64,000 bases of DNA from Arcobacter sp. (GTDB lineage Bacteria; Campylobacterota; Campylobacteria; Campylobacterales; Arcobacteraceae): the NCBI GenBank assembly GCA_002869565.1, contig PKUJ01000025.1:62001-126000 (forward strand), read 5' to 3'. How positions within the stretch are numbered: the stretch's first letter is position 1; every line of letters starts with the position of its first letter. The position numbers and the translations under genes were made by a program. Below the pieces are notes generated by a model that was given only the letters and a program-made list of their open reading frames with translations, was not told the origin of the DNA and did not search any database. Below, one piece after another: positions 1 to 64,000 of this stretch.

Positions 1-28
1 CTGGAAGTTGGGTAAATAACTCTTATTT

Positions 29-913
29 TTATTTATAAATTCCTAAATAAATATCTTTCCATCGTCTATGCAACCAAAACCAATCATCAGGCTTTTCTAA
101 AATTTGATTACTCATAGCATCTGCTTGAAGTTGTGTGATTTTATTTACATCATTATCATATAAAGAAGGGTCAATTTCTGGGCAAAATTTAATAGTATAT
201 TTTCGAAAATCATCTTTTATAAAAAATACAGGAATTATTACTGCTCCAGTTTTAATTGCAATTCTAGTTGAAGAATCAGTTTGAACTGCATCATGTCCTA
301 GAAATTTTATTAACTCACCTCTATTAACAGGAACATGTTGATCTATTGCAAGACCTACAATTCTATTGTCTCTTAATGCTTTTATTAGACCTTTAGCAGA
401 GCCTTTTTTGTCAAGCATTTCACTATTATGTTTTTCTCTAGCAACTCTTAGATCTTCATTTAAATATTTATTGTTTAATGGTCGTCCAACCATTGTAGTA
501 GGTGAATATTTTAGTGATATATAAGAAGTAATATATTCCCAATTTCCATAATGTGCAGAAATCAAAATTATCTTTTTTTCTTCTTTTAATGCAGAAAGAA
601 TAATATCTTCATTAATTATAGTAATTTTTTTTTCTAATTCTTCTAAGCCTAAAAATTCATTTTCGATATGTTCATATAAATTAAAAAACAAATTATAATA
701 TGAATTTTGAATGATTTCATTTTTTCTTTCTAAGGAAATTGTATCTTTATATACTAGGTCTAAATTTATTTTTGAATATCTTTTATGTTTATAATCAATT
801 AAATAAACAAATTTTGCTAAAAAAATCAGCAGATATTTCATTATACTTTTTGGAACAATAAGAACAATTCCTCGGAAAATTTTATAGATTATAAAAATTA
901 AGTAATCTTTCAA
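29..913 (-). CDS. Lipid A biosynthesis acyltransferase (LpxL/HtrB family)
   Basis: This 294-residue protein belongs to the inner-membrane acyltransferases that add secondary acyl chains to lipid A. A hydrophobic N-terminal segment is followed near residue 120 by SAHYGNWEY, which fits the family's H-x4-D/E catalytic box. The length is normal for LpxL/LpxM proteins. Translation appears to start at TTG: the stop codon of the upstream heptosyltransferase overlaps it in ATATTGA, and a GAGGG sequence lies about 10 bases upstream. It is the last gene seen in the minus-strand run that starts at gltB. Together with the neighbouring heptosyltransferase it points to lipid A/core assembly. Which acyl chain it transfers cannot be read from the sequence. 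Confidence 0.85.
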   Translation of the reverse strand: MKDYLIFIIYKIFRGIVLIVPKSIMKYLLIFLAKFVYLIDYKHKRYSKINLDLVYKDTISLERKNEIIQNSYYNLFFNLYEHIENEFLGLEELEKKITIINEDIILSALKEEKKIILISAHYGNWEYITSYISLKYSPTTMVGRPLNNKYLNEDLRVAREKHNSEMLDKKGSAKGLIKALRDNRIVGLAIDQHVPVNRGELIKFLGHDAVQTDSSTRIAIKTGAVIIPVFFIKDDFRKYTIKFCPEIDPSLYDNDVNKITQLQADAMSNQILEKPDDWFWLHRRWKDIYLGIYK

Positions 914-1905
914 TATAAAAGTACCCTCGCCATGCTAATTATTAAGTTTTCATCAATTTCAACTATAGAAAAATCATTTTTATCAAGTTTGAAATGATTT
1001 ACTTCAGAATTAGATTTTACCACCTTATTTATTGATGTTTGATAAACTCTATTTATAGGTGTTGGTCCAAAGATTGTAATTGAGGGAATATTTAATCCCC
1101 AAGCCATATGAGTAGGTCCGGTATCATTACCTATTAAAAGCTCAGAATTAGCTATTAAAGCCTTTAAAGAATTTAGATTAATCTTAGGCATAGCCTTTGT
1201 GTAGGAGGATTTCTCTTCAATCCATAAGGCTTTTTGTCTTTCATCTTCATTTCCCCAGACTATTAAACAATTTTCTTTTAACTCATCTGCAATTTTTGCA
1301 AATTTCTCTTTTGGATAATTTCTACTTTCCCAAGTAGACCCAACTACAAATATAATATTTTTTTTATCTTTTGATAAATAATCATATATAATTTTCTCTT
1401 CATTTTCAAAAAATAAAAACTTCTCTTTTTCTATAATTTCATTTTTCGTGATTTCAAACTTTAAAGGAGAAGAGAGTACTTTTGCATTTCTATCTATAGT
1501 ATTTTCATCATACGCAATATTTACTTTAGTATTATAAAAAAATGAAGCTACCCCTTCTCTAATAGAGTTTTTGTCAAAACCTGCAATATTTTTTCCTAAA
1601 AGTTTTGAAACAATTGCCGATTTAATTAAACCTTGGCCATCAATAATTAAATCATAATCATTTTTTGAATATTGCTTTATTAATTTAATTTGAGAAAATA
1701 GATTTTTTTTATTTTTTTTTATAGATTTTAAATCTAATTTGTAGATATTATCAATATCAGGATTGTACTCTAATACAGAAGCAAAAGCTTTTTCTACAAA
1801 CCAATCAATTTGAATATTAGGAATTTGTTTTTTTATAAACTGTAAAGCAACCATAGCATGAATAATATCACCCATTGCAGAAAGTTTTACAATAGCTAAT
1901 TTCAT
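910..1905 (-). CDS. waaC: ADP-heptose:LPS heptosyltransferase I (glycosyltransferase family 9)
   Basis: The 331-residue protein has the GT9 layout of two Rossmann-like halves. The N-terminus MKLAIVKLSAMGDIIHAM is typical of WaaC, and the C-terminal half has the conserved stretch GNDTGPTHMAWGLNIPSIT followed by FGPT. Such enzymes transfer L-glycero-D-manno-heptose from ADP-heptose to Kdo in the inner core of LPS on the cytoplasmic side of the membrane. Its ATG overlaps the ppx/gppA stop codon (TAATG), and its own stop overlaps the acyltransferase start, so the three genes look translationally coupled. WaaC is favoured over WaaF from the N-terminus, but the exact heptose position is an inference. 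Confidence 0.82.
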   Translation of the reverse strand: MKLAIVKLSAMGDIIHAMVALQFIKKQIPNIQIDWFVEKAFASVLEYNPDIDNIYKLDLKSIKKNKKNLFSQIKLIKQYSKNDYDLIIDGQGLIKSAIVSKLLGKNIAGFDKNSIREGVASFFYNTKVNIAYDENTIDRNAKVLSSPLKFEITKNEIIEKEKFLFFENEEKIIYDYLSKDKKNIIFVVGSTWESRNYPKEKFAKIADELKENCLIVWGNEDERQKALWIEEKSSYTKAMPKINLNSLKALIANSELLIGNDTGPTHMAWGLNIPSITIFGPTPINRVYQTSINKVVKSNSEVNHFKLDKNDFSIVEIDENLIISMARVLLY

Positions 1906-3374
1906 TAAACTACTTTAACTCTAAGACCTTTTGGAGTTTGAAGTTTATCAATTTCATTTTCAACTATATAGATACTTCTATCAAGGTAGATTTTTAATTT
2001 ATTCTCTTTTATTTTATATTTAACTTTTGGGTTTGACATATCTTGATTTATCATTAAATTCATTGAAATCATAAAAGACAACCATTGCATAGTTTCAAAA
2101 CAAGGTAATAATTCACTATAATTTTCTAAATCTCTTCTATCCGGTAATGATTTTTTAGAAAATTTAATCATATGAGCAACAGTTACTCGTGAAGAGTGTA
2201 GAAAATCATAATTTAAACCACTAAGAATAAAATCAAATGTATTATCATTCGCTTTGTAAAAATTCAAAGTAGTACCAATAGAATGTAGTTTAGAAGCAAT
2301 TACTAAAAGTGTTTTATATTTATCATCTAATTCATGTAAAGGTTTTAATACATCAAATATCTCAGATGCATTTCTTCCTAAATATGAACTTTGCTTAGAA
2401 TCAATCTGAAATCTATCAAGAAGACTTCTAACACTTACATTAAAATTAGCAGGGAATTTGCAGTTTGAACTTCTTAATAAGTCAGTTAAATATACACCTT
2501 CTCTAACTCCAGCACCTGAAGTAATAACTCTTTTTATATTTAACTCAGATAAAATAGTATCAAATATAAAAGTACCTTCTTTGATAGTGTCAAATCTATC
2601 TTTCTTTATACCTATGTGTTTTAAACTATTTATATTATTTGCATTTAATATGGACTGAAAAACATGCCTGTTTAAATCTACACAATAAGTGTATCCATGA
2701 AGAATATCAAGAGGATAATTATTACGTTTCATAATTATCTTACTTAAGGCCCTTATACTTCCACCAATTCCAACTGCTGTAGAAGGTATTTCATACCCAG
2801 AATCAGTAACTTCTTTTAATTTTTCTAAAATAAAATTCTTAGCACCTTCTACGTCTCCCTTTGAAAAAAACAATTCATTTAAACGAACCGTCCCAACATC
2901 AAGAGAAAAGCAATGTTCTATTTTCCCATTTTTTATAAAAGCAAACTCTGTTGAACCCCCTCCAATATCAATGGTAATAGATTCATCACAGTCAATTAGA
3001 TTTTGAACTGCAATTCCACCATAATAAGCTTCTTTAGGTCCATCAATAACTCTTATGTTTAAACCTAAATCATTTTTTACTTTATTTAAAAAAACTTTTG
3101 CATTAGGAGCATCTCTTAAAGCAGAGGTAGCCACACAAATGATTTTTCTAGATTTTAAAGCTTTTGAGATATTTAAGAAAGATTGTAAAGAGTTAAGTGC
3201 TCTTTGCATGGGAGCTTCCTGAAGATTGCCACTGTTTTCATAACAACCTTCGGAAATTTTTACCCGACTTTTCGTTTCATTTATAAGATTAAAAGCAAAA
3301 CGGCTACTTTTTTCTAAAACAACCATACGCATTGAGTTTGACCCAATGTCAATAATAGTTGTCACCTTGGCCAT
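1905..3374 (-). CDS. Ppx/GppA exopolyphosphatase / guanosine pentaphosphate phosphohydrolase family
   Basis: This 489-residue protein is an ASKHA-fold phosphatase. Phosphate-binding loops are visible at DIGSNSMRMVV near residue 9 and at SITIDIGGGSTEF near residue 132. A C-terminal HD-like region with HSIGTTLNFY and a histidine-rich HSSRVTVAHM stretch follows, as in two-domain Ppx/GppA proteins. Family members hydrolyse polyphosphate, pppGpp or both, and so affect phosphate reserve and the stringent response. It follows the small ferredoxin gene with a one-base gap. Substrate preference cannot be settled from sequence alone. Confidence 0.85.
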   Translation of the reverse strand: MAKVTTIIDIGSNSMRMVVLEKSSRFAFNLINETKSRVKISEGCYENSGNLQEAPMQRALNSLQSFLNISKALKSRKIICVATSALRDAPNAKVFLNKVKNDLGLNIRVIDGPKEAYYGGIAVQNLIDCDESITIDIGGGSTEFAFIKNGKIEHCFSLDVGTVRLNELFFSKGDVEGAKNFILEKLKEVTDSGYEIPSTAVGIGGSIRALSKIIMKRNNYPLDILHGYTYCVDLNRHVFQSILNANNINSLKHIGIKKDRFDTIKEGTFIFDTILSELNIKRVITSGAGVREGVYLTDLLRSSNCKFPANFNVSVRSLLDRFQIDSKQSSYLGRNASEIFDVLKPLHELDDKYKTLLVIASKLHSIGTTLNFYKANDNTFDFILSGLNYDFLHSSRVTVAHMIKFSKKSLPDRRDLENYSELLPCFETMQWLSFMISMNLMINQDMSNPKVKYKIKENKLKIYLDRSIYIVENEIDKLQTPKGLRVKVV

Positions 3375-3375
3375 A

Positions 3376-3630
3376 TTATACTTCTTCTTCCTGTAATTGT
3401 TTGAATTTGAAGTTTAATTCTTCCATTGTTTCTTGGTTATCTGAATCAACAATAATACAATCAACAGGACATACTTCAACACACGCTGGTTCTTCGTAAT
3501 GACCAACACATTCAGTACATCTATCTGGATCAATTATATATATTGGATCCCCTTCTTCAATTGCTTCATTTGGACACTCTTCTCTACATGCATCGCAAGC
3601 AATACATTCATCAGTAATTATTAAAGACAT
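3376..3630 (-). CDS. 2[4Fe-4S] ferredoxin, YfhL-like
   Basis: This is an 84-residue ferredoxin with two cluster motifs. The first is C-x2-C-x2-C-x3-CP in CIACDACREECP, starting near residue 8. The second is CTECVGHYEEPACVEVCP, where the extended spacing between the second and third cysteines is typical of the YfhL/Alvin-type ferredoxins. The tail is acidic and ends in EEEV. It acts as a low-potential cytoplasmic electron carrier. It lies between the phosphatase genes in the gltB operon, so a specific partner is not evident. It should not be taken as the missing vanillate demethylase reductase without evidence. Confidence 0.9.
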   Translation of the reverse strand: MSLIITDECIACDACREECPNEAIEEGDPIYIIDPDRCTECVGHYEEPACVEVCPVDCIIVDSDNQETMEELNFKFKQLQEEEV

Positions 3631-3671
3631 TTTTTTCCCTAACTAAAATATTATGTTGGAGTTATAACCAA

Positions 3672-4403
3672 TTATTCTTTAATAATTTCTTTAATTAATA
3701 CTAAATAAGGTTCACTTTTAGTAATAATTAAGAATTCACCCTCTTGATGTATAAAAAGGTCACCACAAATATGGAGTGCAGCAGCAACATCAAACTCTCT
3801 AACTTTTCCTGCAAAAATTACAAAATTAAAATTATTTGCATAAGATAAAGATAAAGCAGCAGCACCTGGGCTTCTAAATTTTATTCTTTTTTCATTCAAT
3901 TTTGCACAAATTTTAGGATAAGAATAAGCTCTTTCAAAAACTCCAACTTGAGGATTTCTAATTTCAATAATATTAATTTCACTATCATCTAAAAGAGAAA
4001 GTTGTTTTATTGTTTTATTATCTCTATATAAAATTGTTCCATTAGCTAAATTTGCGACATATCCAGCTGTAGTAATACCATCAATCTGTAAAGCTACAGA
4101 TGAGCCATAATATGGAAGTTGAGATAAAAAATTGTGACTTCCATCTAAAGGATCAATAACAATTCTTATATTAGAATTTGAAGAGATAAGACCTATCTCT
4201 TCTGAGAAGATATCACCAAATAGTGATAAATGTTTTATAAATATATCTTCGGCAATTATATCTATGTTTAAAGTCTTGTCTCCGCCATATCCTATGGTTT
4301 TAGACTCTTCTAAGTCAAAAGGGCTCAATTGAGTACTAATGTACTCATAGAGCTCTTTATTTGCTTTTATAACTGCATTGGTAAATGAGTCATAATCAAA
4401 CAT
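3672..4403 (-). CDS. Inositol monophosphatase family protein (SuhB/CysQ-like)
   Basis: The 243-residue protein has the Mg-dependent, Li-sensitive phosphatase signature. The metal-binding DPLDGSHNF loop lies near residue 84, an acidic SEEIGL segment just before it supplies the first metal ligand, and the C-terminal EFDVAAALHI fits the WDxAAG-like motif. Members dephosphorylate inositol phosphate, 3'-phosphoadenosine 5'-phosphate or fructose-1,6-bisphosphate. The gene lies one base downstream of gltD on the same strand, so it is probably co-transcribed with glutamate synthase. CysQ (PAP phosphatase) is the likeliest role, but SuhB-like activity is possible. Confidence 0.78.
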   Translation of the reverse strand: MFDYDSFTNAVIKANKELYEYISTQLSPFDLEESKTIGYGGDKTLNIDIIAEDIFIKHLSLFGDIFSEEIGLISSNSNIRIVIDPLDGSHNFLSQLPYYGSSVALQIDGITTAGYVANLANGTILYRDNKTIKQLSLLDDSEINIIEIRNPQVGVFERAYSYPKICAKLNEKRIKFRSPGAAALSLSYANNFNFVIFAGKVREFDVAAALHICGDLFIHQEGEFLIITKSEPYLVLIKEIIKE

Positions 4404-4404
4404 C

Positions 4405-5781
4405 TTAAACTAATGCTTTTACAATCTCTTTTGCAGCTTCTCTTCCATCAAGAGCAGCGGTAACAGCTAAATGAGCACCTCTTTTACAATCTCCACCTGC
4501 ATAGAATTTAGGATTTGAAGTTTGACAAGAATCATTTATTTCAATTCCTCCCCAAGAGTTTGTATCAATATTTGCTTCTTTTAAGAAAGCTGGAACTTCA
4601 GGAGAGAAACCTAGTGCAAAGATAATTATATCTGCTTCTTCAATATATTCACTTCCTTCAATAACTGAAACTCTTTGTCTTCCTGATTCATCAGGTTCAG
4701 AAAGTCCAGTTTTAAGAAGTTCAATACCAGTAGCAGTTTCACCATCTTTAATTATCTTATTAGGGCTCACGTTAAAAACAAATTCAACACCTTCTTCTTT
4801 AGAGTTTACAACTTCTTTTTTAGATCCAGGCATATTTGCTTCATCTCTTCTATAAAGACATTTAACACTCATTGCCCCTTCTCTTACAGAAGATCTTACA
4901 CAGTCCATAGCAGTATCTCCACCACCAATAACTACAACTTTTTTGTCTTGTACATCAATAAAATCATTAATTTTATTTCCAAGATTTCTTTTTTGAATGC
5001 CAGTTAAAAATTCCATAGCTAAATAAGCATTTGAGGCATCTTCACCATCAATTTTTGCTAATCTACCCTCTTTTGCACCAATTCCTAAATAAATTGCATC
5101 AAAATCATTTTCAAGTTCTGCAATTGTTTTGTCACGTCCAATTTCACAATTTAAATGAAGTTTCATACCAGCTTCTAAAAGCCAGTTTATTCTTCTATCA
5201 ACTGTAGTTTTATCAAGTTTAAAACCAGGGATTCCATACATAAGTAATCCCCCTGCTCTATCATCTCTTTCAAACATTTCAACTGCGATTCCACGTCTAA
5301 GTAAAAATGTTGCCGCAGAAATTCCAGAAGGACCAGAACCTATAATTGCAACTTTTTTATCACATTTTAGAGCTGGAAACTTAGGTTTCATACCATTTTC
5401 AAAAGCTCTTTCGTTTAAATGAGTTTCTACTGCTCCAATAGATACAGCACCATGCCCAGTATTTAAAGAACATGCCCCTTCACAAAGTACATCTTGAGGG
5501 CAAATTCTTCCTAAAATTTCAGGGAAAGGAGATGTCTCATTAGATAAGGCAAAAGCCAAATCCATATTTTTTTCAGCTGTTTGTTTTAACCAAGCTGGAA
5601 TAAAATTATGTAATGGACATCCAGTATGACAGTATGGATCACCACACTGCATACATCTGTCAGATTGTTCTCTAGCTCTATGTTTACCAAATACTTGATA
5701 AACTTCATCATAATCTTTTAATCTTTGTAAAACGTCTCTTTTTTCAGGGTTTATTCTTTCAAATTTAGTAAAGTTTAACAT
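4405..5781 (-). CDS. gltD: Glutamate synthase small subunit
   Basis: This 458-residue protein is the beta subunit of NADPH-dependent glutamate synthase. The N-terminus carries two [4Fe-4S] cluster cysteine sets in CMQCGDPYCHTGCPLHNF (near residue 43) and CPQDVLCEGAC (near residue 94). An FAD-binding IIGSGPSG lies near residue 146 and a second nucleotide-binding fold, VVIGGGDTAMDC, near residue 286. It passes electrons from NADPH to the large subunit, where glutamine-derived ammonia and 2-oxoglutarate form glutamate. It follows gltB directly with a three-base gap. Confidence 0.96.
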   Translation of the reverse strand: MLNFTKFERINPEKRDVLQRLKDYDEVYQVFGKHRAREQSDRCMQCGDPYCHTGCPLHNFIPAWLKQTAEKNMDLAFALSNETSPFPEILGRICPQDVLCEGACSLNTGHGAVSIGAVETHLNERAFENGMKPKFPALKCDKKVAIIGSGPSGISAATFLLRRGIAVEMFERDDRAGGLLMYGIPGFKLDKTTVDRRINWLLEAGMKLHLNCEIGRDKTIAELENDFDAIYLGIGAKEGRLAKIDGEDASNAYLAMEFLTGIQKRNLGNKINDFIDVQDKKVVVIGGGDTAMDCVRSSVREGAMSVKCLYRRDEANMPGSKKEVVNSKEEGVEFVFNVSPNKIIKDGETATGIELLKTGLSEPDESGRQRVSVIEGSEYIEEADIIIFALGFSPEVPAFLKEANIDTNSWGGIEINDSCQTSNPKFYAGGDCKRGAHLAVTAALDGREAAKEIVKALV

Positions 5782-5784
5782 TTT

Positions 5785-8700
5785 CTAGTCTCCCTCATCT
5801 GGATTCAATGGTAATACCGTCATATTTTTTGGTTTAACCATCCAGAAGTTTCTAATCTCTGCTCTGAAGTTTTCTAAAATTCCTTCAGCTCTTTCAGATT
5901 CAGTCTCGTTTAAATAATCCATTAACAATCTTTTTAAATATAGTCTTTCTCTTTCAGTATCATCTGTATCAATTCTAACTGCTTCAATTAACTCTTGATT
6001 CATTTTATCTACAAATGATTTTTCAGGGTCATAAACAAATGATAATCCACCGGTCATACCAGCTCCAAAGTTAACACCAGTATTACCTAAAATTACAACA
6101 ATACCACCAGTCATATATTCACAAGCATTATCACCTGTTCCCTCAACAACTGCTGTCGCACCAGAGTTTCTAACTGCGAATCTTTCACCAACTGCAGCTC
6201 TAACATAAAGTTTACCGCCAGTTGCACCATAAAGACAAGTATTCCCACCACCAGCAAATTCTGGACATTGGTGTCTTGTATTTACAATGATTTTACCACC
6301 ATGCATACCTTTACCAATATAATCATTTGCAGCACCTTCAAGGTATAAATTCATTCCTTTAGATAATAAAGCACCAAATGATTGTCCAGCGATACCTTTT
6401 AAGAAGATATTAATTGAACCATCAGGTAAACCTTTATCACCATAATACTTAGCAATTTCACCAGATATTAAAGTACCAAATGATCTATTTAAGTTAGAAA
6501 TAGTCTCTTTTATTTTGATTGGAACAGTAGGTTTTTCAATTGTTCTATGTACTTTTTTAAGAAGTTCTTTTTCAAATTTGTTTTTGTCAAAAGGTTCATT
6601 TGAATCTTTTTGACAAGTATCAATTCCATCAATTCGTCTTAATATATTTTGAAAATCAAATTTCTTTGCAAATTCATCATCAATAACTTTTAATAAATCA
6701 CTTCTACCTACAATTTCTTCAATTGATGTATAACCGATACTTGCAAGAATATTTCTTACATCTTCTGCTATAAAAGTAAAATATGAGATTAGTCTTTCAA
6801 CAGTACCTGTAAAGTGTTCTCTTAAATCTTCATCTTGAGTAGCAACCCCTACTGAACATTTATTTGTATGACAAATTCTTAAAATTTTACAGCCAAGAAG
6901 AGTAAGAGCAGCCGTACCAAAAGCATAAGACTCTGCACCAAGCATTGCTGCTTTAACTACATCTAAACCTGTTTTTAATCCACCATCAGTTTGAACATGA
7001 ACAAACTCTCTTAAATGGTTTGCTTTTAAAGCATTGTGAGCTTCGGCAAGTCCAATTTCCCAAGGGTTACCAGTATGTTTAATTGATGTTAAAGGAGCAG
7101 CTCCAGTACCGCCATCTGCGCCAGAAATTACAATTTTATCTGCATATGCTTTAGCAACACCAGCAGCAATTGTACCAACACCAATAGTTGATACAAGTTT
7201 AACTGTGATTTTAGCTTCAGGATTAATTTGTTTTAAGTCAAAAATCAATTGTGCTAAATCCTCAATAGAATAAATATCATGATGAGGAGGAGGTGAAATC
7301 AATGTTACACCCGCAATTGTATGTCTTAATGTTGCAATATATGGAGAAACTTTATGTCCAGGTAACTGACCACCTTCACCAGGTTTAGCACCTTGTGCAA
7401 CTTTAATTTGAAGTTCTTCTGCTGATCTTAAGTACCCAGGTGTTACCCCAAATCTACCAGATGCAACTTGTTTAATCTTAGAATTTTTAAGCGTATTAAA
7501 TCTAGCTGGGTCTTCACCACCCTCACCTGAGTTAGAAGAAGCACCTATAGTATTCATCGCTATTGCCATTGCTTCATGAGCTTCAGGAGAGATAGAACCA
7601 CATGACATTGCAGCAGATGCAAATCTTTTAAAAATTTCATCTTTTGATTCAACTTCACTTACATCAATAGCTTTTTTATCTGAATCAAATTCAAAGAAAT
7701 CTCTAATAAATTTTTTATCTCTATTATTAACTAAATCTCTTAAACTATCAAAATCAGTTATATCTTCTTTATTAGTAGCTTGCTTATTATGCATAGCTTT
7801 TGTTGTTGCCGGTCCATAATCATGGTATTCCCCACCTTCAAGATATTTATAAAAACCACCTAAATCTAATGGGAAGATATGTTTATCATCAAAAAATGCA
7901 TTAAAATGTTGTTTTTCAATTCTTTCTTCGATATCAGAATATCCAAGACCTGCTAATTCAGAATGACTACCATCAAAACAATCTTGAATAATCTGATCAT
8001 CTAATCCTATTACGTCAAATAATCTTGAATTTCTATAAGAAGCAATAGTACAAATTCCCATCTTTGACATAATTTTTAATAAACCTGCATTTACTGCTTT
8101 TTGTGTATTTTTAAGAAATCTTTGCATTTCATATTTAGATACACCTTTTCTCTCATAAAGCGCAACTGTAGATGCATACATCATATATGGATAAATTGCA
8201 GTAACACCATAACCTACCATAACAGCAGCCATATGTGGATCATAAACCTCACCTGATGCAGCAACTATTGATACTGAATGTCTTACCCCTTCTTTCAGTA
8301 ATCTCTCATTTATAAAACCAATAGCCATTGCCATAGGAATTAATTTAACACTTTCATTAATATCTCTGTCATCTAAAATAATAACAGAAATTTCATCTTT
8401 TTTTACAGCTTTTATTACATAAGAAGCTAATTGCTCTAAAGCAGATTTTAAATCATTCTTAAATGTTGTAGTAAATACTCTATTTTTATAATAAGTATCA
8501 AATCTTGGAGAACTTGGATCACCAAATGAGAAAAGTACGTCAAATTTTTCTTTCATCAATATTGGAGATGCAACTTTTAATCTTTTTGCATATTCAGGTT
8601 TTTCATCTAAGATATTATGAATATGCCCAAATCCTGTCTCCAAAGACATAACAATCTTTTCTCTATATGGATCAATAGGTGGATTTGTTACTTGTGCAAA

Positions 8701-10221
8701 TTTTTGTCTAAAGAAATCTGTAAAATTTCTGTTTACTTTTGAAAAACATGCCAAAGGAGTATCATCTCCCATTGAACCTACAGGTTCTTTGCCATCTTTA
8801 GCCATTGGTTCAATAACTTGATCTATTGCTTCATAAGTAATATTAAAGTATTTTTGTTTTTTTTCTAACTCTTCCATCTTATAATCATCTGTATCTAAAA
8901 ATGACTCATCAATGTATTCTTGTAAATATTCCATGTCAGTGTTTAACCACTTTCCATAGTTTTGAGAAGATTTTAAATAATCATTAATATCTTCTTCTTT
9001 TAATATTTTCCCATGTTTAAGGTCAAGACCAATCATTTCTCCTGATTGTAATCTTCCTCTTTCTAAGATATTATCTTCATCTAAATGAACTGTACCATAT
9101 TCAGAAGTAATATATATTTTATGATTTTTTGTAATAATATATTTTGAAGGTCTTAATCCATTTCTGTCAATAAGACATCCAATATGTCTACCATCAGTTA
9201 AAGAAACAGCTGCTGGACCATCCCATGCTTCCATTGCAGTTGATGTATATTCATAAAATGCTCTTAAATCAGCATCCATATGTGGAGCATTTTGCCAAGG
9301 AGCAGGAATTAAAGATCTTGCTGCTTTAAAAAAGTCTACTCCATTTGCTAATAAAAATTCAAACATATTATCTAAAGAAGCAGAATCAGAACCACCAATT
9401 TGTAGAATAGGTAATAATCGTTGAATCTCTTCGTCTGTAAAAATATTTGATTTAACTTGCTCTGATTTTATTTGAACATTAAATCTATTTGCTTCTACTG
9501 AGTTGATCTCACCATTATGAGCAATTGCTCTAAAAGGTTGAGCTAGTCTCCATTGAGGTAAAGTATTTGTTGAAAATCTTTGATGAAATAATGCAAATGA
9601 AATTCTAAAGTCTTCGTCTCTTAAATCTACATAAAAGTTTTTAATATGCGTAGGCATTATTAGCCCTTTATATGCAATTACTTTTGATGAAAATGTTGGA
9701 ATATAAAAATCTTTTTTGTCTGTTAATTTGTGTTCACACTCTTTTCTTGTTAAGTAAAGCATTGCATCAAATCTTTTTGATGACATTAAGGCATTGGCAC
9801 TAACAAAAACTTGTATAATGTGTGGTAGTGTCTCTAAAGCTTGTTTTCCTAGAGCATCTATATTAAGAGGAACTTCTCTTGTCATTAAAATTTTTAAATC
9901 ATTTTCTTCACATTGTTCTTTAAATGTATCAATATCATTTAAATCTTTTGTAAATATCATAGCTACCGCATAGGCTTCTGGTAAATCAATACCATTTTCA
10001 CTAGCTACTTTTCTCATAAATCTATTGGGCATAGAAAGTAATAAACCTGAACCATCACCAGTTTTACCATCTGCTGCCACTGCACCTCTGTGCATCATTC
10101 GCTCAAGCGAAGTTATAGCATCTTCTAAATTTTCGTGACTTGGTCTATTTTTTAAATCTGCTATTAAACCAAAACCACAGTTATCTTTAAAAGAAGTAAG
10201 TAAGTCTAAATTACATCCCAT
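5785..10221 (-). CDS. gltB: Glutamate synthase large subunit
   Basis: At 1478 residues this is a full-length GltB. A short leader precedes CGFGLIAD, whose cysteine (residue 15) should become the N-terminal nucleophile of the class II glutamine amidotransferase domain. The central domain and the FMN/synthase domain follow, with the [3Fe-4S] cysteines in CKILRICHTNKCSVG near residue 1112. The C-terminal glycine-rich beta-helix domain contains GATGGKLYVRAAVGERF. It makes glutamate from glutamine and 2-oxoglutarate with electrons from GltD. It is the first gene of the operon, with about 280 bases of AT-rich DNA shared with the divergent TRAP operon. Confidence 0.97.
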   Translation of the reverse strand: MGCNLDLLTSFKDNCGFGLIADLKNRPSHENLEDAITSLERMMHRGAVAADGKTGDGSGLLLSMPNRFMRKVASENGIDLPEAYAVAMIFTKDLNDIDTFKEQCEENDLKILMTREVPLNIDALGKQALETLPHIIQVFVSANALMSSKRFDAMLYLTRKECEHKLTDKKDFYIPTFSSKVIAYKGLIMPTHIKNFYVDLRDEDFRISFALFHQRFSTNTLPQWRLAQPFRAIAHNGEINSVEANRFNVQIKSEQVKSNIFTDEEIQRLLPILQIGGSDSASLDNMFEFLLANGVDFFKAARSLIPAPWQNAPHMDADLRAFYEYTSTAMEAWDGPAAVSLTDGRHIGCLIDRNGLRPSKYIITKNHKIYITSEYGTVHLDEDNILERGRLQSGEMIGLDLKHGKILKEEDINDYLKSSQNYGKWLNTDMEYLQEYIDESFLDTDDYKMEELEKKQKYFNITYEAIDQVIEPMAKDGKEPVGSMGDDTPLACFSKVNRNFTDFFRQKFAQVTNPPIDPYREKIVMSLETGFGHIHNILDEKPEYAKRLKVASPILMKEKFDVLFSFGDPSSPRFDTYYKNRVFTTTFKNDLKSALEQLASYVIKAVKKDEISVIILDDRDINESVKLIPMAMAIGFINERLLKEGVRHSVSIVAASGEVYDPHMAAVMVGYGVTAIYPYMMYASTVALYERKGVSKYEMQRFLKNTQKAVNAGLLKIMSKMGICTIASYRNSRLFDVIGLDDQIIQDCFDGSHSELAGLGYSDIEERIEKQHFNAFFDDKHIFPLDLGGFYKYLEGGEYHDYGPATTKAMHNKQATNKEDITDFDSLRDLVNNRDKKFIRDFFEFDSDKKAIDVSEVESKDEIFKRFASAAMSCGSISPEAHEAMAIAMNTIGASSNSGEGGEDPARFNTLKNSKIKQVASGRFGVTPGYLRSAEELQIKVAQGAKPGEGGQLPGHKVSPYIATLRHTIAGVTLISPPPHHDIYSIEDLAQLIFDLKQINPEAKITVKLVSTIGVGTIAAGVAKAYADKIVISGADGGTGAAPLTSIKHTGNPWEIGLAEAHNALKANHLREFVHVQTDGGLKTGLDVVKAAMLGAESYAFGTAALTLLGCKILRICHTNKCSVGVATQDEDLREHFTGTVERLISYFTFIAEDVRNILASIGYTSIEEIVGRSDLLKVIDDEFAKKFDFQNILRRIDGIDTCQKDSNEPFDKNKFEKELLKKVHRTIEKPTVPIKIKETISNLNRSFGTLISGEIAKYYGDKGLPDGSINIFLKGIAGQSFGALLSKGMNLYLEGAANDYIGKGMHGGKIIVNTRHQCPEFAGGGNTCLYGATGGKLYVRAAVGERFAVRNSGATAVVEGTGDNACEYMTGGIVVILGNTGVNFGAGMTGGLSFVYDPEKSFVDKMNQELIEAVRIDTDDTERERLYLKRLLMDYLNETESERAEGILENFRAEIRNFWMVKPKNMTVLPLNPDEGD

Positions 10222-10502
10222 CTTTTTCCTTTTCTATTTATATCTTTATATTCCTCATAAAGTAGGGGATGATACCCTTATTTTATTTAAATAATGGTTA
10301 AGCAATTTATCTTAAATTAGTACTACTTTTAGTAATATTTTAAATACTACAGTTTCAATACTAAATATTCAATTTTTATAAAGAATTTCAAGAATGCTAT
10401 TCTAATGCTATTTTTGTAGTTATTTTTTTTAAAATTCGTATTTTTCTACATAACTCTTACATAAGATTTAATTATACTTTTTTCATATACAAAATTTAAG
10501 GA
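10222..10502. other. Divergent intergenic region gltB / TRAP operon
   Basis: This 281-base AT-rich gap separates gltB (minus) from the dctP operon (plus). It holds no convincing open reading frame. The only clear structure is the 11-bp-phased direct repeat at 10395-10412, described separately. Two TACATAA-like words follow at about 10449 and 10460, close to where the dctP promoter should be. Confidence 0.6.
10395..10412 (+). promoter_or_regulatory. 11-bp-phased direct repeat upstream of dctP
   Basis: The sequence TGCTATTCTAATGCTATT is two TGCTATT words exactly 11 bp apart, about 97 bp before the dctP start. Closely matching copies in the same orientation relative to transcription precede the van operon (35011-35028) and the lig operon (48308-48325). 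An 11-bp direct repeat is the usual spacing for OmpR/PhoB-type response regulators. Assigning it to such a regulator is an inference. Confidence 0.6.
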
Positions 10503-10508
10503 GTGAAA

Positions 10509-11534
10509 ATGATGGAAAAAAGTAGAATCCTGTTTACAGGTAAAAAATTAGTAATGGGAGCAGTTACAGCAGCTGTACTTGCTACATCAGGATTAGCAGC
10601 GGATTACACATTAAAATTTTCTCACGTTGTAAGTGATAATACACCAAAGGGAAAAGCAGCTAAATTTTTTGAACAAAGATTAGAAGAATTATCTAAAGGT
10701 AAAATTGATGTTCAAATTTACCCATCTTCTCAATTATATAATGATAGTGCAGTTGTAAAGGCATTAAGACTTAATTCAGTTCAAATGGCAGCGCCAAGTT
10801 TCTCTAAATTTGGTAAAATTGTACCTAACTTAGCATTATTTGATTTGCCATTTCTATTTAAAGACATTGATCACTTACATAGAGTTCAAGATGGTGAAGT
10901 TGGAACAAAATTAAAAGATATGGTTACAGCTAAAGGTATTGTTGCTTTAGATTTCTGGGACAATGGTTTTAAACAATTCTCTTCATCTAAAAAAGCCTTA
11001 ATCAATCCTAGTGATGCAGAAGGTCAAAAATTTAGAATTATGTCTTCTAAAGTACTTGAAGCACAAATGCATGCAGTTGGAGGTAACCCACAAATGATGC
11101 CTTTCTCTGAAGTTTATTCAGGATTACAACAAGGTGTTATTGATGCAGCAGAAAACCCAATTTCAAATATCTATACAAAAAAATTCCATGAAGTACAAAA
11201 ATATTTAACAATCTCAAATCATGGTTATTTAGGATATTTAGTAGTTATGTCTAAAAAATTCTGGAAATCTTTACCAGCAGATTTACAAGCAAATGTTAAA
11301 CAAGCTATGAAAGAAGCAACTGCAAAAGAAAGAGAATATGCTATTGCTTTAGAAAAAGAACAATTAGCAGAAATTAAAGCATATGCAGATAAAACTGGTA
11401 ATTTAGAAATTATTAATTTAACTGATGAACAAAGAGCTGCTTGGTCAAAAGCAGTTAGTAAAATCTACCCTGAATTTTATAGTGATAAAAAGATTGGTAA
11501 AGATTTAATTAATGGCGCATTAAACACTAAATAA
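10509..11534 (+). CDS. dctP: TRAP transporter substrate-binding protein DctP (first copy)
   Basis: This is a periplasmic solute receptor of the DctP family, about 341 residues. The N-terminal signal peptide ends near ATSGLAA. LKFSHVVSDNTPKGKAA, the arginine-containing RIMSSKVLEAQ and the SEVYSGLQQGVIDAAENP stretch are family hallmarks. The arginine normally clamps the substrate carboxylate. Start ATG 10509 is chosen over the in-frame GTG at 10503 because AAGGAG lies five bases before it. The receptor delivers a C4-dicarboxylate or similar acid to the DctQM pair encoded downstream. A perfect hairpin follows the stop codon and probably raises its expression relative to the later genes. Confidence 0.88.
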   Translation: MMEKSRILFTGKKLVMGAVTAAVLATSGLAADYTLKFSHVVSDNTPKGKAAKFFEQRLEELSKGKIDVQIYPSSQLYNDSAVVKALRLNSVQMAAPSFSKFGKIVPNLALFDLPFLFKDIDHLHRVQDGEVGTKLKDMVTAKGIVALDFWDNGFKQFSSSKKALINPSDAEGQKFRIMSSKVLEAQMHAVGGNPQMMPFSEVYSGLQQGVIDAAENPISNIYTKKFHEVQKYLTISNHGYLGYLVVMSKKFWKSLPADLQANVKQAMKEATAKEREYAIALEKEQLAEIKAYADKTGNLEIINLTDEQRAAWSKAVSKIYPEFYSDKKIGKDLINGALNTK

Positions 11535-11540
11535 AATAAT

Positions 11541-11569
11541 TCAAACTATCGGATTTTCCGATAGTTTGA
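11541..11569 (+). terminator. Hairpin between the two tandem dctP genes
   Basis: TCAAACTATCGGA and TCCGATAGTTTGA form a perfect 13-bp stem with a TTT loop, starting just after the dctP stop. No U-rich tail follows. It may stabilise the upstream dctP message or attenuate transcription, as is common downstream of abundant binding-protein genes. Confidence 0.65.
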
Positions 11570-11742
11570 CCACTTCATAATATTTCTTAACTACAAATAA
11601 ATCATAACTATTTTTTTTAATTTTATATAAAAAATTCAATAACGTAACACTACTAAAATAAATTCAATAATTTCTTTTTATCTACATAATAGCTACATAA
11701 CTTTAGATTATAATTTTCTATAGTAAGAAAAAAGGAGAATAA

Positions 11743-12801
11743 ATGACAACAATAATGAAAAGTCTAATATCCAGCATTGCAATAGTATCTGTATTGATGC
11801 TGAATGGTTGTAATGATGATAAAAAAGAGAAAAAAACAGCCGTAATCAAACAAGATGACTTAAAAGGTCAATTTGTACTTAAATTTTCTCATGTTGTTAG
11901 TCCAAACACACCAAAAGGAAAAGCAGCAATTTTCTTTGAGCAAAGATTAGAAGAGTTGTCTAATCAAAGAATTGATGTACAAGTTTACCCATCTTCTCAA
12001 CTGTATAAAGATAATGCTGTACTAAAAGCATTGAAACTTGATTCAGTTCAAATGGCAGCACCATCCTTCTCTAAATTTGGTAAAATTGTGCCTCAATTAG
12101 CTTTATTTGATTTGCCATTTTTATTTAAAGATATGGCTCATTTACATAGAGTACAAGATGGTCAAGTTGGGACTAAACTGAAAGAAATGGTTAATACAAA
12201 AGGATATATTGCATTAAACTTTTGGGATAATCATTTTAAACAATTATCCTCTTCAAAAAAAGCATTAATTATGCCTGAAGATGCGATAGGTCAGAAATTT
12301 AGAATTATGTCATCAAAAGTTCTTGAAGCACAATTCCATTCAGTTGGTGCAAACCCACAAATGATGCCTTTTTCTGAAGTATACTCAGGTTTACAACAAG
12401 GTGTAATTGATGGACAAGAGAATACAATCTCTAATATTTTTACTAAAAAATTCCACGAAGTACAAAAATACTTAACAATTACAAATCATGGTTATTTAGG
12501 ATATTTAGTTGTTATGAGTGAAAAATTTTGGAATTCATTACCAGCAGATTTACAAAAAAATGTAACTCAAGCTATAAATGAAGCAACACTAAAAGAACGA
12601 GAATATGCTGAAGAATTAAATACAAAACAATTTAGTGAAATCAAAGCATATGCTAAAAAAACTGGTAATATAGAAATTATCAATTTAACAGATGAACAAA
12701 AAGATGCTTGGAGACAAGCTGTTAGTAAAATCTATCCTGAGTTTTATGGTACAGATAAAATTGGTGAAGATTTAATCAATGGCGCGTTAGCGACGGAGTA
12801 A
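11743..12801 (+). CDS. TRAP transporter substrate-binding protein DctP (second copy, lipoprotein)
   Basis: This 352-residue protein is a close paralogue of the preceding DctP and shares its whole periplasmic domain, including KFSHVVSPNTPKGKAA and FRIMSSKVLEAQFHSVGANPQMMPFSEVYSG. The N-terminus differs: the signal ends in LMLNGC, a lipobox, so this copy should be lipid-anchored rather than soluble. A charged spacer, NDDKKEKK, follows the cysteine. The start has AAGGAG seven bases upstream. It has its own upstream AT-rich gap with TACATAA-like words, then runs into dctQ with a three-base gap. Two receptors with different anchoring for one membrane pair is unusual. Confidence 0.87.
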   Translation: MTTIMKSLISSIAIVSVLMLNGCNDDKKEKKTAVIKQDDLKGQFVLKFSHVVSPNTPKGKAAIFFEQRLEELSNQRIDVQVYPSSQLYKDNAVLKALKLDSVQMAAPSFSKFGKIVPQLALFDLPFLFKDMAHLHRVQDGQVGTKLKEMVNTKGYIALNFWDNHFKQLSSSKKALIMPEDAIGQKFRIMSSKVLEAQFHSVGANPQMMPFSEVYSGLQQGVIDGQENTISNIFTKKFHEVQKYLTITNHGYLGYLVVMSEKFWNSLPADLQKNVTQAINEATLKEREYAEELNTKQFSEIKAYAKKTGNIEIINLTDEQKDAWRQAVSKIYPEFYGTDKIGEDLINGALATE

Positions 12802-12804
12802 AAT

Positions 12805-13431
12805 ATGATAATTTTAAAAATAATAAGTAAAACAATTGGTTTTATAAACCAATCAATAGCAGCTGTTGGTATTTCAGCTGGGGTAGCAGTTGCATTTACA
12901 AATGTTGTAGCAAGATATGCTTTTGATGCTTCATTAACTTGGGCTACAGAACTTACTATCTTTCTATTTTTATGGAGTGCTTTTTTTGGGGCTGCATATT
13001 GTTTCAAAAAAGATGCACACATTGCAGTAACAATTGTTCTTGATGTTGTTCCTTCAAAAATTGCAAAAGGGATGTTATTAATCTCGCATTTAGTGACTTT
13101 TGTATTCTTACTTGCGGTAGCTTACTTTGGATACCAATATCTTCAATTAGTTATAGAATTAGATGAAAGATCTATTGACCTTTGGGATATGCCAATGTGG
13201 ATTCCGTATTCAGTTATTCCTATTGCATTTACATTTGCTGCTTATAGAGTAGGAGAAAGAATTCATGGAATTTTATCTACTTCTCATGACAAAATTTTAA
13301 AAGAGAGTGAAGCAGAACAAGTTCTATCTGGTATGGGAATTGGTGCAAGCAGAAATGCAGATAATGAAAATATTCAGGAGTTAAATAAAATGGTTAAAGA
13401 AGTTGAAAAGAAAACAGGAGGATTACTATGA
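12805..13431 (+). CDS. dctQ: TRAP transporter small membrane subunit DctQ
   Basis: This 208-residue protein has the four predicted membrane segments of DctQ. WATELTIFLFLWSAFFGAAYCFKKDAHIAV is the typical conserved region around the second segment. The C-terminal tail of about 50 residues is charged and lies outside the membrane. DctQ joins DctM to form the membrane domain that couples Na+ flow to uptake of organic acid from the receptor. Its last codons overlap the dctM start by four bases. Confidence 0.88.
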   Translation: MIILKIISKTIGFINQSIAAVGISAGVAVAFTNVVARYAFDASLTWATELTIFLFLWSAFFGAAYCFKKDAHIAVTIVLDVVPSKIAKGMLLISHLVTFVFLLAVAYFGYQYLQLVIELDERSIDLWDMPMWIPYSVIPIAFTFAAYRVGERIHGILSTSHDKILKESEAEQVLSGMGIGASRNADNENIQELNKMVKEVEKKTGGLL

Positions 13432-14711
13432 GTATAGCACTACTATTTGGAATATTTTTCTTCCTAGTAATTCTAGGTACTCCAATTGCAATATGTCTTG
13501 GAGCATCAACTTTCGTGACATTAATGGTATTTACAGATATTTCTCCAATTGAAATTTCTTCAATGATGTTTGAGAAAATTGAACATTATTCATTAATGGC
13601 AATTCCAATGTTTATTTTTGCAGGAAACCTTTTGTCAAAAGGAAGTGCAGCTCAAAGAATTATTGAATTTGCCAAATCTGTAGTAGGACACTTACCAGGT
13701 GGTCTTCCAATTGCTGCAATTTTTGCATCAATTATTTTTGCTGCTGTTTCAGGTTCTTCTCCTGCAACAGTTGTTGCGATTGGTTCTATTATGTTCGGTG
13801 CAATTATGCAAGCCGGTTATCCAAAAAAATATGCTGTTGGTACAATTGCAACTGCAGGTTCTTTAGGTATTTTAATTCCGCCATCAATCGTACTTATTGT
13901 ATATGGGGTAACTGCAGAAGTTTCTATTGGTAGACTATTTATGGCTGGTGTTGTTCCAGGAATTGGTCTTGGTATTATGATGATGATTGTTACTTATATA
14001 GGGGCAAGAAGATTAGGTTTTGAAAGAACAGAACCTCAACCATTTAAAGTACGATTAGCAAAAATGAAAGATGCGTCATGGGGTCTTATGACAATTGTAA
14101 TTGTAATCGGTGGTATTTATGGTGGTATTTTTACACCAACTGAAGCTGCAGCAGTAGCTTGTGTTTGGGCATTTATAGTTTCTGTATTTATTTATAAAGA
14201 TATTAAAATAACAAATATTTATAAAACAGCTTTAGAATCTGCAAAAACTACATCTATGATTATGTTCATTATTGCAAATGCAATGTTATTTGCACATTTT
14301 CTTACAATTGAAAATATTCCACAAGGAATTACAGAAGCCTTGATTGAAGCAGATGTTAATAAATATATGTTCTTACTTATGGTTAACTTACTTCTAATTC
14401 TAGCAGGTTCATTTATGGAACCATCTGCGATTATTATGATTATGGTACCTTTATTACTTCCAGTTGCAGTTGCACTTGGAGTTGACCCAATTCACTTCGG
14501 TATTGTTATTACTGTGAACATGGAGTTAGGAATGGTTTCTCCACCAGTTGGACTGAATTTATTTGTAACATCTGGACTTACAGGGATGAGTATCAAAGAT
14601 GTAATTATAGCGGCTTGGCCTTGGACTTTAACAATCCTTTTTGGTCTGTTATTAATTACATATATTCCAGATATTGTATTATTCTTACCAGATCTAATGT
14701 ATGGATCTTAG
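13428..14711 (+). CDS. dctM: TRAP transporter large membrane subunit DctM
   Basis: The 427-residue protein is hydrophobic throughout, with about 12 membrane segments. It has DctM signatures such as GTPIAICLGASTF, AVSGSSPATVVAIG and ILIPPSIVLIVYGV. This subunit forms the transport path and the Na+-coupling site. It ends the dctP-dctP-dctQ-dctM operon, followed by a strong hairpin terminator. The receptors' closeness to known succinate/malate/fumarate DctP proteins suggests C4-dicarboxylate uptake. Confidence 0.92.
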   Translation: MSIALLFGIFFFLVILGTPIAICLGASTFVTLMVFTDISPIEISSMMFEKIEHYSLMAIPMFIFAGNLLSKGSAAQRIIEFAKSVVGHLPGGLPIAAIFASIIFAAVSGSSPATVVAIGSIMFGAIMQAGYPKKYAVGTIATAGSLGILIPPSIVLIVYGVTAEVSIGRLFMAGVVPGIGLGIMMMIVTYIGARRLGFERTEPQPFKVRLAKMKDASWGLMTIVIVIGGIYGGIFTPTEAAAVACVWAFIVSVFIYKDIKITNIYKTALESAKTTSMIMFIIANAMLFAHFLTIENIPQGITEALIEADVNKYMFLLMVNLLLILAGSFMEPSAIIMIMVPLLLPVAVALGVDPIHFGIVITVNMELGMVSPPVGLNLFVTSGLTGMSIKDVIIAAWPWTLTILFGLLLITYIPDIVLFLPDLMYGS

Positions 14712-14734
14712 GATAAAAAAAGAATAATTAATAC

Positions 14735-14764
14735 ATATAAAATGGGCTTATGCCCATTTTATAT
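14735..14764 (+). terminator. Terminator of the dct operon
   Basis: ATATAAAATGGGC and GCCCATTTTATAT form a perfect 13-bp stem with loop TTAT, 24 bases after the dctM stop. The T-rich descending arm makes it a plausible factor-independent terminator. Confidence 0.8.
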
Positions 14765-14904
14765 TGAGCAAAAATCAAATAATAAAAAACACAATATACA
14801 TACGTTAAACAAAGCCTGCTTATTCTCTAAAAATTTTAAGTTAAAATTTTTAATTACTTTTTTTTCATTAGATGTAAAATTTGTTAAACATTTTACATAA
14901 GTAA

Positions 14905-15198
14905 CTATTACTAATTTTTTCTATTCTAAAGCAAATTATATTTGTAGCAATCTTCACATTTTTTAGTACTTATTTAGAACTATATAGTGCAGTTAATGGA
15001 TTAATATATAAAAACACAACAACTTTATTATTAGAAAACTTTCCAAAAAACACAGGCATTACTCCAACATTAATTGGTGTTATTCAATTTGGTTTAGCAT
15101 CATAATTTCATCAGTAATTGTTTAGTCCCTTCTCCTTGTAGGAGTAGGTATGTTTGTACTTTCAACTAGTTCTTTTATTCTTTTAAAAAGATATTAAA
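14905..15198 (+). pseudogene. Remnant of a Bcr/CflA-type MFS drug transporter (C-terminal part)
   Basis: No intact gene lies between dctM and the aldo/keto reductase, but one frame from about 14905 reads as the end of a Bcr/CflA efflux protein. FFSTYLELYSAVNGLIYKN is followed by LLLENFPKNTGITPTLIGV and IQFGLAS. The frame stops at TAA 15103-15105 where one base seems to be missing (GCATCATAATT). Another frame continues with ISSVIV and then GVGMFVLSTSSFILLKRY before its stop at about 15198. The upstream two thirds of the gene are absent. Family identity rests on recognising the conserved N-T-T-x-L-E-x-F-P-x-x-x-G pattern by eye. Confidence 0.5.
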
Positions 15199-15247
15199 AA
15201 ATAGCTAACTTTATATTTAATAAAAAGTTTTTTTATACTACAATATA

Positions 15248-15262
15248 TGAACAAATGTGCGA
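15248..15262 (+). promoter_or_regulatory. Putative IclR-type operator before the aldo/keto reductase
   Basis: TGAACAAATGTGCGA lies eight bases after a TATACT -10 box (15234-15239), just before the ribosome-binding site. It matches the site CGAACATAAGTGCGA at 18496-18510 next to the TATACT box of the EamA-iclR pair, and CGAACATTTGTACGA in the lig promoter. Its position over the likely transcription start suggests repression. Confidence 0.5.
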
Positions 15263-15273
15263 AAAGGATAAAT

Positions 15274-16293
15274 ATGGAATATCGTTATATTGGAACAAGT
15301 GGTCTTAGAGTTACTCCTATTTGTTTAGGAACAATGACTTTTGGAAGAATGTCAACAAAAAAGCAAAGCTTCGAAATTATGGATAAAGCTTATGATAGGG
15401 GTATAAATTTTTTTGATAATGCAGAAATGTATCCCGTTCCTCCAACTGCAAATACAATAGGATTATCAGAAGAAATTATGGGTGAGTGGATGAAAGGTAA
15501 ATCTAGAGAATCTATAATTGTTGCAACAAAAGTAGCTGGAGCTGCAAATGGTAGGTTTCCAGCTCCTGTTAGACATCAGTTAACTGCAATTGATAGATTT
15601 CATATAGAACGGGGGATTGAAGGGAGCTTGAGAAGATTAAAAACTGATTATATAGATCTTTATCAAATTCATTGGCCAGATACTGTTATTCCATTAGAAG
15701 AATCAATGGAAGCAATGGATAGACTAGTTCAAAATGGAAAAGTTAGATATATTGGAACAAGCAATGATTCAGCTTATGGTTTAACAAAAGCAAATGAAAT
15801 TAGTAAATATAAAAATTTAGCAAGATTCCAATCAATTCAAAATAACTTTTCATTAAATGAACCAAGATTTTTTGATGAGTTAGCCCACGTTTGTAGAAAA
15901 GAAAAGATATCTTTACTTCCTTTTTCTCCATTAGCGGGGGGAGTTTTAACAGGTAAATATCAAAATGGAATTATTCCAAAAGGTTCAAGGTTTGAAGAAT
16001 ATTCTGCCTTAAATTTACCAAGACTAAATGCCATGAAAAATAGATTTATAAGTAAAAAAACACTAAGTGCAACCGAACGTTATATACAAATTGCGGCTGA
16101 TCATGGAATGAGTATTACAACTCTCTCTGCTGCATGGAGTAAACATTGGGATTTTGTTGCTAGTACAATTATAGGAGCTAGAACTGCCCAGCAACTTGAT
16201 GATAGTTTGAAAGCATTAGACATTACATTAAGTGATGAAATAATAGAGGATTGTGCACAAGTACAAAAAGAGATTATGTATCCTATGGGATAA
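15274..16293 (+). CDS. Aldo/keto reductase family oxidoreductase
   Basis: This is an NAD(P)H-dependent (alpha/beta)8-barrel oxidoreductase of about 339 residues, close to the YajO/Tas branch. The catalytic tetrad is visible: Asp and Tyr in FFDNAEMY, Lys in VATKVAG and His in QIHWPD. Cofactor-binding IIGARTAQQL lies near the C-terminus. Start ATG 15274 is chosen because AAAAGGA precedes it, whereas the earlier in-frame ATG at 15247 lies inside the putative operator. It is followed 17 bases later by a hotdog thioesterase. Location beside the PcaR-type regulator suggests a role with an aromatic aldehyde or ketone, but the substrate is unknown. Confidence 0.85.
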   Translation: MEYRYIGTSGLRVTPICLGTMTFGRMSTKKQSFEIMDKAYDRGINFFDNAEMYPVPPTANTIGLSEEIMGEWMKGKSRESIIVATKVAGAANGRFPAPVRHQLTAIDRFHIERGIEGSLRRLKTDYIDLYQIHWPDTVIPLEESMEAMDRLVQNGKVRYIGTSNDSAYGLTKANEISKYKNLARFQSIQNNFSLNEPRFFDELAHVCRKEKISLLPFSPLAGGVLTGKYQNGIIPKGSRFEEYSALNLPRLNAMKNRFISKKTLSATERYIQIAADHGMSITTLSAAWSKHWDFVASTIIGARTAQQLDDSLKALDITLSDEIIEDCAQVQKEIMYPMG

Positions 16294-16310
16294 CATGAAA
16301 GGAGTTTCTT

Positions 16311-16739
16311 TTGAATATCTGGAAAAAAAATTTCTCTCTTGAATCTGTAAATAATTCATGTATTGATACTGCCGTTGAATATTTAGGAATAAAAATTACA
16401 GATATAGGAGAAAATACAATTGAAGGTGAAATGCCTATTGATAATAGAACCTGCCAAGTTAGAAGATTACTTCATGGTGGAGCTTCTGCTTTATTAGTTG
16501 AAACTCTTGGAAGTATTGGTGGTTATTTATCAACAAGTGAAAACTACACTATTGCAGGCATTGAAGTAAATGCAAATCATATTGGTGGAATATCAAATGG
16601 TTATGTAGTAGGAGTAGCAACGGCAGTTCACATTGGAAGAACAACTCATGTTTGGGACGTGAAAATAAATGAGAAGAATACAGCTAGACCTATATGTGTG
16701 GGAAGACTCACTCTAGCTGTAATTGATTTAAATATTTAA
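16311..16739 (+). CDS. Hotdog-fold acyl-CoA thioesterase (PaaI/MenI-like)
   Basis: This 142-residue protein is a single hotdog domain. The motif LLHGGASALLVETLGSIGGY holds the HGG followed by the catalytic acidic residue typical of PaaI/YdiI/MenI thioesterases. Start is TTG, supported by AAAGGAG six bases upstream. It is the second gene of the aldo/keto reductase operon and runs convergently toward the IclR gene. PaaI-type enzymes clear stalled aryl-CoA esters, so release of CoA from hydroxycinnamoyl- or hydroxybenzoyl-CoA by-products is a reasonable guess. Confidence 0.82.
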   Translation: MNIWKKNFSLESVNNSCIDTAVEYLGIKITDIGENTIEGEMPIDNRTCQVRRLLHGGASALLVETLGSIGGYLSTSENYTIAGIEVNANHIGGISNGYVVGVATAVHIGRTTHVWDVKINEKNTARPICVGRLTLAVIDLNI

Positions 16740-16763
16740 ATAAAAATTGATAAAGCTTCTGAA

Positions 16764-17552
16764 TTAATATTGTTGAAGAAGCTTTATTGCATCGGAAGTA
16801 TCTTTTGCCGCATTTATTAAAAGAGGAAGAACTTCTTCTTTAAGAACTTTAGTATTTTTATAACTTAAATGCGAACCTATATTCATAGCTGCAATCATTT
16901 TATTTTCTCTATTAAAAATTGGCACAGCCAAAGACATTAATCCATCTTCAATCTCTTCTTCAACAACTTGATAACCCAGTTTTTTTTCTTTTATTAACTT
17001 ATCATATAATTTGTATGGGTCTGTTATACTTTTTTTAGTCATCTCTTTAAATGGCAATTTTAATACATACTCATATAAATTTTTTTCATCCATTTGTGTC
17101 ATAAAAAGTCTTCCCGTTGCAGTATAAGCAGCAGGGAGCCTTGAACCAACGTGAATACCCTCATTTAATATTCTAGTTGCAGGTATTCTCATAATACAAA
17201 TAACATTCGAACCATCTAAAATCGAAATAGAACAAGATAATTTACAAGCATCAACTACTTTTTTCATATTTTGATAAGCTAAATCACTCCAAGGTAATGA
17301 AGCAAAATAACTATAACCTAAATCAATAATTTTTGGAGTTAAAGAGAAGAAACCATCTATTTGTGCTACATATCCTTGTGATTCTAAGGTAAGTAAAAGA
17401 CGTCTAGCACTAGCTCTTGTAATATCAACTTTTTTAGCTACATCACTTAGTGTCATACTTGTATTTTCTCGATCAAATGATTTTATAACATTTAAACCTT
17501 TTATAAATGCAGTAACTATATCTTTATTATCTTTTTCAATTTTTTCATTCAT
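16764..17552 (-). CDS. IclR-family regulator of PcaR/PcaU/PobR type
   Basis: This 262-residue protein has an N-terminal winged helix (AFIKGLNVIKSFD, then LSDVAKKVDITRASARRLLLTL near residues 14-55) and a C-terminal IclR ligand-binding domain. The opening and the R-x-x-A-R-R-x-L-L-T-L helix resemble PcaR/PcaU/PobR regulators, which respond to protocatechuate, 4-hydroxybenzoate or beta-ketoadipate. It sits directly after the EamA gene (TAA then ATG) and is presumably co-transcribed with it. It is the best candidate to bind the GTTCG-N5-CGAAC operators at the lig, van and mobA promoters and the related sites at 15248 and 18496. That link is an inference. Confidence 0.85.
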   Translation of the reverse strand: MNEKIEKDNKDIVTAFIKGLNVIKSFDRENTSMTLSDVAKKVDITRASARRLLLTLESQGYVAQIDGFFSLTPKIIDLGYSYFASLPWSDLAYQNMKKVVDACKLSCSISILDGSNVICIMRIPATRILNEGIHVGSRLPAAYTATGRLFMTQMDEKNLYEYVLKLPFKEMTKKSITDPYKLYDKLIKEKKLGYQVVEEEIEDGLMSLAVPIFNRENKMIAAMNIGSHLSYKNTKVLKEEVLPLLINAAKDTSDAIKLLQQY

Positions 17553-18437
17553 TTAATTTTTTTCCCTCGCAATTAATATACCACCCAAAATAATAGCAAA
17601 AATTCCCAAGAATCCTAATAAATTAGGTAAATCATCCCCGAGCAATAATCCTATTATCAATGAAAAAAGAATTACAGAATATCCTGTAGCACCAACGATT
17701 CCCGCCCTTGTTACACCATATGCTTTTGTCATATAAACCTGTCCTAAAGATGCAGTTAATCCAATACCTGCAATATAAAACCAATCTATTGGATTAGGAT
17801 AAATGAATTCTCCCATCATAAAAGAGAAAAAATCACTTTGATAATATTGAGATAAATACATTGAAATAAAAGGTACAACACTACCAATTCCCATGAAACT
17901 TAATACAATAACTCTAGTATCATAATATTTTCTAAGTTCTCGAATACTTGTGAAAGCCAATGCTGCACAAACTGCATTTAATAATCCAAATAAATGTGCT
18001 TTTTCAAATACAAATCCAGAAGGTTGCATTACAAATAACATTCCTGTAAATCCAAGAGCAATTGCCAGCCAACCTTTAACTCCTATTTTTTCTTTTAAAA
18101 ACCACATAGCAAAAATTGCTGTAAAAATTGGAGACATTCTTGAATAAGTTATTGCATCTGCTAAAGTAATATTTGCTAAGTTATAAAAAAAACTTAACAT
18201 TGCAATTAAACCAATAGCCGCTCTGAAAAAAAGCAATAATGGTTTACCACCACTTTGTTTTAATGGTGTTTTAAAAAAAGTTAACCATATTAAGGCAATG
18301 CCAATAACATTTCTAAAAAATACAATTTCGATTGTAGGTAGATGCGTCGCTAGAACTTTTGCAAAAGAACTCATTACAGCTAAACAAACAGCTGAAATAA
18401 GCATATAAAATACACCTTGATTTAATTTTTGTATCAC
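17553..18437 (-). CDS. EamA/DMT-superfamily membrane permease
   Basis: The 294-residue protein has about ten hydrophobic segments and two internal EamA repeats, the second starting around residue 150. Motifs such as VVFFRNVIGIALIWL and YSRMSPIFTAIFAMWFLKEKIG are typical of RhaT/EamA drug/metabolite transporters. It is first in a two-gene operon with the PcaR-type regulator, which suggests movement of an aromatic acid or intermediate. Direction and substrate cannot be predicted. Confidence 0.82.
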   Translation of the reverse strand: MIQKLNQGVFYMLISAVCLAVMSSFAKVLATHLPTIEIVFFRNVIGIALIWLTFFKTPLKQSGGKPLLLFFRAAIGLIAMLSFFYNLANITLADAITYSRMSPIFTAIFAMWFLKEKIGVKGWLAIALGFTGMLFVMQPSGFVFEKAHLFGLLNAVCAALAFTSIRELRKYYDTRVIVLSFMGIGSVVPFISMYLSQYYQSDFFSFMMGEFIYPNPIDWFYIAGIGLTASLGQVYMTKAYGVTRAGIVGATGYSVILFSLIIGLLLGDDLPNLLGFLGIFAIILGGILIAREKN

Positions 18438-18495
18438 ATAACTCTTTCAAATTTTTTTTTATTATATTAAAAAATAGCTTAATATGTTTTTATAT

Positions 18496-18510
18496 CGAAC
18501 ATAAGTGCGA
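18496..18510 (-). promoter_or_regulatory. Putative IclR-type operator before EamA-iclR
   Basis: CGAACATAAGTGCGA (plus strand) directly abuts a TATACT box on the minus strand, about 60 bases before the EamA start. It matches the site at 15248-15262 and the downstream half of the lig promoter site. The arrangement would allow autoregulation of the iclR operon. Confidence 0.5.
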
Positions 18511-18578
18511 GTATAGTACAATATTTATTTGTCTTTGTGCTAAAATATGCTTATTTAACTTTTTTGTAGTTCTATATA

Positions 18579-18607
18579 TTGATATAAGCAGTAATTGCCT
18601 ATATCAA
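18579..18607. terminator. Hairpin after the hydroxycinnamate operon
   Basis: TTGATATAAGCA and TGCCTATATCAA form a 12-bp stem with one mismatch and loop GTAAT, just beyond the stop of the CoA ligase gene. A run of seven T follows on the plus strand. It could stop transcription in either direction between the hydroxycinnamate operon and the EamA-iclR promoter. Confidence 0.55.
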
Positions 18608-18612
18608 TTTTT

Positions 18613-20748
18613 TTAATCTAATACCATTAGTGCATCTAGAGCTAGTACGCCATCTGGCCTTGCTATTAGAGGATTAATTTCAACTTCTAAAATTCTTTCA
18701 TTTGAACTAATTAAGTCTGAAATTTTTATTACTGTTTGAGCGATTGCTCTAATATCAACTTCCTTGATACCTCTTGCTCCTTTGAGAAGTGCAGAAGATT
18801 TTAAAGATGAGATAGCATCAACAATAGCATCAACATCCAAATCAGGTGTAATTAAACACACATCCTTAAGTACTTCAATCCAAATTCCACCAAGACCTAC
18901 TAATACTACTATTCCCCATTGAGGATCTCTTCTTGCCCCAATTACAATCTCTGATCCAAATTTTTCCATAGGTTCAACTAAAATACCATCTAATTTTATA
19001 CCAGTAGCTTCGATAGTTTTATTCATATTATTAAAAGCATTTTCTAAATCTTCATCATTCTTGATATTTAGAACTACTCCTCCTGCATCTGTTTTATGTG
19101 CAAGTTTTGAAGATTGTGCTTTTAAAACAACTGGATATGAAATCTTATTTGCTATTTTAATTGCTTCTTGGATATTTGTAGCTAAAGCACCATCTGGAAT
19201 AGGAATATTTAGTTGTTTCATTATCTCTTTTGATTTATATTCAGCAAGATTTCCTGATTCTAATTCATCTATAGAATTAATTTTTATATTATCTATCTCT
19301 CTTCTTTTTTTTGCTTTATTTATACATAATTTATTTAAATTAGATAGTGTTCTAATTGCACTTTCCATTGACTTGCCAAGAATAACACCCTCTTTTTTTG
19401 CAATTTCCATAAATTCAGGTTCAAATGTTATAGCATCATCTAAAGGAACATAAATAGATGGTTTATTAGGATATTTTTTTGTACTTTTTATAAAACCATT
19501 TAAAAATTTCAATTTAGTATTAAGATCTTGATCTGTTGGTAAAATAGCAAGAGTACTTCCAATCTTTGGCTCACTAGATAATAAATTTAACCCTGAACCA
19601 ACAATTTCTGGATCCCTTGCTGCTTCAACACCAACATCAAATGGATTTCTTGCTGGTAAATACTCAGGAATAATCTCTTTTAATTTATTTTCTGTATCTG
19701 AAGATAAAGTAGCCATAATTAAATTATTATCCTCAAATTGATCACTTGCGATTGCACAAACTGCACCAGAATGTGTTACAAGTCCAACTTCTCCAAGAAC
19801 TGGAGTTGGAAACCTTAACAATAATTCACTTAAGTTAATTAATTCTTCTAAAGAATTAACCATTGCAACCCCACCATTAAGTAGTTTTGTTTGCATTAGT
19901 GTATAATCACCAGTTAAAGAACCTGTATGTGATTGAGTAATGCTTCTTGAAGCTTCGGTTCTTCCAGAATGCATCAAGATTACATTTTTGTTTACTTTAT
20001 TTGCTCTTTTAACAGCATCTAATAATTTTTCGGGATTTTTAATCTCTTCTGCATAAACTGCAATTGCACCCGTATACTCATCTTCAATAAAGAAATCAAT
20101 TAAATCTGATAATTCAATATCCGCTTGATTTCCAATAGTTACAGAATAACTTGTGGGCACTGCTCTTTTACCCAATGATTGTCCAATAAATAAACCTATT
20201 CCACCACTTTGAGTAACAATTGCTATACCTTTAGAGCCATTTTTATCAAATGGAACTTGTTTGGGTAAATCAATCAAAACTAAATGAAAATTGTTTACAT
20301 AGTTAAAATAACCAATACAGTTTGGACCAATTAATCTAATGTTATTTTCAAAGGCATATTTTCCAATTTTTTCCTGTAAAGCAAAACCTTCATCACCTAA
20401 TTCAGCAAATCCGGCAGATATACAAACAGCAGTTTTAACTCCTACTCTTTTTAAATCAACTAAGGCATCATATACACTTGAAGCAGGAATTGCTAATATT
20501 CCTAAATCAACATTGTTTGATAAGACACTAATATCTGTTTTAATTTCAATACCATCTATTTCACCACTATTTCTTCCAACTAAATTTATTTCACCTTCAT
20601 ATCCATTAAGATATAAAGTTTTCATAATATTTCTAGCACTTGAACCTGGTTTTACAGATGCTCCTAAAATTACAACTGACTTAGGATTTAATAATGAAGA
20701 TATAGAATTAACTGTATCTTCATTTGATTTTATTATTATATTTTTCAA
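18613..20748 (-). CDS. NDP-forming acyl-CoA synthetase, probable feruloyl/hydroxycinnamoyl-CoA synthetase
   Basis: The 711-residue protein is a fused acetyl-CoA synthetase (ADP-forming) type ligase. A CoA-binding Rossmann domain comes first (SVVILGASVKPGS near residue 24). Succinyl-CoA-synthetase-like domains follow, with the phosphohistidine motif SHTGSL near residue 273. An ATP-grasp domain ends the protein (VVLKAQSSKLAHKTDAGGV, then GRRDPQWG-like GARRDPQWG). In known hydroxycinnamate pathways the ligase activates ferulate or p-coumarate; FerA of Sphingobium SYK-6 is, to my knowledge, also of this family, while many others are AMP-forming. It is last in the operon after the aldehyde dehydrogenase gene. 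Function rests on context with the hydratase/lyase and dehydrogenase. Confidence 0.82.
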   Translation of the reverse strand: MKNIIIKSNEDTVNSISSLLNPKSVVILGASVKPGSSARNIMKTLYLNGYEGEINLVGRNSGEIDGIEIKTDISVLSNNVDLGILAIPASSVYDALVDLKRVGVKTAVCISAGFAELGDEGFALQEKIGKYAFENNIRLIGPNCIGYFNYVNNFHLVLIDLPKQVPFDKNGSKGIAIVTQSGGIGLFIGQSLGKRAVPTSYSVTIGNQADIELSDLIDFFIEDEYTGAIAVYAEEIKNPEKLLDAVKRANKVNKNVILMHSGRTEASRSITQSHTGSLTGDYTLMQTKLLNGGVAMVNSLEELINLSELLLRFPTPVLGEVGLVTHSGAVCAIASDQFEDNNLIMATLSSDTENKLKEIIPEYLPARNPFDVGVEAARDPEIVGSGLNLLSSEPKIGSTLAILPTDQDLNTKLKFLNGFIKSTKKYPNKPSIYVPLDDAITFEPEFMEIAKKEGVILGKSMESAIRTLSNLNKLCINKAKKRREIDNIKINSIDELESGNLAEYKSKEIMKQLNIPIPDGALATNIQEAIKIANKISYPVVLKAQSSKLAHKTDAGGVVLNIKNDEDLENAFNNMNKTIEATGIKLDGILVEPMEKFGSEIVIGARRDPQWGIVVLVGLGGIWIEVLKDVCLITPDLDVDAIVDAISSLKSSALLKGARGIKEVDIRAIAQTVIKISDLISSNERILEVEINPLIARPDGVLALDALMVLD

Positions 20749-20772
20749 TTTATCATCCCTCTAGTCAAACAA

Positions 20773-22221
20773 TTAAAATGGATAGTGTCTATTTCCTGAA
20801 GCTTCAACAGTAATCCATTTAAGTTCTGTCATCTCTTCAATTGAGAAATGTCCACCTTCTCTACCCATTCCACTATCTTTAACTCCACCAAAGGGAATAT
20901 GAGCTTCATCCATTATTGTAGGACCATTAATATGAACCATACCTGCTTCAATCTCTTCAGAAAGTTTCAATGCCATCCCAAGGTCATTTGTAACAACAGC
21001 AGAACTTAAACCATAATTTGTTTGATTTGCAACCTCAATAGCTTCTTCAACACTTTTTACTTTTATTAAAGCTGCTATTGGACCAAAAGCCTCATCGTGA
21101 TAAAGAGACATATCTGAAGTTACATCAGTAATAACTGTTGGTTCATAAAAACACCCACTATGAGAATTTCCAGTTAAAACTTTAGCACCTTTTGATACTG
21201 CATCTGAAACTAAACCATCAATAAAACTACATTGAGCTTCTTCAATTAAAGGACCAATAATAGTATGAGGATCTTTTGGATCAGATGCTTTAATTCCACT
21301 CACTTTTTCAGCAAATTTTTTAGAAAACTTATCAAAAATCTCTTCTTGAACAATTATCTTAGAACCAGCCATACAAATTTGACCTTGGTGCATAAAAATA
21401 CTAAATGTAGCTGTATCAACTGCAAAATCAACATCAGCATCATTTAAAATAATCATTGGACTTTTACCACCTAATTCTACTGTAAATTTAGTAAGATTAG
21501 CAGCAGCAGAACTTGCTATTAATTTACCAGTAGCAGTTGAACCTGTAAATGTAATCATTTTAACTCTTTTATCTTCTTGGAAAGATTCACCTAAAACTGA
21601 ACTTGAACAAGGAATTACATTAAATACTCCATCGGGAAGTCCAGCTTCTTTGAAAATTTCTCCAAAAATCAAACCTGTAATTGCTGTATTACTTGAAGGT
21701 TTTAATACAAAAGTATTCCCAGCAGCTATTGCAAATGCAAACTTTTTAGAAGATAAAATCATAGGAGCATTAAAAGGTGAAATACCTGCAATTACGCCTA
21801 AAGGTCTTCTAATACTGTATGATAAAACACCTGGATCATTAGATGCATGTGTATATCCAGATACTCTTCTAGCTTCACCAGCTGCCACTCTTAAAATATC
21901 TGCAACCAAACCGATTTCAAACATCGATTTACCAAAAGCAGAACCAGTTTCAGTAATTAGAATTTCTCTAATTTCATCTGTTTTATTTTCAAAAATGTCT
22001 GCAGCTTTTAATAAAATTGCTTCTCTTTGCCTAGGACTTGTTTTAGCCCAAGATTTTGATGCTTTATGTGCTGCATCAATTGCAGATTCAATATCTTCTT
22101 TACTAGCCATATGAACTTTAGCAAATACCTCTCCGGTAGAAGGAGAGATGTCATCCACCAAAGTATTTGTTGAAGAAGGTACGTCTTGACCATTAATAAA
22201 TAATTTATATTCTTTTTTCAT
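20773..22221 (-). CDS. vdh: Aldehyde dehydrogenase, probable vanillin / hydroxybenzaldehyde dehydrogenase
   Basis: This 482-residue protein is an NAD(P)-dependent aldehyde dehydrogenase. FTGSTATGK binds the cofactor, VELGGKSPM carries the catalytic glutamate near residue 250, and the nucleophilic cysteine is in QGQICMAG near residue 285. Start ATG 22221 is preferred over the in-frame TTG six bases upstream because AAGGAG sits six bases before it. It is encoded between a DctP receptor and the CoA ligase, so it most likely oxidises vanillin or 4-hydroxybenzaldehyde, released by the hydratase/lyase, to vanillate or 4-hydroxybenzoate. Confidence 0.85.
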   Translation of the reverse strand: MKKEYKLFINGQDVPSSTNTLVDDISPSTGEVFAKVHMASKEDIESAIDAAHKASKSWAKTSPRQREAILLKAADIFENKTDEIREILITETGSAFGKSMFEIGLVADILRVAAGEARRVSGYTHASNDPGVLSYSIRRPLGVIAGISPFNAPMILSSKKFAFAIAAGNTFVLKPSSNTAITGLIFGEIFKEAGLPDGVFNVIPCSSSVLGESFQEDKRVKMITFTGSTATGKLIASSAAANLTKFTVELGGKSPMIILNDADVDFAVDTATFSIFMHQGQICMAGSKIIVQEEIFDKFSKKFAEKVSGIKASDPKDPHTIIGPLIEEAQCSFIDGLVSDAVSKGAKVLTGNSHSGCFYEPTVITDVTSDMSLYHDEAFGPIAALIKVKSVEEAIEVANQTNYGLSSAVVTNDLGMALKLSEEIEAGMVHINGPTIMDEAHIPFGGVKDSGMGREGGHFSIEEMTELKWITVEASGNRHYPF

Positions 22222-22231
22222 TTTCAACTCC

Positions 22232-23266
22232 TTATTTATCTAATGATTTTTTAACAGAATCAACAATCTTTTGACCATCAATACCTTTAGATTTCATTTC
22301 AGCTACCCATCTTTGAATAACTTTTTCACCAGCTACATCTAACTTTTTAGTTTCTTCAACACTTAAAGTATTAACTTCTCCACCTGATTTAATTTGTAAA
22401 TTTTTACCAAATACTTCCATATCATCAGCAAGTTTAGCCCAATCTTCAATAGATGTAACTGTACTTTTATCAATCGCTTCTTGTAACTCTTTTGATAAAC
22501 TATCATATCTGTCTTGATTCATTAAAAGAAGAAGTACTGAACCTCCAAATCCACCACCACCTTGGATTTCTGTTGTATATTTTGTTAACTGTTGAAATTT
22601 AAATGCTGGAAAAACTTCCATAGGTAAAACTGCACCATCAATCGCATTTTTAGATAAAGATTGAGGAACTGCTGGTAAAGGCATACCTACTGGTTCTGCA
22701 CCTAATTCTTCAATATACCAGGCTCCAGTTCTTGAAGGAGATCTAAGTTTTAAACCTTTTAAATCTGATGCTTTTGATATTTTTTTCTCAGCTGTATGTA
22801 ATTGATAAGATCCAGTCATAGCAATTAACAGAGGTTTAACATTTTTAAAATCATCTTTTAATAAATCAAAATTTTCTTTTGCAGCCAACGCTGTTTTTAA
22901 ACTTGAATTTGTATGAATTGTTGGCAATTCTAATACTTCAATTCGGGGGAATACTCCAGGTGTATATCCTGCAACTGTATAAACAATATCTGCAACACCA
23001 TCTTTTGCTTGCTTATAAAGTTCATTTGGTTTTCCTCCCATACTCATAGATGGATAAATTTCTACCTTTATTTTTCCATTTGATATTTTTTCTAATTTTC
23101 TTGCCCAAGGCTCTAATAATTTAGAATGAGGAGGAGCCTTAGAACTCAAAAAGTGATGTAGGATCAAAGTTTTCGGCTTAGAATCATTCTCACTTGCCCA
23201 TAACGAAGCAACACACAACAGTGAACCAGCTAATAAAACAGTGCCTTTTTTAAATAATAATTTCAT
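22232..23266 (-). CDS. TRAP substrate-binding protein DctP, hydroxycinnamate operon
   Basis: This 344-residue periplasmic receptor has a signal peptide ending near SLWA and the motif KGLKLRSPSRTGAWYIEELGAEPVGMPLPAVPQSLSK where the arginine should hold the carboxylate. It is clearly paralogous to the receptors at 33840-34880 and 41205-42239 and distinct from the C4-dicarboxylate type at 10.5 kb. It has no DctQ/DctM genes beside it. The membrane pair encoded at 39274-41194 is the obvious partner. Its place in the operon suggests ferulate or p-coumarate as ligand. Confidence 0.85.
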   Translation of the reverse strand: MKLLFKKGTVLLAGSLLCVASLWASENDSKPKTLILHHFLSSKAPPHSKLLEPWARKLEKISNGKIKVEIYPSMSMGGKPNELYKQAKDGVADIVYTVAGYTPGVFPRIEVLELPTIHTNSSLKTALAAKENFDLLKDDFKNVKPLLIAMTGSYQLHTAEKKISKASDLKGLKLRSPSRTGAWYIEELGAEPVGMPLPAVPQSLSKNAIDGAVLPMEVFPAFKFQQLTKYTTEIQGGGGFGGSVLLLLMNQDRYDSLSKELQEAIDKSTVTSIEDWAKLADDMEVFGKNLQIKSGGEVNTLSVEETKKLDVAGEKVIQRWVAEMKSKGIDGQKIVDSVKKSLDK

Positions 23267-23338
23267 ACTTTACCTTTTTTTATTTAGATTTTCTACTAAC
23301 TATTTTGTCCTTCAATAGTGTGAAAAGTAATTTAAAGA

Positions 23339-24166
23339 TTATCTTTTAATATCTTTATTATAAGCACCTAATCCAGGCTTATATGTTTTTTCATAAATAA
23401 ATTGTTTAATCCCCTCTTTTCTACCTGTATTATCAAAATAATTTGCCGCTTCTTGAGCTTTTACTAAATACTCTTCAGCATTAGAATAAGTCATTTCAGA
23501 AACTTTTCTAACTGCTTCTTTAGTCGCTTGCAGTGCAACTGGATTTTTCTCTAATAATATATTGCAAACTTCAGCAACTCTCTCTTTTAATTTATCAGCA
23601 TCATGTGCCTCATTTACTAATCCCCATTCGGCAGCTTTTACCCCATCGATATTTTCACCTGTCATTGCATGGTACATAGCATTTCTAAAATTCATAGATT
23701 CAACAACAACTTTTGTTGCTCCACCACCTGGTAAAATTCCCCAGTTAATTTCACTTAAACCAAATTGTGCATCTTTAGTTGTAAATGCTAAATCACAAGC
23801 AAATAATGGACCATAAGCTCCCCCAAAACACCAGCCATTTACCATAGCAATTGTTGGTTTGTAAAAATTTCTTAGTCTTTTCCACCATCCATAAGCTTCA
23901 CCTTGTGCTTTTCTTGTTCCGGCTAAACCATCTTTTTCAGTTTCAATAAAATACTCTTTTAAGTCCATACCTGCACTAAAAGCTTCACCTTCACCCGTTA
24001 AAACAACAACACCTACCTCATCGTTATATTCTAATTCATCTAGTATTTCCATCATTCTTCTATTTACTTTTGGGCTCATACAATTTCTTTTTTCTGGTCT
24101 ATTATAAGAAACCCATGCAATTTTATTCTCAATCACATACTTAACTACATCTTTTTCACTACTCAT
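23339..24166 (-). CDS. ech: Enoyl-CoA hydratase/isomerase family, probable hydroxycinnamoyl-CoA hydratase-lyase
   Basis: This 275-residue crotonase-fold protein closely resembles Ech/HCHL enzymes. MSPKVNRRMMEILDELEYNDEVGVVVLTGEGEAFSAGMDLKEYF contains the oxyanion region, and WCFGGAYGPLFACDLAF is the second half of the active-site signature. The tail YKPGLGAYNK is also HCHL-like. Such enzymes hydrate feruloyl-CoA or p-coumaroyl-CoA and cleave it to acetyl-CoA plus vanillin or 4-hydroxybenzaldehyde. Neighbouring aldehyde dehydrogenase and CoA ligase genes complete the non-beta-oxidative side-chain removal pathway. Confidence 0.88.
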   Translation of the reverse strand: MSSEKDVVKYVIENKIAWVSYNRPEKRNCMSPKVNRRMMEILDELEYNDEVGVVVLTGEGEAFSAGMDLKEYFIETEKDGLAGTRKAQGEAYGWWKRLRNFYKPTIAMVNGWCFGGAYGPLFACDLAFTTKDAQFGLSEINWGILPGGGATKVVVESMNFRNAMYHAMTGENIDGVKAAEWGLVNEAHDADKLKERVAEVCNILLEKNPVALQATKEAVRKVSEMTYSNAEEYLVKAQEAANYFDNTGRKEGIKQFIYEKTYKPGLGAYNKDIKR

Positions 24167-24214
24167 ATTTTTTCCTTTTATTAATTTTTTTTCTAAGTTT
24201 TTTTGAATCTTTAT

Positions 24215-26236
24215 CTATTTTGTCTGCCAGTCATGGGCTAAGGCCTCTGGTTTAATATCTTTTATTAAAGTACTATTACCATTTTGAGCATCATCACCTA
24301 CTGTTTTTAAGTGTTTTCTTAAGTTTTCAGTAGAAGATAAACCTTTTAATATTTGAATTGCTTCAATTTCCAGCTTTAATACTTCAGAGTATAAAGCTGC
24401 AACAGATTGCTGAGACTTATCTAATTTAGAGGCATGTGCACACATTGCTAACATTGCTACTAAAAGTTCAATTTTTTTACCCAATCTATGAATTGGAACC
24501 TGTGCACTAGTTTGTTCTAATTGATAGTACAAACTCATACCAAGGTAAAGCCATTTACATTTTCTTAAATTTCGCTCTGCATAGGATATATAAAGTTTTA
24601 AATCAATTGGTATTTCCTCATACCTACTTTGCATAGATAAAGGAACTAATCTTCTAAAAACTTTTGGAATCTCTGCAATACCATTTTTAAGAATCCATCC
24701 AATTAATTTATATAAACCCGGACTTGCAACTAACTTAGCAGAAGCGATAGCACATCTTCTAGGATATTTTAAAAATGTTTTTAAATTGATTCTTAGAATT
24801 CTCTCTTTTTTATCAACAGGTTCACCCTTTTTCATATTGGCTTCTTGTAATACATTTAACATACTCGCAACATTATCACTTGTAAATTTTGAAGTTATAT
24901 CTTTAATCATACCCATAGTAATAAGGTCATTTTCACCTTCAACAATTCCAAAGACGTGAATATTTGATCTAGCTTCAGTAATTCTAGAATTTTTATCAAA
25001 ACTTCTACCACCAATTACTCTTTCACAAGAAATAAGTGATTCTAAAGCAGAACTAGCTGCAAAAGATTTAGAAATATCCCTTAACCCTGCTAAATCAACT
25101 CCATTTGCATCTTGGCTTAATGATAAGTGTGATAAAGCCTGAGAAGCTAAAGCTCCACCAAGCATTTTCCCAATTCTTAGTCTTGGAAGTTCATGTTTAA
25201 TTATATGTCCACCTACTCCAAGTCTTTTTGTTGCATAATTAACAGAATCCGCTGCTATCATTTTTTGATAACCAGCACACATAGCAGTTAACATACATCT
25301 CCCCATTCTTAGACAGTAAAATAGCACTTCTACTCCATCTGCTTTTATTTCGTTTTCGATAGGGATAGGGAAATTCTCAAAATTTAATCTTGTGTTATAA
25401 ATTGATTTAAAAGCATCAGAATTTGTTGAGACAATATCAAACTTATATTCATCTTTATCAATATCTTCGTTAGGAAGCTCTATAATAAATAAACCAATTT
25501 TTTTACCGCCTTTACCAATTCTTGCCGCAATTGCCATAATTCCACCATGAGTTGCACTTGTAATATACATTTTATTTGCAGAACCTTGTGCAAAAAGTCT
25601 ATAACAATTATTTTCTTCATCTTTTTCTACATAGGCTTGTATTTTTTTTGCATTTACTCCAACACCAACTTCAGTTAAAGCAAACGATGTGATTCTCCCA
25701 CTAGCAATCATTGGTAAGAAAGTTGATTTTTGATTATTATCTCCATATCCAAGAAGAGAACTTGAACCAATTGTAAGTTGTCCAGAAATTTCAACTGCAA
25801 GTGCACCAATGCCATTTGAGGCAAGAGATTCTTCTAAAATTGCAAGTTGATTGTAATTTAATCCTAAGCCATTATATTTAGCTGGAACAGTAAAACCATA
25901 AGCACTTTTTTTAGCAACTTCTTGTCTTAATGTATCTGATAGTTTTCCATCTGTTCCAAAAGCTTCTCCTTTTTCTAGAAGGTCAAGTGCAGTAGCCAAA
26001 ATTTCATCTGCTTCTTTTGTTTTCGCAATACTCATTTGAGTTGCACCAGATGATATTTCTGATAAATCTGGTTGAGGACCATATATAAGTCTTTCAACTA
26101 AACTTGATTGTGTAGTTTTTAATTTATTTGCAGCACCTGACATCGCTTCATCAAGAGCGCCAACATCTTGTGCTTGTAAATGATCACCTGCTGCAGCTAA
26201 GGCTTCAGTTGCAGCTGACTTTCCCTTCATTGTCAT
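24215..26236 (-). CDS. Acyl-CoA dehydrogenase, probable phenylpropanoyl-CoA dehydrogenase
   Basis: The 673-residue flavoprotein has an N-terminal low-complexity stretch of about 60 residues, the acyl-CoA dehydrogenase core (FALTEVGVG near 185, GMIK-type C-terminus) and a long helical extension after residue 470. IVEGENDLITMG should supply the catalytic glutamate near residue 430. The long form is similar in layout to HcaD of the Acinetobacter hca cluster, which feeds dihydro-hydroxycinnamates into the pathway by oxidising their CoA thioesters. It is first in the operon, divergent from a MarR gene. The ATG has AAGGAG five bases upstream. Substrate is inferred from context. Confidence 0.78.
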   Translation of the reverse strand: MTMKGKSAATEALAAAGDHLQAQDVGALDEAMSGAANKLKTTQSSLVERLIYGPQPDLSEISSGATQMSIAKTKEADEILATALDLLEKGEAFGTDGKLSDTLRQEVAKKSAYGFTVPAKYNGLGLNYNQLAILEESLASNGIGALAVEISGQLTIGSSSLLGYGDNNQKSTFLPMIASGRITSFALTEVGVGVNAKKIQAYVEKDEENNCYRLFAQGSANKMYITSATHGGIMAIAARIGKGGKKIGLFIIELPNEDIDKDEYKFDIVSTNSDAFKSIYNTRLNFENFPIPIENEIKADGVEVLFYCLRMGRCMLTAMCAGYQKMIAADSVNYATKRLGVGGHIIKHELPRLRIGKMLGGALASQALSHLSLSQDANGVDLAGLRDISKSFAASSALESLISCERVIGGRSFDKNSRITEARSNIHVFGIVEGENDLITMGMIKDITSKFTSDNVASMLNVLQEANMKKGEPVDKKERILRINLKTFLKYPRRCAIASAKLVASPGLYKLIGWILKNGIAEIPKVFRRLVPLSMQSRYEEIPIDLKLYISYAERNLRKCKWLYLGMSLYYQLEQTSAQVPIHRLGKKIELLVAMLAMCAHASKLDKSQQSVAALYSEVLKLEIEAIQILKGLSSTENLRKHLKTVGDDAQNGNSTLIKDIKPEALAHDWQTK

Positions 26237-26307
26237 TCTTTCTCCTTAATTTCACCTATTCTTTAATGTTATTTCAAAATATTATCAGAAGGAAACTTAA
26301 ATATATC

Positions 26308-26349
26308 TTACTAGTAAACTACTTTTAAGATACTTATCAAGTACTAGTA
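26308..26349. promoter_or_regulatory. Paired palindromes, likely MarR operators
   Basis: TTACTAGTAA (26308-26317) and TACTAGTA (26342-26349) lie in the 158-base divergent gap between the acyl-CoA dehydrogenase and MarR genes. Both share the TACTAGTA core. They are 34 bases apart centre to centre, roughly three helical turns. They are the natural sites for the adjacent MarR protein. Confidence 0.55.
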
Positions 26350-26394
26350 TTTTAGTTAATCATTATTTAATATATAACTTGCTATTCTGTTGCT

Positions 26395-26880
26395 ATGAAA
26401 ACAAAAGAATTAGGATTAAGAATTGAAAGAGTTAAGACTCGTAAACCAGAAATTTATAATGATGTTTTACCTATAGTTGTACCTTTTTATATGTTCCAAC
26501 AAAATTTATCAGAAGGTATTTCTAAAATACAAGAAAATAAATATCAGATTACAAATAGTGAAGTTGATGTTATGAGATGTTTATATTTATCAAATAATGA
26601 TGACAATATATTAAGCCCAACAAAAATTTTTGAAAAATTAATGTTTACATCTGGTGCGATTACAAAAGTTCTAAAGAAACTTGAAGAAAAAGCTTACATA
26701 AAGAGAATAGAGAATAAATATGATAAAAGAAGTAAATTGGTTCAATTAACACCCAAAGGGTGTGAAGTTTGTAAAAATGCTCTTACTGATATGTTTAAAT
26801 ATGAAGAAAAAACATTTTCAAAGCTGACAAAAGAAGAAAGAGAATTATATAAAGATCTTACACTAAAACTTTTAAGTTAA
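26395..26880 (+). CDS. MarR-family regulator of the hydroxycinnamate operon (HcaR/FerR-like)
   Basis: The 161-residue protein is a MarR winged-helix regulator. VDVMRCLYL and LSPTKIFEKLMFTSGAITKVLKKLEEKAYIKRIENKYDKRSKLVQLTPKG form the HTH and beta wing (residues 60-120). It is divergent from the acyl-CoA dehydrogenase that begins the hydroxycinnamate operon. HcaR and FerR regulators of ferulate/p-coumarate clusters are also MarR-type and respond to the CoA thioester; the same role is likely here. Confidence 0.85.
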   Translation: MKTKELGLRIERVKTRKPEIYNDVLPIVVPFYMFQQNLSEGISKIQENKYQITNSEVDVMRCLYLSNNDDNILSPTKIFEKLMFTSGAITKVLKKLEEKAYIKRIENKYDKRSKLVQLTPKGCEVCKNALTDMFKYEEKTFSKLTKEERELYKDLTLKLLS

Positions 26881-26883
26881 GTT

Positions 26884-27188
26884 TGGGGTAATATACAGAA
26901 GCATCACCAATAACAAGGAAAGCATCTTCATCATATTAAAAAAGTTACACTTATAGAAAATATTGTCCTAATAGAATAAGACTTACTAATATAGTACATC
27001 CTTATTAATACCAAAGGAAAATTAATGCAAAACATTATAACTCCCAATTGGTAATTAATAAAGAAAATAACTAAAATTACAAGTCTAGGTGTTCCTGATG
27101 CAATAGTACTATTAGGCACTAAAAATAGTAATACTCCTATAGATAGTAAAATTCCAAATAAGAGTATTGATAGATATTTTTTATACTC
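26884..27188 (-). pseudogene. Remnant of a YitT/DUF161-family membrane protein
   Basis: The 347-base gap between the MarR and pobA genes is not random. On the minus strand from about 27188 a frame reads KKYLSILLFGILLSIGVLLF, then PNSTIASGTPRLVILVIFF and CINFPLVLIRMYYISKSYS. This resembles the start of YitT-family membrane proteins. It stops at 26931-26933. In the next frame DEDAFLVIGDASVYYPK follows at once and resembles the end of that family's C-terminal DUF2179 domain. The pattern suggests a large internal deletion and a frameshift. Identification is by eye only. Confidence 0.45.
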
Positions 27189-27227
27189 TTACTTTAATGA
27201 TTTTATTGAAATATTAATCCTTTTAAA

Positions 27228-28436
<1,209 letters not shown>

Positions 28437-28465
28437 TCAATATATAATCAATTATAAGTGATATT

Positions 28466-28504
28466 TGTTCCATATAAAATACAAGTGTTCTTCTATATGG
28501 AACA
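28466..28504. promoter_or_regulatory. Inverted repeat between pobA and its IclR regulator
   Basis: TGTTCCATATA (28466-28476) and TATATGGAACA (28494-28504) are perfect 11-base inverted arms separated by 17 bases. They occupy the middle of the 147-base divergent gap. The symmetry fits binding by the adjacent IclR dimer pair. The sequence is unrelated to the GTTCG operators elsewhere, so pobA appears to be under separate control. Confidence 0.65.
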
Positions 28505-28568
28505 GAATTATGATTTTTCAAGCTTTTTTTAAATAAAATATAAAAAAACTAACTTTTTAGGAAAAATA

Positions 28569-29336
28569 ATGAACAAAAGTTCGAATTTATCTTCTGTAGA
28601 AAATGCACTAAAAATTCTTGAATGTTTTACTATAGATGAAACAGAAAAAAGAGTTACAAAAATTTCAGAAGAATTAGGATTAGCAAAAAGTACAGTAAGT
28701 AGACTTATAAAAACACTGCACTCATATGGATATGTAAAAAAAGATTTGGAAACTCAAAAATACTCTTTAGGTACAAAAATTTTATCACTATATAGCAGTT
28801 TAATGTCAGAAATGGAAATAGTAAAAGAAGCCCAACCTTTTTTAGAACAATTAGCTAAGGAAACAAAAGAATCTGTTCAATTAGCTGAACTTGAAGGTTC
28901 TAATGTAATATATACTGAGCAAATAAAATCTTCTTTTCCTATACAAATTTTTGCACATATTGGTAGAATAAACCCTATACATTGTACCAGTTCAGGAAAA
29001 CTACTATTAGCCTACCAAGAAATTGAAACAATTGAAGAGATACTTATTAATAATGAACTAAAAAGATATACCTCATCTACAACTACAAATATAATTCAAT
29101 TAAAAAAAGAACTATTAGAGATTAGGGCTTTAGGTTATTGTTATATAGAAAATGAGTTTATTGATGGAATAGTATCAATTGCAGCACCAATAAGAGACTA
29201 TAATAAAAAAGTTGTAGCAGCAGTATCTTTAGTAGGGCCTATTCAAAGGTTTACTAAAGATAAAATGCCGAGGTTTATAAATAAAGTTATTGATTCCAGT
29301 GATTTAATTTCTAAAACATTAGGATATAACAAATGA
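28569..29336 (+). CDS. IclR-family regulator divergent from pobA
   Basis: The 255-residue protein has an IclR winged helix (SSVENALKILECF, LGLAKSTVSRLIKTLHSYGYV near residues 8-57) and an effector domain with CTSSGKLLLAY and IASIAAPIRD-like SIAAPIRDYNKKVVAAVSL. It is closer to general KdgR-like IclR proteins than the PcaR-type protein at 16.8 kb. Position suggests control of pobA in response to 4-hydroxybenzoate, and of itself, through the inverted repeat at 28466-28504. It ends 20 bases before the convergent aldolase gene. Confidence 0.82.
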   Translation: MNKSSNLSSVENALKILECFTIDETEKRVTKISEELGLAKSTVSRLIKTLHSYGYVKKDLETQKYSLGTKILSLYSSLMSEMEIVKEAQPFLEQLAKETKESVQLAELEGSNVIYTEQIKSSFPIQIFAHIGRINPIHCTSSGKLLLAYQEIETIEEILINNELKRYTSSTTTNIIQLKKELLEIRALGYCYIENEFIDGIVSIAAPIRDYNKKVVAAVSLVGPIQRFTKDKMPRFINKVIDSSDLISKTLGYNK

Positions 29337-29356
29337 AGAATCTAAAATAAAAATCT

Positions 29357-30148
29357 TTATTGATCCCAATTAGGATCAATTTTTTTCATCATTCTATAAT
29401 ATGCAGGCCATTCAGGAAGTAAAACTTGCGCTCCAGCTTGAGAATCCCCTCCTTCAAATTGTTCTCTTGTTTTTATCATCACTTTTTCACTTGCTTGAAT
29501 TAATTCTTGCCCTGTTGACATAGCTTTTAACTGAACTAATGAACCAAAAATTAGTTGATACATTCTCACAAATGCAGTAGCTACATTAACTCCTGCTGTA
29601 AGAGAACCATGATTATGAAGCAATAAAGTATGATTAGTTTCTCCAAGTGATGAAACTAACCTTTCTTGCTCAGCCTCATCCAAAACTATTCCCTCAAAAT
29701 TGTGATACCCTATTCTTTCATAAAATTGATAAGACTCTTGATGAAGAGGGATAAATCCACATTTTAATGTACTTACTGCTATTGTTTCAGGATTGTGTGT
29801 ATGTAAAACACAATTTAAATCACTTCTTGCTTTATGAATAGCTGAGTGAATTACAAACCCAGCTTTATTTACTGGATATGGACTATCATCTACTTTATTT
29901 CCATCTAAATCTATTTTTACTAAATTTGAAGGCTTAATTTCACTATAAAGTAAACCAAATGGATTAATTAAAATATGTTCAGTTCCTGGTATTCTTAGTG
30001 AAATATGATTATATACTTGTGTTGTCCAACCATAATAATCAACCATTCTATATGCCAATGCTAACTCAACTCTTGCTTTCCATTCAACTTCACTAATTCC
30101 TGCAGGAGGAAAACTTTTTCTAAAAATATCTTCTTGTATTTGTTCCAT
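29357..30148 (-). CDS. Class II aldolase/adducin-family protein
   Basis: This is a protein of about 263 residues with the metal-binding class II aldolase fold. The histidines in LHTHNPE and LLHNHGSL, together with the acidic HQES region, are the usual Zn/Mn ligands and catalytic site. Start ATG 30148 is chosen because AAGGAGG lies six bases before it; a longer frame would overlap the upstream gene. It directly follows the TauD-like dioxygenase gene. Family members cleave or decarboxylate hydroxy acids; phthalate-pathway decarboxylases belong here too. The actual reaction is unknown. Its setting suggests one extra funnelling step into the pathway. Confidence 0.78.
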   Translation of the reverse strand: MEQIQEDIFRKSFPPAGISEVEWKARVELALAYRMVDYYGWTTQVYNHISLRIPGTEHILINPFGLLYSEIKPSNLVKIDLDGNKVDDSPYPVNKAGFVIHSAIHKARSDLNCVLHTHNPETIAVSTLKCGFIPLHQESYQFYERIGYHNFEGIVLDEAEQERLVSSLGETNHTLLLHNHGSLTAGVNVATAFVRMYQLIFGSLVQLKAMSTGQELIQASEKVMIKTREQFEGGDSQAGAQVLLPEWPAYYRMMKKIDPNWDQ

Positions 30149-30158
30149 AGTTTCCTCC

Positions 30159-31076
30159 TTATTCTGGTCTTTCACCCATAACTGTTGCTCTATACATTTC
30201 TCTTCTAAATCCATCATAGTCATTAAAAGCTTGATGCATACAAATTCTATTATCCCAGATAATAAATGTTTTACTTTCCCATCTTAATCTACAAGTAAAA
30301 GACTCTTGGGTTACAAAGTCACCTAAATATTTTAAAAGTGGAGCTGCTTCTTCATCTTTAAAACCTTCAATACCACAGGCATAAGTTTTATCAACAAAAA
30401 TTGATTTCTCACCAGTAATTGGATGAGTTCTAATTAAAGGATGATAAAAACCTTCTATATTTTTTTGTGTATCAACATCAAGTTCAATATTCCCAAGATT
30501 GCCAACTTTTCCCTCTTTAGCAGCTTTTTCAGCTTGCATTGCAGCAACGACTCTTTGTCCACTCATCCATACTTTTAAAGGAGCTAACATCTCTTTCATT
30601 GCATCACTTAAACTATTATAGGCAAGTACGGAGTTTGCAAACATTGTATCTCCACCATAAGGAGGCATGTCTTTCCCATAATTTAATGCAATTGAAGGCG
30701 GAATTTCTAAAAAGGCTGAATCAGTATGCCAACCACTTCCAAAAACCATTTTTGTATTTGTAGTAGCTTCTTTTATTACGGGTTGAATATTTTCATGCCC
30801 TTCTACACCAGTTGTATAAGCATCCGTACCAAATTCACCTAAACGTAAAGTTAAGTTTTCATGGTCTTCAAAAGAAATATCTTGGTCTCTAAAATAAATA
30901 AGTTTGTGTCTATAAACTGCATCTTCAATCTCTGCAAAAGCTTCATCACTTACATTACTTAAATCAACTCCTCTAATTTCTGCACCCATTGCAGCTGCTA
31001 GTGGAATTGCTTGTATATGTTTATAATTTCTTGAACTATTATCAAAAAGTCCTGTTGGGTGAACGATACTACTCAT
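30159..31076 (-). CDS. TauD/TfdA-family 2-oxoglutarate-dependent dioxygenase
   Basis: The 305-residue protein has the Fe(II) facial triad of the family: H-x-D in WHTDSAF near residue 118 and a distal histidine in NRICMHQAFND near residue 281. A likely 2-oxoglutarate-binding arginine is in the terminal REMYRATVMGERPE. TauD/TfdA enzymes hydroxylate next to a heteroatom and so break C-S, C-O or C-N bonds, as in taurine or aryloxyacetate use. It is paired with the class II aldolase, ten bases apart. An aryl ether or similar precursor feeding the hydroxybenzoate routes is a possible substrate. Confidence 0.83.
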   Translation of the reverse strand: MSSIVHPTGLFDNSSRNYKHIQAIPLAAAMGAEIRGVDLSNVSDEAFAEIEDAVYRHKLIYFRDQDISFEDHENLTLRLGEFGTDAYTTGVEGHENIQPVIKEATTNTKMVFGSGWHTDSAFLEIPPSIALNYGKDMPPYGGDTMFANSVLAYNSLSDAMKEMLAPLKVWMSGQRVVAAMQAEKAAKEGKVGNLGNIELDVDTQKNIEGFYHPLIRTHPITGEKSIFVDKTYACGIEGFKDEEAAPLLKYLGDFVTQESFTCRLRWESKTFIIWDNRICMHQAFNDYDGFRREMYRATVMGERPE

Positions 31077-31168
31077 TTTACTTCCTAATATTGATTTTTA
31101 TCTAAACTTGAATTAGTATAACAATAATGAAAATGAAGTGGAAGACAAAATTTCAACAATTTCTGACA

Positions 31169-32029
31169 CTATTTTAACATTTTGATTGAATACTCTTTAG
31201 GAGTCATGTTTTCATACTTTTTGAAAAATCTTGAAAAATATGAAGGATTATTAAAACCTAACTCGTATGCAATAGTTTGTATTGTTTTATCTTGAGATAC
31301 CATCTGTCTTTTTGCTTCCAGAATCACTCTTTGATGTATCATTGAAGTAACTGTAATACCTGATATTTTTTTTATAATTTCATTTAATCTTTTTGAGGAT
31401 AAATCCATTTTTCGGGAATAAAACTCTACATCTTTTATCTGCTTAAAATTCTCTTCAATTAAATTTCTAAGTTTATCAAGTTTTGTAAACTTTGGGTCGA
31501 TAATTTGTGAAGAATCAATTTTTAGCTCTTCCATATAATATAAAAGAGTCTCTAGTAAACTTCGAAGTATTAAACTATTTTGTTTTTCTTTATTATACTC
31601 ATTTAATAAAATATCCATAATTGGAAATATTGTTTTAAATTTTTCTACATCATAAATAAAATAAGGGATTGTATTAAAAGAGTTAAATAATTTTAATAAT
31701 AGCTGTTTTATATTGTTATTGTTTTCTAAAATAAATGGTTCATTAAAATTTATAATAAAACCATCAAATTGCTCTTGATAATTTTTATAATTCCATTTAT
31801 GAGTTTGATTTGGAGAGATAAAATATATATGCCCTGCTTTTAAAGCATAAGAAACAAAATCAATTTCATGGTTTTCATTTTTTTCTTTTGTTTTAGTAAT
31901 AATAACAATTTCATAATAACTATGTCTGTGAATAGGAATTATTCCATTTTTACATCTATTTTTTATTAAAGAAATTCTTAGTTGTCTTTTATGACTAATT
32001 TCATAACTTGGTATATATTCAATATCCAT
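31169..32029 (-). CDS. AraC-family transcriptional regulator
   Basis: This 286-residue protein has an N-terminal cupin-like sensing domain (HRHSYYEIVIITK, GHIYFISPNQTHKW) and a C-terminal double helix-turn-helix (LSSKRLNEIIKKISGITVTSM, then IAYELGFNNPSYFSRFFKKYENMTPKEYS). It lies 43 bases after the vanA gene on the same strand and could be part of that operon. The gap to the TauD-like gene downstream is 92 bases. It may control vanA or the dioxygenase/aldolase pair; sequence does not say which. Confidence 0.85.
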   Translation of the reverse strand: MDIEYIPSYEISHKRQLRISLIKNRCKNGIIPIHRHSYYEIVIITKTKEKNENHEIDFVSYALKAGHIYFISPNQTHKWNYKNYQEQFDGFIINFNEPFILENNNNIKQLLLKLFNSFNTIPYFIYDVEKFKTIFPIMDILLNEYNKEKQNSLILRSLLETLLYYMEELKIDSSQIIDPKFTKLDKLRNLIEENFKQIKDVEFYSRKMDLSSKRLNEIIKKISGITVTSMIHQRVILEAKRQMVSQDKTIQTIAYELGFNNPSYFSRFFKKYENMTPKEYSIKMLK

Positions 32030-32072
32030 TTAGACTCTTTTCAGATTCTAAATAAAAAGAGTTTAACTCTTT

Positions 32073-33122
32073 TTATTTATTATCAATATATCTTTCTTCT
32101 TCAAGTTTTATCATCTGACTTAATATACGTCGAGAAAGTTTTCCACCTGCATCAATGTCAAGACTGATTAAACTCTTATTTGGGAATTTTTCAAGATTTT
32201 TTTGTTGGAACTCTAAAACTTCTAAATCCTCTTCAAATATTCCACCTTGACCTTTTAAAATATCCTGTGTCAATTGATTATCAGTTGGATTAAAGTTTCT
32301 TGCCATTCCCCAAAAATACCACATTGAAGTTTCAGTTTGAGGAGTCATAAAATCTACAACTGTACATCTAACTTTATCTTGCTTAGGTGCATCTTTCCCA
32401 CCTTTTCCTTTTAATGCAACTCCTACATCAATTAATACAGCACCTGGTGGAACAAATTTTGATTTTTGCCATCTATCTACTTTAGCAGTCGGGTCTAAAT
32501 TATTATGTTCCATACACATCTGCCAAAATGGAGGAGCAGTAATATCATCCATATATCTACTTGTAACAACATAACCATCTTCCATTTGGGTATTCACAGG
32601 ACTTTCATCAATCTCTTCTTGCCCAATACTAGTTCCATGGACATACTTCTCATGAGTTAAATCCATCAAATTATCAATCATAAATCTATAATCACATTTA
32701 ATATCAAAAACTCCACCTGCAAATGCCCACTCTTTATTCCCATGCCATTCTAAATAAGGAATTAAAGATTCATCAACTTTTTCTATCTTACCAGGCCAGA
32801 TCCAAATAAATCCATACTTTTCAACAATAGGATAATACTTTGAACAAGGTATTTTTTTAGGATTTTGCATAGGCATATCAACAATTTCACCTTTACAGCC
32901 TACTTTTAATCCATGATAAGCACAAACTAAATCACCCTCTTCCATATAACCTAAGGATAAAGCTGCACCTCTATGTGTACAAAAATCTTCTAAAGCAATT
33001 ACTTCATTTTTTTTATTTCTAAAAAAAACTAATTGAACACCACAGATTACTCTTGAAAATGGCTTATCACTTTTAATCTCTTCGCTTGTTCCTGCGACAT
33101 ACCATGTATTTTTTGGAAACAT
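32073..33122 (-). CDS. vanA: Vanillate O-demethylase oxygenase subunit (Rieske)
   Basis: The 349-residue protein strongly resembles VanA, starting MFPKNTWYVAGTSEEI. The Rieske [2Fe-2S] site is C-T-H near residue 47 and CAYHGLK near residue 66. The mononuclear iron ligands should lie in DNLMDLTHEKYVHG near residue 157. VanA demethylates vanillate to protocatechuate and formaldehyde using electrons from reductase VanB. It is third in the operon dctP-hydrolase-vanA, whose promoter shares its layout with the lig promoter. No VanB-type reductase is present in this window. Confidence 0.9.
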   Translation of the reverse strand: MFPKNTWYVAGTSEEIKSDKPFSRVICGVQLVFFRNKKNEVIALEDFCTHRGAALSLGYMEEGDLVCAYHGLKVGCKGEIVDMPMQNPKKIPCSKYYPIVEKYGFIWIWPGKIEKVDESLIPYLEWHGNKEWAFAGGVFDIKCDYRFMIDNLMDLTHEKYVHGTSIGQEEIDESPVNTQMEDGYVVTSRYMDDITAPPFWQMCMEHNNLDPTAKVDRWQKSKFVPPGAVLIDVGVALKGKGGKDAPKQDKVRCTVVDFMTPQTETSMWYFWGMARNFNPTDNQLTQDILKGQGGIFEEDLEVLEFQQKNLEKFPNKSLISLDIDAGGKLSRRILSQMIKLEEERYIDNK

Positions 33123-33135
33123 TTTTTCTCCTTCT

Positions 33136-33831
33136 TTATAAAAAATTTATTATTGCTTTTGCAACTAATTTTGGCTGCTCAACAGGTGCCATATGACTGG
33201 CATTTTCAATTACAGATAAGGTACTATCTTTTAAGAAATCTTGCATTTTTTCATGTTGTAAAATAGAACTCCACTTATCCTCTGTAGCACTAAGTAACAA
33301 AGTTGAGATATCAACAGTTGATAAAATAGATTGTGAATCAGGACGATTTATTAATGCACCTATTTGTTTTAAGAACTCATCAACACTGTATGATAAAATC
33401 ATTTTTTCAAGTTTATTAAGTAATAAACTATTTTTTAGGCTCTCTTCACTAAGCATAGGAGGAAGCCATTGTTTTCCAACAGCCTTTATTCCCTTCGTTT
33501 TTGCTAAATCAAGTAATTTTCGTCTTACAATAAGTTCAGCTTCACTTTTAGGATGAACACCTGTATTAAATAATCCTAATTTAAGCACTCTTTTGGGTTC
33601 AGTTTTAAAAACTTCTAGAGCAACTCTTCCTCCCATTGAATGACCTATTAATATAAATTTTTTAGGAGCAGTATTTAGTACTTTGTTTGCCATCATTTCA
33701 ATCGAATCACAACCTTTAAATGAAATTATCGATACATTAAAGTTATCCTCTAACTCTTTAGCAACTTCTTCCCAAACCATTTCAGTACACAATAGTCCAC
33801 TAAGAAATACAATGTTCTCTTTTTTTCTCAT
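33136..33831 (-). CDS. Alpha/beta-hydrolase, putative aromatic esterase or lactonase
   Basis: This 231-residue protein is a compact alpha/beta-hydrolase. The nucleophile elbow GHSMGG lies near residue 63, and the catalytic histidine is probably in ENASHMAPVEQP near the C-terminus. It resembles small carboxylesterases and enol-lactonases. It sits between a TRAP receptor and vanA, with eight- and 13-base gaps, so it should be made together with vanillate demethylase. Hydrolysis of a methyl or feruloyl ester that yields a vanillate precursor would fit. A ring-cleavage lactonase is less likely because LigI is present. Confidence 0.78.
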   Translation of the reverse strand: MRKKENIVFLSGLLCTEMVWEEVAKELEDNFNVSIISFKGCDSIEMMANKVLNTAPKKFILIGHSMGGRVALEVFKTEPKRVLKLGLFNTGVHPKSEAELIVRRKLLDLAKTKGIKAVGKQWLPPMLSEESLKNSLLLNKLEKMILSYSVDEFLKQIGALINRPDSQSILSTVDISTLLLSATEDKWSSILQHEKMQDFLKDSTLSVIENASHMAPVEQPKLVAKAIINFL

Positions 33832-33839
33832 AATAAGCC

Positions 33840-34880
33840 TTATTTAGTATTTTTATTTATTGCTTCTCTAGCTTTATCAACAAGCATTTTCCCATCTATA
33901 CCTTTTTGACTTACTTCTTTTATCCATTTTTCAACTACTCTTTGACCTGCCTCATTAAACTCATCAACTGCTTTATCATCTAAAGTAATTATTTCAGAAT
34001 CTTTAGAGTTTTTCTGCATTTTTATACCTGGTTTTTCTACATCCATCCATAATTGCCCAACTTCTTTAACCATATCAAGATTCAAACTCTTTTCTAATAC
34101 ACCTTGTAACTCTTTAGGTAATGAATTAAATTTATCTTTATTCATAAGAAGTAAAAAAACTGAAGTACCAAATCTACTTCCATTTTTTCCTTCTGTTGAA
34201 TATTTAGTTAACTGATGAAATTTAAATGGTGGAAAAACTTCATAAGGGATAAGTGCTCCATCAACTGCATTTTTAGACAAAGCTTGTGGCAATGCAGGTA
34301 AAGGCATACCAACTGGTTCTGCACCAAACTCTTCAATTAGCCACCCGCCAGTTCTTGAAGGAGTTCTAAGTTTTAGACCCTTTAAGTCAGAAATAGAAGT
34401 AATTTTTTTATTTACAGAATGAATTGCATTTCCGGCATGCACATAAACCATAAGTGGTTTAGTCTTTTTAAAATCATCTTTAATTAAATCAAAGTTTTCT
34501 TTTATTGCTACTGATGTATCTAAAGATGAACCTTTGTGAACTGTAGGAAGTTCAAATACTTCAGTTCGAGAGAAAACTCCCGGAGTATATCCAGCAACCG
34601 TCCAAACAATATCAACAACACCATCTCTTGCTTGTTTATAAAGTTCATTTGGTTTTCCACCTAAAGTCATAGAAGGGAAAACTTCTACTTTAATTTTACC
34701 CTTAGACATTTTTTCAACTTTTTCTGCCCAAGGAAGAAGAAATTTCGTATGAGTTGGTGCTTTTGGACTATGTAAATGATGAACCACTAAAGTTATTGGT
34801 TTTTCATTTGCAAATAAGCTATTTGATAGAACTGTTAAACTTGCAATAATTGCGACAAAACTCTTTTTTATTTTTTTCAT
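33840..34880 (-). CDS. TRAP substrate-binding protein DctP, van operon
   Basis: This 346-residue receptor has a signal peptide ending near SLFA and the paralogue-specific stretch LKGLKLRTPSRTGGWLIEEFGAEPVGMPLPALPQALSK. It is more similar to the lig-operon receptor (41205-42239) than to the hydroxycinnamate one. No DctQ or DctM gene is adjacent. It is first in the operon with the hydrolase and vanA and lies under the promoter module at 34935-35028. Vanillate, or the ester cleaved by the hydrolase, is the expected ligand. Confidence 0.86.
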   Translation of the reverse strand: MKKIKKSFVAIIASLTVLSNSLFANEKPITLVVHHLHSPKAPTHTKFLLPWAEKVEKMSKGKIKVEVFPSMTLGGKPNELYKQARDGVVDIVWTVAGYTPGVFSRTEVFELPTVHKGSSLDTSVAIKENFDLIKDDFKKTKPLMVYVHAGNAIHSVNKKITSISDLKGLKLRTPSRTGGWLIEEFGAEPVGMPLPALPQALSKNAVDGALIPYEVFPPFKFHQLTKYSTEGKNGSRFGTSVFLLLMNKDKFNSLPKELQGVLEKSLNLDMVKEVGQLWMDVEKPGIKMQKNSKDSEIITLDDKAVDEFNEAGQRVVEKWIKEVSQKGIDGKMLVDKAREAINKNTK

Positions 34881-34934
34881 TTTTCATCCTTAAAATATTA
34901 CTTCTAGAAATAAAATCAATCAAGATTATTATTT

Positions 34935-35028
34935 CGAACAAACGTTACAAAACTATAACATTGACAATTTTAAAGTTCGCTTAACGTACAAATGTTCTAA
35001 AATAGCTTAGAATAGCATTAAAGTAGCA
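34935..35028 (-). promoter_or_regulatory. Composite promoter module of the van operon
   Basis: Reading toward the gene, the module has an 11-bp-phased repeat (AATAGCATTAAAGTAGCA on plus, 35011-35028). Next is the operator GTTCGCTTAACGTAC (34975-34989), then 17 bases to the -10 ACTATA (TATAGT on minus, 34952-34957, preceded by TG). A second CGAAC site follows at 34935-34939. Every spacing equals that of the lig module at 48232-48325, and the two agree at about 73 of 94 bases without gaps. The operator occupies the -35 position, which suggests activation. Confidence 0.7.
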
Positions 35029-35131
35029 TTTTTTTTATAAAAGCAGTTTTTTAGGTGATTCTTTATTGAATTTAAATTTAAGCTATTTTTAAGTAAAAAA
35101 TTAATTTTGTATTTTTTTTATGAATTTAGAT

Positions 35132-35157
35132 AAAACTAGGAAAAACTTCCTAGTTTT
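35132..35157 (-). terminator. Terminator after mobA
   Basis: AAAACTAGGAA and TTCCTAGTTTT form a perfect 11-bp stem with a four-base loop, 13 bases beyond the mobA stop. The flanks are T-rich. It separates mobA transcription from the van promoter. Confidence 0.65.
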
Positions 35158-35169
35158 AAATTTAAAAAC

Positions 35170-37050
35170 TTAGTCTCTTAGTAAAAAAATATTAGAGAAA
35201 AATACTTCTAATTCTTCATATGCATCAAGAGGTAAAATATTAGCTACATATTGATCAGGTCTTACAATAATAATACAACCTTTTTTTCTATCTATATCTC
35301 TTATATTAAAAATGTCATTATCATTTTTTAAATCTGGACAATACATTTTTTCATAATCTTTTAAGCCATATTTTCCAATAAGTGGTTTTAATAAACTAGG
35401 TAAATTTTCAAACTCTAAATCATGATGATGTTGTTGAAAAATACTATAAACACTTATAACAGAATCTATATCTTCATCCTTTTTTGTATATTTTAAAATT
35501 GGAGATTTTTCTGAACTTTCTAAATAGTCACACAACTTATAAATTTTAGAGCTAATATCCATAGGATTAGAAGAATCTGCAAAAGCATATATTCTAAATT
35601 TCGCATCAATTTTAACTGTATGACCTAAATGTATAGGTTTTGCATCCCCTAATCTCACAACTGGTGCAGAATGAAATCTCTTACCGATATCAAAACCTTT
35701 TGCTAAATTTTGATATTTATTATTACCTGTTAAAATTGATTTTTCATACTGAACAGAAAGTCCTGCGGTAAAAGTTCCACCTTCAACAAAATGATCTTTT
35801 ACACTTACTGTTTTATTATCAATTGGTGCACTCATTACTCTAGCCCATTTATGGTCATAATCAATTAAAGCTTGTGCAATAGCCCGTCTTTCTGCTGAAT
35901 ATGTATGAAGTAAACTTTCATCACTTTTTCCTGTTAATACAGAAATCAACTTCCAAGCTAAATTAAAGGTATCACCCATAGAAACATTCATTCCTTGACC
36001 TGCTTTTGCACTATGAGTATGACAAGCATCTCCTGCAATAAATACGTGAGGATTTTTATTTTCAATTTCACTTTCAAGGACATCATCGAATTTATCAGTT
36101 AGACTATGCCCCACTTCATAGACAGACCACCATGCAGTTTCTTTTACATCAATCTCATAGGGATGAAAGATTTCTTTACTAGCTTCAATTAATCTATCTA
36201 AAGTTATATTTTTACTCTCACCTCTTTGTTTTAATTTATCTAATTCAACATAGATTCTTAGTAGCTGTCCACCCTCCCTTGGGATTAATAAAATATTTCC
36301 TTTATTTGCAGACTTTATTATATTTTTAAATCTAATATCAGGAAAATTTGTTTTAACTAATACATCCATCACACCCCAAGCTTGACCTTCTCTATCACCT
36401 TTTAATTCTCTGCTAATTGATTTTCTAACTAAACTTCTAGCTCCATCACAACCAACTACATATTTTGCTTTTATAGTTTTAGTTTTTCCATTACAATCTA
36501 TTTGTGCTAAATTTGGATACTCTTTATTTATTTCATCAAATTCTAAATCAACTAAAGAGTGATTATAATCCACTTCTAATCTTGTTGGAGAGTTTTTCAT
36601 TAGCTCTAAATACATATCATGTATTCTTGCTTGATTTAAAACTATATGTGGCATTTCAGACAAACCATCTTTTACATCTTGAACTCTTGTATCTCTGGTA
36701 ATATTTTCAAGATTCTTTTCATCAGGCTTCCAAAAGTTTGTTTCATTTACCCAATAGCCCTCTTTTAAAACTTTTTGGGCAAAACCAAAAGCTTCAAACA
36801 TTTCCATAGAACGGCAAGAGACACCATCTGCTTGACCTAATACCATTGGAGCAGCTTTTTTTTCTATTATTCTAGTTTTGATTTCTGGATATTGAGACAA
36901 TTGAGCAGCTAATGTTAAACCTGCTGGTCCACTACCTATAATTAATACATCTACCTCTTCAGGAAGCTCTCCTTGAATACTTTCATAACCTTTTGCAATA
37001 GTATGAATATCTGGACTACCTGGATGAAAACCATTTACATGAAACTGCAT
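35170..37050 (-). CDS. mobA: 3-hydroxybenzoate 4-monooxygenase
   Basis: This 626-residue FAD monooxygenase has the phenol-hydroxylase layout. VDVLIIGSGPAGLTLAAQL binds FAD near residue 35, CDGARSLVRK lies near residue 200, and FIAGDACHTHSAKAGQGMNVSMGD near 345. A C-terminal thioredoxin-like domain follows. It resembles MobA of Comamonas, which converts 3-hydroxybenzoate to protocatechuate. The divergent MarR gene matches the mobA-mobR layout known there. The promoter carries a GTTCG-type operator and MarR palindromes. Phenol 2-monooxygenase is the main alternative, but lig context argues against it. Confidence 0.88.
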   Translation of the reverse strand: MQFHVNGFHPGSPDIHTIAKGYESIQGELPEEVDVLIIGSGPAGLTLAAQLSQYPEIKTRIIEKKAAPMVLGQADGVSCRSMEMFEAFGFAQKVLKEGYWVNETNFWKPDEKNLENITRDTRVQDVKDGLSEMPHIVLNQARIHDMYLELMKNSPTRLEVDYNHSLVDLEFDEINKEYPNLAQIDCNGKTKTIKAKYVVGCDGARSLVRKSISRELKGDREGQAWGVMDVLVKTNFPDIRFKNIIKSANKGNILLIPREGGQLLRIYVELDKLKQRGESKNITLDRLIEASKEIFHPYEIDVKETAWWSVYEVGHSLTDKFDDVLESEIENKNPHVFIAGDACHTHSAKAGQGMNVSMGDTFNLAWKLISVLTGKSDESLLHTYSAERRAIAQALIDYDHKWARVMSAPIDNKTVSVKDHFVEGGTFTAGLSVQYEKSILTGNNKYQNLAKGFDIGKRFHSAPVVRLGDAKPIHLGHTVKIDAKFRIYAFADSSNPMDISSKIYKLCDYLESSEKSPILKYTKKDEDIDSVISVYSIFQQHHHDLEFENLPSLLKPLIGKYGLKDYEKMYCPDLKNDNDIFNIRDIDRKKGCIIIVRPDQYVANILPLDAYEELEVFFSNIFLLRD

Positions 37051-37074
37051 ATTTTTTCCTTTTTATTATTTTAT

Positions 37075-37088
37075 GTTGTATATACAAC
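37075..37088. promoter_or_regulatory. MarR palindrome 1 (mobA leader)
   Basis: GTTGTATATACAAC is a perfect palindrome located 25 bases before the mobA start, inside the likely mobA leader. Identical or near-identical copies lie at 37118-37131 and 37232-37245. It is the expected site for the adjacent MarR protein. Confidence 0.7.
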
Positions 37089-37117
37089 TCTAGAGACAAA
37101 AAAAATAACACTTAGGT

Positions 37118-37131
37118 GTTGTATATACAAC
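37118..37131. promoter_or_regulatory. MarR palindrome 2 (overlaps mobA -10)
   Basis: This second copy of GTTGTATATACAAC overlaps the proposed mobA -10 box (ACTTTA on plus, TAAAGT on minus, 37130-37135). Binding here should block the mobA promoter. Confidence 0.7.
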
Positions 37132-37152
37132 TTTATCATTCTATATTTTAAA

Positions 37153-37167
37153 GTTCGCTTAACGAAC
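37153..37167 (-). promoter_or_regulatory. GTTCG-type IclR operator at the mobA promoter
   Basis: GTTCGCTTAACGAAC is identical to the operator in the lig promoter. It lies 17 bases upstream of the proposed TAAAGT -10 box, the same distance as in the lig and van promoters. A third half-site-like AAAAGTTTAC follows. Confidence 0.7.
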
Positions 37168-37231
37168 AAAAGTTTACTATACAAAAAACAAGTTTTTTTA
37201 TAAAAATTTTCAAATTTAATTTTTTACAAAG

Positions 37232-37245
37232 GTTGTATATGCAAC
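37232..37245. promoter_or_regulatory. MarR palindrome 3 (before marR)
   Basis: GTTGTATATGCAAC is a one-mismatch copy of the palindrome, 27 bases before the marR start. It suggests autoregulation. Confidence 0.65.
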
Positions 37246-37271
37246 AGTTAGAAATCTAATTAAGGAATTCT

Positions 37272-37703
37272 ATGGAAACAAAAATAAAAAAATCTATTGG
37301 CTTTTCAATATCTCATACTGCCAATTTATTAAATAGTTCAATTAATAAAAAAATTAAACCCTTTGGTATTGCAATTGAACAAAGAGCTATATTAGAACTT
37401 ATTAATTCGAACAAAACTATAAAACAAACGGAACTAGTAAACATCTTATCTAAAGATAAAACAACAATAAGTAGGACTCTTAAAGCTTTAGAAGATAAAA
37501 ACTATATAATAAAAGAAAAAAGTGATAATAGGATATATATTATAAAACTTAGTAAATTAGGGCAAAGTGTTCTAGAAAAAAGTGAAAAAGTGGTATCCAA
37601 GTTTAGAGAGAAAATTGACTTAGAATTAAGTTCTGAAGAGATAGATAATCTATATAAAATTTTAAATAAATTAGAAAAAGTAGCAAGACAAAGTATTGAT
37701 TAA
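37272..37703 (+). CDS. MarR-family regulator of mobA (MobR-like)
   Basis: This 143-residue protein has the MarR winged helix in KQTELVNILSKDKTTISRTLKALEDKNYIIKEKSDNRIYIIKLSKLG (residues 50-100), flanked by dimerisation helices. It is divergent from mobA, as MobR is in Comamonas, where it represses mobA until 3-hydroxybenzoate binds. Three copies of a GTTGTATATACAAC-type palindrome lie in the shared gap, one over the mobA -10. Start ATG has AAGGAATTCT upstream. It runs convergently into the porin gene with a hairpin between. Confidence 0.86.
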   Translation: METKIKKSIGFSISHTANLLNSSINKKIKPFGIAIEQRAILELINSNKTIKQTELVNILSKDKTTISRTLKALEDKNYIIKEKSDNRIYIIKLSKLGQSVLEKSEKVVSKFREKIDLELSSEEIDNLYKILNKLEKVARQSID

Positions 37704-37712
37704 GTATTTTTT

Positions 37713-37743
37713 GAAAGTAACAAGACTATCTCTTGTCACTTTC
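37713..37743. terminator. Bidirectional hairpin between marR and porin genes
   Basis: GAAAGTAACAAGA and TCTTGTCACTTTC form a 13-bp stem with one mismatch and loop CTATC. The genes converge here, so it can end transcription from both. Confidence 0.65.
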
Positions 37744-37750
37744 AAGAGTA

Positions 37751-39052
37751 TTAAAACTTATAATTTAAATAAAGTTTAGCCACAGTCATTTTATCATCTG
37801 GATCAGCTGGATTATCATAATCTACTCGTGCAACTTGTAATCTTGTAGATAATCCTTTAAATGCTCCATTAAATTTATATCTTATATCTGCTTGTATCTC
37901 TGATGCTCCATCCATATATGCTCCTCTTGAAACATTTGCTTGACCTTTATCAGTTTGAGAATATCTTGAATAAGCAAATAATGTAAATACTCCTGGAATT
38001 AATTTAGGAACTAACATTATTGATGTTGAACTTACTCCTGCAAAAAAATTATCTGTAAACATTTGTCCACCATTATATTTGAAGAAGTTTGGTACATGTC
38101 CAAGATTCCCAATAAAGTCACCATCATCATCCACTCTTGTATACGCAAGTTTAAATCCAGTATCTGCAATCTTACCACCTAATTTAATACCATACATATT
38201 TGTATCTTCATCATCAGAAAGATAACCACCTACAGTTCTACTATCATAATCTGCAACGGCATAGAAAGCTCCAATTGATAAAGGAATTGAAGTTGGTAGT
38301 TTATAATTAAATGCTCCATAATAAGTTTTATATTTATCATCAGTTGCTACTGGTGCATCGGTAGGATTTCCTACTTCATCTGTTACAGCTAAGTATTGTC
38401 CTTCTAATGTTAAATTATTAATACTGTTATTTTTTGCATAAACTGAATATGTAGGTTTTTTATAGTGAATAATTCTTGCATCATTAGTTGTACTGTATCT
38501 TTCATACCAATCTTTTATTGCATAAAATCTAACTTCTGTTTGAGGTAAATCTTTATTTACAATTGATAATCCATGAAAGGTATCTACTAATGGATTTGAA
38601 TTTGAAATAGACATTAATGTAGTTGAAATTGATTGTCTACCAGCTTTTATTTCTGTATTACTTCTAGTATATGACAAGTTTGCAAGATATAAATTTGAAC
38701 CTTCCTGCGTTATTCTACTTTCATTTTCATTATAAAAAGTAGGCGCATCAGCTGTAGTACTATTTCCATTTTCTAAATCTAAACTATGCGCTGTTTGAAA
38801 ACCAACTTCTGCTTTAAACCCTTTATAATCAGCAGTTTCATATTTTAGTTGTAATGCTATTGCTGATGAATGTGCATTATTAAATGGTCCAGCTTCTGTT
38901 GAATCTGTGGATGAACTCATTACTGTTATAGATCTAATCTCTCCACTTGCTTTTCCACTTGTTATTGACTCTCGTAGACTATCAGCATTTGTATTAATTC
39001 CTAATGCAGAAACTGCAGCCAATGCGATATAACTTTTTTTTAAATTAATCAT
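37751..39052 (-). CDS. OprD-family outer-membrane porin
   Basis: The 433-residue protein has a signal peptide (ALAAVSALGINTNA) and alternating beta-strand segments. It ends in AKLYLNYKF, with the terminal phenylalanine typical of outer-membrane barrels. Regions such as SITVMSSS and GRQSISTTLMSISNSNPLVDTFHG fit OprD-type porins of Campylobacterota. OprD/OpdK-type barrels in pseudomonads import benzoate or vanillate, and the location between the mob and lig genes suggests aromatic acid entry. It follows dctM with a 221-base gap holding two hairpins. Confidence 0.83.
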   Translation of the reverse strand: MINLKKSYIALAAVSALGINTNADSLRESITSGKASGEIRSITVMSSSTDSTEAGPFNNAHSSAIALQLKYETADYKGFKAEVGFQTAHSLDLENGNSTTADAPTFYNENESRITQEGSNLYLANLSYTRSNTEIKAGRQSISTTLMSISNSNPLVDTFHGLSIVNKDLPQTEVRFYAIKDWYERYSTTNDARIIHYKKPTYSVYAKNNSINNLTLEGQYLAVTDEVGNPTDAPVATDDKYKTYYGAFNYKLPTSIPLSIGAFYAVADYDSRTVGGYLSDDEDTNMYGIKLGGKIADTGFKLAYTRVDDDGDFIGNLGHVPNFFKYNGGQMFTDNFFAGVSSTSIMLVPKLIPGVFTLFAYSRYSQTDKGQANVSRGAYMDGASEIQADIRYKFNGAFKGLSTRLQVARVDYDNPADPDDKMTVAKLYLNYKF

Positions 39053-39124
39053 TCTTCTTCCTTTGTATGTAAACTAAAAGTTAAGTTATTATTTAGTAAA
39101 ATAAAAGGGTAACTTAGCTTTCAA

Positions 39125-39152
39125 AGTATAAAACTCTGCAAAGTTTTATACT
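39125..39152. terminator. Hairpin in the dctM-porin gap
   Basis: AGTATAAAACT and AGTTTTATACT form a perfect 11-bp stem with a six-base loop. It lies 73 bases before the porin start. It may attenuate read-through from the lig operon into the porin gene or shield the porin message. Confidence 0.5.
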
Positions 39153-39193
39153 AAATTTTGATCTAACTTACATTAGACACCAATACGGTACTA

Positions 39194-39251
39194 CCATGGA
39201 TACTGCTTTCCAACTCAAATATTTAAGACAGAAGGAAAGCACAATCCATGG
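39194..39251. repeat. Long inverted repeat beside the dctM stop
   Basis: CCATGGATACTGCTTTCC (39194-39211) and GGAAAGCACAATCCATGG (39234-39251) are 18-base arms matching at 16 positions, around a 22-base loop. The repeat starts 23 bases after the dctM stop. It may be a terminator of the lig operon or a small regulatory stem-loop. Confidence 0.55.
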
Positions 39252-39273
39252 AAGAAATTATCCTAATAAACAA

Positions 39274-40671
39274 TTATCCCGCCAAAAACCTTGGCATAAA
39301 TAAAACAATCCATGGTAATAACAGTAATAGACCAATTCTCACAATTTCAGCTGCAAAAAATGGCATTACACCTTTAAAAGTTTCTGACATAGGAACTTTG
39401 TCTGAAATTTTTGAAATAATAAATACATTTAATCCTACAGGAGGAGTTATAAGGCCTAACTCAACGGATATAAGTGCCAATATTCCAAACCATATTTTTA
39501 GCTCATCTAAATTCATTCCAAAGGCAGCATTACTAGCTGTTACATACTCTCCACCATTAATATTTATTAATACTGGCCAAATAAATGGGATAACAACAAG
39601 AATCATTGCCATCGAATCCATAAAAAATCCTAGTATAATGAATATAATTAGTATAGAGATAAGTATCAACCAAGGATCCATTTGTACATTAACAGCCCAT
39701 TCTGCTATTGCTTGTGGAAGTCCAGATCGTGTAAAGAAGCCTTTTAAAACCTCTGCACCAAAAAGTATAAAATAAATCATTGCACTTGAAACAGATGTTT
39801 CAAGTAGACTCTGTTTTAACCTATCTAAGGTTAAACCTTCACCTTTACCAAATCTAATTCTTAAATAGACTCCATACATTGCAATAATAAATACACCAGC
39901 TGCTGCTGCGGGAGTTGGGGTAAACAGACCTAATCCAAGACCTAAGATAATTGAACCAAAAGTTAAAACAACAGGAATTAACCTCCATAAAGCTTTATTT
40001 CTTTCCTCTTTTGTCAAAGGTTTTGATGCAGGTGCAATTTCTGGTTTTATTCTTACTTGAATGGCAATCACTGCAATAAAAAACAGTACAGCAATTAATC
40101 CTGGAATAATTGCTGCTTGAAACATTTCAATAATTGATGCTTCTACAACAATTGCATATAAAATTAATGCAATTGAAGGGGGAATTAAAATACCAAGTGT
40201 TCCACCAGCAGCAAGAGTACCCGTTGATAACCTTGGAGAATAATTTAGTTTATCAAGCTCCGGTAATGCAATTTTTCCCATTGTTGAGGCTGTTGCTAAA
40301 GAAGAACCTGAAACTGCTCCAAATCCTGCACAAGCACCAATTGCAGTAATTGCAACTCCACCTTTGTATTTTCCAAGTATTGCGTTCATTCCCATAAAAA
40401 GATCTTGTGCCAACTTTGTATGGCTAGCCAAATATCCCATTAATATAAAAAGAGGGATAACTGATAAATTATAATTTGCTAAATTTTCCCAAAGCAAACT
40501 TTTATACTGCATGATATATGGCATAAATCTAATATATGGGACATATAAAGACAGTACAAAAGTACCAAATATTCCTACAAAAGCCATTGCAAAAGCTACA
40601 CGAGCTTTTAGCATTAGTAAAATGAAAAATACAGCTAAGCCCAATAACCCTATAATCTCTTTTTCACCCAT
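39274..40671 (-). CDS. TRAP transporter large membrane subunit DctM, lig operon
   Basis: This 465-residue hydrophobic protein has about 12-13 membrane segments and DctM motifs such as AVSGSSLATASTMGKIALPEL, GTLGILIPPSIALILYA and LGLITPPVGLNVFII. It is the last gene of the ten-gene lig operon. Its start overlaps the end of dctQ by eight bases. With DctQ it forms the only aromatic-type TRAP membrane pair in the island, and so may serve the receptors at 23, 34 and 42 kb. Confidence 0.92.
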   Translation of the reverse strand: MGEKEIIGLLGLAVFFILLMLKARVAFAMAFVGIFGTFVLSLYVPYIRFMPYIMQYKSLLWENLANYNLSVIPLFILMGYLASHTKLAQDLFMGMNAILGKYKGGVAITAIGACAGFGAVSGSSLATASTMGKIALPELDKLNYSPRLSTGTLAAGGTLGILIPPSIALILYAIVVEASIIEMFQAAIIPGLIAVLFFIAVIAIQVRIKPEIAPASKPLTKEERNKALWRLIPVVLTFGSIILGLGLGLFTPTPAAAAGVFIIAMYGVYLRIRFGKGEGLTLDRLKQSLLETSVSSAMIYFILFGAEVLKGFFTRSGLPQAIAEWAVNVQMDPWLILISILIIFIILGFFMDSMAMILVVIPFIWPVLININGGEYVTASNAAFGMNLDELKIWFGILALISVELGLITPPVGLNVFIISKISDKVPMSETFKGVMPFFAAEIVRIGLLLLLPWIVLFMPRFLAG

Positions 40672-41194
40672 CTATTTTTCCCCCTTTATGTAAGAATATT
40701 TGGAATGCTAATACTACTGACCATAAAACAAGAGAAATGATTCCAGGTGCATAAAATGGCCATTCAAACCAACCTAATGTAGTTGAAACAGCACCATCTT
40801 CAAAGGATTCAATCATTCCTAAGAACATTAAAATTCCTAAAAATATAACAAAAACTAAAGTACAACTAAGCCATAGTATGTCTAAAATTTGTTGCCATTT
40901 TGATGAAAATTTATCAGCAAAAAAATCAACTGCTACATGCCCCCTTTGAGCTTGTGCCCAAGGAAAAAACATCAAGGCTATACAACTAGTTAATAACCTT
41001 ACTAAATCCTCATATCCAGATAAGGCAGAAACATTCGAATCAAAAATTCTTGCAACTTTATCTAATCCAAAAGCTGCAATATTAATAACTGTTGTAAGGA
41101 CTACTATTAGAAGTAGAATTCCAGCAAAATATAACCACCATAGACATATCTTCTTTAATTTTCCTTCCAAGTATAATCTTAATCTAGCTTGCAT
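40664..41194 (-). CDS. TRAP transporter small membrane subunit DctQ, lig operon
   Basis: This is a protein of about 176 residues with four membrane segments. The region LVRLLTSCIALMFFPWAQAQRGHVAVDFFAD is the DctQ signature. Start ATG 41194 is chosen because AAAGG lies just before it and it sits ten bases after the dctP stop; a longer frame would overlap dctP. It bridges DctM and the periplasmic receptor. Confidence 0.86.
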   Translation of the reverse strand: MQARLRLYLEGKLKKICLWWLYFAGILLLIVVLTTVINIAAFGLDKVARIFDSNVSALSGYEDLVRLLTSCIALMFFPWAQAQRGHVAVDFFADKFSSKWQQILDILWLSCTLVFVIFLGILMFLGMIESFEDGAVSTTLGWFEWPFYAPGIISLVLWSVVLAFQIFLHKGGKIDG

Positions 41195-41204
41195 AATTAA
41201 CCTT

Positions 41205-42239
41205 TTATTTACTATATTTAGAAATAGTTTCTCTAGCTGTATCAACTAACTTCTGACCATCAATACCTTTTTCTTTTGCTTCAATAATCCATTTATCAAC
41301 AACTTTCTGACCTGCTTTATCAAACTCATCTAAAGTTTTTTTATCAAATTTAACAACTTCACTATCTTTTGATTTATTTTGCATTTTTTTACCTGGTTCT
41401 TCTAAATCCATCCATAATTGTCCTGCAAATTTTGATAATTCCATACCACTATTATCTAAAATTATTTTTTGTAATTCAGGAGATAATTTATTAAATCTCT
41501 TTTTATTCATTAACATCATAAAAATTGAAGTACCAAATCTCTCTTTGTTTACACCTTCATAAGAATAATGAGTTAACTGATGAAATTTATATGGAGGAAA
41601 AACCTCAAAAGGTACTAATGCTCCATCAATTGCATTTTTAGATAAAGCTTGAGGTAATGCTGGTAAGGGCATACCTACAGGTTCAGCACCATACTCTTCA
41701 ATCAACCATCCACCACTTCTTGATGGAGTTCTAAATTTTAATCCTTTTAAATCTTTTACACTTGTAATTTTTTTATTAACTGTATGAATTGCATTTCCAG
41801 CTGCTGCATGAATTAATAAAGGAACTACATCTTTATAATCACCTTCAATTAAATCCATATTTTCTCTAATTGCTATTGTCGTTGCTAAAGAATCCCCTTT
41901 ATGTACTGTTGGTAATTCGTAAACTTCAGTTCTAGGAAAAACGCCTGGAGTATAACCTGCTAAGGTCCAAACAATATCAGAGACACCATCTCTTGCTTGC
42001 TTATACAATTCATTTGGTTTACCACCCATTGTCATAGTTGGGAAAATTTCAACTTTTAATTTTCCTTTTGAAGCTTCTTCAATTTTTTTTGCCCAAGGCA
42101 TTAATAATTTTGTATGTGTTGGTGCTTTTGAACTCATAAAATGATGTACAATTAATGTTTCAGTTTTTGCATACAAGGCACTAGATAATACCATTGACCC
42201 TGCTAAAAACAAAGCACCTCGTGTAAATATATTTTGCAT
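41205..42239 (-). CDS. TRAP substrate-binding protein DctP, lig operon
   Basis: This 344-residue receptor has a signal peptide ending at ALYA, then ETLIVHHFMSSKAPTHTKLLMPWAKK. FRTPSRSGGWLIEEYGAEPVGMPLPALPQ carries the carboxylate-binding arginine. It is encoded directly before dctQ and dctM and after ligC. Protocatechuate or a hydroxybenzoate is the expected ligand. It is the receptor genetically tied to the membrane pair that the two orphan paralogues probably share. Confidence 0.9.
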   Translation of the reverse strand: MQNIFTRGALFLAGSMVLSSALYAKTETLIVHHFMSSKAPTHTKLLMPWAKKIEEASKGKLKVEIFPTMTMGGKPNELYKQARDGVSDIVWTLAGYTPGVFPRTEVYELPTVHKGDSLATTIAIRENMDLIEGDYKDVVPLLIHAAAGNAIHTVNKKITSVKDLKGLKFRTPSRSGGWLIEEYGAEPVGMPLPALPQALSKNAIDGALVPFEVFPPYKFHQLTHYSYEGVNKERFGTSIFMMLMNKKRFNKLSPELQKIILDNSGMELSKFAGQLWMDLEEPGKKMQNKSKDSEVVKFDKKTLDEFDKAGQKVVDKWIIEAKEKGIDGQKLVDTARETISKYSK

Positions 42240-42262
42240 AATTACTTTCCTAACCTTTTTTA

Positions 42263-43201
42263 TTATTTCATATTTTTTTCAAGTAAATCTAAAACTTTCA
42301 TTGCTGATAAGGCTTGGTTTACACTAGCATTTGGCTCACGGCCATCTCTAATAGCAGAGATAAACTCCCTATCTTGAAGTTCAATACCATTCATAGATAC
42401 ATCAACTTTTGAAACATCAATTTGTTCCTCTTTTCCATTAAATAAATCATCGTATCTTGCTATATATGTTCCATTATCACAGATATATCTAAAGAAAGTT
42501 CCTAATGGTCCATCATTGTTAAAAGATAATGATAGTGTACAAATTTTTCCACTTACAGTTTTAAGACCAATACTCATGTCAAGTGCAATTCCAAGTTCAG
42601 GATGAACTGGTCCTTGCATTGCTTGAACATCAACAATCTCTTCACCTGCTTGATAATAGAATAAATCTACTGTATGACAAGCATGATGCCACAATAAATG
42701 ATCAACCCAAGATCTTGGTTCACCCAAAGCATTTGTATTTGTTCTTCTGAAAAAATAAGTTTGAACATCCATTTGTTGGATACTTAATTCCCCTGCTTTA
42801 ATTTTATTATGAACATATTGATGAGAAGGATTAAATCTTCTTGTATGTCCAGCCATTGCAACTAAACCTGTCTCTTTTTGCTTATTAACAATTGCTTGTG
42901 CATCAGCTAAAGAATCAGCCATAGGAATTTCAATCATCACATGTTTTCCTGCATCCATTAGAGCAATTGCTTGTTCTGCATGTATCTGAGTAGGACTAGT
43001 AATAATTGCTGCATCAAAATCATATTTTAATGCATCTTCTAAGGTTAAAGTATAGTTTGGAATATTAAATGACTCAGCTACTTTTCGAGTACCTTCTTCT
43101 CTTCTTCCAACTAAACATACAACTTCTGCACCTTCAATATTAGATAGAGCATCTAAATGTTTTTTTCCAAATGCTCCATTTCCAACAACACATATTTTCA
43201 T
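42263..43201 (-). CDS. ligC: 4-carboxy-2-hydroxymuconate-6-semialdehyde dehydrogenase
   Basis: The 312-residue protein belongs to the Gfo/Idh/MocA fold. GNGAFGKKHLDAL binds NAD(P) at the N-terminus, and a C-terminal domain contains WVDHLLWHHACHTVDLFYY. It resembles LigC of Sphingobium SYK-6 (315 residues). It oxidises the hemiacetal form of the ring-cleavage product to 2-pyrone-4,6-dicarboxylate. It follows ligB by five bases in the lig operon. Position and family both support the call. Confidence 0.92.
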   Translation of the reverse strand: MKICVVGNGAFGKKHLDALSNIEGAEVVCLVGRREEGTRKVAESFNIPNYTLTLEDALKYDFDAAIITSPTQIHAEQAIALMDAGKHVMIEIPMADSLADAQAIVNKQKETGLVAMAGHTRRFNPSHQYVHNKIKAGELSIQQMDVQTYFFRRTNTNALGEPRSWVDHLLWHHACHTVDLFYYQAGEEIVDVQAMQGPVHPELGIALDMSIGLKTVSGKICTLSLSFNNDGPLGTFFRYICDNGTYIARYDDLFNGKEEQIDVSKVDVSMNGIELQDREFISAIRDGREPNASVNQALSAMKVLDLLEKNMK

Positions 43202-43206
43202 ACTTA

Positions 43207-44055
43207 TTAGTCCTCCTTATTCTCTAAAATTGTTAAACTATAATTTGTATTTGAAATTGGAGTATGCATAAACCGATGAACTTCATTCACTTGCTTTTCT
43301 AATGCACCTCTCATAACTAACCACATAATAGCCTCGGCACCTTCACTACCCGTTTCTCTTATTAATTCAGTTACTGAAATATCTTTAATACTTTCTGGAC
43401 TATTTACTAAACTATCTAACCATTTTCTATCATAATCTTGATTTATAAGACCAGCTCTTGGTCCTTGTAATTGATGAGATAATCCACCTGTTCCCATAAT
43501 TGCAACTCTTGTATCCTCAGGATAAGATTCTACTGCTTCTTTAATTGCTTTCCCTAAGTTATAACATCTATTTCCCTTTGGTTGCGGATATTGAACAACA
43601 CCAACATATAAAGGAATAAATTTACAAGGCCACTCTTGGCAATCCTCACCAAATGCAATTGAGGCTGGAACTGAGAATCCATGATCAACATCTAACTCGA
43701 AAGAAAATGCTACATCAAACTCTTTTTCATTAAAGTGTTCTGCTATATGTGCCGATAATGCAGAATCACCTTTAAAAGTTGGAACTGGTCTTCTTCCGTA
43801 TCCTTCATCTGCAGGTAAATACTCATCAGCAATACCAATACCAAAAGGAATAACATTTTTTAAAGAGAAATTTGAACCATGGTCATTATAAACAATAATA
43901 CAAACATCAGGTTTTTTTTCTTTCATCCAAGCTCTTAAAGGTTTAATACCCTCATTGAAATCTTCCCAATATGGACCTTCATTTGTCTTACCATCAAATG
44001 CATGCATAATTGTAGGTATATGAGATGTACCTATTCCTCCAATAATCTTACCCAT
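43207..44055 (-). CDS. ligB: Protocatechuate 4,5-dioxygenase beta subunit
   Basis: This catalytic subunit has about 282 residues. The Fe(II) ligands seen in LigB structures map to His in GTSHIPTIMHAF, His in YNDHGSNF, and Glu in GAEAIMWLVMRGAL. It opens the protocatechuate ring between C4 and C5 with O2. Start ATG 44055 is chosen because GAGGAG lies eight bases upstream; it overlaps the ligA stop by eight bases, which implies coupled translation of the two subunits. Confidence 0.94.
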   Translation of the reverse strand: MGKIIGGIGTSHIPTIMHAFDGKTNEGPYWEDFNEGIKPLRAWMKEKKPDVCIIVYNDHGSNFSLKNVIPFGIGIADEYLPADEGYGRRPVPTFKGDSALSAHIAEHFNEKEFDVAFSFELDVDHGFSVPASIAFGEDCQEWPCKFIPLYVGVVQYPQPKGNRCYNLGKAIKEAVESYPEDTRVAIMGTGGLSHQLQGPRAGLINQDYDRKWLDSLVNSPESIKDISVTELIRETGSEGAEAIMWLVMRGALEKQVNEVHRFMHTPISNTNYSLTILENKED

Positions 44056-44467
44056 TTTTTTTCTCCTCATTGTCTTTTATACTTCTATTTCCTTCAATTG
44101 GTCTTCCACCATCTAACATCATTTGTTGAAACTCTTCAGTTGTAACAGGAGGAACATTCATAGTTGCACCTGCTTGTTGCATATGAATACCAAGTGTTGC
44201 AGCTATTTTCCATAAATAATAAATATTTCCACCTAAATCTAAAAGATAATTTAAATCTTTTCTTCTAACTCCATCTTTCATCTCTTCAGTTAATTTTGGG
44301 AATCTACTCATATATTCTTCTTCATCATCAAGAAAAGCTTGTCTTGCTTCTTCTGTGTTTAATGTGTCACAAAATTTATTTAATTCATAACCTTTAATAC
44401 AAGTTTGTAAATCAAAAACAATTGTTCCTGGAATATCTTTATAATCTCTGTCTTCATATTTAATCAT
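44048..44467 (-). CDS. ligA: Protocatechuate 4,5-dioxygenase alpha subunit
   Basis: The 139-residue protein has the same length as LigA of Sphingobium SYK-6. It is a helical LigA-fold subunit with GYELNKFCDTLN and LLDLGGNIYYLWKIAATLG, which cover the active site of the beta subunit. It is upstream of and overlaps ligB. Together they make the alpha2beta2 extradiol dioxygenase. Confidence 0.93.
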   Translation of the reverse strand: MIKYEDRDYKDIPGTIVFDLQTCIKGYELNKFCDTLNTEEARQAFLDDEEEYMSRFPKLTEEMKDGVRRKDLNYLLDLGGNIYYLWKIAATLGIHMQQAGATMNVPPVTTEEFQQMMLDGGRPIEGNRSIKDNEEKKNG

Positions 44468-44479
44468 TTTAATTTCTCC

Positions 44480-45514
44480 TTAACCAAAGTATTTTTCTAA
44501 ATGTATATTAATTCTTGGATAGACTTTTTTGATATTCTCTTCAAATATCATTATTTTTTTATTATTACTAATTTTGGCAGCATCTATGTAGCGTTTAGTA
44601 TCATCAAAATAATGTCCTGTTAATGGATCTATTCCTCTTACTGCCCCTATCATCTCTGAAGCAAATAAAATATTTTCAGTAGGAACTAAATCTAATAATA
44701 AGTCTATCCCTTCTTGATGATAAACGCAAGTATCAAAATAAATATTATTCTCTATAATATTATTAATATTGTCAAGCTCTAGCATATCTGCTAAACCTCT
44801 ATATCTTCCCCAATGATATGGTACTGCTCCACCACCATGAGGTATAACAAATTTTAAATTTGGAAAATCTTTAAATAAAGTTTTACTCATAAATAGCTGG
44901 GTAAATGCCGTTGTATCAGCACCTAAGTAATAAGATGATGTAGCATGAAAAGTACAATTACAAGAACCACTTACATGAATCATAGCAGGAACTTCAAGTT
45001 CAACCATTTTTTCATATAATGGATACCAATATTTATCATCTAAAGGTGGAACATCGTTAAAATAACCTCCAGATGGATCTGGATTTAAATTACAGCCAAT
45101 AAACCCTAATTCATTTACACATCTCTCTAGCTCTTTAATACTTGCCTCCAAGCCTTCACCGGGGGATTGAGGAAGTTGTGCAACTCCAACAAAGTTTTTA
45201 GGAAATAGACCAACAATTCTTGCAATTAAATCATTACAATGTTCCGTCCAAGTAACACTAGTACTTAGATTTCCAACATGGTGTTCCATTCTACTAGCTC
45301 TTGGAGAAAAAATTGTTAAATCTGTTCCTCTATCTTGTTGTAGTTTTAACTGATTATTTACGATGCTTTCTCTTAATTGTTCATCAGTTATATGAATTTC
45401 ACCTTTTAAGTGCTGAATCAAAGGGTTATCTTTTAACTCTTTTTTCTGGTTATCTCTATAATCTGTTAATTCTTGTGGAGCTGTTGTATAGTGCCCATGG
45501 CAGTCAATAATCAT
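44480..45514 (-). CDS. ligJ: 4-oxalomesaconate hydratase
   Basis: This 344-residue amidohydrolase-superfamily protein starts MIIDCHGHYTTAP, whose H-x-H is a metal site and which closely resembles LigJ. Further ligands are expected in MIHVSGSC, IPHGGGAVPYHWGRY and FASEMIGAVRGIDP. It hydrates 4-oxalomesaconate to 4-carboxy-4-hydroxy-2-oxoadipate. In the operon it follows ligK by one base and precedes ligA. Confidence 0.93.
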   Translation of the reverse strand: MIIDCHGHYTTAPQELTDYRDNQKKELKDNPLIQHLKGEIHITDEQLRESIVNNQLKLQQDRGTDLTIFSPRASRMEHHVGNLSTSVTWTEHCNDLIARIVGLFPKNFVGVAQLPQSPGEGLEASIKELERCVNELGFIGCNLNPDPSGGYFNDVPPLDDKYWYPLYEKMVELEVPAMIHVSGSCNCTFHATSSYYLGADTTAFTQLFMSKTLFKDFPNLKFVIPHGGGAVPYHWGRYRGLADMLELDNINNIIENNIYFDTCVYHQEGIDLLLDLVPTENILFASEMIGAVRGIDPLTGHYFDDTKRYIDAAKISNNKKIMIFEENIKKVYPRINIHLEKYFG

Positions 45515-45515
45515 T

Positions 45516-46235
45516 TTATTTTGCCTCCTCTAAATCTTTTTGTGTTTCAAAATATGTAAATCCTGCTTTTTCTAAACCTGGTCTCATTTTATATAAATCA
45601 AGTCCTAAAACACCATTTTCAAATTGTTCTCTTTTTTCACCTTCATAATCTTCTCTTTTTTGAGCTGCATCTGCAACTGTTTTTGCATCTTCTGATGCAA
45701 TAATACAAATCCCATCATCATCAGCAACTACTACATCACCAGGATTTACAATTTGTCCTGCACATACAATAGGAATATTTACTGAACCTAAAGTATTTTT
45801 AACTGTACCTCTAATACTTACAGCTTTAGACCATACTGGGAAATCCATCTCTTCTAAATCTTTTGTATCTCTAACACCTGCATCAATTACTAAACCTTTT
45901 ATACCTTGTGCAATTGCAGATGTTGCTAATAAATCTCCAAAAAAACCATCAGTATTTGGTGTTGTACAAGCAGCAATAATAATATCACCTGGTTGTGCTA
46001 ATTCCATAGCAACATGTAACATCCAATTATCACCTGGTTGAAGTAAAACTGTAATTGCACTTCCTGCAATTCTTTTACCTTTTAATATAGGTCTTAATTC
46101 AGGATGTAATTCACCTACTCTTTTTTGTGCTTCATGAACTGTTGCAGCTCCAAATTTTTCTAATCTATTTATCTCTTCTTGGGGCGCTCTATCAATGTTT
46201 TTGACAGCAACTCCCAAATGTTGTTTTCTAATCAT
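45516..46235 (-). CDS. ligK: 4-carboxy-4-hydroxy-2-oxoadipate aldolase / oxaloacetate decarboxylase
   Basis: This RraA-fold aldolase has about 239 residues. The signature [28 protein letters not shown] carries the G-x-x-R-D substrate site and the metal-binding aspartate. It splits 4-carboxy-4-hydroxy-2-oxoadipate into pyruvate and oxaloacetate, the end products of the pathway. Start ATG 46235 is chosen because GGGAGGA lies eight bases before it, after the ligI stop. Its length is close to LigK/ProA. Confidence 0.92.
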
Positions 46236-46237
46236 TT

Positions 46238-47110
46238 CTAGTCCTCCCACCCATATAATCTAGCTGGGTTATCTACTAATATTTTTTTTTGTAACTCTTT
46301 GTCTGGAACCATTAAAGCAAATAAATCTAGTAAATCTGCATCATTTGGCATATACTCTTTTATATTTGGATGAGGACAATCTGTTCCCCATAAAATTCTA
46401 TCAGGAGCAATTGATACTAACCTTTGTGCATAAGGAATTGCATCATAAAATGGTGGTTGTACAGCAATTCTTTCTGCACAAGAGATTTTAACCCACCAAT
46501 TTGGCTTTTTCATAAAATCACAAAGAATTTTAAATGCCTCCTGCTCAACTCCTTGGCTAGTTGGAACTCTTCCCATATGATCAACGACAATTGTAATATC
46601 AAACTTAGCAAAAAAATCTGCATATTTGATAATATCTTCAGCATTTACATGAATTACTAAATGCCATCCAAAAGGAATAACTTTATTAATTATTCTTTCC
46701 ATCATCTCTAAATCAGGAGCTCCACCTAAATGAGTAACAAAATTAAATCTAACACCTTTAATACCATTTTCATCTAAATATTTAAAATCTTCATAAGTAA
46801 ATGAATCATCAGCCATACAAACACCCTTATATCTTTTAGGGTCATTTTTTATAGCATCTAACATAGCAGAGTTATCTTTACCATGACAAGAAGCTTGAAC
46901 TAAAACAGCTCTTGAAATACCAATTTTATCATGCATTTTTCTTAAAAGTGCTTCTGGTGTATTTGGTGGCCAATATGTTGCCTTATCAGAGTATGGAAAT
47001 ACCTCATGAGGTCCAAATATGTGACAATGCGCATCAGTAGCATTCTCCATTGTTTTATAAACTGGCGTCTTAGTATTTCTATCTGGTGCCATACAAGTTT
47101 TCTTACTCAA
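46238..47110 (-). CDS. ligI: 2-pyrone-4,6-dicarboxylate hydrolase
   Basis: This 290-residue amidohydrolase-like TIM barrel has the family features [11 protein letters not shown] near residue 26, [19 protein letters not shown] and [11 protein letters not shown]. LigI of SYK-6 is 293 residues and metal-independent. It hydrolyses 2-pyrone-4,6-dicarboxylate to 4-oxalomesaconate (as the 4-carboxy-2-hydroxymuconate tautomer). It lies between ligU and ligK with 11- and 2-base gaps. Confidence 0.93.
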
Positions 47111-47121
47111 AATAATTCTCC

Positions 47122-48210
47122 TTATATATTATTCAATATTTCTTTGTGAGGATATGCCTCACCTCTACTTATTAGTCTTGCAGTTCTTAAAAGTCCTGCC
47201 TTACTTATATTTAATTTATTATCAATTTTAGTTGTTGTTAATTCAACCTGAAACTCTCCACTTGGATGTTCCACTTTAATATTTACAATTGGTGTATTTC
47301 TAATTTTTATAAAATCACTAGTTACACACTCATCATACAAACATGCACTAGCAACAGAAACTGCTCCTAAAACACCAATTGAAGAATGACAATTATGAGG
47401 GATAAATGTTCTAGTATTAATATCTCTACCACTTTTTGATGAAGATACTATTGTCATTTTAGGAACAACCCTATTTGAAACATCGCCTAAATTCATAAGT
47501 GGTCCAACTTTTAATCTAATTGTCTCAAGTTTTTTTCTAAATTCACTATCATTGCTTAATTCTTCACAACTTTCATATCCTGTTTTTCCTAATTCATTTG
47601 CATTAATAATAACAACAGGCATACCATTATCAATACAGGTAACGTTAATACCATTTATTAAATCCTTTTTATTCCCTGTTGGAAATAAAGAACCACAAAC
47701 AGAACCAGCTACATCCATATAGTTACATATAATAGGAGCAGATGTTCCCGGAACCCCATCAATTTTTGCATTACCTTCATAAGTTAACTTACCATTTGGT
47801 GTTTGCAGTACAAGTTCGCAAATGTTATTACTGTTAAGCATATTTACTTTAATTGAAGTTACATCATCAATAATTTTTATCATATTATTTTCAATTGCAA
47901 AAGCACCAACACCGGCAAGAATATTTCCACAGTTAGGAGAACTGTCAACTCTATTTTCACCAACAACTACTTGGATAAACAAAAAATCAATATCGCAATC
48001 TTGATTTTCAGAGTTATTTATTATTGCAACTTTACTCGTAAGTGGGTTCGCTCCACCTAATCCATCAATTTGTCTTATATCTCGCCCAACAATACTTAAT
48101 ATAATTTCATCTCTTAATTTTATATCAGTAGGTAAATCATCTTTTTTAAAATAAATACCTTTTGAACTTCCACCTCTGATAATCATATATGGTATTGAAG
48201 AAAAACTCAT
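47122..48210 (-). CDS. ligU: 4-oxalomesaconate tautomerase (PrpF family)
   Basis: The 362-residue protein has the PrpF/diaminopimelate-epimerase-like fold. It begins IPYMIIRGGSSKGIYFKKDDLP, and DSSPNCGNILAGVGAFAI is the conserved catalytic region near residue 90. GalD and LigU of this family move the double bond of 4-oxalomesaconate so that LigJ can hydrate it. As the first gene of the lig operon it lies right behind the composite promoter. LigU versus GalD is a naming choice; both act on the same compound class. Confidence 0.87.
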   Translation of the reverse strand: MSFSSIPYMIIRGGSSKGIYFKKDDLPTDIKLRDEIILSIVGRDIRQIDGLGGANPLTSKVAIINNSENQDCDIDFLFIQVVVGENRVDSSPNCGNILAGVGAFAIENNMIKIIDDVTSIKVNMLNSNNICELVLQTPNGKLTYEGNAKIDGVPGTSAPIICNYMDVAGSVCGSLFPTGNKKDLINGINVTCIDNGMPVVIINANELGKTGYESCEELSNDSEFRKKLETIRLKVGPLMNLGDVSNRVVPKMTIVSSSKSGRDINTRTFIPHNCHSSIGVLGAVSVASACLYDECVTSDFIKIRNTPIVNIKVEHPSGEFQVELTTTKIDNKLNISKAGLLRTARLISRGEAYPHKEILNNI

Positions 48211-48231
48211 ATTTAACCCTTTTTACATTTC

Positions 48232-48325
48232 CGAACATTTGTACGAAAACTATAACAATAGTAATTTTAAAGTTCGCTTAACGAACAAAAGTTCTTTTTA
48301 AGCTAGAAATAGCATTAAAATAGCA
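48232..48325 (-). promoter_or_regulatory. Composite promoter module of the lig operon
   Basis: Reading toward ligU, the module starts with two TGCTATT words 11 bp apart (AATAGCATTAAAATAGCA on plus, 48308-48325). The operator GTTCGCTTAACGAAC (48272-48286) comes next, followed 17 bases later by the -10 ACTATA (TATAGT on minus, 48249-48254, with TG before it). CGAACATTTGTACGA (48232-48246) is last. Half-sites recur with 10-bp period. The 5-5-5 operator layout resembles sites I recall for PcaU/PobR-type IclR regulators. Confidence 0.72.
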
Positions 48326-48831
48326 TTTTTTTTTAAACTATTGATATTATGGCTATTCCCTTACAATTTAATTTTTCAAGTATTTTTTAAGTAAAAAACA
48401 AATTTTGAAATTTTGAAATTTTTTTGCTTAAATTTGTTGAAAAACGAAAATATTTATAAATTTAAATACATTAGAATGTTCTCTAATAAATACGTACTTA
48501 AATTTGACTGGCTTGAAAAATACGCTATATCATTTTTGATATAACTCTTTCTTTTGTAACTTTTTTTAGTTCTATTTGAAGTATTTTTATATCTACATTT
48601 ACAGATTAAAATATTTTTATCTGATAATATTTCTAAGGACTTAAATTTTTTTATTCAATTTTCTTAATCAATTATAATATACTCCAAGTAGTTTAGCTGT
48701 TGAATATCTTTAAGATTTGATTATAATTAGATTTTATTCTGAAGAATGTATTACTACAAATATTTGTTTTATACTAATTTAGAAATAGAAAATATATGAT
48801 TTTTGAAAAAAGAAATAAGTTTTTACATAGA

Positions 48832-48846
48832 CAAGGTAAAACCTTG
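48832..48846 (-). terminator. Small hairpin after the RraA-like gene
   Basis: CAAGGTAAAACCTTG forms a six-bp stem with a three-base loop 31 bases beyond the RraA-like stop codon. T-rich DNA follows on the minus strand. It is a weak terminator candidate. Confidence 0.4.
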
Positions 48847-48876
48847 CCCTCTTTAAGAAGTCAATGAAAGATAAAA

Positions 48877-49359
48877 CTAAAGTAGTTTTTCTTTACTCAC
48901 AACAACACCATCACAATCAGCATAGATATAATCTCCATCATTAAAAGTAACACCACCAAAACTTAATTGTACTCCTTGAGAAGAGTCAGTTTTTTCAAAA
49001 TTTCTTAATGGACATGTACCAAAAGCATAAAGAGCAACATCAATATCTTTTGTATATGCTATATCTCTAACGTAGCCATTTAAAATAATACCTTGCCAGT
49101 TATTTTTCTTTGCAAAAGCCATAAGTTTATCACCAACAACTCCATAAAAAAACTTTGCATTATCTACTACAACTATTTTCCCATCACCATCTTCATCTCT
49201 TAATAACTCTAAGAGTCTCCAATTACTTTTATCAAGTTTTACTGTAACTATCTGGCCAAAACATTTTTTTAGGCCTCCATAATTTTTATAATCTGATGAT
49301 AATACTTGTAATTTTTTATCTTGATTATCATCGCATAAATCTGCTGTCTCAAATTCCAT
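48877..49359 (-). CDS. RraA-like protein (ribonuclease activity regulator / aldolase fold)
   Basis: The 160-residue protein matches the length of RraA. GVVGDKLMAFAKKNNWQGIILNGYVRDIAYTKDID carries the G-x-x-R-D motif shared by RraA and HMG/CHA aldolases, and DCDGVVVSKEKLL is the usual C-terminal region. E. coli RraA inhibits RNase E. Campylobacterota generally use RNase J/Y rather than RNase E, so an aldolase or decarboxylase role is as likely. It is a distant relative of LigK in this window, but has a separate transcription unit. Confidence 0.82.
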   Translation of the reverse strand: MEFETADLCDDNQDKKLQVLSSDYKNYGGLKKCFGQIVTVKLDKSNWRLLELLRDEDGDGKIVVVDNAKFFYGVVGDKLMAFAKKNNWQGIILNGYVRDIAYTKDIDVALYAFGTCPLRNFEKTDSSQGVQLSFGGVTFNDGDYIYADCDGVVVSKEKLL

Positions 49360-49441
49360 AATATTCCCTTTACTTTTTTGATCAAGGAAGTATATAAAAA
49401 AGAAATGTAAATAAAGTGTGTAAAATAATCAATTATAAATT

Positions 49442-50977
49442 TTACCTATAAAAAATTCTAATAAGCCCAAATATAAAAAAAAGTAAAGCTAATTCTTTTA
49501 AGTCTTTGTCATACAGTAAAATAAAAAATGCGGTGACAAAAAGAGTTAAAGAAAAAACAATTGATTTAATATAGTTTTTTATCTCTCTACTTATCCATTC
49601 CAGTTGATTTTTTGATATTTCAACTTCTAAACTTCCTTCACTAGCTTTTTTAATTACAGTTTTCATATCTTTGACAATAAAAGGTAAATCTTTTATCTCA
49701 TCAATAATAGTTTCAGTAATACTCTCTTTTGCACCTAAAGCCTTTGGAATATTTTTTTGTAAAATTGGTAAAATATCTTTAATTCCATTGAAATTTTCAA
49801 TATAAGTAGTTCCTAGACCTTCAATAATTGCACTAACTCTTAATATATATATTGCATCACTAGGAAGTTTAAAGGGTAAATTTCTAGTCGATTCTAGAAC
49901 TTCAAAAGCAAGTTTTTGCATTGATTGACTATCTAAACTATTATTTCCAAAAATATCAAACATTCTTGCGGTAAATTGTGCTAAGTCTGAAGTAGGAGCT
50001 TCATATGAAATTGTTCCTAATCTTTTACTAGCATTTATATACAATTCATAATCTTGTTCATTTGCTGCTTTTATTAACTCAATAATTGCAACTCTTTTAT
50101 CATTTGCTATGGTCTTTACCATTCCAAAATCAAGAAGTATAAGTTTTCCTTTTTTTGTAACTAAAAGATTACCAGGATGTGGGTCTGCATGAAAATACCC
50201 ATTTATTAACATTTGAGTAGTATAAAAATCCACCAAAGTTGAAATTATCTTATTAAAGTCTATTTTATGCTTTAAAATATTTTCTTTATCATCAAACCGA
50301 AATCCCTCTTCATAACTCATAACCAAAGCATCATCGCTACAATATTTTTTAAAGGGTTTAGGAAATTTTATTTTCTGGTCTTTATAAGTTTGTGAAAATT
50401 TAACTAAATTTTCTAATTCTTTACTTAGACTAACTTCTTCAATTATCATCTTAGAAAATTCAATAATTACTGCTTCTATGGAGTTTTTAGTATTATACGA
50501 AAATAATGGTTTAAAAAAATGATTAAAATATTTTATAATTTTTATATCAGCTCTTACTTGCTCTTTTATATTTTTTCTTCTTAGTTTCACAGCAACTTTT
50601 TTGCCATTTTTTAAATATGCAATATGTACTTGACCTATAGATGCGGAAGCAATCGCATTTTTATCAAATTCTTTAAATGTTTTATTAGAAAAAGCTTTCT
50701 TATAAACTTCATTAAAGTCCTTATCATTCATAGCTGGAATTTGGTCATGAAGATTTTTTAATTCATACAGATATTCTTCATCAAAAAAATCTGATCTTGT
50801 AGCCAATACTTGAGCAAGTTTTATAAAACTTGCTCCTAATTTAACTATAGTATGTTTTAACCTTTTTGGTGTTAAAGGCGTTAAACCTAAAAATGATTCT
50901 TTTCGTTTTATTACTAAATAAACTGTCAATAAAAATAAAAAAACATTGTAGATCCTAGATAATGAATAATATTTTAT
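49442..50977 (-). CDS. AarF/UbiB (ABC1) family atypical kinase
   Basis: This protein has the UbiB-like kinase fold. The KxGQ-like loop is in VKLGASFIKLAQVLATR, the nucleotide lysine in KKVAVKLRR, the catalytic site in GYFHADPHPGNLL and the metal site in LLDFGMVK. Two membrane helices end the chain. A plain start is lacking: TTG 50929 has no ribosome site, while the same frame runs up to an ATA at 50975-50977. That ATA overlaps the stop of the preceding gene and has GAGG eight bases before it, and I used it. The added residues (YYSLSRIYNVFLFLLTVY) look genuine. A quinone-lipid or PHA-linked role is possible. Confidence 0.75.
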   Translation of the reverse strand: MKYYSLSRIYNVFLFLLTVYLVIKRKESFLGLTPLTPKRLKHTIVKLGASFIKLAQVLATRSDFFDEEYLYELKNLHDQIPAMNDKDFNEVYKKAFSNKTFKEFDKNAIASASIGQVHIAYLKNGKKVAVKLRRKNIKEQVRADIKIIKYFNHFFKPLFSYNTKNSIEAVIIEFSKMIIEEVSLSKELENLVKFSQTYKDQKIKFPKPFKKYCSDDALVMSYEEGFRFDDKENILKHKIDFNKIISTLVDFYTTQMLINGYFHADPHPGNLLVTKKGKLILLDFGMVKTIANDKRVAIIELIKAANEQDYELYINASKRLGTISYEAPTSDLAQFTARMFDIFGNNSLDSQSMQKLAFEVLESTRNLPFKLPSDAIYILRVSAIIEGLGTTYIENFNGIKDILPILQKNIPKALGAKESITETIIDEIKDLPFIVKDMKTVIKKASEGSLEVEISKNQLEWISREIKNYIKSIVFSLTLFVTAFFILLYDKDLKELALLFFIFGLIRIFYR

Positions 50978-51237
50978 TTTAATTCCTCTTTAAATTTTTC
51001 TAAATCTTTTTTTGTAACTAAATCTAACTCATCAATAGCTTCACGAATTAATTTTTTAAAATGTTTTTTTACTCTTTTTTCTTCGGCCTTACCTGTAGTT
51101 TCTAAAGATTCTAAAAAAGTTTTTGCATCTTTTTTATTTAATTTACCTTTCTTTTCTAAAGTCTTTATCTCATCTTCAATTTTTTTTCTAATAATAACTG
51201 AAGCTCCTAATCCTGTATAAATCAACTCTTTTAACAT
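50974..51237 (-). CDS. Phasin-like small helical protein
   Basis: This 87-residue, lysine- and glutamate-rich protein is predicted to be almost all helix, with a short hydrophobic start (ELIYTGLGASVIIRKKIEDEI). It resembles phasin-superfamily/PhaF-like proteins, which are often encoded beside AarF-type kinases. It directly precedes and overlaps the kinase gene, so they should be made together. Function in polyhydroxyalkanoate granule binding is not shown by the sequence. Confidence 0.65.
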   Translation of the reverse strand: MLKELIYTGLGASVIIRKKIEDEIKTLEKKGKLNKKDAKTFLESLETTGKAEEKRVKKHFKKLIREAIDELDLVTKKDLEKFKEELK

Positions 51238-51336
51238 AATTGCTCCTCATTTAATTTAACTTTTATATTATACACAAATGAAAAATTAGTTTGTATGAAA
51301 AAAATGTCAGTTTGAAGAAATAAAGATAAAATACAT

Positions 51337-51357
51337 AAAGAAGGGAAACCCTTCTTT
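51337..51357 (-). terminator. Terminator of the fructose PTS operon
   Basis: AAAGAAGGG and CCCTTCTTT form a perfect nine-bp stem with loop AAA, starting four bases after the EIIC stop. T-rich DNA follows on the minus strand. Confidence 0.75.
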
Positions 51358-51361
51358 TATA

Positions 51362-52480
51362 TTATGATTGTATAGGTTTTTTTAGAATTACTAAAGCTAT
51401 AGCTGTGACTAAAGTTCCAACTACAATAGATAATCCATACATTCCCAAATTAGTAACTGCATTAGGAATTGCAAGTACAAAGATACCACCATGGGGTGCA
51501 GCTAAAGCACAACCAAATCCCATACTCATAGCACCAGCAACTGCTGAACCTGCCATTAATGAAGGAATCACTCGAAAAGGATCTTTAACAGCAAAAGGAA
51601 TAGCACCTTCTGTAATAAAACAAATACCCAATACTCCAGCAGCTTTCCCCGCTTGATGTTCAGAAGCATCAAATTTATTTTTTGCAAGTAAAGTAGCTAT
51701 AAAAATTCCTAAAGGTGGTGTCATCCCTGCTGCCATTGCAGCAGCAATTGGTCCAGTCACACCAGTTGCTAGTAATCCAACAGAAACTGTATATGCAGCC
51801 TTATTAACAGGTCCACCCATATCAAAGGCCATCATTAAACCAATAAGTAATCCAACTAAAACTGCATTTTCTCCACTCATACCTTCTAAAAATGATTTTA
51901 AAGATTCATTTATATAAGAAACTGGCTCACCAACAATATAAATCATAATTAAACCAACAAATAAAGTTGCAAGTAATGGCACAACAAGAACTGGCATTAA
52001 CCCTTCGAAATTTTCTGGAAGTTTAATATTTTCAACTATCCATTTTGAGGCATACCCTGCAATAAATCCTGCAACAATACCACCTAAGAAACCAGCTTCT
52101 ATATTTGAAGCTAACATACCACCAATTAAACCTGGAGCTAAACCCGGTCTATCTGCAATTGAAAATGCAATATATCCAGCAAGTACTGCAACCATAATAT
52201 GAAAGGCTGCTCCACCACCTATACTCATAAGAGCAGCAGCTAGAGTTCCTTCTTCTTTAAAGGCTTCAATACCAAAAACAAAAGATAAGGCAATAAGTAA
52301 CCCTCCTGCAACAACTACAGGTAACATATAAGATACACCCGTTAATAAGTGTTTATACATACCAGAAACTTGCGATTTTCTCTCACTTTTAATTTCATTA
52401 ACTTGTTCTTTTAATGAAGATTCATTTATCTTTGTCCCACTAGAATAAACAATAGTTGAAGCTAAAGCAGATTCTAACAC
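51362..52480 (-). CDS. fruA: Fructose PTS EIIC domain (3' part of interrupted fruA)
   Basis: This segment encodes the fructose-specific EIIC membrane domain with about nine membrane segments, including [20 protein letters not shown] and [16 protein letters not shown]. It reads in the same frame as the EIIB domain (52511-52756), with only a TAA between them. Homologous proteins read straight through (YYET[11 protein letters not shown]). GTG 52480 is the first possible restart but has no evident ribosome site. Either the domains are made separately, the stop is read through, or fruA is broken. Confidence 0.8.
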
Positions 52481-52510
52481 ACTATTTGTATTTTTTATTG
52501 CATCACCAGT

Positions 52511-52756
52511 TTAAGTTTCATAATACTTTTTACCTTCAAATCTTGTCATTTCAACATGCGTATCTGCTGCAATTATTAAAACATCTGCATTTAAGATATC
52601 ATCCTCAGTTAATGCATTTTTTGCACCAACAGAACCTTGGGTTTCAACTTTAATCTCATGCCCACTATTTTGTGCAAACTTTTCTAACGCAGAAGCTGCC
52701 ATAAATGTATGAGCTATTCCCGTAGCACAAGCTGTAATTGCTATTATCTTTGCCAT
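52511..52756 (-). CDS. fruA: Fructose PTS EIIB domain (5' part of interrupted fruA)
   Basis: This 81-residue segment is the EIIB-fructose domain. The phosphorylated cysteine is in [15 protein letters not shown] near residue 9. It ends [10 protein letters not shown] at the TAA at 52511-52513, just where the linker to EIIC should continue. The ATG has a purine-rich GGGAAAAATT upstream. A TCA to TAA change would explain the break. Confidence 0.8.
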
Positions 52757-52788
52757 AATTTTTCCCTTTTTATAAATTTATTGATTTA

Positions 52789-53724
52789 TTATTTTAATGA
52801 TATAATTTTTACACCATCACAATACTCTTCAATCTTTTCTTTAGAAGATAGATAAGGTCCTATTGTCTCAACTGCACTCATTGAATAAGCAGTTGCTAAC
52901 TTTATACTCTTCATTGCAGAAAACTCATTAATTTCACTCAAAATCAAACCTGATAACATTGCATCCCCTGCTCCAACAGTCGTATTTACATCAACTTTTG
53001 AAGGTATAGAATGATAAACTTCATCTTTTTTGATAAGTAAAGCACCTTTCTCTCCCATAGAAACGCAAATAGTTTCTATACCGTCTTCTATCAATTTATT
53101 TGAATATGCTATAAACTCGCTAATCTCAGTCAAATCTTTGGCTGCTATTTGAGATAACTCAATATGATTTGGTTTTATTAAATTTGGTTTTGATTTAAGT
53201 GCAGAACTTAATGCATCTCCACTTGCATCTAAGGCAACTTTAATTCCCAATTTATGAGCTTTTTCTATCCATTGTTCATAAATATATGAAGATATTCCTT
53301 TTGGTAAACTTCCTGAAAACACATACCAAGAAGCTTCTTTTTTTGAGAATAAAACTTTTTCTAACTCAGCTAATTCAACAGAAGATATATCAAAGCCAGA
53401 TTGATTTATATCTGTTACAGTTTTATTTTTATTATCAACTATTTTGATATTTGTTCTAGTTTCACCAGATATATAAATAAATTTATCTTCTATTTTTAAA
53501 ATATTAAAAATATTTTTAAATAATTTACAATTCTTGATTCCTAAAAAACCTGTTGCACCTACTTTTAGATTTGAAGAAGCTAAATATGAGGCAACATTTA
53601 TTCCTTTTCCCCCATGATCATTTTGTATCTGATTAACTCTATTTACATTATCAATTTTAAAATCATCAATATGTACTGTTTGATCAATAGCTGGATTGAG
53701 AGTAATAGTTAAAACATCTAACAT
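52789..53724 (-). CDS. fruK: 1-phosphofructokinase
   Basis: This 311-residue PfkB-family sugar kinase has GGKGINVASYLA near residue 38 for substrate binding and the anion hole/catalytic site NTTVGAGDAMLSGLI near residue 250. It phosphorylates fructose 1-phosphate to fructose 1,6-bisphosphate. It lies between the PTS phosphotransfer gene and fruA, the standard fruBKA order. Confidence 0.93.
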   Translation of the reverse strand: MLDVLTITLNPAIDQTVHIDDFKIDNVNRVNQIQNDHGGKGINVASYLASSNLKVGATGFLGIKNCKLFKNIFNILKIEDKFIYISGETRTNIKIVDNKNKTVTDINQSGFDISSVELAELEKVLFSKKEASWYVFSGSLPKGISSYIYEQWIEKAHKLGIKVALDASGDALSSALKSKPNLIKPNHIELSQIAAKDLTEISEFIAYSNKLIEDGIETICVSMGEKGALLIKKDEVYHSIPSKVDVNTTVGAGDAMLSGLILSEINEFSAMKSIKLATAYSMSAVETIGPYLSSKEKIEEYCDGVKIISLK

Positions 53725-53733
53725 TTTATACTC

Positions 53734-56190
53734 CTAAATTTCATCAGATAGTGCTCTAACAGCTGTAGCAGTATCTTGAAGTAAAGCTTTATTTGCTAAT
53801 TCTTTACACTCAGAAAAAGTAGACTCTCTAATAATTGCTTTTATATTTGCAATTGCAGCACCTGTTACGGAAAGCTCTGCAACACCAAGACCTGTCAAAA
53901 TTTTTGCACCTAATGGATTTGCCGCTAAGTTTCCACATACACCAACCCATTTACCATGTTTAGAAGCAATATCACAAGCCATTTTAATCATTTTCAAAAC
54001 TGCTGGATGTAGAGCATCTGCTTTTTTTGCTAATGATTGATGTCCCCTATCCATTGATAATACATATTGAGTTAAGTCGTTTGTTCCAACGGAAAAAAAT
54101 GCAACCTCTTTTGCAAAATGTTCAGCCATAAGTACAGCAGAAGGAACTTCTATCATCATACCAATATCAATAGGTTCTGCACCTACTTCAATTCTTACTT
54201 CTTCAGCAATTTTTGCACCTTCTCTAAACTCTTCTAATAAACCAACCATTGGAAACATTATCTTCACTGGTCCGTATTTACTAGCCTGATAAATTGCACG
54301 AAGTTGTTCTTTAAAAAGTTCTATATTTTGCAAACAAAGTCTAATCCCTCTAATTCCTAAGAAAGGATTATCTTCTTTTGGCATATTTAAATAAGGAACT
54401 TGTTTATCTCCACCAATATCTAGAGTTCTAATAATAAGTGGCAAACCATTTAAATGTTGTACCATTTTTTTATATGCTTGAAACTGTTCTGTTTCATTGG
54501 GAGCTTCTTTTCTTTCTAAAAATAAGAACTCTGTTCTAACTAAACCAACACCTTCTGCTCCATTATTTACAGCTTCTAACGCCGCATCAGCATTTGCAAT
54601 ATTTGCCACAACTTCCATTCTATGGTTATCTAAAGTTACAGCAGGTTTAAATCTATCTTCAAATTCAGCATCTTTTTGGGCTTTTGCTTCTTTTTGAAGC
54701 TCTTCTGCTAAATCTAAATCTTTAGTTGTAGGTTTAATAACTAAAATACCCGAGTCTCCATCTGCAATAGCTTGAGAAGAAGAAATGTTTAATACCTTTT
54801 CACCTACTCCTGCAATAGAAGGAATTCCCATAGAACGAGCTAAAATAGCCGTATGAGATGTACTTCCACCTTTTGCAGTGACTAAAGCTAATACTTTTGT
54901 TTTATCTAATTGTGAAGTTTCAGAAGGAGTCATATCTAAAGAGACCAAAATTGATGGAGTTTCTAAATCTAAATTATTTGATTTTATTGCATTTGGATCA
55001 AGAAATTTTAGAACCCTTTTTCCAATATCTTTCATATCATTAGCTCTTTGAGATAAACGAGCATCACTTAGACTACTTAATGATTCTTGCTCTTCTTTAA
55101 TTATTTTCCACCAAGTGTGAGATGCAGAAACACCATCTTCCATTGCATTTAATGCTTTTTCTTGAAGTTCAGGATCTTTTAATAGTCCTAAATGGGCAAT
55201 AAAAATATCCATTCTCTTTCTATCAACTTTTTCATGTTTTTGATGTAACCAAAGGTTTAATTCTGAGATAGCTTTATTTAAAGCTTCTCTTACTTTATTT
55301 CTTTCAAGGTGGGCAGTTTCACCAATGGCACTAATTTTTATCTCTTCTTCATCTAAAACAACTATTGGTCCTATTGCCATACCTGGAGCGGCAGGGACAC
55401 CTTCAATTAATTCTCCAAAGTAGTGCCTTTTATCAACACTCTTATTAACAACTTCTTCCGAACCTTCTTTTAAGCCTTCTTCTACAGCTTTACATAAACT
55501 AATTAAAGCTTTTTCTTCATCTTCACCCTTTGCAGAAATTACAAAACTGCTACCACCTGTAATTCCTAAACGTAATATTGCAGCCATTGAACGAGCATTT
55601 GCAATTTTTCCATTATGACTTAATCTTACTTCACTATTAAAACTATTTACCATATCAACAAAAGCAGTAGCAGGTCTTGCATGAAAACCTGCATATCCTG
55701 GAAAAATAATCTCTTTTTTTGTTGGGAAATCTTCTACACTAGTAGTTTCAATATCTTCTTTAACTTCACTATTTAAAGCATTTAAAATTAAATTTATATC
55801 TGTTGTTTTAGCTAAAATTTTAGCTTGTTCTTCTTCTGATAAAAGATTTGTAAGTTGGCTTAATATTTGAATATGTTCATCAGTTTTTGCAGCAATCCCA
55901 ACAATAAGATGGGCTTTTTCTCCATCTTTCCATTCTACACCATCAGGTAATTGAAGAACTGCTACTCCTGTATTTAAAATTAAATCTCTATTCTCTTGTA
56001 ATCCATGGGGAATACAGATTCCATTTCCTAAATAAGTATTGGATACCTTTTCTCTACCAAAAATACTATCTATGTATCCAGGCTTAATGTACCCACCAGC
56101 TACTAACAACTGACCTACTTGATTTATTGCATCATCTTTTGTAGACGCCTTCGCACCAAGCTTAACTGCATTTTCTTTTAGTTCAAGCAT
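53734..56190 (-). CDS. fruB: Fructose PTS multiphosphoryl transfer protein (EIIA-HPr-EI)
   Basis: This fusion of about 818 residues contains EIIA-Fru (His in CIPHGLQE near residue 62), HPr (His in GYAGFHARPATAF near residue 172) and full enzyme I (phospho-His in GGSTSHTAILARSMGIPS, then the PEP-binding C-terminal barrel with SVGTNDLTQYVLSMDRG). One protein thus carries phosphate from PEP to the EIIB domain. Start ATG 56190 has AAGGAG seven bases upstream, favoured over the earlier ATG at 56217. It is first in fruBKA, divergent from a TetR gene. Confidence 0.92.
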   Translation of the reverse strand: MLELKENAVKLGAKASTKDDAINQVGQLLVAGGYIKPGYIDSIFGREKVSNTYLGNGICIPHGLQENRDLILNTGVAVLQLPDGVEWKDGEKAHLIVGIAAKTDEHIQILSQLTNLLSEEEQAKILAKTTDINLILNALNSEVKEDIETTSVEDFPTKKEIIFPGYAGFHARPATAFVDMVNSFNSEVRLSHNGKIANARSMAAILRLGITGGSSFVISAKGEDEEKALISLCKAVEEGLKEGSEEVVNKSVDKRHYFGELIEGVPAAPGMAIGPIVVLDEEEIKISAIGETAHLERNKVREALNKAISELNLWLHQKHEKVDRKRMDIFIAHLGLLKDPELQEKALNAMEDGVSASHTWWKIIKEEQESLSSLSDARLSQRANDMKDIGKRVLKFLDPNAIKSNNLDLETPSILVSLDMTPSETSQLDKTKVLALVTAKGGSTSHTAILARSMGIPSIAGVGEKVLNISSSQAIADGDSGILVIKPTTKDLDLAEELQKEAKAQKDAEFEDRFKPAVTLDNHRMEVVANIANADAALEAVNNGAEGVGLVRTEFLFLERKEAPNETEQFQAYKKMVQHLNGLPLIIRTLDIGGDKQVPYLNMPKEDNPFLGIRGIRLCLQNIELFKEQLRAIYQASKYGPVKIMFPMVGLLEEFREGAKIAEEVRIEVGAEPIDIGMMIEVPSAVLMAEHFAKEVAFFSVGTNDLTQYVLSMDRGHQSLAKKADALHPAVLKMIKMACDIASKHGKWVGVCGNLAANPLGAKILTGLGVAELSVTGAAIANIKAIIRESTFSECKELANKALLQDTATAVRALSDEI

Positions 56191-56270
56191 AGCCAACTCC
56201 TTTGTTGATACTAACATTATATTATATTCTGCACAAATTATGGCACCTATATATTTAATTATAACTTAAA

Positions 56271-56302
56271 CAAACGTTTGAATTAATTAAACGAATGTTT
56301 AA
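56271..56302. promoter_or_regulatory. Twin palindromes between fruB and the TetR gene
   Basis: CAAACGTTTG (56271-56280) is a perfect palindrome. TTAAACGAATGTTTAA (56287-56302) has perfect TTAAAC/GTTTAA arms. They share AAAC-GTTT ends and lie in the 141-base divergent gap. They are likely operators for the adjacent TetR protein. Confidence 0.6.
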
Positions 56303-56331
56303 ATTAATTCTATTGTTGATATAATTCTATT

Positions 56332-57030
56332 ATGTTTGAAATGAAGAATAATCACTTAAAATTGTTTGAAGAATTTAATCTCGAAAATACAAGAGATAGA
56401 TTGATTAAAGTTGCTATGGAAACATTTGCAGAAAAAGGATATACAAAAACATCCATTCGCCAATTAGCAACTAAAGCAGATGTAAATATTGCTGCAATTA
56501 ATTATCACTTTGGAGGTAAAGACGGACTTTATCAAGCTGTATTAGAATATATTGCTGAATATATGGATTCTTGGGCCGTACCTCTTCTAACTGAATATGA
56601 AAAATTTCTTGAAAGCCAAAAAGAAGTATTTGATTCCCAAAAAGCACTTTTCTGGTTACATAAATTTTTGGAAGTATTTATAAATACTTCACTTGATTCT
56701 TATGAATCAAATGTATTACTTCATAAAATAATTGCAAGAGAACAATTAAGACAAACCTTTGAATTTAACAAAATATATGGATATGCGACAATAAAACTTG
56801 CAGAACATATTATTAGTGATTTATTATGCAGAATTTCTAAAAAAAGCATTAATGATGATATTATAATTATTTATACACAATCCATTATTGGACAAATTGA
56901 AGTATTTATTTCTGTACATAGTACAATTAACAGTAAATTGGGAGTAAAAAAATTAACAAAAGAACAAATAAATACAGTAAAAAAAATCATAATAAATCAT
57001 GTTGACAATGTCATTTTAAATTTAAAATAA
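56332..57030 (+). CDS. TetR-family transcriptional regulator (CecR-like)
   Basis: The 232-residue protein has a TetR helix-turn-helix at residues 20-65: RDRLIKVAMETFAEKGYTKTSIRQLATKADVNIAAINYHFGGKDGLYQAVL. The rest is a helical effector domain, resembling CecR/DUF1956-type regulators. It is divergent from fruB, which usually has a LacI-type regulator, so fructose control by this protein is an inference from position and the twin palindromes. Confidence 0.83.
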   Translation: MFEMKNNHLKLFEEFNLENTRDRLIKVAMETFAEKGYTKTSIRQLATKADVNIAAINYHFGGKDGLYQAVLEYIAEYMDSWAVPLLTEYEKFLESQKEVFDSQKALFWLHKFLEVFINTSLDSYESNVLLHKIIAREQLRQTFEFNKIYGYATIKLAEHIISDLLCRISKKSINDDIIIIYTQSIIGQIEVFISVHSTINSKLGVKKLTKEQINTVKKIIINHVDNVILNLK

Positions 57031-57050
57031 TTTTAAATTTCTAAGCCTAT

Positions 57051-58604
57051 TTATTTCTTTAAAATTATTTCAAACCTTGCACCAAACTCTCCATCTCTAA
57101 CTCTTAATTTTCCATCCATATTTTTGTCAACAATAGTTTTTGACATATAAAGCCCAATACCCGTTCCATTGCTATCTTTTTTTGTAGTAAAATATGGATC
57201 AAAGATTTTATTTCGTGGCTCTACTTTTACTCCTCCACCATTATCTTCAATATATAAAATAATTTTATCATCTTTATCTTCAGTATAAATTTTAATCCAA
57301 GGTTTTTCAATATTATTTTCAATAAGTACATCTTTTGCATTTGTAATAATATTTAAAATAACTTGCTCAAACTCATTTAAATAAGTATTTAATGTAATAT
57401 TATCATCAATACAAATAGTAATATTAATTTTATTATTTGATAAAGCACTCGAAATAATAGTCATAATTGAATCCATTGCAGTCCTTAAACTAAACTTCTC
57501 TTTCTCTTTTTTAGGCATAAAAAAGTTTCTAAAATCGTCAATTGTATGAGACATATATTCTAATACTACTTCAGCTTCTTTTGTTTTTTGATTCATTGTC
57601 TTTTCATCTAATTGATCAATATTGTATTTAAATTTTATATTCATTAAAATAGATGATAACTCAGATAAAGGTTGTCTCCATTGATGAGCAATATTCGAAA
57701 TCATTTCACCTAATGCAATAAATCTTGATTTTTGAACAAGCAATTGTTCATGTTCTCTATTCTTATCAATTTCTTCTTCTACTCTTTTTTCTAAGGTTTC
57801 ATTTAATTCTTTAAGTGCTAGAGAATTTGAATGCACTCTTTTTTGGTAGCTTTTTAATACATCTTCAATTTTTTGTGATAATAAAATTGATATAACAATA
57901 GCAAGTGATAAAAAAAGTAAAAATAATAAAATATTTTGTACAACTTGATTTTTAACTCTGTGTTTAAGTAGTTTTCTTTTTTTTGTAAAATCTTCTTCAA
58001 TATCATCAACATAAACTCCCACTGCAATTACCCATTGCCATCTAGGAAAGTATTTAAAATATGAAAGTTTTTGTCTAACCTCATCTGTATAAACTTTACT
58101 ATATGCATATCCAGTAAAAGATTCTCCTTTAAGTCTTATATCATACATAAATTTTTCACGAAACTTTTTACCATTTTGATCTTTATAATTTGTAGATATA
58201 TATTGTCCAATTAAGTCAGGTCTATTAGGATTTACTAACAACTTAGCAAAATTATCTCCCCCATTAATATCAAAAATCTCATACGCAAAAATATAGTTAC
58301 TTTTGTTTTTATCAAAAGTAATATTATTTAAAAGTCTTATGGTATCTTCTTTTACTTCAATTTCATTTTCACCACTCTTTGTGGCATTGTATTTAATAAT
58401 ATCAATAATTGTATTAATCTCTTTTTTAAGTGAACTTTTTTGAGTTGCATAGTGTTCACTAACAAACTTTTCCATTTGAATATCAAAATCTTCATATGTA
58501 TTTTTCACATAAAAATAAGATATCATAAAAATCATTGAAGTCATAATAATAATAAAAACGTAAATAATGATTTTTGATAGATTTTTCTCAGTTATAAATT
58601 TCAA
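57051..58604 (-). CDS. Cache-domain sensor histidine kinase
   Basis: This 517-residue kinase has two membrane helices (near 12-30 and 220-245) around a periplasmic Cache domain with FTGYAYSKVYTDEVRQKLSYFKYF and WQWVIAVGVYVDDI. A coiled coil follows, then the phosphoacceptor box NIAHQWRQPLSEL and the ATPase motifs ILNIITNAKDVL, DNGGGV and GTGIGLYMSK. It senses a small molecule, often an organic acid, in the periplasm. It is divergent from an OmpR-type response regulator, its likely partner. Confidence 0.9.
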   Translation of the reverse strand: MKFITEKNLSKIIIYVFIIIMTSMIFMISYFYVKNTYEDFDIQMEKFVSEHYATQKSSLKKEINTIIDIIKYNATKSGENEIEVKEDTIRLLNNITFDKNKSNYIFAYEIFDINGGDNFAKLLVNPNRPDLIGQYISTNYKDQNGKKFREKFMYDIRLKGESFTGYAYSKVYTDEVRQKLSYFKYFPRWQWVIAVGVYVDDIEEDFTKKRKLLKHRVKNQVVQNILLFLLFLSLAIVISILLSQKIEDVLKSYQKRVHSNSLALKELNETLEKRVEEEIDKNREHEQLLVQKSRFIALGEMISNIAHQWRQPLSELSSILMNIKFKYNIDQLDEKTMNQKTKEAEVVLEYMSHTIDDFRNFFMPKKEKEKFSLRTAMDSIMTIISSALSNNKINITICIDDNITLNTYLNEFEQVILNIITNAKDVLIENNIEKPWIKIYTEDKDDKIILYIEDNGGGVKVEPRNKIFDPYFTTKKDSNGTGIGLYMSKTIVDKNMDGKLRVRDGEFGARFEIILKK

Positions 58605-58662
58605 GTTTGTACCCTAAAGTGATTTTTGATATGATACCATATCTTTAATAACAAGGCCTCCT

Positions 58663-59346
58663 ATGGATAAACTACTTATCTCAAAACTCAGTAATTTCAC
58701 ACTTCTTTATGTTGAAGATGAAGAGGGAATTAGAAATAATATTAATGATATTCTAAAACATCTATTCAAAGAGATTTATATTGCAAAAAATGCTAAAGAA
58801 GCATTTGCTCTATACGAGACAAATAAACCTGACCTAATTATCACAGATATTAGAATGCCAAATGAAACAGGTATTGAATTAATTAGAAAAATTAGAAAAA
58901 GAGATAGTAAAGTTAGAGTCATAATCACTTCAGCTCATACAGATTTAGAGTATATGTTAGAAGCAACAGAACTTCATCTTGTAAAATATATTATCAAACC
59001 TATTACAGAAGGGAAACTAGATGATGCACTAGAAGCATTTATTAAAAGTTACGATACAGCAAGAGTTTATAACCTTTCTGAAGGTTGGCTATTTGATGAG
59101 AGTAAATCTCTTATTCAATCTTCAAATGAAGAGTTCAAACTAACAAAAAAAGAGAATCAATTTCTAAAACTACTAATACAAAAAAATAGAATCATCACAT
59201 ATGAAGAGATGGAAAATATTATTTGGAATGAAGATAGTGTCATGACACCAAATGCCATGAGACTCTTTATTAAAAACTTTAGGAAAAAACTACCAGAAGA
59301 TGTACTTAAAAATGTACAAGGAACAGGATATAGACTAGTTCTATAA
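58663..59346 (+). CDS. OmpR/PhoB-type response regulator
   Basis: The 227-residue protein has a receiver domain with the acidic pair in LLYVEDEEG and the phosphorylated aspartate in IITDIRMP near residue 60. The switch residues ITSAH and KPI follow. A winged-helix DNA-binding domain at about residues 140-227 ends in VQGTGYRLVL. It is divergent from the Cache kinase with 58 bases between. OmpR-type regulators bind direct repeats with 11-bp spacing, so it is one candidate for the TGCTATT repeats upstream of the TRAP and aromatic operons. Confidence 0.9.
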   Translation: MDKLLISKLSNFTLLYVEDEEGIRNNINDILKHLFKEIYIAKNAKEAFALYETNKPDLIITDIRMPNETGIELIRKIRKRDSKVRVIITSAHTDLEYMLEATELHLVKYIIKPITEGKLDDALEAFIKSYDTARVYNLSEGWLFDESKSLIQSSNEEFKLTKKENQFLKLLIQKNRIITYEEMENIIWNEDSVMTPNAMRLFIKNFRKKLPEDVLKNVQGTGYRLVL

Positions 59347-59349
59347 TCC

Positions 59350-60189
59350 TTATTCCTCTTTTATAAGTTTTAGTTCATCTTTATTTGTTCTTGTTTTTAT
59401 ATCACCTACATCTAACTCGATACCTCTTAGTTTTTGAAGTTGTAAAAAGTATGCATGTCCTAAATATATAATATAAAACACTGCAGAAAATAGTGTGATA
59501 AAAGGAATCATAGATATAAAATATAAAAACAAAGTTCTAAATCTAAAACTTCCTGCTTCTCGTGAATGAATCAAAGCGTACTCATCTTGGGTTAAGATAG
59601 TTGACGCAACATCAAAAGTTAGTAACTTATGAAAGAAATAGTAAAAAGGTAAGTTTATAGCTACAATATTTACCAAAGGAATAAAGTATAAAGGAATAAA
59701 AAGAATAAAAAGTAATACCATGACAAGTCCACTTTTAAATAAAACCCACAAAGGACTCAACAAAGAACCAAAACCATTTGTTTCAATATGAGAATAATGT
59801 CTTTTTTGTAAAACTTTTAAAATCATAGGAGTTAAAAAACCAATAATCAATATTGTTAAAAATACTGAAAACATCATTACGAAAATTGTACCTACTGTAT
59901 ATACTAAAAAGCCAACTAACCAAGAAGTAATTGAATATTTAAATAAAAATGCAAATACATACATAGTCCAAACAAAGAAAAAAGGTGCATTTGGATCCAT
60001 AGGAATATCTTGCCCATTTTGAGATTGTTCAATTGTTAACTGTAAGGAATCAAATCCATAATCAGCAGCTGAATAAAAAAGCATAAGCATAATTATCATC
60101 GTAAATACTAATGGCAATATAGCAATTTTTAACATTGGTTTTGTAAAAAAATCTTTTACACTAAGACCTATTACTTGTCCTTCTAACAT
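59350..60189 (-). CDS. EI24-domain membrane protein
   Basis: This 279-residue protein has about six membrane segments and belongs to the EI24/CysZ-like family. It opens GLSVKDFFTKPMLKIAILPLVFTMIIM and contains SLLSPLWVLFKSGLVMVLLF and FYYFFHKLLTFDVASTILT. CysZ imports sulfate in E. coli, but the Campylobacterota homologues are uncharacterised. It converges with the response regulator gene, only three bases apart. Confidence 0.78.
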   Translation of the reverse strand: MLEGQVIGLSVKDFFTKPMLKIAILPLVFTMIIMLMLFYSAADYGFDSLQLTIEQSQNGQDIPMDPNAPFFFVWTMYVFAFLFKYSITSWLVGFLVYTVGTIFVMMFSVFLTILIIGFLTPMILKVLQKRHYSHIETNGFGSLLSPLWVLFKSGLVMVLLFILFIPLYFIPLVNIVAINLPFYYFFHKLLTFDVASTILTQDEYALIHSREAGSFRFRTLFLYFISMIPFITLFSAVFYIIYLGHAYFLQLQKLRGIELDVGDIKTRTNKDELKLIKEE

Positions 60190-60285
60190 CTTCTTCCTTT
60201 ATAAATGTTAACTACTTTTAATAGTAGAAATAAATTCCACTTAAAGTAGCGTTGTGTTTACACTCTCTTTGAGAAATCCTAAAGA

Positions 60286-60301
60286 GGCTAATTAATTAGC
60301 C
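60286..60301 (-). terminator. Hairpin after the radical SAM gene
   Basis: GGCTAATTAATTAGCC is a perfect 16-base palindrome beside the radical SAM stop codon, flanked by AAAGA and TTT. It probably ends transcription of the kinase/radical SAM operon. Confidence 0.5.
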
Positions 60302-60302
60302 T

Positions 60303-61178
60303 TTATTTATCAAATCTAGTTCGATATTCACATTTTTGACAAAATTCTTCAATCACTTTTTTTTCTCTAAAACCATTTTGAATAGCTTTAACTTTTGGAC
60401 TTGATAAAATATCTTTTAATTGTGAAGTATTTGTATTTCCAAGATTTACAATACCATCTTTATCTAAACAACAAGGTACTACATTTCCTGAACTTAAAAT
60501 TCCAAAATGTGAATCTAATCCATAACAAAAGCCCTCTTTTGAAACAAACTCATTATTTAGACTTGGCCAGTTAAAATATTCATCAAAATTGAAAAATATC
60601 ATTCTAGCAATTTTTATATTTTTGGGTCTATTTTTATAAATATCTTCAATATCAATATTAGAATTAAATCTTTTATTCACTTTATCAAATACTTGTTTAT
60701 TAAAATCTTTTGCACTTTGGGTCTCATCTAAATTCCAAATTCTAAGATTAATAAAAAAATGCTGTTTTTTACTTACTGCAAATTCACAAAAGTCTAAAAT
60801 TGGATTTAAATATTCATCTAAACTCTTTTTATGAGAGTTTGCATTATACGAATTAATTGAGAAATTAATCTGTCTTATTGACTCATTCATTAATTTATCA
60901 AAATTATTTGAATTTAGATTATTTGCAGTTGTAGTTAAATTTACTTTTAATCCATGTTTTAGACTTATGTTTAAATATTCGCTTAGATTACTTAAAACAA
61001 GAGGATCTCCAACAATATGATATGCTAACTCTTTTGTAAAATCTTTTAATTCTTCATTTATCTTATCAAATTTTTCTAAACTCATAGTTTCATTTGGTAC
61101 AACTTTGGGAGGACAAAAACTACATTTTAGATTACAAATATTTGTAATTTCGATATGAACTTTTTTAAATTTTTTTAT
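60303..61178 (-). CDS. Radical SAM protein with C-terminal SPASM-like cluster
   Basis: The reading frame encodes FKKVHIEITNICNLKCSFCPPK, whose C-x3-C-x2-C motif binds the S-adenosylmethionine [4Fe-4S] cluster. C-terminal cysteines (VPCCLDKDG, EEFCQKCEYR) suggest an auxiliary cluster. The motif lies before the first ATG (61085), which would cut it off. The only starts after the upstream stop are non-standard: I used ATA 61178, with AAAGG seven bases before it. The preceding gene ends in the same frame, so read-through of its TAA is an alternative. Substrate is unknown; peptide or tRNA modification is possible. Confidence 0.75.
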   Translation of the reverse strand: MKKFKKVHIEITNICNLKCSFCPPKVVPNETMSLEKFDKINEELKDFTKELAYHIVGDPLVLSNLSEYLNISLKHGLKVNLTTTANNLNSNNFDKLMNESIRQINFSINSYNANSHKKSLDEYLNPILDFCEFAVSKKQHFFINLRIWNLDETQSAKDFNKQVFDKVNKRFNSNIDIEDIYKNRPKNIKIARMIFFNFDEYFNWPSLNNEFVSKEGFCYGLDSHFGILSSGNVVPCCLDKDGIVNLGNTNTSQLKDILSSPKVKAIQNGFREKKVIEEFCQKCEYRTRFDK

Positions 61179-61190
61179 TCTAAAGCCTTT

Positions 61191-61727
61191 TTATTTTAAA
61201 AGATAAGGTAAATCACGTTTTAAAGATTCTAATAAATCTTCATTTAAAAAAAATCTTGCAAAATCTTGCTCTTTATTCTTATATGCAAAAGCACAAACAT
61301 ATCGATTTCTTTTTATAAGTTCAATAGTCTCTTCTAGAGTAACTTGAAGTTCCTCATTATTCATATAGTATTCATACATACATTTTAAAGGCTCTTCATA
61401 ATTTGAATCTTTGAAAAATACTACATTGTCTTCTAAAAACTCTATCACATTTTCATTATTTGACTTTATATTTAAAAATGCTTCTTTAATATCTTCCATT
61501 CGTAAATCAAACTTATATCCTAATATAATAAGTTCCTTAAAATTTTCAATATTGTTTTTTTGAAAATAGTATTGTAAAAGAAGTGTTAAATAGTGTTCTT
61601 TAACATCATTTTCATAATTATCAATATACTCTAAAACATATTCAGTATCATCTATTTTTTGATCTTTTAACAGTTCTTTATGAATCATCCCAACTTCTGC
61701 AATGATTTCATGTAACCTATCACTCAT
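61191..61727 (-). CDS. Uncharacterised helical protein
   Basis: I do not recognise this 178-residue protein. It is acidic and appears nearly all helical, with repeated aromatic/leucine patterns (YLTLLLQYYFQKNN, CMYEYYMNNEELQVTLEETIELIKRNRY). No signal peptide or membrane segment is seen. It overlaps the end of the PAS kinase gene by eight bases and is followed in the same frame by the radical SAM gene. The layout suggests that the three act together. ATG start is plausible with GGAATAGAAA upstream. Confidence 0.7.
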   Translation of the reverse strand: MSDRLHEIIAEVGMIHKELLKDQKIDDTEYVLEYIDNYENDVKEHYLTLLLQYYFQKNNIENFKELIILGYKFDLRMEDIKEAFLNIKSNNENVIEFLEDNVVFFKDSNYEEPLKCMYEYYMNNEELQVTLEETIELIKRNRYVCAFAYKNKEQDFARFFLNEDLLESLKRDLPYLLK

Positions 61728-63315
61728 TTTCTATTCCTTTTTTATTTAAAAATGGTATTTTTATTTCAAAAGAGGCACCTTTATATTGCTCTGCTTTATA
61801 TATAATATCAATATTTTTAACTTCTATATTTCCATGCATATGTTTAATTATATTTTGAGACATAAACAGCCCTATTCCTGTGCCTTCATAATTGTGTTTT
61901 GTAGTATAATATTGTTCAAAAATTCTATCTATAATATCTAAAGGTACACCACCTCCATTATCACTAACACTAATTACTACATATGCATCATCTATTCTAG
62001 TATTAATAAATATGCACTTTTCATATGTTTTTTTTACCAATTCGTCTTTTGCATTACCTATCAAATTTAAAAGTACTTGTAAAAATTCATTTTCATATGT
62101 GTATAACTCAATATTTTCACAATTAACAATAAATTTTATCTTTTCTTGATTATGTTTTACTTTAGATAGTTTTATTGATGTAGAAACTAAATGTTCAAGA
62201 TTAAAATGATTTTTTTGTTTATTTGGTTTAAAAAAATTCCTAAAGTCATCAATTGTCTTTGAAAGATATTGTACATGTTCATTAACATCTGATAAACCTT
62301 TATTAAAATCTTCTTTGGTAAGCAAATTTTCATTATTTTGTAAGATCATACCAGTTGATAATACAGATATTGCAGATAAGGGTTGTCTCCATTGATGTGC
62401 AATATTTTCAAGCATTTCACCCATTGCAGCCATCTTAGATTGCCTTTTCATTATATTTTCATATTCTATTAATTCTTGTTTTGCAATAGAAATTTCATTT
62501 TGCAAGGTTTTATTATAATTTTTTAGTTTTTTATTTAATTCTTCTTTTTCTCTTTCTATTTCTAATCTTTCACTTATGTCTCTTGAAATAGCTATTAAAA
62601 AACTTTTGCCTTTATACTCTTTTCTATGCAAAGATGTTTCGACAGGTATTTTTTTTCCATCTTTTGTAATATATATACCAAAAGTTGTCATAGTATTAAG
62701 TTCTTCAATTTTTTTAAATACTTCTGGAACATCAATATTATCTAATTCTTTAAAGGGTCTTCTAAAATCACTAACTTTCATATTTTTAATTTCATTTAAT
62801 GAATATCCTAAACTTTTACAAACTGTATCATTTACAAACTCAATCTCAGCAGTGGCATGATCTACTAAAAAAATCATATCTTTTGAAGAATCAATTAAAT
62901 CAAAATAAAGTTTTAAATCTTCTATCCTTTTCAATCTATTAGTTATATCTTTTACATAGGAGATTAAATATTGAGATTCTTGTATAGTTGTAAATTTTGA
63001 TACAATTTCAACAGGAAAAATTTCGCCATTCTTTCTTTTGTGATAAGATTCAATTGTATGAGGTATTGAAGAATAATCTATTTCATTAAATTCTTTTACA
63101 GTATTTAAATATTTTTCTTTAGAATCAACTATAGCATCTACATCCCAAACATTTAAATTTTCAATTTCTTCAAGAGTATACCCTAAACTATTTAGCGCAT
63201 TATCATTAGCAAATAATATCTTTCCATCACAATCCATCAAATATATTCCTTGATTTGATAAATTAAAAGTAGCGGAGAAAATATCTTGTTGGTTCTCTTT
63301 AATAAAATTTGTCAT
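61720..63315 (-). CDS. PAS-domain sensor histidine kinase
   Basis: The 531-residue protein lacks membrane helices and has two PAS domains (residues about 14-130 and 140-255; the second begins YFDLIDSSKDMIFLVDHATAEIEFVND). A coiled-coil linker follows, then NIAHQWRQPLSAISVLST with the phosphoacceptor histidine and the ATPase motifs LLNLIGNAKDEL, DNGGGVPLD and GTGIGLFMSQ. It should sense a cytoplasmic signal such as redox state or a ligand. No response regulator is adjacent; an uncharacterised protein and a radical SAM protein follow. Confidence 0.9.
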   Translation of the reverse strand: MTNFIKENQQDIFSATFNLSNQGIYLMDCDGKILFANDNALNSLGYTLEEIENLNVWDVDAIVDSKEKYLNTVKEFNEIDYSSIPHTIESYHKRKNGEIFPVEIVSKFTTIQESQYLISYVKDITNRLKRIEDLKLYFDLIDSSKDMIFLVDHATAEIEFVNDTVCKSLGYSLNEIKNMKVSDFRRPFKELDNIDVPEVFKKIEELNTMTTFGIYITKDGKKIPVETSLHRKEYKGKSFLIAISRDISERLEIEREKEELNKKLKNYNKTLQNEISIAKQELIEYENIMKRQSKMAAMGEMLENIAHQWRQPLSAISVLSTGMILQNNENLLTKEDFNKGLSDVNEHVQYLSKTIDDFRNFFKPNKQKNHFNLEHLVSTSIKLSKVKHNQEKIKFIVNCENIELYTYENEFLQVLLNLIGNAKDELVKKTYEKCIFINTRIDDAYVVISVSDNGGGVPLDIIDRIFEQYYTTKHNYEGTGIGLFMSQNIIKHMHGNIEVKNIDIIYKAEQYKGASFEIKIPFLNKKGIENE

Positions 63316-63400
63316 AAATGCTTAAGTCTTTCTATTTTTGCTTATTTTATTAAAGTTTGTATTAATTGAAGTTAAAAAAATAATTCTAATAGTAATTATG

Positions 63401-63475
63401 TGGATGGGGTAGAAGGATTCGAACCTTCGAATGACGGCACCAAAAGCCGTTGCCTTACCACTTGGCGATACCCCA
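63401..63475 (-). tRNA. tRNA-Gln (TTG)
   Basis: The minus strand reads TGGGGTATCGCCAAGTGG and folds as a cloverleaf with anticodon TTG in CGGCTTTTGGTGCCG. The T-arm GGTTCGAATCC is clear. Acceptor arms TGGGGTA and TACCCCA pair fully, and CCA is encoded. Confidence 0.93.
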
Positions 63476-63507
63476 TTAAGTATATAAAAATATGAATTTT
63501 AAATAAG

Positions 63508-63584
<77 letters not shown>

Positions 63585-63642
63585 ACACTATTGATAAAAG
63601 ATTTGAATAATCTAGAAGTCTTATCACTTCTTCTAAACTATA

Positions 63643-63719
<77 letters not shown>

Positions 63720-63803
63720 ATAAACATCAAAATAATACCAAAGTAAAACTTAAATGTCAAAAGTGGAGTAACCAACTCCGTAAGAACGATAAACGTACTT
63801 AAA

Positions 63804-63880
63804 TGGTGGGTCATGAAGGACTCGAACCTTCGACCACTCGGTTATGAGCCGAGTGCTCTAACCAGCTGAGCTAATGACCC
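63804..63880 (-). tRNA. tRNA-Met (CAT)
   Basis: The minus strand reads GGGTCATTAGCTCAGCTGG, with anticodon CAT in CGGCTCATAACCG, T-loop GGTTCGAGTCC and encoded CCA. The paired first base pair and the sequence suggest an elongator. A CAT tRNA converted to an isoleucine tRNA by TilS cannot be fully excluded. Confidence 0.9.
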
Positions 63881-63912
63881 TGGTTAGTGCCTAATTTTAC
63901 TTAAAAATTAAG

Positions 63913-64000
63913 TGGCGGACAAGGAGGGATTCGAACCCTCGGTACCGTTGCCAGTACGCATCCTTAGCAGGGATGTGGTTTCAGCCAGCTCACCCACTTG
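63913..64000 (-). tRNA. tRNA-Ser (GCT), cut by window end
   Basis: The minus strand shows anticodon GCT in CCTGCTAAGG, a long variable arm (GTACTGGCAACGGTACC) and T-loop GGTTCGAATCC with encoded CCA. The first three bases of the acceptor stem, expected GGA, lie beyond position 64000. Confidence 0.9.

Follow-up and report, generated by a model that had tools for sequence, protein, structure and literature searches.

Regulators of IclR group 1, among them PcaU, PcaR and PobR, recognize sites of the form GTNCG-N5-6-CGNAC. Some IclR sites additionally carry an external half-site (three-box sites), and tandem sites are spaced by whole helix turns (Suvorova and Gelfand, PMC8222616). For PcaR, the outcome depends on position: upstream boxes activate, while a box at the -10 element or below leads to repression (PMC12455658). 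A different site type, direct repeats 11 bp apart, is used by ArcA, PhoB and OmpR (PMC3798270).

We analyzed a 64,000-nucleotide stretch of an Arcobacter sp. genome (contig PKUJ01000025.1; hereafter the window), in which aromatic-degradation promoters combine sequences of both forms. To our knowledge, Campylobacterota are not usually linked with lignin aromatics. Taken as a whole, they would represent a PcaU/PcaR-like regulon to which a global input has been added.

Anatomy of the promoter module at lig, van and mobA

Two operons on the minus strand of the window carry the complete module: the lig operon (ligU-I-K-J-A-B-C, dctP, dctQ, dctM; 39274-48210) and the van operon (dctP, an alpha/beta hydrolase gene and vanA; 32073-34880). 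An earlier, sequence-only reading had counted about 73 of 94 identical bases between lig 48232-48325 and van 34935-35028, with four elements at equal spacing. Our recount gave the same 73/94, ungapped and with the elements in register, whereas 20,000 same-base shuffles of the pair had a mean identity of 29.2 (sd 4.2) and a maximum of 47. A genome search for the module, as that reading had suggested, recovered van and also an additional copy of the operator/-10 core (37113-37206) at mobA. This copy had been missed, so the module is wider than the lig/van pair. In a whole-genome blastn search with the lig promoter, the van copy (E 3e-20) and the mob copy (E 8.5e-9) ranked directly after lig itself, and a relaxed three-box pattern (≤3 mismatches) had three matches in the 3.49 Mb genome: lig, van and mob. 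The mobA gene (35170-37050, minus strand) belongs to the phenol-hydroxylase family and probably encodes a 3-hydroxybenzoate 4-monooxygenase.

At lig, all elements lie on the minus strand. A predicted two-box IclR-type site, CGTAC-AAAT-GTTCG (48232-48245; about -2 to +11), starts 3-4 bp past an extended -10 element, TG-T-TATAGT (48249-48254). At 17 bp from the latter, in the -35 position, lies a predicted three-box IclR operator, GAAC-TTTT-GTTCG-TTAAG-CGAAC (48272-48294; core 48272-48286), followed further upstream by the 11-bp direct repeat TGCTATT-N4-TGCTATT (48308-48325; about -83 to -66). The van promoter, likewise on the minus strand, has GTAAC-GTTT-GTTCG with a degenerate first box (34935-34948), the extended -10 TG-T-TATAGT (34952-34957), a predicted three-box operator GAAC-ATTT-GTACG-TTAAG-CGAAC (34975-34997) whose core (34975-34989) reads GTACG-N5-CGAAC with one mismatch, and the repeat TGCTACT-N4-TGCTATT (35011-35028). 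The CGAAC site of the earlier reading is thus present at its place but constitutes only half of the second, two-box site at about +1. Its GTTCG-N5 operator was also correctly located, although it is actually a three-box IclR-family site of the PcaU type, GAAC-N4-GTTCG-N5-CGAAC, found in lig, van, mob and their relatives.

The third copy, at mobA (minus strand), comprises the predicted operator AAAC-TTTT-GTTCG-TTAAG-CGAAC (37153-37175), with a perfect core GTTCGTTAAGCGAAC at 37153-37167, and a -10 element, TG-A-TAAAGT (37130-37135), again 17 bp from the operator. No TGCTATT repeat was found at the mobA promoter of the window. The mobA/MarR intergenic region also contains three GTTGTATATACAAC-type palindromes (37075-37088, 37118-37131 and 37232-37245), of which the copy at 37118-37131 overlaps the mobA -10/start region; one copy is also present in G008, a genome of the same genus. 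These palindromes stand in for the +1 site at mobA and are probably operators of the adjacent, MobR-like MarR protein.

In 13/13 promoters from seven genomes, exactly 17 bp separate CGNAC from the -10 hexamer, and 12 of the 13 have a -10 of the extended type; the chance of encountering such a -10 word is ~0.2% per position. The spacing noted for lig and van is therefore also kept in other genomes. Judged by its sequence, this is a conserved composite promoter with a core of ordinary IclR design, in which the fixed replacement of the -35 box and the added global-type site are less ordinary.

To follow the module further, ligB was searched in 100 genomes, with five positives including our own, and further lig clusters were obtained by other searches. 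In G008, the complete module precedes ligU, an hpaB-like gene and oprD, while mobA, which heads a mobA-dctP-hydrolase-vanA run there, has the module minus the downstream two-box site. G383 carries the full module before ligU and before oprD-mobA-dctP-hydrolase-vanA. As this genome was picked solely for having iclR1 (see below), its modules represent a successful out-of-sample prediction. The lig promoters of G018 and G030 lack the TGCTATT repeat and are otherwise complete, with three-box site, -10 and downstream two-box site. Across the lig promoters of G008, G383, G030 and G018, the downstream two-box site is conserved. Finally, G055 and G029, where no ligB was found, have iclR1 (59-60% identical) immediately before a tctC-tctB-tctA operon, whose promoter has boxes at the same distance from the -10.

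IclR1 and the sign of control

The best candidate for binding all GTTCG sites is the product of iclR1 (16764-17552, minus strand), which forms a conserved pair with the upstream eamA transporter gene (17553-18437, minus strand). IclR1 passes the Pfam models IclR_C and HTH_IclR with 98.3 and 46 bits (curated cut-offs 24 and 22). Its best NCBIfam family is PcaR/PcaU/PobR (TIGR02431), with 249.6 bits under a cut-off of 284.75; we therefore call it PcaU-like and do not file it as a member. Among solved-structure matches, the PcaR structure 8eju ranks second.

Both iclR1 and the sites occur in 7/7 Campylobacterota lig clusters (G000, G008, G383, G018, G030, G095, G282), and the eamA-iclR1 pair in most of these seven genomes. 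Among 11 Vibrionaceae lig clusters, we found iclR1 in 0/11 within the fetched region and a GTTCG-type site upstream of ligU in 0/11. The two that were tested have a divergent AraC-type gene (L063 4814-5704, L067 4804-5700), with LigB ~62% identical. Together with the conserved gene neighborhood and a recognition helix (ITRASARR) that is nearly invariant among iclR1 orthologues and differs from that of iclR2, this co-occurrence makes IclR1, already named as regulator in the earlier reading, the likely regulator of the GTTCG sites.

Two-box sites were also found apart from the module. CGCAC-TTAT-GTTCG (18496-18509, minus strand) lies directly past the -10-like box of eamA-iclR1, in the same place in G008 and G383, and probably mediates iclR1 autoregulation. 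A second site, GAAC-AAAT-GTGCG (15249-15261, plus strand), lies in the leader of an aldo/keto reductase (AKR) gene, and the MFS-AKR operons of G008 and G383 have a two-box site upstream as well. The real start of the AKR gene is probably at about 15274, the listed one at 15247 being probably too early; in the preceding region (14700-15274), where relatives have an MFS transporter gene, the window seemingly holds just a degraded remnant.

Because these sites differ in position (-35 versus past the -10 or in the leader), and in view of the PcaR position rule, we infer a dual regulator: IclR1 would act as activator at -35 and as brake or repressor at +1, and would repress its own synthesis. G095 and G282, whose lig clusters are distant, have these sites not at -35 but at the -10, past it or further upstream, which suits repression; the -35 arrangement is therefore not universal.

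Our preferred explanation, which we consider quite probable, sees in the 94-bp module a composite sigma-70 promoter that depends on its regulators, with IclR1 at -35 and a response regulator upstream. The PcaR/PcaU-like IclR1 would bind the three-box site (about -52 to -30), which would stand in for the -35 box and keep a constant distance to the extended -10, and would activate once it has bound a compound of the pathway, either protocatechuate or one of its products. By additionally binding the two-box site at about +1, it would put a brake on lig, while a two-box site alone would result in repression of eamA-iclR1 and the MFS/AKR genes. On the upstream side, the adjoining TGCTATT repeats would bind an OmpR/PhoB-type response regulator reporting the general carbon or energy state, and with both regulators stacked, lig and van could integrate both signals. 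The module would have been copied between aromatic operons and thereafter kept by selection.

Alternatively, IclR1 might be purely a repressor, covering both the start site and the region around -35 until released by an inducer, in which case the spacing would reflect occlusion or looping between sites. Many IclR proteins repress, and a two-box site at +1 in the lig, hpaB and oprD promoters as well as sites directly past the -10 in the G095, eamA-iclR1 and AKR promoters are compatible with this reading. However, an extended -10 that lacks a -35 box but has an operator exactly 17 bp away fits activation, the -35 operator is kept at mobA and tctC although these promoters have no +1 site, and the closest characterized relatives (PcaR, PcaU, PobR) are activators or dual regulators. 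We therefore regard pure repression as rather unlikely.

The TGCTATT repeat and a candidate response regulator

The 11-bp-phased TGCTATT repeat had been described as a part of the lig and van promoters. It is present in both but is not specific to them: TGCTATT-N4-TGCTATT (≤1 mismatch) has 32 matches genome-wide, versus 2 for the reversed pattern. It is over-represented across the genus as well and nearly missing from genomes outside the family. Genes nearby, with names read from translations, include paa, TRAP and ABC binding proteins, frd, actP and respiratory genes. One member of this wider set (10395-10412, plus strand) precedes a TRAP dctP gene and has no GTTCG site beside it. A variant, TGCTATT-N4-TGCTATG, is located at the start of a MarR gene (26380-26397), between this gene and a ferulate-type operon, and the same word is found in G383.

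As the 11-bp repeats form an independent, over-represented set, a second factor, as proposed from the sequence alone, very likely acts at them. With tandem copies 11 bp apart from center to center, they have the form of OmpR/PhoB sites. We consider it unlikely that they are instead a structural or UP-like element of Arcobacteraceae promoters and not a regulator site. The repeat is AT-rich, lies upstream of -35 and, at some loci, is oriented opposite to the nearest gene, as such an element could be; yet the heptamer is sequence-specific and in strict 11-bp phase, the reversed pattern is almost absent, and the repeat occurs at certain carbon and respiration genes rather than at all promoters.

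For the regulator reading, the best candidate would be P0001, an OmpR-type regulator whose gene is flanked by a sensor kinase gene and dctPQM, beside lactate-utilization genes. At this locus (L151, G000:C21:132000-143000), lutB-like genes, the kinase, the OmpR-type regulator (137166-137807) and TRAP dctPQM follow one another in a single run, and a TGCTATT repeat comes directly behind the regulator gene. The exact repeat lies 12-45 bp past the P0001 stop codon, in the dctP promoter, in 10/16 genomes of the genus, a count confounded by kinship, and the 28 genomes with P0001 hold 69/74 exact sites, where kinship is likewise a confounder. Since the lig promoters of G018 and G030 and the mobA promoter of the window have no TGCTATT repeat, the two inputs are not obligatory partners.

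Tentatively, and with considerable doubt, we propose that TGCTATT-N4-TGCTATT marks a so far undescribed global carbon regulon of the Arcobacteraceae, which would be governed by the response regulator of the lutB-kinase-regulator-dctPQM locus and wired onto IclR-type aromatic promoters as a two-input module copied between operons. Literature searches for a TGCTATT motif, and for protocatechuate catabolism or TRAP two-component systems in Arcobacter, returned nothing usable.

iclR2, the origin of the module and relation to known systems

A second IclR gene, iclR2 (28569-29336), is located in the same cluster beside pobA, and its product matches the NCBIfam PcaR/PcaU/PobR family with 176 bits. 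It is nevertheless very unlikely that this protein, rather than IclR1, binds the GTTCG sites: the lig clusters of G018, G030, G095 and G282 have GTTCG sites and iclR1, but no iclR2 was detected at them, the recognition helix of iclR2 is different, and its own intergenic region contains another inverted repeat. This repeat, GTTCCATATA-N17-TATATGGAAC (28467-28476 and 28494-28503), lies between pobA and iclR2, is conserved in G008 and is the probable iclR2 operator. A possible two-box site, GAAC-N4-GTTCG, spans the iclR2 start codon (28570-28583, minus strand). Three genomes keep it, even where the residue changes, although it requires rare codons (TCG makes up 2.2% of Ser codons and AAC 13.8% of Asn codons); it might allow cross-repression of iclR2 by IclR1.

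Similarity between lig and van had been said to continue upstream of the module. This holds weakly over the next 100 bp, with 56% identity (other shifts ≤50%, shuffles 40%), and we found no similarity beyond ~100 bp. In view of this weak upstream similarity, the modules probably share ancestry. Although some likeness thus extends past the module, the elements and their spacing are kept across genomes and at unrelated operons while the flanks diverge, which makes a recent neutral promoter duplication without shared regulation barely credible.

Promoter duplication as such is plausible. The further suggestion that the promoter was duplicated with its dctP genes found no support: the lig promoter drives ligU, with the lig dctP as the eighth gene ~6 kb downstream. 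Co-duplication is also unsupported because the module or its core precedes ligU, mobA, hpaB and oprD elsewhere, and tctCBA without dctP in G055 and G029. The idea was dropped after a gene-order and identity test (dctP pair 65.6%). In a quartet test for within-genome promoter homogenization, two lig promoters paired against van and hpaB (94%), whereas other quartets favored within-genome pairs. Given this mixed outcome, we do not claim concerted evolution.

Among described systems, PcaU and PobR of Acinetobacter baylyi and PcaR of Pseudomonas putida share the site core GTNCG-N5-CGNAC, and PcaU requires an extra external half-site for binding, as present in the three-box sites here (PMC8222616). 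These regulators likewise target protocatechuate catabolism, with activation or repression set by site position (PMC12455658). Unlike in those systems, the pathway here proceeds by 4,5- (meta) cleavage, an OmpR-type repeat is added and the regulator scores under the NCBIfam cut-off. In sphingomonads, the genes coordinated by LigR include the 4,5-cleavage pathway. LigR also coordinates aromatic catabolism genes (PMC12710314) but belongs to another regulator family, LysR.

The upstream repeat resembles ArcA/PhoB/OmpR sites, which also consist of two direct repeats 11 bp apart at global carbon and respiration genes (PMC3798270), but its heptamer is TGCTATT. In the same phylum, RacR of Campylobacter jejuni is a response regulator that acts on metabolic genes, at a promoter lacking a -35 box (PMC4456614). 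From the TGCTATT set, one would expect the Arcobacteraceae to have a global carbon regulator, and our model predicts, base by base, how Campylobacterota would switch on aromatic catabolism. Across these systems, the pathway enzymes are kept while the regulators differ: IclR here, AraC-type beside the Vibrionaceae operons and LysR in sphingomonads.
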